IMG/VR virus record: IMGVR_UViG_3300025815_000093
Coordinates: 1-26,277 of that record
From: a virus
Length of the DNA stretch: 26,277 nt
Strand: one strand, 5' to 3'
Positions 1-26,277 of the stretch are shown in pieces; the stretch's first letter is position 1, and the number at the start of each line of letters is the position of its first letter. The notes below the pieces were generated by a model. It searched no databases. It was given only the letters and a program-made list of their open reading frames with translations, and was not told where the DNA came from. The translations under genes and the position numbers were made by a program.

Positions 1-107
1 TTTTTTATCCATTCTACTTCTAACAATTCCTCTAAACTCGCTACTTCGATCTCTCCTTCATAACCTCCTGTGAAAAATGATGGATAGTGTCGTCTGAATT
101 TAATCAT
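1..107 (-). CDS. Small hypothetical protein, 3' end outside the window
   Basis: An open frame of 35 codons runs leftward off the window edge; the visible product begins MIKFRRHYPSFFTGGYEGEI and continues with an acidic stretch. The ATG at 107 overlaps the stop of the upstream gene as ATGA (104-107), the same coupling used elsewhere in this operon, which is the main reason to accept it. No purine-rich Shine-Dalgarno site is obvious, so translation probably depends on the upstream gene. I do not recognise a function. Short proteins with an FRR-YPSFF type start are familiar as uncharacterised phage proteins, but that is only an impression. Confidence 0.55.
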   Translation of the reverse strand, partial: MIKFRRHYPSFFTGGYEGEIEVASLEELLEVEWIK

Positions 108-295
108 ACTTTAGTCCTTACTGATATTGTGGACAAGTCTAGTTCTTGTACTTCATTAGATAAGTCTAAATAAAATAAGAACATAGCTTTGATATATTCC
201 TTATCATTTGCTTTCCCGTCCGCTATAGAGCGTGATACTGCAAGGTTTAACGCTTGTCCTCGTGCTGCTCTTTGGTTATAATCTAAGTTACTCAT
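104..295 (-). CDS. Small hypothetical phage protein
   Basis: A 63-residue protein starting MSNLDYNQRAARG. The frame could open at a GTG at 307, but the ATG at 295 is preferred: it has GGAGAGG just upstream and overlaps the preceding gene's TAA by 8 bases, as at another junction of this operon. The sequence is soluble-looking, with a basic N-terminal half and an alternating hydrophobic/acidic C-terminal half (residues about 40-60). It has no membrane segment or recognised motif. It is the eighth gene from the leftward promoter at 1874-1902 and the second after the internal promoter at 456-484. Function unknown. Confidence 0.65.
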   Translation of the reverse strand: MSNLDYNQRAARGQALNLAVSRSIADGKANDKEYIKAMFLFYLDLSNEVQELDLSTISVRTKV

Positions 296-434
296 CACCC
301 TCTCCACATGTTATATATAATAAAATTCCTAATACTATAACTATACATAATAGTCCTCCAAGAGATATCATCTGTAATTGCGGACTTACTGTTGATACAT
401 AAACTATTTTACTTGGAAGGATAATTAAATGCAT
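288..434 (-). CDS. Small single-pass membrane protein
   Basis: A 48-residue ORF (MHLIILPSKIVYVSTV...) with AGGAG 7 bases before its ATG. Residues about 22-42 form one strongly hydrophobic segment (ISLGGLLCIVIVLGILLYI), followed by a short acidic tail (CGEGDE); a single transmembrane helix is the natural reading. The stop overlaps the next gene's ATG by 8 bases. It lies directly downstream of a consensus promoter (456-484), so it may be the first gene of a short sub-operon. Its role is unknown; small phage membrane proteins include holins, superinfection-exclusion and host-takeover factors, and nothing here tells these apart. Confidence 0.65.
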   Translation of the reverse strand: MHLIILPSKIVYVSTVSPQLQMISLGGLLCIVIVLGILLYITCGEGDE

Positions 435-455
435 TATGTTACTCCTATTTATAGT

Positions 456-484
456 AGTATACATTAATTTGAGTTATATGTCAA
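456..484 (-). promoter_or_regulatory. Sigma-70 promoter inside the leftward operon
   Basis: Read on the minus strand, TTGACA (484-479) and TATACT (461-456) are separated by exactly 17 bases, a perfect -35 and a 5/6 -10 (5 of 6 against TATAAT). The -35 overlaps the TGA stop of the 55-residue gene upstream. The next gene's AGGAG and ATG lie about 15-22 bases past the -10. The hexamers, spacing and the base A after TATACT match the promoters at 1874-1902 and 3456-3484. Confidence 0.8.
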
Positions 485-648
485 TATCTATTCTCAAAAA
501 TCCTAACTACTAAATATGTAAATACACAGTTAGATCCTAATAGTGCGAATACAGTTAATGCTTTTTCTGCTAATACTGCTTCTACGATAAACATACATTT
601 AATTGCAACGTATAAACTTACTATTAATATTATTATTATATTTCTCAT
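481..648 (-). CDS. Small membrane protein, probably two helices
   Basis: A 55-residue ORF beginning MRNIIIILIVSLYVAI. Residues about 3-24 and 31-49 are hydrophobic, separated by a short EAVLAEKA-type turn, and the C-terminus is charged (RIFENRY). This suggests a small two-helix inner-membrane protein. AGGAAAA lies upstream of the ATG, and ATGA at 645-648 overlaps the stop of the ankyrin gene, so translation is coupled. I do not recognise a family. A holin-like role is possible, but the gene is in the leftward small-gene operon, not beside the lytic domain, which argues against it. Confidence 0.65.
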   Translation of the reverse strand: MRNIIIILIVSLYVAIKCMFIVEAVLAEKALTVFALLGSNCVFTYLVVRIFENRY

Positions 649-839
649 AATGTTTTCCTATAATGTTTTATAATCTTTTCTGCGAGGTCTAGGTGTCCAT
701 TTCTAACTGCTAACATTAATACTGTATAACCCTTATCGTCTTTTAATTTAACATTAGCACCAGCTTCAAGTAATACTTTTACAACATCTGTATGCCTTTC
801 TGAACTTGCTTTTATTAAATAATCATTTAAATTGCTCAT
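645..839 (-). CDS. Ankyrin-repeat mini-protein
   Basis: A 64-residue protein with about one and a half ankyrin repeats. Residues about 16-32 (TDVVKVLLEAGANVKLK) match the second helix and beta-hairpin of a repeat, and about 34-60 (DDKGYTVLMLAVRNGHLDLA...) match a second repeat with the expected G-T-L-LAV-GH-L pattern. Ankyrin repeats bind other proteins, so host-factor binding is a reasonable inference, but no partner is visible. Two repeats are too few for a stable stand-alone solenoid, so it may fold only on its target or as an oligomer. ATG at 839 overlaps the previous TAA by one base (TAATG). Confidence 0.75.
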   Translation of the reverse strand: MSNLNDYLIKASSERHTDVVKVLLEAGANVKLKDDKGYTVLMLAVRNGHLDLAEKIIKHYRKTL

Positions 840-1141
840 TAGTGCAATACCTTCGGTTTTAGATATCCGTTCTTTAATCCAGTGAATAATTCTTTCATAT
901 CTCCTTGAATTTCCACATACTCAACACATTTCTGTATTCTATCACTTTCGCTTGTAATATTACTATTTAATAATTTACTAAGTTTTTGATATAATGCCTG
1001 AAATCTGTTGTTAGCTTGTATAAATGTAGGATCACAAACGTCACCAAACATTGATATCTTGATAGATAAGTCACTAAGTACTTTTAAAGCTCTTTGCTCT
1101 GGACTTGAATAACTTCTATATAATACTTCATAAAATTTCAT
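839..1141 (-). CDS. Hypothetical soluble protein
   Basis: A 100-residue protein starting MKFYEVLYRSYSSPEQRA. The frame extends to an ATG at 1165, but the one at 1141 has AAGGTG spaced 6 bases upstream and avoids overlapping the previous gene, so I prefer it. The sequence is predicted mostly helical, with heptad-like hydrophobics around residues 20-70 and an acidic stretch before the basic C-terminus (NGYLKPKVLH). Two cysteines are present but no metal-binding pattern. Function unrecognised. Neighbours are small membrane proteins and an ankyrin protein. Confidence 0.7.
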   Translation of the reverse strand: MKFYEVLYRSYSSPEQRALKVLSDLSIKISMFGDVCDPTFIQANNRFQALYQKLSKLLNSNITSESDRIQKCVEYVEIQGDMKELFTGLKNGYLKPKVLH

Positions 1142-1151
1142 TTTGTACACC

Positions 1152-1361
1152 TTAAAGTTTATCATGTTTATGTGAATGTCCTCTAATCTCTTCTATTAAA
1201 TATGCTAGTGGATTCACACCAAAAAACCATACAAACACAGCACTAATATTCAATATTAAAGATATTGGCATATTACTTAACTGTGCTCCTGTTATAAGTA
1301 TAGCAACAATTACTGCAATAATCAATTTTGCTAATACGTGGTCTTGTTTGTAGTTACTCAT
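1152..1361 (-). CDS. Small two-helix membrane protein with His-rich tail
   Basis: A 69-residue protein. Residues about 10-28 (VLAKLIIAVIVAILITGAQ) and 32-55 (ISLILNISAVFVWFFGVNPL) are hydrophobic, giving two likely transmembrane helices. The N-terminus is polar and basic, and the C-terminus is charged and histidine-rich (EEIRGHSHKHDKL). Size and topology would fit a holin or a small host-membrane modulator, but there is no family motif and it is not next to an endolysin gene. AGGCAAG lies before the ATG. It ends 10 bases before the next gene's start. Confidence 0.7.
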   Translation of the reverse strand: MSNYKQDHVLAKLIIAVIVAILITGAQLSNMPISLILNISAVFVWFFGVNPLAYLIEEIRGHSHKHDKL

Positions 1362-1395
1362 TTTCTTGCCTATTTGTTTGTCTATATATATGCTT

Positions 1396-1411
1396 AGACA
1401 TCTAAATGTCT
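1396..1411. repeat. Inverted repeat (hairpin) between two leftward genes
   Basis: AGACAT and ATGTCT, 6 bases each and perfectly complementary, flank a 4-base loop (CTAA on the plus strand). It sits in the only notable gap inside the leftward operon (1362-1422). Neither strand shows a T-tract after it, so it is not a convincing terminator. An mRNA processing or stabilising hairpin, or a dyad operator, are alternatives. Confidence 0.45.
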
Positions 1412-1422
1412 TAAAAGTTCCC

Positions 1423-1659
1423 TTAATCTAATAATTCTTCCAAATTAATCCCATAGTCTTCTAATATATTATAGAACTTTCCTTGGAATAATTCAAGTAA
1501 TTCAGTATCATGTACATTACCATAATATTTAGTACTTGCACGTAATTGTTCTGATATTTCCTGTAATGCACATACCATATCTAATGCTTTAATATTTCTC
1601 TTTAATGATCTTTCATCTTTAGCGTCTTTTAAATCGAATTCTATAATATGCTTAGCCAT
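1423..1659 (-). CDS. Hypothetical helical protein
   Basis: A 78-residue protein starting MAKHIIEFDLKDAKDERSLK. The opening beta-strand-like segment followed by a long charged helical region (about 15-75) is a pattern seen in many uncharacterised phage proteins of this size. Leucines and acidic residues dominate the C-terminus (INLEELLD). The ATG overlaps the upstream stop by 8 bases (1652-1659), with GAGG upstream. It is second in the leftward operon. No function can be assigned. Confidence 0.7.
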   Translation of the reverse strand: MAKHIIEFDLKDAKDERSLKRNIKALDMVCALQEISEQLRASTKYYGNVHDTELLELFQGKFYNILEDYGINLEELLD

Positions 1660-1849
1660 TGTATATACCCTCTCGTGCTGCTCTTTTTAGTATGACCTCT
1701 TTGATAGTTTCATGGTTAACTTTTAATACTTCACAATGATCACGGAAAGCGTCCCTGCTAAAATAGTCCCAATCTTTATCTATATATGCCTGTTGTATGA
1801 TTGCTATCATCAACAGATGTTCTGGTTTACTAAAGCCTGTGTGCCACAT
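1652..1849 (-). CDS. First gene of leftward operon, small HTH-like phage protein
   Basis: A 65-residue protein with AGGAG 7 bases before its ATG at 1849, about 18 bases from the predicted start point of the promoter at 1874-1902, so its transcript has almost no leader. Residues about 30-58 (FSRDAFRDHCEVLKVNHETI...) have the spacing of a short helix-turn-helix and recall the uncharacterised phage proteins with an F-V-C-LAG-DP-V signature. Here the Gly-Asp-Pro turn is replaced by KVNHE. The N-terminal half is hydrophobic and aromatic. A small DNA-binding or host-control role is possible but unproven. Confidence 0.7.
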   Translation of the reverse strand: MWHTGFSKPEHLLMIAIIQQAYIDKDWDYFSRDAFRDHCEVLKVNHETIKEVILKRAAREGIYNG

Positions 1850-1873
1850 AATTTTCTCCTATTACTACTCTAT

Positions 1874-1902
1874 AGTATAGTCTCATAGTATAGCTATGTC
1901 AA
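1874..1902 (-). promoter_or_regulatory. Main leftward sigma-70 promoter
   Basis: On the minus strand TTGACA (1902-1897) and TATACT (1879-1874) have a 17-base spacer; transcription should start near 1867, about 18 bases before the first ATG. The flanks are CTTGACATAG and TATACTATAGAG, identical to those of the late promoter at 3456-3484. The spacer contains CATAG-5-CTATG and repeated TATAG units, which could be an operator. Confidence 0.85.
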
Positions 1903-1942
1903 GTGATTATAGAGTTACCCTCAAAATATCATTGATTGGCAC

Positions 1943-1971
1943 TTGACTTTTGAGTATTTATATGGTACAAT
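1943..1971 (+). promoter_or_regulatory. Rightward sigma-70 promoter
   Basis: TTGACT (1943-1948) and TACAAT (1966-1971) are separated by 17 bases, matching 5 of 6 at each hexamer. Predicted start is near 1978. It points toward the acidic protein and small terminase genes and lies about 40 bases from the -35 of the leftward promoter, so the pair could be co-regulated. Confidence 0.75.
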
Positions 1972-1978
1972 ACTACTA

Positions 1979-2037
1979 AGCCCGGGCCACAAAGCCTACT
2001 TATAAGTATATACTATAAAGTAGAGACACTGCGGGCT
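1979..2037 (+). promoter_or_regulatory. Foldable 5' leader of the rightward transcript
   Basis: The RNA expected to start near 1978 opens with AGCCCG (1979-1984), perfectly complementary to CGGGCT (2032-2037). Inside, CTACTT (1996-2001) pairs with AAGTAG (2018-2023), extended by three A-U pairs. The result is a closed two-level stem that begins at the 5' end. GGCCACAAAGCC (1985-1996) recurs as GGCCACAAGCCC in the late leader (3589-3600). It could protect the 5' end, act in cis on transcription, or be bound by a regulator; the sequence does not decide. Confidence 0.45.
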
Positions 2038-2062
2038 AGGACTACAAAATTGGGGAATTCCA

Positions 2063-2512
2063 TTGAATAACAACGACTTATCAGACCCTCAAACTGATGG
2101 TTTGAGTGACTTATCATCTAAATTAAAGTATTTAGATGCTCAATTTGAGTTAAATAACCTCAAAAAAGAGCTTGAAGATGACTATTTAGGCTGTCAAGAT
2201 GCTTTAGTTATTGATTATACACGTAAACAGATTAGAGAAAAAGAGCTAAACCTATCAATATATGATATAGCAGAGCTTAATAGCCATATTAAGCATATTT
2301 ATGAAGAAGTTAAGGACATGTTGGACTCTTTAGCAGCTTCAGAGGAAGATAATAACAATATTAAGAGTGTATTTGAAGATCCAGAGACTGGAATGAAGAT
2401 ATTTAAGTATGATTTTAGTAAGTTAGACTCTATATCACGACATTTAGGTGATATTGATGATGAATCAATAGAGATAGAATGGCTTGACGACGAGGATGAA
2501 GATGACGAATAA
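2063..2512 (+). CDS. Acidic hypothetical protein upstream of small terminase
   Basis: A 149-residue protein with a TTG start at 2063, preceded by GGGG 8 bases away. The frame is closed upstream by TAG at 2021 and no in-frame ATG occurs between. Residues about 15-110 are predicted helical with heptad-like leucines (LSSKLKYLDAQFELNNLKKE), and the last 15 residues are almost entirely Asp/Glu. Such tails can mimic nucleic acid or bind basic proteins; that is inference. It overlaps the next gene by 11 bases, so the two are probably translated together, which hints at a packaging-linked job. No family recognised. Confidence 0.75.
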   Translation: MNNNDLSDPQTDGLSDLSSKLKYLDAQFELNNLKKELEDDYLGCQDALVIDYTRKQIREKELNLSIYDIAELNSHIKHIYEEVKDMLDSLAASEEDNNNIKSVFEDPETGMKIFKYDFSKLDSISRHLGDIDDESIEIEWLDDEDEDDE

Positions 2513-3041
2513 AAGGACTAGAAAGAAACAAATTAAGTATTCTAACAAGTTGATGCATGAATTAGCCAATTTGATTGTCTCTGAGCAACGATTGATTAGC
2601 CCCCTATGCAGAGCATACCCTAATAAATTCCCTTCAGCTATGACTGTGTATCGCTGGCAGAGCCAACATGACGAAGCTCGTGAGATTATCACTGATGCAT
2701 ATACAATGTTAATGGAAGACCTACAAGATGAGTTCAATAAGATCACTAAGACTAACTGGGTGATGGACAATTTAGTCAATTTTGGAGGTTCTGAGAGAGC
2801 TGCGTTCGAAGCTAGACGTGCTAGAATGGACTTTATTAAGACAGTTTTAACCCAAATTGCACCAGTTTTAACACCAAGATACCAGAAAAATCAGACTATT
2901 GAGCACAAAGGTGAGGTCGATACCAAGAGCCAAATACAGATAATCAGCTATGCCACACCACAAGCTATTGAGAAGGACATCACAAATATATCAATAGAAT
3001 CAAGCACTTATGAGCATGACGAACCAGATACTACTCATTAG
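2502..3041 (+). CDS. Probable terminase small subunit
   Basis: A 179-residue protein. It recognises phage DNA and starts packaging with the large terminase. Residues about 15-55 form a helix-turn-helix of the small-terminase type (LANLIVSEQRLISPLCRAYP followed by AMTVYRWQSQHDEAR; compare the common pattern of a helix, then T-Y-RW, then an acidic helix). About 95-125 resemble the helical oligomerisation region (RRARMDFIKTVLTQIAPVL, then PRYQKN). The C-terminal 55 residues are polar and probably disordered. Upstream TTG (2484) and ATG (2496) starts exist; ATG 2502 is chosen because GAGG lies 6 bases before it. The large subunit gene is 3.7 kb away, which is unusual. Confidence 0.7.
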   Translation: MTNKRTRKKQIKYSNKLMHELANLIVSEQRLISPLCRAYPNKFPSAMTVYRWQSQHDEAREIITDAYTMLMEDLQDEFNKITKTNWVMDNLVNFGGSERAAFEARRARMDFIKTVLTQIAPVLTPRYQKNQTIEHKGEVDTKSQIQIISYATPQAIEKDITNISIESSTYEHDEPDTTH

Positions 3042-3161
3042 CCCCACTATAATCACACTATTAGACTAAGCCACCCCCACTCTGTAGTTATATCTATACG
3101 CGCGAGACTTAGAGTGTGCTCTATAGCCTCACCCCCCCACATACATACATACACACATAGA

Positions 3162-3190
3162 ATACTTGGGGGGTGTACTGCACAGTAAAT
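3162..3190 (+). repeat. 29-bp direct repeat, copy 1
   Basis: Begins ATACTTGGGGGG and contains ACTG-CA-CAGT (3177-3186), a 4-base dyad. It matches copy 2 (3226-3254) at 22 of 29 positions without gaps; starts are 64 bp apart. Confidence 0.6.
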
Positions 3191-3225
3191 GCTAGCTAGT
3201 TCTAACTATGATTTCATGGACGTGC

Positions 3226-3254
3226 ATACTTGGGGGTGATACTATACAGTGTAT
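3226..3254 (+). repeat. 29-bp direct repeat, copy 2
   Basis: Begins ATACTTGGGGGTG and contains ACTATACAGT (3241-3250) within the near-palindrome TATAC-AGT-GTATA. A partial inverted match (AATCACCCCCAA at 3566-3577) lies inside the late leader, suggesting that the same factor could touch both places. Confidence 0.6.
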
Positions 3255-3455
3255 ATAAAATAATGACCCCCCGGGGGTGTATTTAAAGGGGGCCGCGGGT
3301 TTTGTTACTCATTATATATAAAAAGACTACTCGGTGTTTTTTGGAGCCCTACTTTGCAGTAAAATTAAGTAGTATATACACCTAACTCCAAAGTCCGCAG
3401 TGCACTTCTCCATAGCTATACTGTACAATATATTTAAAAAAATTTACTATGGGGC

Positions 3456-3484
3456 TTGACATAGAGTATGCACTGTGGTATACT
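3456..3484 (+). promoter_or_regulatory. Consensus sigma-70 promoter before the late genes
   Basis: TTGACA (3456-3461), 17-base spacer, TATACT (3479-3484). It is embedded in CTTGACATAG and TATACTATAGAG, identical to the leftward promoter. Predicted start is near 3491. It is the only good promoter seen upstream of the structural operon and is followed by a terminator about 178 bases later. Confidence 0.85.
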
Positions 3485-3490
3485 ATAGAG

Positions 3491-3668
3491 AATAAGGGGA
3501 AAGTACTAGGGCTCACACAGAGGGGCCCCAAAGTACGCATAAGATGATAGGACACAGCTCAGTGTAATCACCCCCAAACAGTTAACGTGGCCACAAGCCC
3601 GGCAGTGAAACCTTAGAGGAAGAAGCTGCCAACCTATTCACACCCCAGGCAGCTCTGGGGTTTATTTT
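3491..3668 (+). ncRNA. Predicted ~178-nt leader RNA ending at a terminator
   Basis: Bounded by the predicted start of the promoter at 3456-3484 and the terminator at 3642-3668; it contains no credible ORF. A 5' hairpin can form from GTACT (3503-3507)/AGTAC (3532-3536) and GGGC (3509-3512)/GCCC (3525-3528), with small internal loops. Further on are GTGGCCAC (3588-3595, self-complementary) and the switch segments GGCAG (3601-3605), AGCTGCC (3624-3630) and GGCAGCT (3648-3654). It may be a stable small RNA, an attenuator leader, or both, like the 6S RNA made from lambda pR'. That comparison concerns layout only; no sequence homology is claimed. Confidence 0.5.
3642..3668 (+). terminator. Intrinsic terminator immediately before the late operon
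   Basis: ACCCCAG (3642-3648) and CTGGGGT (3655-3661) form a perfect 7-bp stem with loop GCAGCT, followed by TTATTTT (3662-3668). The first late gene starts 11 bases later at 3680, so transcripts must read through to express the head and tail genes from the upstream promoter. Confidence 0.8.
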
Positions 3669-3679
3669 GAGATCTTTAT

Positions 3680-4483
3680 ATGGCCGGATGGCGACTAGAT
3701 GATTATAAGACTTGGGAAGAGTTACTCTTTAGAGCTAGCTTTGAAAGGTCTCCTAATGATCTTTTGATGATTCGCAAGTTTGGAAGATCTGCTAGTTTGA
3801 CTGCTAATACTACTGAGGATGTATGGGAATCAGGCGGTACGAAGGCACTACCTTACACAGCTGGAGAATTAATCTCAGTAGTCAGTGCTAGCGCTAATGA
3901 TGACCTAAATGGCACAGGGGCATGGTATGTCCAAATAGGTGGATTAGACACTAGTTATAACCTACAGAATGAGACAGTAACATTAGATGGTCTCACACCT
4001 GTTCAAACCACTAACCAATTTATAGCAATTAACAGAGTAAGATCAGTATTCCACGGATCAGGTCAAAAGAATGCAGGTGCAATAACTATAACAGGGGCAA
4101 CAAGCTCTAATGTGTATGCTACAATACCCGCTGGAGAATGTATAACACAACAATCGCATTTTACGATACCTGCAGGGTACACTCTATTTACCTCGAATGT
4201 AGCAATGACAGCATACAGGGCAAGTGGGGGATCAGGCACTAAAAGTGCGGAAATAGATCAGATGGTATATGTACCAGATGTCAATGCTATATACCAAACC
4301 CTAAGGTATGGTGTAACAAGTAATGGAGGACCATACGTTAGTAATAATGGGCTACTCTCTCAAACACCAGGTAAGAGTACATTATGGTTTCAAGCAACAC
4401 CTGAAACAAATGGCACAGTCGTAACAACTACGGCAGGGTATGTACTTGTAAAAGGCGACTTTAATTATATTACGGAGATCTAG
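3680..4483 (+). CDS. Beta-rich phage structural protein (fibre or capsid decoration type)
   Basis: A 267-residue protein. Residues about 28-165 carry a pattern I recognise from structural proteins of aquatic phages and some large DNA viruses: FGRSASLTAN-EDVWESGG near the start, then VSASANDDLNGTGAWYVQIG, then ETVTLDG-TPVQTTNQFIAINR, and a later PAG-T-F strand. This indicates a jelly-roll-like, Gly/Thr/Asn-rich beta protein, probably a virion fibre or capsid-surface protein. There is no signal peptide or enzyme motif. The ribosome site is weak (GAG 8 bases upstream). First gene after the terminator at 3642-3668. The structural role is well supported; the exact place in the virion is inferred. 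Confidence 0.7.
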   Translation: MAGWRLDDYKTWEELLFRASFERSPNDLLMIRKFGRSASLTANTTEDVWESGGTKALPYTAGELISVVSASANDDLNGTGAWYVQIGGLDTSYNLQNETVTLDGLTPVQTTNQFIAINRVRSVFHGSGQKNAGAITITGATSSNVYATIPAGECITQQSHFTIPAGYTLFTSNVAMTAYRASGGSGTKSAEIDQMVYVPDVNAIYQTLRYGVTSNGGPYVSNNGLLSQTPGKSTLWFQATPETNGTVVTTTAGYVLVKGDFNYITEI

Positions 4484-4645
4484 ATGGCTTATACTTTTAA
4501 AGATAGATTAAGAAAAGCTTTTAATGGAACTAAATATACTGCAACAGAACAATTAAAAAATATACTTAATATAGTCTACGTATCAACTATATTTACATTA
4601 ACATTTATTGGCACTAATATTTTGCTACAGATCATAATAGGATAG
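4484..4645 (+). CDS. Small membrane-anchored protein in the late operon
   Basis: A 53-residue ORF starting immediately after the previous stop (TAGATG), with GGAG 6 bases upstream. The N-terminal 28 residues are basic and polar (MAYTFKDRLRKAFNGTKY), and residues about 29-52 form one hydrophobic segment (IVYVSTIFTLTFIGTNILLQ, then III) reaching the C-terminus. This gives a tail-anchored single-helix topology. It is the only clearly membrane-type product in this cassette. A lysis-related, pinholin-like role or a membrane-docking virion part are possible; neither is shown. Good ribosome site and tight spacing support reality. Confidence 0.6.
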   Translation: MAYTFKDRLRKAFNGTKYTATEQLKNILNIVYVSTIFTLTFIGTNILLQIIIG

Positions 4646-4649
4646 TCAA

Positions 4650-4991
4650 TTGTATACATATAAGAGTGTAACACAAAGCGCATCAGGAACCTCAGATTGG
4701 GTTACTATAGACGCTTCAGAACAAGATTTTAATGTATCAGTACACGCAGAACATTCTGGTACAAACACTTATGATATAGAAGTTACAGGTGTAGCAGGAA
4801 ACGATCTGACAACAAGTTCAGACGCATTTAAATTAACATCTGCAACTGGTTTAACTGCTAGTACTATGGTAGCTATCGTAGGACCTATCATAGCAGTACG
4901 AGTTAATATAACTTCTTATTCTTCAGGTAGTGTGATACTACACGTAAGACAAACAGGTAAAGGATCAGACCCGGCTACAGGTAAGAGCTAA
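4650..4991 (+). CDS. Small beta-rich virion-type protein
   Basis: A 113-residue protein read from a TTG at 4650 with AGGA 8 bases upstream (inside the end of the previous gene). The sequence is Ser/Thr/Gly-rich with alternating hydrophobic strands (WVTIDASEQDFNVSVHAE, then YDIEVTGVAG, then VILHVRQTGKG). That fits a single beta-sandwich, as in phage decoration proteins. No cysteine, helix or membrane segment is evident. Its TAA overlaps the next ATG by one base. It sits in a run of beta-rich products, so a capsid or fibre accessory role is inferred. Confidence 0.65.
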   Translation: MYTYKSVTQSASGTSDWVTIDASEQDFNVSVHAEHSGTNTYDIEVTGVAGNDLTTSSDAFKLTSATGLTASTMVAIVGPIIAVRVNITSYSSGSVILHVRQTGKGSDPATGKS

Positions 4992-5143
4992 TGGAAAGAT
5001 CTATAGAACAGACAATCGAATCAACGATTGAAAAGACTATAGAATGGACCTCAGGAGGACCAGTAGGGGATGGATACTTATTAGAGGACGGTAGCAATTT
5101 TTTATTAGCAGAAGACGGTTCGACATATTTAATTTTGGAGTAA
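4991..5143 (+). CDS. 50-residue protein with LLEDGS repeats
   Basis: Starts at TAATG overlapping the previous stop and ends 3 bases before the next ATG. The N-terminal half has a short heptad-like repeat (ERSIEQTIESTIEKTIEW), and the C-terminal half carries repeated YLLEDGS / LLAEDGS / YLILE units. Short LLEDG-type repeats occur in phage head- and tail-associated proteins, usually as fragments of larger ones; here they form almost a whole protein. The I-E-x-T periodicity suggests a small coiled coil with a beta tail. Function unknown; a virion linker is a guess. Confidence 0.6.
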   Translation: MERSIEQTIESTIEKTIEWTSGGPVGDGYLLEDGSNFLLAEDGSTYLILE

Positions 5144-5146
5144 TAA

Positions 5147-5794
5147 ATGGCTGACACTAAGATCAGTGACTTAACAGAAACAACAGCATTAGCAGGCACA
5201 GAAGAACTTGTAGTTGCTGACGGAGGTACAAGTAAAAAAGTCACAGCTGCTAACGTGCTGGGTTATACTAATTTTACTCATCCTCCTAGAGTAACTGGAA
5301 GATATTATGGTAGCCCTAAACAAGGGCAAGTAGGAACTAGAGCGCTAACAGCAGATAGGATATATCATGTATTAATACCAGTACCAGAAGCTATAACTAT
5401 AACTAGAATAGGAGTAGACGTAACTACTGCAGCAGCGAGCACTATAATAAGATTAGGCATATATACAGTAGGAACTGACGGACTGCCGGATGCTTTGGTA
5501 TTAGACGCGGGAACAGTAGATTCATCTTCAACAGGGTTTAAAGAAATAACTGTGTCTCAAGCTTTACAAGGACAATATTATTTCTGTGCAGTATCTGACG
5601 GCACACCCACAGTAAGGGCTCAAAATGTATCTTATATTCAAGGCGATGATGATCTAGGTTTCTCTTCACCATCTACTAGATGTTTGACAGGGATATATGA
5701 ATCTTCATTAGGATCAGGAGCACTACCTTCTACTTCAGCATCGTCTACAGTTGATGCTAATAGTAACCCAAGATTATGGTATAGAGTGGTATAA
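5147..5794 (+). CDS. Tail or head fibre-like protein
   Basis: A 215-residue protein. Residues 1-40 (MADTKISDLTETTALAGTEE, then LVVADGGTSKKVTAANVLGY) match the N-terminal attachment motif found in many phage fibre and collar proteins. Residues about 45-215 are Gly/Ser/Thr-rich with beta-sandwich character and include RIGVDVTTAAASTIIRLGIY and a YYFCAVSDG strand resembling phage carbohydrate-binding or fibre head domains. So the N-terminus probably anchors to the virion and the C-terminus is exposed. It is separate from the larger fibre at 24935-26227, so the phage may carry two fibre types. It overlaps the next gene's start by one base. Confidence 0.65.
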   Translation: MADTKISDLTETTALAGTEELVVADGGTSKKVTAANVLGYTNFTHPPRVTGRYYGSPKQGQVGTRALTADRIYHVLIPVPEAITITRIGVDVTTAAASTIIRLGIYTVGTDGLPDALVLDAGTVDSSSTGFKEITVSQALQGQYYFCAVSDGTPTVRAQNVSYIQGDDDLGFSSPSTRCLTGIYESSLGSGALPSTSASSTVDANSNPRLWYRVV

Positions 5795-6177
5795 TGGACA
5801 GTATAATAAAATATTTTACAAAAATCTTATCTTCAGACAATCAAGTTAAGAATATTAATCTAGACAATTACCAAGGACGTAGACATCAGGTATCTGACGG
5901 GAAAGGTAATATATTATCAGATATTGATGGTAGAGATATATTTGCAGAGAAGGCTTCAAAACTTAAAGAATTTAAAATAAAGGCTTTTGAAGAGACTACA
6001 GAAAATGCTTCTATAGTAGATCAAATCAATGCACTATCTGGAAGATTGTCAAGTGCTGAAATAAATTTAATTAATACTACTATAGTAAATACTAGGCAGA
6101 AATACCAAGCAAAAAAACAACAAGTGCTAGATTCACTTACTTTAGATGAAATCGATAGTATTACTTGGGAGGACTAA
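5794..6177 (+). CDS. Hypothetical protein of the fibre cassette
   Basis: A 127-residue protein starting at TAATGG, overlapping the previous stop by one base. Residues about 10-50 are polar with an NINLDNYQGRRHQVSDGKGN segment. Residues about 50-127 are charged and helical with repeated Ala/Leu/Lys and end in acidic DEIDSITWED. No membrane segment or known motif. The helical, chaperone-like composition and the position directly after a fibre gene would fit a fibre-assembly chaperone, but this is inference from context only. GGAGG for the next gene is encoded in its last codons. Confidence 0.6.
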   Translation: MDSIIKYFTKILSSDNQVKNINLDNYQGRRHQVSDGKGNILSDIDGRDIFAEKASKLKEFKIKAFEETTENASIVDQINALSGRLSSAEINLINTTIVNTRQKYQAKKQQVLDSLTLDEIDSITWED

Positions 6178-6363
6178 ATGGAAACCAAAGATAACGCTAT
6201 TATACAAGAGATGAGAGCAATAGACTTTCAATTAATGAATATAAATAATCAGATAAATAAATTAAGGTTCTATCAGTTTAAAAAGAAAGCTGAACTAGAG
6301 TTAAAAAGAGACAAGCTTGAAGTTAGAATTCAAAAGCTTAAAGCTAAACTAAAGAGTAAATAA
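6178..6363 (+). CDS. Short coiled-coil protein
   Basis: A 61-residue protein, nearly all predicted helix, with hydrophobic positions spaced in heptads (IIQEMRAIDFQLMNINNQIN, then KLRFYQFKKKAELELKRDKL). The second half is strongly basic. AGGAGG precedes the ATG by a short gap. It is probably a coiled-coil homo-oligomer; the basic surface could bind DNA or the acidic product of a neighbour. No family recognised. Confidence 0.65.
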   Translation: METKDNAIIQEMRAIDFQLMNINNQINKLRFYQFKKKAELELKRDKLEVRIQKLKAKLKSK

Positions 6364-6364
6364 T

Positions 6365-6796
6365 ATGGGTAGAAAAGCAGTACACGTAAGAGATAGCGAC
6401 GCTAATGATTCAGATAAGGTAGTACTAACTGTTAGTGCTCAAAAAGTAGTTGAGTTACAGATGGTACATATAGTATTCACATCAACAGCTACTGCAGGTA
6501 ACAGACAAATAAACATAACTGTTAGAGATGAGAACGATACACTAGTAGCAGACTTCCATGCAGGTGCCGTACAAGCAGCAAGCTTAACACGTCACTACAT
6601 AGCAGCTCAAGGTGTATATAGAGAAACATCATTCGTGGATGGATCTATACATATGCCCATACCTCAGAATCTGATGTTACTACCAGGTTGGGATCTACGA
6701 GTCTATGACTCTGCAGCAGTTGACGCAGCAGCAGATGATATGACAGTAGATATTATATACACTGAATCAGATCATTTTGATATAGATAATGTCTGA
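6365..6796 (+). CDS. Beta-sandwich structural protein
   Basis: A 143-residue protein. The central pattern VVELQMVHIVFTSTATAGNR, then ITVRDENDTLVADFHAG, AVQAASLTRHYIAAQG, and later LLPGWDLRVYDSAAVDAAAD is one I recognise from short virion-associated proteins in tailed phages of aquatic origin. There the strands, TAGNRQ, QAAS and VYDSAA elements recur. It is likely a capsid decoration or head-completion part. It overlaps the large terminase start by 8 bases, and the terminase has no evident ribosome site of its own, so the two are probably translationally coupled. Confidence 0.65.
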   Translation: MGRKAVHVRDSDANDSDKVVLTVSAQKVVELQMVHIVFTSTATAGNRQINITVRDENDTLVADFHAGAVQAASLTRHYIAAQGVYRETSFVDGSIHMPIPQNLMLLPGWDLRVYDSAAVDAAADDMTVDIIYTESDHFDIDNV

Positions 6797-8192
6797 TCCA
6801 ATAACAATACCTTACAAGTTTGTTCCAAGGGGCTACCAATTAGAAGTATTCCAGGCCCTCGATGGTGTGATAGGAAAGCCAGAAACAAAATTAAAAAGAG
6901 CTTTCTTAAGATGGCACAGACGAGCTGGAAAAGATAAAGTCTGTTGGAACTACCTAATAAAAGCTGCAGTAGAGACTCCAGGTAACTACTTTTATGTATG
7001 GCCTACAGCAGCTGAAGGACGTAAAGCATTATGGGAGAACATTGATAGTGATGGTTTAAGAGCACTAGATCATGTCCCCAAAGATCTTATTATAAATATA
7101 AATAATCAGGAAATGCTATTAAGAATAAAGAGCGGTCCTGATTTAAAGGGCGAAGCGACAATTCGCTTAATCGGGTCAGATATTAACCCTGACGCTATTC
7201 GAGGAGTAGCAGCTAAAGGGATGGTATCTACCGAGTTTGATTATCAAGAACCAGGCGCATATAAAGTTTTAATGCCTGCTTTAAGACAATCTCAGGGGTG
7301 GTGGATTGTAAATTCAACACCTCAAGGTAGAGGCCAACAATATGAATTAGAAGAGAGAATAAAAGATTCTCCTAATTGGTTTGTATCTATATTACAAACT
7401 AGATGGCCTGATAAACCACACTATTCTGGACTTCTATCTCCTACAGAGTTAGAAGAAGTTCAATCTGAAGAGGGATTAACCGATGACGATATGGACAGAG
7501 AATACGGAGTTTCCTACACCGCCGGTATGAAAGGGGCATTTTACGCCGACCATATTGAAAAAGCAAAGGCCGAGAATAGGATAGGAAGTTTTGTACACGA
7601 TGACCATAAATATGTCGATACCTTCTGGGACATAGGGATGGGTGATGATACTGCTATCTGGTTTAGACAAATAGATGGCAATAGAATTATCTGGATTGAT
7701 TACTATCAGAATAGCGGTAAGGATTACGCTCACTATGTTAGAAAACTCAAATCAAAAGGTTATGAGTATAGAACTCACTACTTTCCTTGGGACGGTGGAA
7801 CAGTCTCACAACAAACGGGACTGTCAGCTGTAGAGAAAGTATCAGAGTTATTACAAGAAGCTAACATGAGTGATGATGTTGTAGCAGTACCTAAATTACC
7901 TGTAATTGATGGTATTAACGCAGTTAGGGCTAGATTTTCTAGATACCACTTTGATGCAACTAACTGTGAAGAAGCTATAAAGATGATTGAAATGTATCAT
8001 AGAAAGTGGGATAAAAGACGAGCTACTTTTATCAAACAACCAGTTCATGACTGGACATCTCATTGTGCAGATGCTCTGAGAACTGAAGGAATAGCAGAAG
8101 AACTAATGGAAGATCAATTTTATGCTCAGAATAATATAAATATTATTAATGAGTATGATATATTTGGAGATGATCGTGGCGGTAATTTTTAA
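6789..8192 (+). CDS. terL: Terminase large subunit
   Basis: A 467-residue ATPase and nuclease that drives DNA into the prohead through the portal. Walker A is HRRAGKDK at residues 43-50; the Walker B region is around GMVSTEFDYQEP (144-155); the coupling motif is WWIVNSTPQGR (171-181). The RNase H-like nuclease half shows D281 in FWDIGMGDD, D335 in FPWDGG and D428 in SHCADALR, the expected three acidic metal ligands. Length is typical for short-tailed phages. The Walker B is not the textbook hydrophobic-DE, so its exact residues are uncertain. It overlaps the preceding gene by 8 bases and the following one by 17. Confidence 0.93.
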   Translation: MSDPITIPYKFVPRGYQLEVFQALDGVIGKPETKLKRAFLRWHRRAGKDKVCWNYLIKAAVETPGNYFYVWPTAAEGRKALWENIDSDGLRALDHVPKDLIININNQEMLLRIKSGPDLKGEATIRLIGSDINPDAIRGVAAKGMVSTEFDYQEPGAYKVLMPALRQSQGWWIVNSTPQGRGQQYELEERIKDSPNWFVSILQTRWPDKPHYSGLLSPTELEEVQSEEGLTDDDMDREYGVSYTAGMKGAFYADHIEKAKAENRIGSFVHDDHKYVDTFWDIGMGDDTAIWFRQIDGNRIIWIDYYQNSGKDYAHYVRKLKSKGYEYRTHYFPWDGGTVSQQTGLSAVEKVSELLQEANMSDDVVAVPKLPVIDGINAVRARFSRYHFDATNCEEAIKMIEMYHRKWDKRRATFIKQPVHDWTSHCADALRTEGIAEELMEDQFYAQNNINIINEYDIFGDDRGGNF

Positions 8193-8628
8193 AAGAGTTA
8201 AATATAGAGATGTCTTCAGAAAACTAGAAGAAGACTTTAAAAATCACTGGGAAGAATTAGGATGTGCTGGAGGACCTAAAGAATTAGATATAGATCCAGT
8301 TACATATTTAGCATTAGAAGAGGCAGGTGTATTAGCTTGCTTTACAGCTAATAAAGATGACGAAATAATCGGATATGGGTGCTTTATACAACAAAGAAAC
8401 TTACATCACAAAACTATCGTAACTGCTACATCAGATTGTTTCTACATTAAACCTGAATACCGTAAAGGTACTTTAGGTTATAGATTTTTGAAATATATGC
8501 AGGATGAACTATACAGATGTGGTATAGATTTGGTTCAAATGGTTATGAACATAAATAAAGATTTGGATAAATTATTAACAAGATTAGGTTACACTAAGTG
8601 TGACATAATATACGTAAGAGGTAAATAA
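8176..8628 (+). CDS. GNAT-family N-acetyltransferase
   Basis: A 150-residue protein. GTG at 8176 is preferred because GGAG lies 6 bases before it; ATGs at 8149-8170 have no site. Residues about 60-125 show the GNAT fold: DDEIIGYGCFIQ, then CFYIKPEYRKGTLGYRFLKY (acetyl-CoA binding loop, variant of R/Q-x-x-G-x-G/A), then a C-terminal LLTRLGYTKCDIIYVRG strand. GNAT genes between large terminase and portal are a recurring feature of several podovirus groups. The acceptor is unknown; a virion or host protein is likely. The loop reads RKGTLG, a looser match than the RxxGxG/A form, so activity is probable, not certain. Confidence 0.85.
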   Translation: MAVIFKRVKYRDVFRKLEEDFKNHWEELGCAGGPKELDIDPVTYLALEEAGVLACFTANKDDEIIGYGCFIQQRNLHHKTIVTATSDCFYIKPEYRKGTLGYRFLKYMQDELYRCGIDLVQMVMNINKDLDKLLTRLGYTKCDIIYVRGK

Positions 8629-8629
8629 T

Positions 8630-8926
8630 ATGGCAATGGGTGGCGGATTTTTAGGCATTATAGGATCAGTACTTAGTTCTGTTATGTCAAGTTTATTAGC
8701 ACCAAAGGCACCATCTCCACAACCACTACCGCCTCCTCCTGCTCCAGCTCCGGCACCAGAACCGCCTGAGGATCCTTCTAAGAAGGAAGAGGAAGATGTA
8801 GGTGTAGTAGATCCTGAAGCAGCTAAACAGCGTGCTTTAAGGCGTCGTAAGAGTGAGCAAACACAAGGTGGTCTGTTAGGTCTTGATGAAGAGGCTTTAA
8901 CTAAGCCTACATTGTTAGGAGAATAA
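8630..8926 (+). CDS. Small Pro-rich virion-associated protein
   Basis: A 98-residue protein. Residues 1-24 are a Gly/Ser/Leu hydrophobic segment (MGGGFLGIIGSVLSSVMSSL); 25-48 are a Pro/Ala run (PPPPAPAPAPEPPEDP); then comes an acidic patch and a basic stretch (QRALRRRKSEQTQGGLL). This layout (hydrophobic start, proline hinge, basic tail) recurs in uncharacterised virion-linked proteins next to podovirus portals. It is not a spanin: there is no lipobox. It ends TLLGE, whose codons contain the AGGAG for the next gene. Confidence 0.7.
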   Translation: MAMGGGFLGIIGSVLSSVMSSLLAPKAPSPQPLPPPPAPAPAPEPPEDPSKKEEEDVGVVDPEAAKQRALRRRKSEQTQGGLLGLDEEALTKPTLLGE

Positions 8927-8927
8927 T

Positions 8928-9761
8928 ATGGGTGCAGCAGTATTTAAAGAGGGTACAATCCCTTCAGTAGAACAGCACGCGGGACTATTAAGAGATGCAG
9001 GACTCAATACTGTACCTGGGCATTTGGCAACTCCACAAGAAAATGTAGACTTCTTTGCTACTACAGTAGCAGCTAGAGGACTAGACGCCCAAGGTCGTGT
9101 TAAACCGATGGCACCAGAAGGCACCTTCCAGTCAGGCCAAAATATGAAGAAAGGAGAGATAACTAAAATAGGGAGAACTGCAATAGGAGGCGATGAAGGT
9201 GACCAATCAGTATTCGAAGGATATTACATAGAAGATGTTTTAGTAAGAAATGATAAATCATTCGATGAGCTTCAAAAAGCTATTGCTAAAGGTAGAATAA
9301 GTGATTTTGATCCGAGATTTGAATACCAAGATAACTTTGCAAATATACAAACAAGTGGTATAGAAATGGCTTTATTCGATCTTAAAGAAAGATTCTTAGT
9401 TGACAAAAAAACTGGCAAGAAATACCAATTAAGTACTACAGAGACTAATAAATTAAAACCTTATGAAATAGCAGATCCAAGATTCTTTGCAGCAGATCTA
9501 GCAAATTTCATTAAAAAGAATAAACCTGTAGACTTCTCTTCAAGAAAGACTGAAGATATGATTGACAGAGAATCTATACAAAAAAATACAAAGACTGGTA
9601 AAGTAGAGGTCCAAGCTGACCCTAAAGCTGTAAAAACAAATATTCGAGATTACGCTCAAAATGTTATTAGGGATATAGATAGAAGAGGTGGAAATCAAAG
9701 AAAGATTGCTTCAACGTTATTACAAGAAGACCCCACTTCAAAAAATTTGCTAGGAGAATAG
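8928..9761 (+). CDS. Hypothetical protein upstream of portal
   Basis: A 277-residue protein between a small Pro-rich protein and the portal. AGGAG lies 7 bases before the ATG. The product is soluble, highly charged, without cysteines or membrane segments. Segments such as GVEQ-like SVEQHAGLLRDAGLNTVPGH (about 13-32), FEGYYIEDVLVRNDKSFDEL and a Lys-rich C-terminal third (ENIX-type helices with KTGK motifs) suggest a mixed alpha/beta, partly disordered protein. I do not recognise a family. Its place in the head module suggests a minor virion or head-assembly part. It ends in LLGE, carrying the portal gene's ribosome site. Confidence 0.7.
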   Translation: MGAAVFKEGTIPSVEQHAGLLRDAGLNTVPGHLATPQENVDFFATTVAARGLDAQGRVKPMAPEGTFQSGQNMKKGEITKIGRTAIGGDEGDQSVFEGYYIEDVLVRNDKSFDELQKAIAKGRISDFDPRFEYQDNFANIQTSGIEMALFDLKERFLVDKKTGKKYQLSTTETNKLKPYEIADPRFFAADLANFIKKNKPVDFSSRKTEDMIDRESIQKNTKTGKVEVQADPKAVKTNIRDYAQNVIRDIDRRGGNQRKIASTLLQEDPTSKNLLGE

Positions 9762-9762
9762 A

Positions 9763-11406
9763 ATGGAATATACTGCAGAGTTAATTGTAAGAAGAGCTGA
9801 GGAACTCTTTAATAATGAAGAGAGAGCTAACTCTAATGCTCAATGGGAATTAATCTCAGAATTCATGACACCTAATCAATCAGGTATATTCTTAGGAATG
9901 GATGCTAAAGGTGACAAGAAGACAAACAGATTATTCGACTCCACAGCAATTCAAGCAGTACATGACTTAGCTGCAGCATTCCAAGGAACTGTTACTAATC
10001 CAGCTACTAGATGGTCTAATATAAGATTTAAAGATGATGCTTTAAATAACGAGATAGAAGCTACTAGATGGTTAGAAGAAGTAAATAGACAAATCCATCA
10101 ACACTTCAATGAATCAAACTTAGACACTCAACTAGGTAAAGCATATCAAAGTTATGTATCACTAGGTAACATGTCAATGTTCTTAGAACCTAAAAATATA
10201 GGGGAAAAGTCTAGTTTTGAAGGATTCAAGTTCACAGCTCTACACCAAGCTGAAGTAGCATGGTCAGAAAACTTATCTGGGCAAGTTGATACGATATATA
10301 GAAAGATTAAGTTAACTGCTCGTCAAATGGTTGAAAGATTCAAAATGGAAAGACTCCCAGAGAAAGTCAAAGAAGATTTAAAAGAACATCCAGAAAAAGA
10401 ATACGAGATATATCATTGTATATTTCCCCGAGCTAAAAAAGAAGTTAAACTAGGAGCTAACGGTCTAGCCCCTGGAAAAAACAGACCATATGCTTCTATG
10501 TTTGTTGATAAGACTACTTCAAGAATATTAGAAGAATCTGGTTATTATGAATTCCCAGTATTTGTTGGTAGATGGTCTACAATGCCTGGAGAGGTATATG
10601 GTAGGGGTCCATCTCATATAGCATTACCTGAAGTAAGAACTTTAAACGAACAAAGAAGAAAATACCTAATTGCTCTTGATAGAATGGTAAACCCACCATT
10701 AAAAGCTAACCAAAGATCAGTACTAGGTAATTTAGATTTAAGACCTGGTAAAGTTACTATGGTAAGAGATATGAGGTCAATTGAACCATTTGACTTTAAT
10801 ATTAATTTACAAGCAGCTTTTGCAGGTATGGAAGAATCTAAAGCATTGATTGATAAGATATTTTTCTTAGATAAACTCATATTACCACCTAGGACAGAAA
10901 CTGGTGAGATGACTGCATATGAAGTTAACGCTAGAATAGAACAAATGCAAAGAGTTTTAGGGCCTACACTCTCAAGACTTAACTCAGAGTTTCTAACTCC
11001 ATTAATCGCTAGAGCGTTCAAAATGTTATTACGTGCAGGCGCATTACCAGAGATGCCTGACATCTTAAAAGAAAGTGGTGTAGATATTGAGATAGTATTT
11101 ATAAATCAATTAGCTAAAGCACAACAATATGATGATATTCAAAACATACAACAATGGGTACAATCTGTAGCTTTATTAGCTCAGATTAAGCCTGAAGCTA
11201 TTGACCATATAGATGCTGACGGGATAGTAAAGCATATAGCAAAAATTCAAAATATACCTGAAATAGCTATTACAGATGATAAAGCTGTAAGAGAAGCTAG
11301 AGAGCAGAGAGCTCAGCAACAACAAGCAGCAATGATGTTAGAGGCTACTAATAAGGCTGCTGACACAGCCTCTAAAATGCAAGGAGTAGAAGGTGGAGGA
11401 CAATAG
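9763..11406 (+). CDS. Portal (head-to-tail connector) protein
   Basis: A 547-residue protein, close in length to T7 gp8 (536). It forms the dodecameric ring through which DNA is packaged and the tail attached. Recognisable segments include RAEELFNNEERANSNAQWEL and MTPNQSG near the N-terminus, LFDSTAIQAVHDLAAAFQG (about 65-83), the central EVYGRGPSHIALPEVRTLNE and LDRMVNPPLKAN, and PRTETGEMTAYEVNARIEQM followed by the ISRLNSEFLTPLI-like crown helix. The C-terminal 40 residues are Gln/Ala-rich. This is the head-tail connector family of podoviruses. Its stop overlaps the GTG start of the next gene by 14 bases. Confidence 0.92.
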   Translation: MEYTAELIVRRAEELFNNEERANSNAQWELISEFMTPNQSGIFLGMDAKGDKKTNRLFDSTAIQAVHDLAAAFQGTVTNPATRWSNIRFKDDALNNEIEATRWLEEVNRQIHQHFNESNLDTQLGKAYQSYVSLGNMSMFLEPKNIGEKSSFEGFKFTALHQAEVAWSENLSGQVDTIYRKIKLTARQMVERFKMERLPEKVKEDLKEHPEKEYEIYHCIFPRAKKEVKLGANGLAPGKNRPYASMFVDKTTSRILEESGYYEFPVFVGRWSTMPGEVYGRGPSHIALPEVRTLNEQRRKYLIALDRMVNPPLKANQRSVLGNLDLRPGKVTMVRDMRSIEPFDFNINLQAAFAGMEESKALIDKIFFLDKLILPPRTETGEMTAYEVNARIEQMQRVLGPTLSRLNSEFLTPLIARAFKMLLRAGALPEMPDILKESGVDIEIVFINQLAKAQQYDDIQNIQQWVQSVALLAQIKPEAIDHIDADGIVKHIAKIQNIPEIAITDDKAVREAREQRAQQQQAAMMLEATNKAADTASKMQGVEGGGQ

Positions 11407-11620
11407 AGAGAAGTTTAATGAAATAGCTAGATTGCTATTCAATACGCCTAATGGTAAGTACGTACTAGGAGCCTTAATAGAAGACTTTGTATATACAAAC
11501 CCAGTGAGAAGTACCGTAGAAGAAACTTATCATATGTTAGGGAAGCAAGATTTGGTTCAAGCACTCAGAGAAATTGCCGAATCAGATGAAGATGATACTA
11601 TTAATGTTTTAGGAGAATAG
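11393..11620 (+). CDS. Small helical protein between portal and scaffold
   Basis: A 75-residue protein from a GTG at 11393 with AGGAG 6 bases upstream, overlapping the portal end by 14 bases. It is acidic and mostly helical; residues about 8-40 (IARLLFNTPNGKYVLGALIE) match a pattern I associate with short uncharacterised proteins following podovirus portals. The tail is acidic (ESDEDDTINVLGE). The GE-coding triplets supply the scaffold gene's AGGAG. An assembly or adaptor role is inferred from position only. Confidence 0.7.
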   Translation: MEDNREKFNEIARLLFNTPNGKYVLGALIEDFVYTNPVRSTVEETYHMLGKQDLVQALREIAESDEDDTINVLGE

Positions 11621-11621
11621 A

Positions 11622-12563
11622 ATGTCAGAGGAACTACAAAACACATCTGTAGAGAATTATGGTGAATCACCTCAACCATCTGTACAAACACTGTCACCAG
11701 CTAGTCCCACAGAGGTACCACATGTAGAATCTGCAGAAAGTGTAAATCAGAATATATTAATATCAAATCTTTCAGAGGATCTAAGAAATGACCCTAGCTT
11801 GAGAGACTTTAAAGATATTAACGGGTTAGCTAAAAGCTTTGTTGAACAGAAGAGAATGTTAGGTAATTCAATTAGAGTACCTTCAGAAGACGCTGGAGAA
11901 GAGGCTTTAAATCAATTTTATGACAAACTAACAAGTGTTAAAGGTGTCATGAGATCCCCTGACACTCCAGAAGGTAAAGAAGCTTTACTAACATATTTAG
12001 GAAGACCCGAGAATCCTGAAGGTTATCAATTCAATATACCAGAGAATATACCTGTAGATCCTCAAGGTCTAAACGAATTCAAAGACTTAGCTTATAACTT
12101 AGGACTAACTAAAGAGCAGGCTCAGAAATCCATGGAGTATTATCAAAATATTCGTATAAGTGAAATTGACAATTTTAATAGAATGTCAAGCGAGAATGAG
12201 AGCCATCTTAAACAAATATGGGGAAATGAGTTCCACAACAATGTTCAAGCAGCTAATGCTTTAGCTCAAACATATAAAGAGAACTTCCCTGAAGCTTACC
12301 ATGACTTAGCTAAGATTCAGAATAACCCTATAGTTCTAGATATTATGGCTAATCACGCTAGACTGCTTCATGAGCAGGGTAATCCAAATATTGTATCTCA
12401 AATACAGAAATTTGGTATGTCCTCTGCGGAAGCACTTGAACGTATTAGAGATATCCAAACAAATCCAGCATATGTGAATGCTTTGGATGGAGATCCTCAG
12501 AGGGAATTGCTACAGAAGAAGTTAAACGACTTATACCCTATAGCATATCCTGACGATGATTGA
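11622..12563 (+). CDS. Capsid scaffolding (assembly) protein
   Basis: A 313-residue protein immediately upstream of the capsid gene. Residues 1-45 are low-complexity Ser/Pro/Glu. Residues about 47-80 (ISNLSEDLRNDPSLRDFKDI, then NGLAKSFVEQKRMLG) match the conserved start of podovirus scaffold-type proteins, and 80-135 match the PSEDAGEEALNQFYDKLTS and YLGRPENPEGYQF segments. The rest is helical and acidic, as expected for a scaffold that guides capsid assembly and then leaves. The extreme C-terminus (KKLNDLYPIAYPDDD) is short and mildly acidic, not the basic capsid-binding helix of P22. The protein ends in tandem stops (TGA TAG). Confidence 0.85.
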   Translation: MSEELQNTSVENYGESPQPSVQTLSPASPTEVPHVESAESVNQNILISNLSEDLRNDPSLRDFKDINGLAKSFVEQKRMLGNSIRVPSEDAGEEALNQFYDKLTSVKGVMRSPDTPEGKEALLTYLGRPENPEGYQFNIPENIPVDPQGLNEFKDLAYNLGLTKEQAQKSMEYYQNIRISEIDNFNRMSSENESHLKQIWGNEFHNNVQAANALAQTYKENFPEAYHDLAKIQNNPIVLDIMANHARLLHEQGNPNIVSQIQKFGMSSAEALERIRDIQTNPAYVNALDGDPQRELLQKKLNDLYPIAYPDDD

Positions 12564-12732
12564 TAGATTAGGGTAATAGCACTGCAGAAGCTACTACTCT
12601 ACCTCAAAGTATAGGATAACCAGAACTGGCCCTAGAAAATGAGGAAACTTGACTCATGAGCCCACTAAGGACAACTTTTGAGAAAAGGCGTACTGCATAC
12701 ATTTAATTACTAATAATTAGGAGTATGATATT
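12564..12732 (+). promoter_or_regulatory. Intergenic leader between scaffold and capsid
   Basis: A 169-base gap, large for this operon. A nested fold is possible: CTCAAAG (12603-12609) with TTTTGAG (12676-12682, one G-U), enclosing CCTAG (12631-12635)/CTAAGG (12665-12670, one bulge) and ATGAG (12639-12643)/CTCAT (12653-12657) with a 9-base loop. TTGACT (12649-12654) lacks a matching -10. Near the capsid start, AGGAG lies 9 bases before the ATG. It may boost or stabilise capsid mRNA. Confidence 0.4.
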
Positions 12733-13626
12733 ATGTCTACTGAAATTAATAAAGCATTTGTCCAACAATTTTCGGACAATTTACTAATGCTTGCCCAACA
12801 GAAAGGTACCCGTCTAATGGGTTCAGTTCGTGTTAAAAAGACAGTAGGAAAATACGATCACTTCGATAGAATTGGTAAAGTATCAGCTCAGAAGAGGACT
12901 TCACGTCATGGTGATACTCCTCAGATTGATACTCCACATTCTAGACGTAGGGTTGTATTGGACGACTACGAATGGGCAGACCTTATCGACAGACAAGATG
13001 AAATCAGGATGATTACAGATCCTAGATCAGCTTATGCACAATCTGGAGGTAATGCTCTAGGTCGTAAAATGGATGAGCTTATTCTAGATGCTGCTACAGG
13101 TAATGCTACTTCAGTCGATTCTGCCGATGCAGGATCTAACGTTGCTCTTCCAGCAGGTCAAATTATTGATGAAGACTTCGGAACAGCTGATTCTAACTTG
13201 ACTCTAGCTAAACTTATTGAAGCTAAACGTATTTTAGACAAGAATGAAATCTCTTCTGAGAACAGAACTCTTGTTCACAATGCATCTGCTTTAGCTAATC
13301 TATTGAATGACACAACTGTCACTAGCGCTGATTACAACAGTATTAAAGCTCTTGTAAGAGGTGATATTGACACATTCTTAGGGTTTAAGTTTGTAAAAAC
13401 AGAACTATTGAATGGTACTGCAGATGGTACTGATACAGATCCAGTTCTTTGTATAGCTATGCAAAAGGACGCAATGGGTCTTGCAATGGGACAAGATATC
13501 ACTGTCAGGATTTCTGAGAGAGATGACAAATCTTATGCAACTCAGGTCTACGCTTCAATGACAATGGGTGCTACTCGTATTGAAGACGAAGGTGTCGTTT
13601 CAATTCAATGTGTACAATCTGCTTAA
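12733..13626 (+). CDS. Major capsid protein
   Basis: A 297-residue protein directly after the scaffold gene. The start MSTEINKAFVQQFSDNLLML, followed by AQQKGTRL and KVSAQKRTSRHGDTPQIDTP, then RRRVVLDDYEWADLIDRQDE, is the pattern of a capsid family seen in several podoviruses: an N-terminal arm, an R-x-GDTP loop and a Y-W-aspartate strand. An HK97-like fold is expected from the family. The C-terminal third has AMQKDAMGLAMGQDITVRIS and the ATRIEDEGVVSIQC strand. Length matches such capsids (about 300-350). It has its own strong ribosome site and the large leader upstream, consistent with high-level synthesis. Confidence 0.85.
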   Translation: MSTEINKAFVQQFSDNLLMLAQQKGTRLMGSVRVKKTVGKYDHFDRIGKVSAQKRTSRHGDTPQIDTPHSRRRVVLDDYEWADLIDRQDEIRMITDPRSAYAQSGGNALGRKMDELILDAATGNATSVDSADAGSNVALPAGQIIDEDFGTADSNLTLAKLIEAKRILDKNEISSENRTLVHNASALANLLNDTTVTSADYNSIKALVRGDIDTFLGFKFVKTELLNGTADGTDTDPVLCIAMQKDAMGLAMGQDITVRISERDDKSYATQVYASMTMGATRIEDEGVVSIQCVQSA

Positions 13627-13638
13627 TAGGAGGATATT

Positions 13639-14202
13639 ATGGCTGGTGAAACTACTAAAAGTACCCGCTTGACCTCAGTTCAAGCAGGCAACAAAAAAGA
13701 TGCAAGGTTACAACGTGGTAGAGAATACACTGCTCTTGATACAGAAGCTATTGCAGCTACTGAATTAGAAGCAGCTGATGTAACAATCTTTGATATTCCA
13801 GTTCCAAGTAACGCTATTATCACTGAAATCGCTGTTTACAACGATGACTTAGATAGTAACGGTACTCCAACTCTAACTCTAGATGTTGGCTTGGCTGCTG
13901 GTGAAGACTTTACATCTATCACAAGTGGTACTGCTACTAAACACTCAGAAGATGACGTTTTAGATGCTGATGCGTTTGTTGATGGTTCAACCACTCTACA
14001 GGCCGCAACAACAAGCTATACTGTTCAAGCTTTTGATTCAACAACCTTTGGTCCAGATGATGCTAACAAGCCTTGCTGGGAAGTATTAGGCTATGATGAA
14101 GATCCTAGAACGACCTTCAGAATTTCTGCTACTTTCGCAGCTGCTGCAGCTACCGCTGCTGCTGGTGACTTAGCAATACGTGTAAAATACGTACTTGACT
14201 AA
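13639..14202 (+). CDS. Capsid-associated (decoration-type) protein
   Basis: A 187-residue protein, 12 bases after the capsid stop, with AGGAGG before its ATG. After a polar N-terminal 30 residues it shows repeated beta strands rich in Thr, Asp and Ala (TIFDIPVPSNAIITEIAVYN, PTLTLDVGLAAGEDFTSI, FRISATFAAAAATAAAGDL, AIRVKYVLD). That composition and position fit a head decoration or cementing protein. It closes the head gene block, being followed by the hairpin at 14207-14230. A specific family is not certain. Confidence 0.7.
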   Translation: MAGETTKSTRLTSVQAGNKKDARLQRGREYTALDTEAIAATELEAADVTIFDIPVPSNAIITEIAVYNDDLDSNGTPTLTLDVGLAAGEDFTSITSGTATKHSEDDVLDADAFVDGSTTLQAATTSYTVQAFDSTTFGPDDANKPCWEVLGYDEDPRTTFRISATFAAAAATAAAGDLAIRVKYVLD

Positions 14203-14206
14203 AACC

Positions 14207-14230
14207 TATGGCCTTCTCACGAGGGCCATA
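14207..14230 (+). terminator. Hairpin after the head genes
   Basis: TATGGCC (14207-14213) and GGCCATA (14224-14230) are perfectly complementary with a 10-base loop, 4 bases after a stop codon. The downstream sequence is T-rich but interrupted (TCTTTAGTTTAG), so termination would be partial. This would set the head genes at a higher level than tail genes. On the other strand it has no T-tract. Confidence 0.6.
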
Positions 14231-14263
14231 TCTTTAGTTTAGTATACTTAAAGGATAGTATAA

Positions 14264-14833
14264 ATGAGTTCAAAAGTACAATTATGTAACTTAGCATTAG
14301 CTAGAATAGGAGCTGCTAGGATTACTTCACTATCTGACAACACTAATGAAGCTAAATTATGTAACTTAATGTTTGACGATTTAGCAGAAGAAGTAATGTC
14401 CGAAGGTGCATGGAGTTCTACTGTAAGCAGAGCTACACTTGCACTTACAGCTAATACTCCTACGTATGGATATACATATGAATTCCAGTTACCCACTAAC
14501 CCATTCTGCTTAAGAGTCTTAGAAATCAATGACTTAACATCAGGCGATTATGATTACCGTATAGAAGGTGATAAGTTACTGGCTAACATAAATACTATGA
14601 AAATACGTTATATAGGACGTATTACTGATACTCAGAGTTATGACCCTATGCTTAAAAGAGCCATTGTATCAAGATTAGCTGCAGAGTTAGCCTACCCGAT
14701 AACTGGTAATTTACAAACATCTAGAGCTATGCAAGAGCTATATCAGTTCCATATTGCAGATGGATTAGCAGTAGATGGTACTCAAGGTTCTGTAGAAGAT
14801 GTGTTTAGGTCAGATGATGTGGATGTTAGATAA
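14264..14833 (+). CDS. Tail tubular protein A-like adaptor
   Basis: A 189-residue protein, similar in length to T7 gp11 (196). The N-terminal VQLCNLALARIGAARITSLS and EAKLCNLMFDDLAEEVMSEG match the start of tail tubular A / head-tail adaptor proteins. These form the ring between portal and nozzle. Residues about 60-110 contain YEFQLPTNPFCLRVLEIN and EGDKLLANINTMKIRYIGRI, also typical. It is followed without a gap by the nozzle gene (TAATGAC overlap at 14833), the standard order. AGGAT is the ribosome site. Confidence 0.85.
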   Translation: MSSKVQLCNLALARIGAARITSLSDNTNEAKLCNLMFDDLAEEVMSEGAWSSTVSRATLALTANTPTYGYTYEFQLPTNPFCLRVLEINDLTSGDYDYRIEGDKLLANINTMKIRYIGRITDTQSYDPMLKRAIVSRLAAELAYPITGNLQTSRAMQELYQFHIADGLAVDGTQGSVEDVFRSDDVDVR

Positions 14834-17800
14834 TGACTAGAAGAAATGAATCGCAAAGAAACTTTAACGCTGGTGAGATATCTCCTAGATTATATGCTAG
14901 GTCAGATGTTAATAAGTATAGCAATGCATTAGAGACTCTAACTAACGCTAGAGTATTACCTCACGGTCCTGTGGTAAGACGTAATGGTACTAAATATATA
15001 GCAGAAGTTAAAGATTCATCTTCACAAGTAAGACTAGTTAAATTCCAATACTCTCAAGATGATGCTTTTATATTAGAATTTGGTAATCAATATATTAGAT
15101 TCTATACAAATCAAGCTCAAGTACAAGAATCAGATGTAACAATATCTGGCGCCACTGCAGCAAACCCTGTTGTAATTACAGCAAACTCGCATGGGTATTC
15201 AAATGGTGATCAAATATTTATATCTGAAGTAGTAGGTATGACAGAACTTAATAGTACTACTGTAAGATACACTGTAGCCAATAAAACAACTAACACTTTC
15301 GAATTATCTGGTGTGAATGGTACTGGATATACCGCCTATTCATCTGGAGGTGTTGCTAATAGAATTTATACCATAACATCGCCATATAGTGCGTCAGAAG
15401 TACAAAATATAGAATACGTGCAATTTGGTGATAAGATTTATATAGTCCATCCTAGTTATGAACCGAGAGTTTTAACAAGAACGTCCACCACAAGTTGGTC
15501 TCTAGATACCCTCAACGCAATTCCAGAACCTTCATATGAGGCTGGAGAAGAACCTAATGGTACAATTACTCCTGCTGCCACTACAGGGACTTCAGTCAAC
15601 TTCACATCAAGTGTGAGCACTTTCGTAGAGGCCGACGTAGGACGTCAAATCAAAAATAAAGTAGGTGCAGGTAGGGCCTCTATAGTATCAATCACTTCAG
15701 CTACAGTCGCTGTGTGTGATATTGTAGAGGACTTCCCATCAACCTCAGCAATAGCTTCTGGAGATTGGGTAATAGATTTATCTCCAATTGCTGCTTTAAA
15801 TTTCTCAGGAAGTAAAATAGGATCTATTATTACAGTGACATCTGAGTATACCTCAGGATCTAGGGAGCTACCAGGTAAAACAATTACAGGCGCCACTTCT
15901 GCCAACCCCGTAGTAATAACCTCTGCGTCTCATGGATTTGCCAACGGAGATGAGGTAGAGATAAAATACGTCGGAGGTATGGTTGAGATCAATAATTTCA
16001 TATTCACTGTAGCTAACCAAGCAACTAATACTTTTGAGTTAAAAGGGGAAGATGGTACCTCGCATACAACATATACTTCAGGGGGTACTGCTACTAAAGT
16101 GCTTACAGGGCTTGAAATAGATTGTTTTAGAAGCTCTGACGTAGGTAAGTACATATTAGCTAATGGTGGAGTGCTACAGATAACTGCTTTTACCAGTGCC
16201 ACGGAAGTCGAATGCGAAGTATTAAAATCTATGAATACCGATGACGCTACAGCTAACTGGACAATGGAAGTGGCCACGTGGAACTCTACAAGAGGATACC
16301 CTAGGGCTGTCGGGTTATGGCAAGAAAGATTAGTATTTGGTGGCACATCTGCTCAACCGGCTACACTATGGTTCTCAGAAACAGGAATTTTTGATGGCTA
16401 CGGAGCAGGGCCTGACGATGATGACTCCATCGAAGTAGACTTAACAGCTAACCAAGTTAATGAAATACAATGGATTTCTAGCTCTAGAGATCTTATAGTT
16501 GGTACTTCTGGGTCTGAACTTACTGTATCTCCTGGTAGTGGTTCTACCATTACCCCATCCTCAATACAACAATTAACACGTACCTATTATGGTTCTAATA
16601 GGCAACAAGTATTACAGGCTGGAGAAGAGTCTATCTTTGTTCAAAATGCTGGGCGTAAGATTAGAACTTTTCGATATGATTATCAAATAGATGGATACAC
16701 AGGTGAAGACCTCACTTTTTTAGCTGAACATATAACAGAAAATATAGTAGGGAACATTGCATACGCTCAGGAGCCAGACACTACAATCTATGTTATATTA
16801 GGCAATGGGGATATTCTGGCAGGTGTATATGAGCGTAGTCAGTCAGTTATAGGATGGTCCAAATTTACAGATACAGGCTCATATGAGGACGTTCAGACAA
16901 TAGGTACTAATAACCAAGACGAAGTCTGGGTCGTCGTAAATAGGACCATTAATGGCTCTACAAAACGCTATATTGAAGTATTTGACAATGGTAATGGTAC
17001 AGATAGGATAGATATATTCAGTGATAGTGCACTTATTTATGCTGCACCTAAAACTATTACAGGTGTCACTCAAGCTAATCCTGTAGTAGTTACAGCAAAC
17101 TCACATGGATTTTCTAACGGCGATAAGGTAAAATTAATAGATGTAGGAGGTACTACAGAGGTTGTGGGTACTACGTATATTGTTGGTGCTAGTACATCAA
17201 ATACGTTCGAATTGGAAAGTACTACAAGGACGTCTATAACGAACTCAACCTATAGGTGGACAGCTTCAGGTTCTGGTACTAGTGAATACTACTTAGAACT
17301 TACCGGAGGAGGTGATCCAGGTCTAACAGAGCCTGTGAGCGTCTACGAATCTACTACACTATTAACTGAAGGAACTGCAGGGTCACTGTCAACCAGCGAA
17401 TGGGACTGGGCTGACAATGATTCTCTAGGTTTTTCAACGGTTTACGTGAGAACTTCAGGAAGTGTTGATCCTGATTCACTGACGGCTGATATCATAAAGT
17501 ATGGTTCAGGTATCAATGGGACAGGCCATACAGCATATACTTCTGGAGGAGAAGCTCATAAACTTGTAACTACAATATCAGGTTTAGAGCATTTAGAAGG
17601 TGAGACTGTACAGGTTAAAGTAGATGGTGGGGCACATCCTAATAAGACAGTATCATCAGGTGCTATTACATTAAATGCCGATCACTATGAAGTGACTGTA
17701 GGATTATCTTATACTACAACTATTAAGACACTAAAGAAAGAATTTGACATAGGTCAAGGTACTATGATGGGACAGAAGTCTAGATGGACCAGACCTCAAT

Positions 17801-18021
17801 TAAGAGTTTATAAATCATCTAGACCTCTAGTTGATAATGAGTTTTTACCTGCCAGAAGTACTGCAAATGACCAAGATGAAGCAGTACCGTTATTTAGTGG
17901 GGACTTAGAATATGGACCATTATCATGGGATAATGATGGTCAAATAACAATTACTACTTCGGATCCTTTGCCATTACAACTATTAGGCATATTCGGAGTA
18001 ATTGAAGGCGGGATAAAATGA
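14833..18021 (+). CDS. Tail tubular protein B-like nozzle with E1-FCCH-like repeats
   Basis: A 1062-residue protein, larger than T7 gp12 (about 794). The start (RNFNAGEISPRLYARSDVNK, then YSNALETLTNARVLPHGPVV) and RGYPRAVGLWQERLVFGGT (487-505), plus the C-terminal MMGQKSRWTRPQLRVYKSSR segment, identify the podovirus nozzle/stabilisation family. Three copies of a module resembling the E1-FCCH domain (ANPVVIT, SHG, NGD, TNTFEL) occur at about 104-178, 351-425 and 742-794. The third is interrupted by about 98 residues and its end (GINGTGHTAYTSGG) resumes at 893-906. Two DVGK/R-SAT-V-C repeats (268-300, 436-463) add further length. The extra modules would decorate the outside of the tail. Confidence 0.85.
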   Translation: MTRRNESQRNFNAGEISPRLYARSDVNKYSNALETLTNARVLPHGPVVRRNGTKYIAEVKDSSSQVRLVKFQYSQDDAFILEFGNQYIRFYTNQAQVQESDVTISGATAANPVVITANSHGYSNGDQIFISEVVGMTELNSTTVRYTVANKTTNTFELSGVNGTGYTAYSSGGVANRIYTITSPYSASEVQNIEYVQFGDKIYIVHPSYEPRVLTRTSTTSWSLDTLNAIPEPSYEAGEEPNGTITPAATTGTSVNFTSSVSTFVEADVGRQIKNKVGAGRASIVSITSATVAVCDIVEDFPSTSAIASGDWVIDLSPIAALNFSGSKIGSIITVTSEYTSGSRELPGKTITGATSANPVVITSASHGFANGDEVEIKYVGGMVEINNFIFTVANQATNTFELKGEDGTSHTTYTSGGTATKVLTGLEIDCFRSSDVGKYILANGGVLQITAFTSATEVECEVLKSMNTDDATANWTMEVATWNSTRGYPRAVGLWQERLVFGGTSAQPATLWFSETGIFDGYGAGPDDDDSIEVDLTANQVNEIQWISSSRDLIVGTSGSELTVSPGSGSTITPSSIQQLTRTYYGSNRQQVLQAGEESIFVQNAGRKIRTFRYDYQIDGYTGEDLTFLAEHITENIVGNIAYAQEPDTTIYVILGNGDILAGVYERSQSVIGWSKFTDTGSYEDVQTIGTNNQDEVWVVVNRTINGSTKRYIEVFDNGNGTDRIDIFSDSALIYAAPKTITGVTQANPVVVTANSHGFSNGDKVKLIDVGGTTEVVGTTYIVGASTSNTFELESTTRTSITNSTYRWTASGSGTSEYYLELTGGGDPGLTEPVSVYESTTLLTEGTAGSLSTSEWDWADNDSLGFSTVYVRTSGSVDPDSLTADIIKYGSGINGTGHTAYTSGGEAHKLVTTISGLEHLEGETVQVKVDGGAHPNKTVSSGAITLNADHYEVTVGLSYTTTIKTLKKEFDIGQGTMMGQKSRWTRPQLRVYKSSRPLVDNEFLPARSTANDQDEAVPLFSGDLEYGPLSWDNDGQITITTSDPLPLQLLGIFGVIEGGIK

Positions 18022-18098
18022 TGAAAAAATGTAGTAGATGCTTAAGAGTGTCTTCAAATTTTGGTCCCAGTAAAAAATATTTAGGAGGTATTAAGTAG
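18018..18098 (+). CDS. 26-residue CxxC peptide
   Basis: ATG at 18018 overlaps the nozzle stop as ATGA; a second ATG follows directly. The peptide MMKKCSRCLRVSSNFGPSKK, then YLGGIK, has one CSRC pair, resembling the first half of the zinc-ribbon that opens many phage HNH-type proteins; the second Cys pair is absent. Its last codons contain AGGAGG, which lies 12 bases before the next ATG, longer than ideal. It may be a translated coupling peptide, a dimeric zinc knuckle or a remnant of a longer protein. Existence of a stable product is uncertain. Confidence 0.4.
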   Translation: MMKKCSRCLRVSSNFGPSKKYLGGIK

Positions 18099-18099
18099 T

Positions 18100-18651
18100 A
18101 TGGGTTTCGGTGGGACAGCAACGGCTGGAGCTAATTTACAAGCTCAAACTATAATACAATCTGGGCAAGTTGAGGCAGCAGGTGCTAGAATGACTGCTGC
18201 GGGACTTCGTGTAGCTCAAGAGACTGCTACACAAGCTTCTAAGTACAACATGCAGATTAATGAAATTAATACTAATAGACAGATCGAAGCTCTTATAAGA
18301 GAGTCTGAGAGACTGGCTTCGAGGCAAAGAGCAGAAGCTGCTAGTACAGGCTTTTCAGTAGCAAGTAAGTCTTCCATGATGGTTCAAAATGAAACATTTG
18401 ATTTCTTTGAAAATGCTATACGAGTTGTTAAAGTAGACGCTGAGAACCAACGTAAAGCTGATGATTATGAACTCAGATCAAGACTTGTGAGTTTAGAGAA
18501 CCAAGCTAGAGCTGCAGATTATCAAGCTCAAGCCGCTATAGTATTAGCTAATAATAGAGCTGCTGAGGCCAGATATGCAGGACAAGTATCACAATTCCAA
18601 AGTTTTTCTAGTGGAATATCTAGAATTGGCAGTTTATTTTCAGGACAATAA
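18100..18651 (+). CDS. Internal virion protein (T7 gp14-like)
   Basis: A 183-residue protein, near the length of T7 gp14 (196), and first of three ejection-type genes after the nozzle. It begins with a Gly/Ala-rich hydrophobic stretch (MGFGGTATAGANLQAQTIIQ). It continues as a long Ala/Gln/Glu-rich helical coiled-coil region (about 25-160) with ASTGFSVASKSSMM in the middle, a pattern shared by the gp14-like family. It is expected to be stored in the head and ejected to form a channel in the outer membrane. Family assignment rests on composition, size and order. Confidence 0.75.
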   Translation: MGFGGTATAGANLQAQTIIQSGQVEAAGARMTAAGLRVAQETATQASKYNMQINEINTNRQIEALIRESERLASRQRAEAASTGFSVASKSSMMVQNETFDFFENAIRVVKVDAENQRKADDYELRSRLVSLENQARAADYQAQAAIVLANNRAAEARYAGQVSQFQSFSSGISRIGSLFSGQ

Positions 18652-18654
18652 AAT

Positions 18655-21600
18655 ATGGTAGAGATTACAAGACCCGGAGCACCTAAATTACCAGGATCTA
18701 GAGCTGGAATAGATGTAGGACTCGTAACTAACTTAGGAGTACAAGGTACTTCTGCTATAGGTTCTGCTGTAAGTCAAGCAGGAAGACGATTTGGTCAAAC
18801 TAACGTGGCCAGCATATCAGCATCTTTACAGAGATTAATTGATGCGCAGAATACAAACTTCTTACAGCCTAAGAAGAATGCAGTATCTCCAGGGCTATAC
18901 TCTAATGCAATGAATAAGTTTAAGTTAGGTATGGCTGAATTTGTTGATGGTAGAACTGCTAATATGTATGACCAAGATGGTAATCCTACCCATTATACTC
19001 TGACAAGTGATATCAGAGAACACGCACGTGGATTGTCAGAGCAGATAGGTGGGGCTATACTAGATGAAGGTACTAGAGAGAAGTTTATGGCTAACTCTCT
19101 TACTCACTCTACAGGTCTTGAATTAAACTCTTTAGGATTAGCCCGTAAGTTTGACATAGATTATAATGTAAGTAATACTAAAAAATACATAGAAGATGTT
19201 ACAAATGCTGGCGTTAATACAAATAACTTCCTAGAGATCCCTGAGGTTTTAGGGGAAATACAAGATGTATTGAGGGAAGGATCAGACTATTTTTCTCCAT
19301 TAGAACGTCAAACTATCTTTGAAGATGCTAGGCATAATCTATATAAAAATATTTTACAGAATACTGCAGTAGGTGATCCTGAATCAGCTATTCAGATTAT
19401 TGAAAACACCCCTTTAGAAGATCTTCACATATCGGAACAAGAAAGAATAAATATAACAAATACTGCTAAAAATGCTATGGCTAGAGCAGAATCTGAGAAT
19501 GAGAAGGTATTAAATATTAAACAAGAATTCGATAAAGAAGCTGAAAAACAGCGTATGTTCGAATATGATTTACAGTTAGAGATGAAGGCGGAGCACCCTA
19601 ACGGTCCTTTAAATATAGACATTTTAAATAAAGACTTAGAAGATGGTAAATTAAGTATAGATAATTATAGGAAATATGTTAAGAAGACAGCTAAAGTAGA
19701 ACTAAAAGAAATTGAACAGCTTAGATTGAACAAACAAATATCACATAACATAGAGAATAATTTAGGGTTAGGTGACTTTACTCCTGAACAAATTGAAGAT
19801 CATTTCAACAACACTCTAACATACCATAAAGAAGAAGATGGTAACCCTCCTAACATTATGAAGCAGGCTCAAATAGCTACACTATATAAAGCTCCTTTAA
19901 AATCTTTTACTAATAAACTAGAAGGTTTAATTAGAGATGGAGATCCAGAGCAAGCTAATGAGGCTATCATAGCAACATCATTGTTAATGTCAAAGAACCC
20001 TAACGCTATTGAAAAGTTAGGTGAAAAAGAAAGATCTGTAGTCAACTATGTAGCTGCCGTAGGGGGCCTTAATAATGCTGTCGGGGATAAATACGCGATC
20101 AGTTCTACTAAGCTTATAGATAAGGCTAGAGAAGTTGTATATAACATGGACGAAGATACTAAGAAGCAATTTGCTAAGGATTTCAAAAACTTAACTAAAG
20201 ATGAAGATGTGTTTAAAAAGACCTTAGATACTGCTTTAGGATTCGACACTAAAGATGTCCCTGCACCGTTAAGAGAAGAACTAAGATCACTTATGAGTAT
20301 GGAGTATCAAAGGACAGGTCAATTAGGTGCTGCTCAGAAGTTTGTTAATGATACTGTAGGCAGACATATGGGTAAATCTATATTATCAGGTGATAGGGTG
20401 ATGTTACTACCTCCTGAGAAGTTATTCCCTGGCACAAATCCTCAAGTGTTTGAAGATATGTTGTTACAAAATCTAAATGAATCTGTAGACAGAACAGAAC
20501 TAGTGGAACAATTTGGAGAAGACTTTAAAATAAGTATTACTCCTAACACCTCATCATTTAATACTGGAGGTTTTACAGGTTATCACATCATGGCTACTAA
20601 AGAGGTAGAATTTGGCGGAAAGACTGTTAAGGTTACTGAACCTGTATACACTAAAGATGGTCAAAGAGCTAATTTTGTTATCACTCAAAAAGAAATACAA
20701 CAATTCCAATTATTCTCTAATCATAGAGAGGCCTATAAAAAAGCTACAGAAAAGGCTATTTCAGGTAAACTAGAAAGTATTCAAGAAGAATTCGACAAAG
20801 AATTACTTCCTAGTAAGATTGAAAAAGCTATAACTCAAGCTGAAAAGCAAAAAGTTAGAGAATCATTCGATGGCCCTGGTTTTGATATAGTACCTGAATT
20901 TTTATTACCTTCTGGTAAAGGGAGCCTATCAGATGTTGAAGTGGCTAAGATTGTAGAAGAAGTTACAGACGGTCATGTTAAGTTGACTCAAGAAGATGTA
21001 GCTGATATTACAGATAATATAATAAATGAGACTTCAAGCATATCTGAAGTAGCTAACAAAGTAGTGACAACTATAGAAGAAGAATTCCCAAATGCTGTTA
21101 AGAATATTAAAAACATGCTTACAATAGCAGGAGGAGGTAAACCTGTAGAAGAAGAGTATGAGCAATTATTAAGTTCTTGGGAAAAGCAAAATAATAAGAA
21201 GGCTAAAGAGCAAAAAGATTTAGAAGCTCAAATAGATGAGAGAGTTAGACCTCTAGAAGAGCGTCAGGATTTCGAAAGACGAGAATTTAAAGCACCTAAA
21301 AGAGATAAGAGGCAATTTATGAATTATAATAGCACAGGTATAGGTAATGCCTTTGACGCAATAGCTGTAAGAGCTGACCCTAAAATTAGGGAAGTATTAA
21401 TTACTGGTACTCAGACTTTAGAGAAATACGGTATAAATAACCCTACAAGACTTAGAATGTTCTTAGCTCAAATGGGGCACGAATCGCAGCATTTCCAAAG
21501 ACTTAAAGAGAATAGATCTGATGCTAGTGCTGAAAGAAAATACGGTATGTATACTTCAGTAGGTAAAAAGTTAGGTAATACTCAACCTGGAGATGGCGCT

Positions 21601-21876
21601 AAGTTTAAAGGTAGAGGTATCATCCAGTTGACTGGTAGATACAACTATACACATTATGGTAAAGCTTTAGGTATAGATTTAATTAATAACCCTGAACTCG
21701 CAGCGGATCCTAAAGTAGCTCTAGAAATTGCTGCTATGTACTGGAAAGATAAAGGGTTAAATGAATTAGCTGACCAAGGCAACTTCAGAGAAATCACTAG
21801 AAGAATTAATGGTGGTTATAATGGATATGATGATAGATTGAATAAATTACGTAAACTACAAGGAATTGATTTATAA
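18655..21876 (+). CDS. Internal virion protein with C-terminal GH19-type muralytic domain
   Basis: A 1073-residue protein in the position of T7 gp15. Residues about 1-890 are mostly helical, charged and soluble, with an N-terminal motif (RPGAPKLPGSRAG) common in large ejection proteins. Residues about 900-1072 are a compact chitinase/lysozyme-like (GH19 family) domain: FLAQMGHESQHF with the catalytic-type E943, LKENRSDAS, then GDGAKFKGRGIIQLTGRYNY, GIDLINNPELAADP, ALEIAAMYWKDKGLN and TRRINGGYNG. In T7 the lytic activity is at the N-terminus of gp16; here it is at the C-terminus of the middle protein. It would digest peptidoglycan during DNA entry. The AATGG overlap couples it to the next gene. 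Confidence 0.88.
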   Translation: MVEITRPGAPKLPGSRAGIDVGLVTNLGVQGTSAIGSAVSQAGRRFGQTNVASISASLQRLIDAQNTNFLQPKKNAVSPGLYSNAMNKFKLGMAEFVDGRTANMYDQDGNPTHYTLTSDIREHARGLSEQIGGAILDEGTREKFMANSLTHSTGLELNSLGLARKFDIDYNVSNTKKYIEDVTNAGVNTNNFLEIPEVLGEIQDVLREGSDYFSPLERQTIFEDARHNLYKNILQNTAVGDPESAIQIIENTPLEDLHISEQERINITNTAKNAMARAESENEKVLNIKQEFDKEAEKQRMFEYDLQLEMKAEHPNGPLNIDILNKDLEDGKLSIDNYRKYVKKTAKVELKEIEQLRLNKQISHNIENNLGLGDFTPEQIEDHFNNTLTYHKEEDGNPPNIMKQAQIATLYKAPLKSFTNKLEGLIRDGDPEQANEAIIATSLLMSKNPNAIEKLGEKERSVVNYVAAVGGLNNAVGDKYAISSTKLIDKAREVVYNMDEDTKKQFAKDFKNLTKDEDVFKKTLDTALGFDTKDVPAPLREELRSLMSMEYQRTGQLGAAQKFVNDTVGRHMGKSILSGDRVMLLPPEKLFPGTNPQVFEDMLLQNLNESVDRTELVEQFGEDFKISITPNTSSFNTGGFTGYHIMATKEVEFGGKTVKVTEPVYTKDGQRANFVITQKEIQQFQLFSNHREAYKKATEKAISGKLESIQEEFDKELLPSKIEKAITQAEKQKVRESFDGPGFDIVPEFLLPSGKGSLSDVEVAKIVEEVTDGHVKLTQEDVADITDNIINETSSISEVANKVVTTIEEEFPNAVKNIKNMLTIAGGGKPVEEEYEQLLSSWEKQNNKKAKEQKDLEAQIDERVRPLEERQDFERREFKAPKRDKRQFMNYNSTGIGNAFDAIAVRADPKIREVLITGTQTLEKYGINNPTRLRMFLAQMGHESQHFQRLKENRSDASAERKYGMYTSVGKKLGNTQPGDGAKFKGRGIIQLTGRYNYTHYGKALGIDLINNPELAADPKVALEIAAMYWKDKGLNELADQGNFREITRRINGGYNGYDDRLNKLRKLQGIDL

Positions 21877-24800
21877 TGGCAATTTATGGCGAAGATCAGA
21901 TGGAAAGAATTCTAGCTAATGCTAGTATAACCCCTGAGTTGAGAGAAGAAGGTCCTGGAGAACGATCTCAAGAGATATCTTTTATAGATGCTGCTAAGGG
22001 TGCTATAACAGACATGAATGCTGAATTGTCAGGCATTAATTCAATACTTAGGAAAACTGTTCAAAGAGATTTTAATCCTCAAGAAGGCTTCTCCGCAATA
22101 TCTAAGATGTCAGAAACAGACACGTTAGATTTTTATGAGCACTTAGTTGGTACTCAATCAGAAGCTGAATTTGACTTTGTATTAAATAATATAAGAAGAG
22201 AGCAAGACTCTATATCTAACTTTAGAGATTCTAAGGGTGCTAACTTCTTAGGTGCTTTAGGTGTAGGTATTGTTACTTCCCCTTCTAACTGGATAGCTGG
22301 CTTTAATATAGCTAATAGAGCTACTCGATTAGGCACTGTATTAGGTGGTGCTAGGTCAGGCGCTGCTTTTGGTGCAGGCGTCATAGGTGTCCAAGAGAAG
22401 GTTCTACATGAATCCAAGTTGACTCAAACTGAAGAGGAAACTCTACATAATATAGCTATTGGTACAGCTGTCTCAGGACTATTAGGAGGTACTGTAGGTG
22501 CTTTTATAGGTAGAGGTGCTAGTAAGGCTATGAATAGAAGAGTGTTAGGAGGAGTACTAGAAGGAGAAGAGATTAAATTTAAAGACCCTATCTTAACTGG
22601 AGGTAAGTTAGAAGTAGATAACTCAGTAGGTGCTGCAAGGTCTATGAGTGATAGTGACTTTGATTTATACTTCAGAGGTGGTAAGGCTGTTGAAAATTTC
22701 ATGCAAAAAGTGTATAAAGGTGTAGGTAATGTTACTAGGATACCATCTTTAAGAGGTTTTGGGTTTGAATCTAAAATAGTTAAACAGTTTACTGACTTAT
22801 CTTTTAACCATCCGTTTAATACAAAATTTGCAGCTAAAGGGGAAACACAGGGCGCTAAATTAGAATCTATAGTAGATACACTTAATAAGGCTGATATATT
22901 AGACTTACATAAAGGTATTAAGGACGACTACTATGATTTCATAGGAGCTAAGGGTGGGGCTATAGATAAATTTAAAACTCAAGCTGGTGCTGAAATGAAA
23001 CTTAAAGACTATTCTGAGGCTGTATATGAAGCTCAAAGAACAGGTATTAGGAGCGATATAGATCATATAAATCGTTCTGTACAGAGGCTTGATAGTGCTT
23101 ATAAAAAGGTTGCTCAAAGGGCTATTAAAGAAGGTATTATAGAATCCGACGATATAATTGCTAGATATGCACCTATTATGTGGGACTTCGATAAAGTCTT
23201 TAGAGATATAAGGGGATTTGAAGATAAGCTTAGAGCTCACATAAGTAAAACTAAGAAGAATGCTTTTGGTAAAGAGATAGAGGAGTTAGACTCTTTAAAA
23301 GGTAATGAATTTGAACAAAGAGTTGAAGAAGAAGTTAATAAAATTAGGGATGATCTATTTAGATCTAAAGGTTCTAAATATGCTCATGGTATATCTGAGA
23401 GTGCGCATAAAGGGTTCTTAAAAGGCGGTCAATTTACTAAGAAAAGAATTTGGGATTTACCTTTTGAAGACTTTAAAGACTATCAAGTTAAAGATGCTTT
23501 CATGTCTTCTAATGTAGCCATAGATCAAATGAACAGAGCTATAGCATATAAAAGAAAAATAAGAGATAGTTTCGGAGTAGAATCTTTTAATGACTTACTT
23601 AAAAAGATATCTGACGATTATAACGAATTGGCTGAATTAAATCCTAATAGATCCTCACAGTTAGCTAAAGAAGCAGCTGAAGCTAAAGCTTTTGTTAGCG
23701 ATACTACAGATGCCTTGTTTGATAGAATAAGAAGTACAAATGGTAAGTGGTTAAGATATTTAAATTCTTATCAGTCTCATACAATGTTAGGTATGGTATT
23801 ACCTGCTTCTATGCCTGACTTAGTGTTATTACCTTTTAGGCAAGGTTTTAAAAACACTTTCGTGCACGGTATGATACCTGTAATGAAGCAAATTAAAGAG
23901 ATGACTACAGGTATAAAAACTGGCGCGATTGATGCAAAACAAGCAGTTGATTTAAGTCTTGCTTTAGAAAGTGAAATGGACGGTTTACTTCAAAGTATGG
24001 TTGACGGTACATTTGCTTCTGGTGAACATGTATCTAGATTTGGAAGACTGATGACTAAGACTAATAAATTCTTCGGTTTAGCTACAGGTATACAACAATT
24101 CGATGACACTATGAGATCTATAGCAGGACAAGTGTCCTCAGCTTCTTTAATAAGAGATTCTATAAAGGTGGCCACAGGTAATGCCTCTGAAGTAGATATA
24201 TTGAAGTTGGCTAGAAAGGGTATATCTAAGAAAGATGCTTTAAAAATCAAAGAGTTAGTCGATAATGGAACTATAGATAAGATTAACGGTTCTTATATTA
24301 CAGACCCTAGAACTTGGAGATTTAAAGGTGCTGAAGACTTGGCTGAAAGGTATGAAGGAGCGTTAGTTCATGAAGCCGGCTTATCAGGTTTAAGGCCTTC
24401 TAAAGGAGCTATACCTTTAGGTATTCAAAAATCCCATTGGGGAAGTGCTGTAGCATTTATGAGAAGGTTCATGTTTATGTCAACTGAAAGAACTGTAATG
24501 TCAGGTGTCCAAAGAGCTATGGGTCATGAAGCTGCTACTGTAGCTACTGGTATTACAGGCCTTATAGGTATGGGTATCATGTTAAATATGTTAAGATATC
24601 GAAAAGAATACGATTTAAATAATATGGAAGATATTCGTAGGGCTATATATGAAGGTGTTCAAGTATCGGGCGTTATAGGTCTTATGGAGTTACCGTTATC
24701 TTTGAACCCATTCTCTACAGTTAATAATAGATTTGCTGGAAGGAACGCAACAGCCACTATATTAGGTGCACATCCAGGTTTAATAAATGATGTCGCACAA

Positions 24801-24923
24801 GCTATGGCTAGATTAGCTGATGGTGATATTACAGATAAAGACATTAAGAAGTTAAAGAGATTTATTCCTTATCAAAATTGGTTAGGTTTAGAGTTATATT
24901 TTCGTCTCATCGATGAGAAATAG
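21876..24923 (+). CDS. Large internal virion (ejection) protein
   Basis: A 1015-residue protein, third of the ejection genes, comparable to T7 gp16 in place but without its lytic motif, which sits in the preceding protein. Hydrophobic, Gly/Ala-rich segments at about 120-172 (ANFLGALGVGIVTSPSNWIA; LGTVLGGARSGAAFGAGVIG), 190-215 (IAIGTAVSGLLGGTVGAFIG) and 886-906 (VATGITGLIGMGIMLNMLRY) have glycine-zipper character suited to crossing the inner membrane during ejection. The intervening parts are helical and charged. The channel role is inferred from family and order. Confidence 0.75.
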   Translation: MAIYGEDQMERILANASITPELREEGPGERSQEISFIDAAKGAITDMNAELSGINSILRKTVQRDFNPQEGFSAISKMSETDTLDFYEHLVGTQSEAEFDFVLNNIRREQDSISNFRDSKGANFLGALGVGIVTSPSNWIAGFNIANRATRLGTVLGGARSGAAFGAGVIGVQEKVLHESKLTQTEEETLHNIAIGTAVSGLLGGTVGAFIGRGASKAMNRRVLGGVLEGEEIKFKDPILTGGKLEVDNSVGAARSMSDSDFDLYFRGGKAVENFMQKVYKGVGNVTRIPSLRGFGFESKIVKQFTDLSFNHPFNTKFAAKGETQGAKLESIVDTLNKADILDLHKGIKDDYYDFIGAKGGAIDKFKTQAGAEMKLKDYSEAVYEAQRTGIRSDIDHINRSVQRLDSAYKKVAQRAIKEGIIESDDIIARYAPIMWDFDKVFRDIRGFEDKLRAHISKTKKNAFGKEIEELDSLKGNEFEQRVEEEVNKIRDDLFRSKGSKYAHGISESAHKGFLKGGQFTKKRIWDLPFEDFKDYQVKDAFMSSNVAIDQMNRAIAYKRKIRDSFGVESFNDLLKKISDDYNELAELNPNRSSQLAKEAAEAKAFVSDTTDALFDRIRSTNGKWLRYLNSYQSHTMLGMVLPASMPDLVLLPFRQGFKNTFVHGMIPVMKQIKEMTTGIKTGAIDAKQAVDLSLALESEMDGLLQSMVDGTFASGEHVSRFGRLMTKTNKFFGLATGIQQFDDTMRSIAGQVSSASLIRDSIKVATGNASEVDILKLARKGISKKDALKIKELVDNGTIDKINGSYITDPRTWRFKGAEDLAERYEGALVHEAGLSGLRPSKGAIPLGIQKSHWGSAVAFMRRFMFMSTERTVMSGVQRAMGHEAATVATGITGLIGMGIMLNMLRYRKEYDLNNMEDIRRAIYEGVQVSGVIGLMELPLSLNPFSTVNNRFAGRNATATILGAHPGLINDVAQAMARLADGDITDKDIKKLKRFIPYQNWLGLELYFRLIDEK

Positions 24924-24934
24924 GAGTTATATAA

Positions 24935-26227
24935 ATGACAGTAAGTTCAACAACTGCGAAAGATACTTATACAGGTGACGGGTCCACCACTACTTTTGCT
25001 TTTACTTTTCCTATATTGGATGAGACCCACTTAGAAGTCCAGATAAAAGATACTAATAATGTAGTTACTACTAAGGTACTGACCACAGATTATACTGTTA
25101 CAGGTACCGGCAATACTGTAGGATCTACAGATTACCAATCTGGTAATGTAGTATTTGGTGCTGGGGATATACCTGTAAGTACTGATACAGTTATTATTAA
25201 ACGTAATGTACCTTTAAAGCAAGAAACTGATTATACTGAGAATGATACTTTTCCGGCAGAGACCCATGAAGATGCTTTAGATAAGTTAACTATGATAACT
25301 CAACAGTTAGATGAACAATTAGATCTAGCTATTAAGTTTGACTCAGGTGTATCAGGTTTTGATGCTACTCTCCCAACCCCTGCTGCCGATCTTTATATAG
25401 GGTTTAACTCTACAGCTGATGGTCTTGTAGCTAAAACTGTAGCGCAGTTAGGTACTATAACAGTTCCCGTACCTATATCTGATGGTGGTACAGGGTCTAC
25501 CTCAGCAGCAACTGCATTATCTGCTTTAGGGGGTATAGGCGCTGCTACTACTGATACTCTTACAAATAAAACTTTAACTTCACCAGTAATTAACACTGGA
25601 GTGTCTGGTACAGCTATTTTAGACGAAGATAATATGGCGTCTAATAGTGCTACTCAGTTAGCTACTCAACAGTCTATTAAGGCGTATGTAGATAGTCAAT
25701 CTTATGATTTAGTATTACTTAGTACTGCCACCGCTTCAGCTTCAGCCTCATTGACTTTCACATCTAGTATAGATAGTACATATCAAGCTTATGTGTTTTT
25801 ATTAGATAACATTGCACCTGCTACAGATGGTGTGGATCTATACCTGAGATTTAGTACGAATGGTGGGTCTTCTTATAATGCAGGAGCCACAGATTATATA
25901 CAAGCCTCTTTAGGGGTAGATTCTGGAGGTACTGCGAGAAATGTAACTGGTACTCAATCTGCAGTGATATTATCATCGTTGGACATAGGTAATAGTGGTA
26001 ATGAATTTTTAGGTGGAGTGGTTACATTAATAGACCCTGCAGGAGGTGGGGGAGTACAAGTTACTATGAATACATTCGCTCAAGATTCTTCTGTAGGTCA
26101 AGCTTCTTGTGTAGGAGGATCTAGATTTGGTGCATCAGCATCTGCTGTAGATGCTGTACAGTTTTTAATGAGTTCTGGAAATATAGCTAGTGGTACAATT
26201 AGAATGTATGGTATGAAAGCTTCTTAG
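24935..26227 (+). CDS. Tail fibre protein
   Basis: A 430-residue protein after the ejection genes, with GGAG before its ATG. Residues 12-26 (YTGDGSTTTFAFTFP) and about 30-150 form the T7 tail-fibre-type N-terminal tail-attachment domain. Residues 183-203 carry DGGTGSTSAATALSALGG and then DTLTNKTLTSPVINTG, a repeat region common in fibres. The last 170 residues are Ser/Gly/Thr-rich with a beta-sandwich look (LSTATASASASLTFTSSIDS; VDLYLRFSTNGGSSYNAG). This is a plausible receptor-binding tip. Compared with T7 gp17 (about 550 residues) it is short. Confidence 0.88.
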   Translation: MTVSSTTAKDTYTGDGSTTTFAFTFPILDETHLEVQIKDTNNVVTTKVLTTDYTVTGTGNTVGSTDYQSGNVVFGAGDIPVSTDTVIIKRNVPLKQETDYTENDTFPAETHEDALDKLTMITQQLDEQLDLAIKFDSGVSGFDATLPTPAADLYIGFNSTADGLVAKTVAQLGTITVPVPISDGGTGSTSAATALSALGGIGAATTDTLTNKTLTSPVINTGVSGTAILDEDNMASNSATQLATQQSIKAYVDSQSYDLVLLSTATASASASLTFTSSIDSTYQAYVFLLDNIAPATDGVDLYLRFSTNGGSSYNAGATDYIQASLGVDSGGTARNVTGTQSAVILSSLDIGNSGNEFLGGVVTLIDPAGGGGVQVTMNTFAQDSSVGQASCVGGSRFGASASAVDAVQFLMSSGNIASGTIRMYGMKAS

Positions 26228-26237
26228 GAGAATTAAT

Positions 26238-26277
26238 ATGAGTGAAGAAATAGGTAAAGTTGTTATAGCCACTGCTC
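26238..26277 (+). CDS. Start of a truncated gene after the tail fibre
   Basis: ATG at 26238, with AGGAG 7 bases upstream, opens a frame of 13 visible codons (MSEEIGKVVIATA) cut by the window edge. The spacing and ribosome site are those of the operon's other genes. The product is unknown; a lysis-type protein (holin or endolysin) would be usual here in podoviruses, but the visible residues do not prove it. Confidence 0.5.
   Translation, partial: MSEEIGKVVIATA

Follow-up and report, generated by a model that had tools for sequence, protein, structure and literature searches.

We regard it as reasonably probable, judging from the sequence, that the late genes of an uncultured estuarine phage form a terminator-attenuated operon with a strong promoter, partial or regulated read-through and a by-product of the size of an sRNA. 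Host sigma-70 polymerase would initiate near 3491 at the operon's own strong promoter, as the promoter sequence and its conserved position suggest. A structured leader would be made, and a default stop at 3662-3668 would leave an RNA of ~178 nt; the structural genes would be transcribed solely by polymerases that pass the terminator. Read-through may amount to a fixed fraction, or it may be regulated, either by an antiterminator of the phage or by the leader itself, refolding via 3624-3630 : 3648-3654. Since the transcript must pass the terminator, the operon would be at least attenuated. Regulated antitermination at 3642-3668 is possible; leaky attenuation or an sRNA function would fit the sequence almost as well.

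The window, i.e., the whole stretch of DNA that was analysed, is an entire IMG/VR record of 26,277 bases, class linear. The phage group is known here from metagenomes alone. Overlapping contigs from other samples are identical or almost identical to the window and thus provide neither evolutionary information nor an evolutionary test of the leader. One of them (L042) reaches 3.4 kb further left than the window, and the left extension carries exonuclease and ClpP-like protease genes on the leftward strand. Neither tRNA nor tmRNA was found in the window. Its genes are arranged as follows:

up to 1849, - strand: small leftward genes
2063, + strand: a rightward gene
2484-3041, + strand: terS (PHROG 1482)
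638 bp from terS to the gene at 3680: intergenic region
3680..4483, + strand: first operon gene, 267 aa (PHROG 8198, function unknown)
6789, + strand: terL
9763, + strand: portal gene
12733, + strand: major capsid gene

The promoter and its counterparts in related phages

The promoter that heads the late operon lies in the intergenic region:

3456..3484, + strand: late-operon promoter, composed of TTGACA (3456-3461), a 17-nt spacer and TATACT (3479-3484), with a TG extension at 3476-3477

A preliminary description of this DNA had called the promoter perfect, which slightly overstates the case: it is present as described and matches the consensus in 11 of 12 positions, the -35 hexamer being perfect and the -10 hexamer agreeing in 5/6. 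Within 26 kb it is the sole + strand site that scores at least 11/12. Shuffled sequence would contain a perfect -35 hexamer combined with the TG extension 0.017 times per strand, and the score of the promoter was reached by 0/60 shuffles of the 4 kb upstream of terL. The same TTGACA-17-TATACT arrangement occurs on the - strand at 1902 and 484, which means that the promoter does not represent a special "late" class. Weaker sites occur at the rate of chance (61 found versus 57 expected in 1-15000, both strands), and nothing comparable to this promoter turned up in the consensus scan from the terminator to the structural genes. The earlier claim that no other good promoter precedes the head and tail genes thus holds at 11/12, and this lack favours attenuation.

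Relatives were gathered by capsid, terL and portal searches, and 22 loci with sequence upstream of terL were set against the window. In 11 related records the late genes around terL are headed by a promoter of 11/12 or 12/12 (L116/L046, L047, L048, L050, L051, L052, L054, L055, L107, L118 and L119). So many relatives have a near-consensus promoter at this position that the one at 3456 very probably serves as late-operon promoter of this phage group. That it exceeds what shuffles yield and has these counterparts also favours attenuation in the window. The promoters of L112 and L126 are weaker (equalled by 12/60 and 11/60 shuffles, respectively), and in L109 and L113 the best site is equalled by 7/60 shuffles. 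No strong promoter was seen upstream of terL in L104, L105, L114, L120, L122 and L008. Either, then, the rule is not universal, or in these loci the promoter lies beyond the short contigs. In L046, a relative of the 3680..4483 gene adjoins terL; past the capsid genes of this related phage, at 13657-13693, there is a match to the abiF RNA family.

The distance from the promoter to the first gene varies. From the predicted start it is 17-42 nt to the first gene, with no terminator, in L116, L050, L051, L052, L054, L118 and L119, and L112 and L126, with their weaker promoters, are arranged alike. Long leaders are seen in the window (189 nt from the predicted start to the first gene), L047 (~256 nt), L055 (~304 nt), L107 (146 nt) and L124 (202 nt; promoter score reached by 3/60 shuffles). 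The lengths for L047 and L055 run to ClpP-like genes at 1668 and 1458, which were taken as the first genes, small frames within the leader being disregarded. Of these five long-leader loci, the window alone has a canonical terminator after the promoter and ahead of the first gene. Shortly before the first gene, L047 has a hairpin of -17.8 kcal/mol with ACCCTTTT after it, and L107 one of -8.4 kcal/mol with AGTTTAAT after it; compared with the window terminator they are weaker or have a poor T tract. L048 has a hairpin with T tract, beginning ~3 nt past the predicted start; it was considered as a gate but is read as a 5' hairpin.

Judged by sequence comparison, this group has conserved the promoter, whereas the terminator varies. 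It is therefore improbable that a termination gate was the group's ancestral mode of control. Most relatives lack the terminator, so a lambda-style gate would not be the group's way but at most a local elaboration.

The region between terS and the promoter holds further elements. A GC-rich conserved one, GGGGGT...GGGGG..CGCGGGTTTT at 3270-3305, has similar counterparts at L109:6891, L051:571, L050:110, L105:674 and L112:6628. We take it to resemble the right half of lambda cosN, and it is perhaps a packaging site; its sequence could also be read as that of a weak terminator. Palindrome-like words (ACTGCACAGT, TATACAGTGTATA, ATACTGTACA) and imperfect repeats of 25-27 nt are scattered over 3177-3430; they are possible operators or terminase sites.

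The predicted leader RNA and terminator

Between the promoter and the gene at 3680 the following features are predicted:

3491..3668, + strand: structured untranslated leader RNA of ~178 nt, predicted to start at ~3491
3490..3639, + strand: leader domain enclosed by a helix of 3490-3494 with 3635-3639 (pair probability 0.83-0.84)
3601..3606, + strand: segment 1, GGCAGU, which in the default fold pairs with 3625-3630
3624..3630, + strand: segment 2, AGCUGCC, able to pair with segment 1 or segment 3
3648..3654, + strand: segment 3, GGCAGCU, the last base of the terminator 5' arm plus the loop and a possible antiterminator partner of segment 2
3642..3668, + strand: intrinsic terminator with a 7-bp stem, a 6-nt loop and TTATTTT (-11.9 kcal/mol)

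No + strand reading frame of at least 20 aa begins within the leader; one of 32 aa, at 3449-3547, begins ahead of the predicted transcript start. The terminator hairpin reads ACCCCAG-GCAGCT-CTGGGGT (3642-3661) and is followed by the T tract, the end of which is 11 nt away from the gene start at 3680. The preliminary description had proposed just this, a leader of ~178 nt devoid of a usable reading frame and a 7-bp hairpin with TTATTTT 11 bases ahead of the gene, and both proposals are borne out.

Leader and terminator together fold with -56 kcal/mol, i.e., better than shuffled sequences (z -2.6; for the leader up to 3638 only, z is -1.9), and in the default fold the terminator hairpin forms with a probability near 1. 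Both findings favour attenuation. Homologues of the leader were not detected by blastn in 50,697 phage records nor in any fetched locus, and no Rfam family matched it at gathering score, the best hit being far below the cut-offs.

Terminator-like sites of equal stability with such a tail occur 0.25 times per shuffled 26-kb strand. The terminator is thus rarer than chance would have it, and it is sited between the promoter and the first gene, which again speaks for attenuation. A looser consensus scan found 11 terminator-like sites versus 7.1 expected, which alone is not significant. A second hairpin with a T-rich tail (14207-14230, -14.9 kcal/mol) is located in the structural operon, past the gene after the major capsid gene.

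What counts against attenuation is that the terminator is unconserved and absent from most relatives, and that its d'Aubenton-type score, 0.3 to 7.7, is marginal. The same observations would agree with a hairpin that does not work as a terminator at all, being a chance structure of GC-rich DNA or a feature of the 5' mRNA, with a promoter that just serves to transcribe the late genes, like its counterparts in the relatives; in line with this, 34/2000 shuffles (1.7%) of the GC-rich intergenic region yield a comparable site. The T-rich tail, the place between promoter and first gene and the near-certain formation in the default fold argue against such an interpretation, which we regard as very improbable.

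If the attenuated operon is regulated, the leader itself could be involved. In modelled folds of growing prefixes, the pairing of segment 2 with segment 3 reaches 0.75 in an RNA ending at 3656 and drops to near 0 from 3660 onward, when the terminator takes over. The leader may thus switch between antiterminator and terminator pairings. This is a weak lead only, because a 7-nt complement like that of segments 2 and 3 turns up in 105/2000 shuffles (~5%).

Relation to known late gates and attenuators

The late gate of lambdoid phages, PR'-tR', combines a strong promoter, a leader, a terminator, a Q binding element and a -10-like pause element in the initially transcribed region (PMC6606751). The window shares with it a strong sigma-70 promoter heading the late operon, an untranslated leader of similar length, a predicted intrinsic terminator before the first late gene and the lack of another good promoter. 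The lambda 6S RNA has 194 nt. The late operon of lambda starts with lysis genes, whereas the first gene here is structural.

A true gate of the lambda type would imply near-complete termination early; late, an antiterminator loaded at or near the promoter would override this terminator and later ones. The geometry is that of PR'-tR'. The same strong promoter type also precedes the leftward genes, so that the strength of the promoter would not by itself set a temporal order, and processive antitermination would help polymerases to pass the hairpin at 14207-14230 within the operon. However, neither of the Pfam families Q (PF06530) and Antiterm (PF03589) was matched in 15 records, many of them fragments, the control being positive in E. 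coli. Also, a search for a pause element near the start found a single NANNAT-like word, GAGAAT, whose position at 3488-3493 overlaps the predicted start, and most relatives with the same promoter lack the terminator. We therefore rate this alternative as unlikely. T7-type RNA polymerase (PF00940) was not matched either, but the control was equally silent, so that this search is uninformative. Of the lambda-like late gate that had been suggested for this DNA, the very probable late-operon promoter in a conserved position and the intrinsic terminator before the first gene can be retained; as a general principle it finds no support, since in most relatives the promoter lies 17-42 nt upstream of the first gene and no terminator intervenes.

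The put RNAs of HK022 comprise ~70 nt with two stem-loops and belong to early operons (PMC9378689). Like them, the window leader is a structured nascent RNA that follows a phage promoter and might influence the polymerase in cis; unlike them, it is a late leader of ~178 nt. A comparison with HK022 27.0-40.7 kb, a record in which the exact put sites were not located, yielded nothing beyond chance words of 9-13 nt. Transcription attenuators, whether trp-type or riboswitch-type, use alternative pairings. The window resembles them in that three pairings which exclude one another precede an intrinsic terminator. It differs in that a leader peptide, a ligand-binding core or a protein site has not been identified, and the alternative pairing is weakly significant.

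An RNA element in the sister leaders

The leaders of L047 and L055 have GGGAATTTCGCTACCTyAGGrCC in common. An RNA element UUACG...GGAAUUUCGCUACCU, in most cases with an intrinsic terminator after it, is present in unrelated uncultured phages as well. It was found in viral contigs by a search for GGGAATTTCGCTACCT and then by a relaxed pattern; about half of the contigs matching the first pattern are chance or unclear. The copies are:

L081:3478-3546
L179:4201-4263
L180:392-449
L093:4378-4456
L079:7158-7065, - strand
L086:5978-6045
L047:1528-1567
L055:1331-1387

The order element, intrinsic terminator, gene is seen in L081, L179/L181, L180, L093 and L079/L086/L095. L047 and L055 score 32-37 bits against the element profile, which both helped to build. 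Just upstream of the element in L081 and L179 stands TATAAATA, which we take to be like a T4 late promoter. Permuted tmRNA genes were noticed in two element-bearing contigs, L086:5207-5605 (~400 nt upstream of the element) and L180:11058-11255.

The element profile matches the complement of E. coli 23S rRNA with 29.7 bits, and by blastn its 24-nt core is likewise complementary to 23S rRNA, in a conserved stretch. In Rfam the element reached no gathering score, the best low-threshold hit being far below the cut-off. A blastn search with three members in the phage collection retrieved no copy, only 23S rRNA sequence and an unrelated stretch of Microviridae genes, and no report of the element was found among open-licence papers. 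Six matches in a scan of 84,980 cellular genomes were judged by eye to be chance; no terminator follows them. RNAalifold lent little support to a common fold of five members, and therefore no structure is claimed. An alignment read by eye suggests a possible pseudoknot past the motif in L047 and L055, with stems that differ in sequence but pair in both. The window leader was tried as a further member of the L047/L055 motif: it shares the words GTACTAGGGC at 3503 and ACCTTAG at 3610, yet does not match the profile.

The motif brings up another view of the window, in which promoter, ~178-nt structured RNA and terminator are chiefly a small-RNA gene whose product acts in trans, the structural genes being expressed by read-through. 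It gains some credit from the fact that the motif in the L047 and L055 leaders appears to be a free-standing RNA elsewhere, with a terminator of its own. The window leader is, however, outside this motif and without a detected relative, and in most relatives the same promoter serves late genes alone. We consider this view quite unlikely. Very doubtful, too, is a broader idea: the space between promoter and first gene might, in this group, be a slot for exchangeable structured RNAs, which would govern the passage of polymerase in cis or would target the host ribosome in trans, one version being complementary to 23S rRNA; the RNA of the window would be one such unit with its own terminator.

If read-through in the attenuated late operon is regulated, this phage would switch its late genes by transcription termination without a recognisable Q. 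The comparison suggests that related phages gain and lose such a terminator, while the operon and the conserved type of promoter ahead of it stay the same, and the role of the gate could thus be put to the test by comparing relatives.
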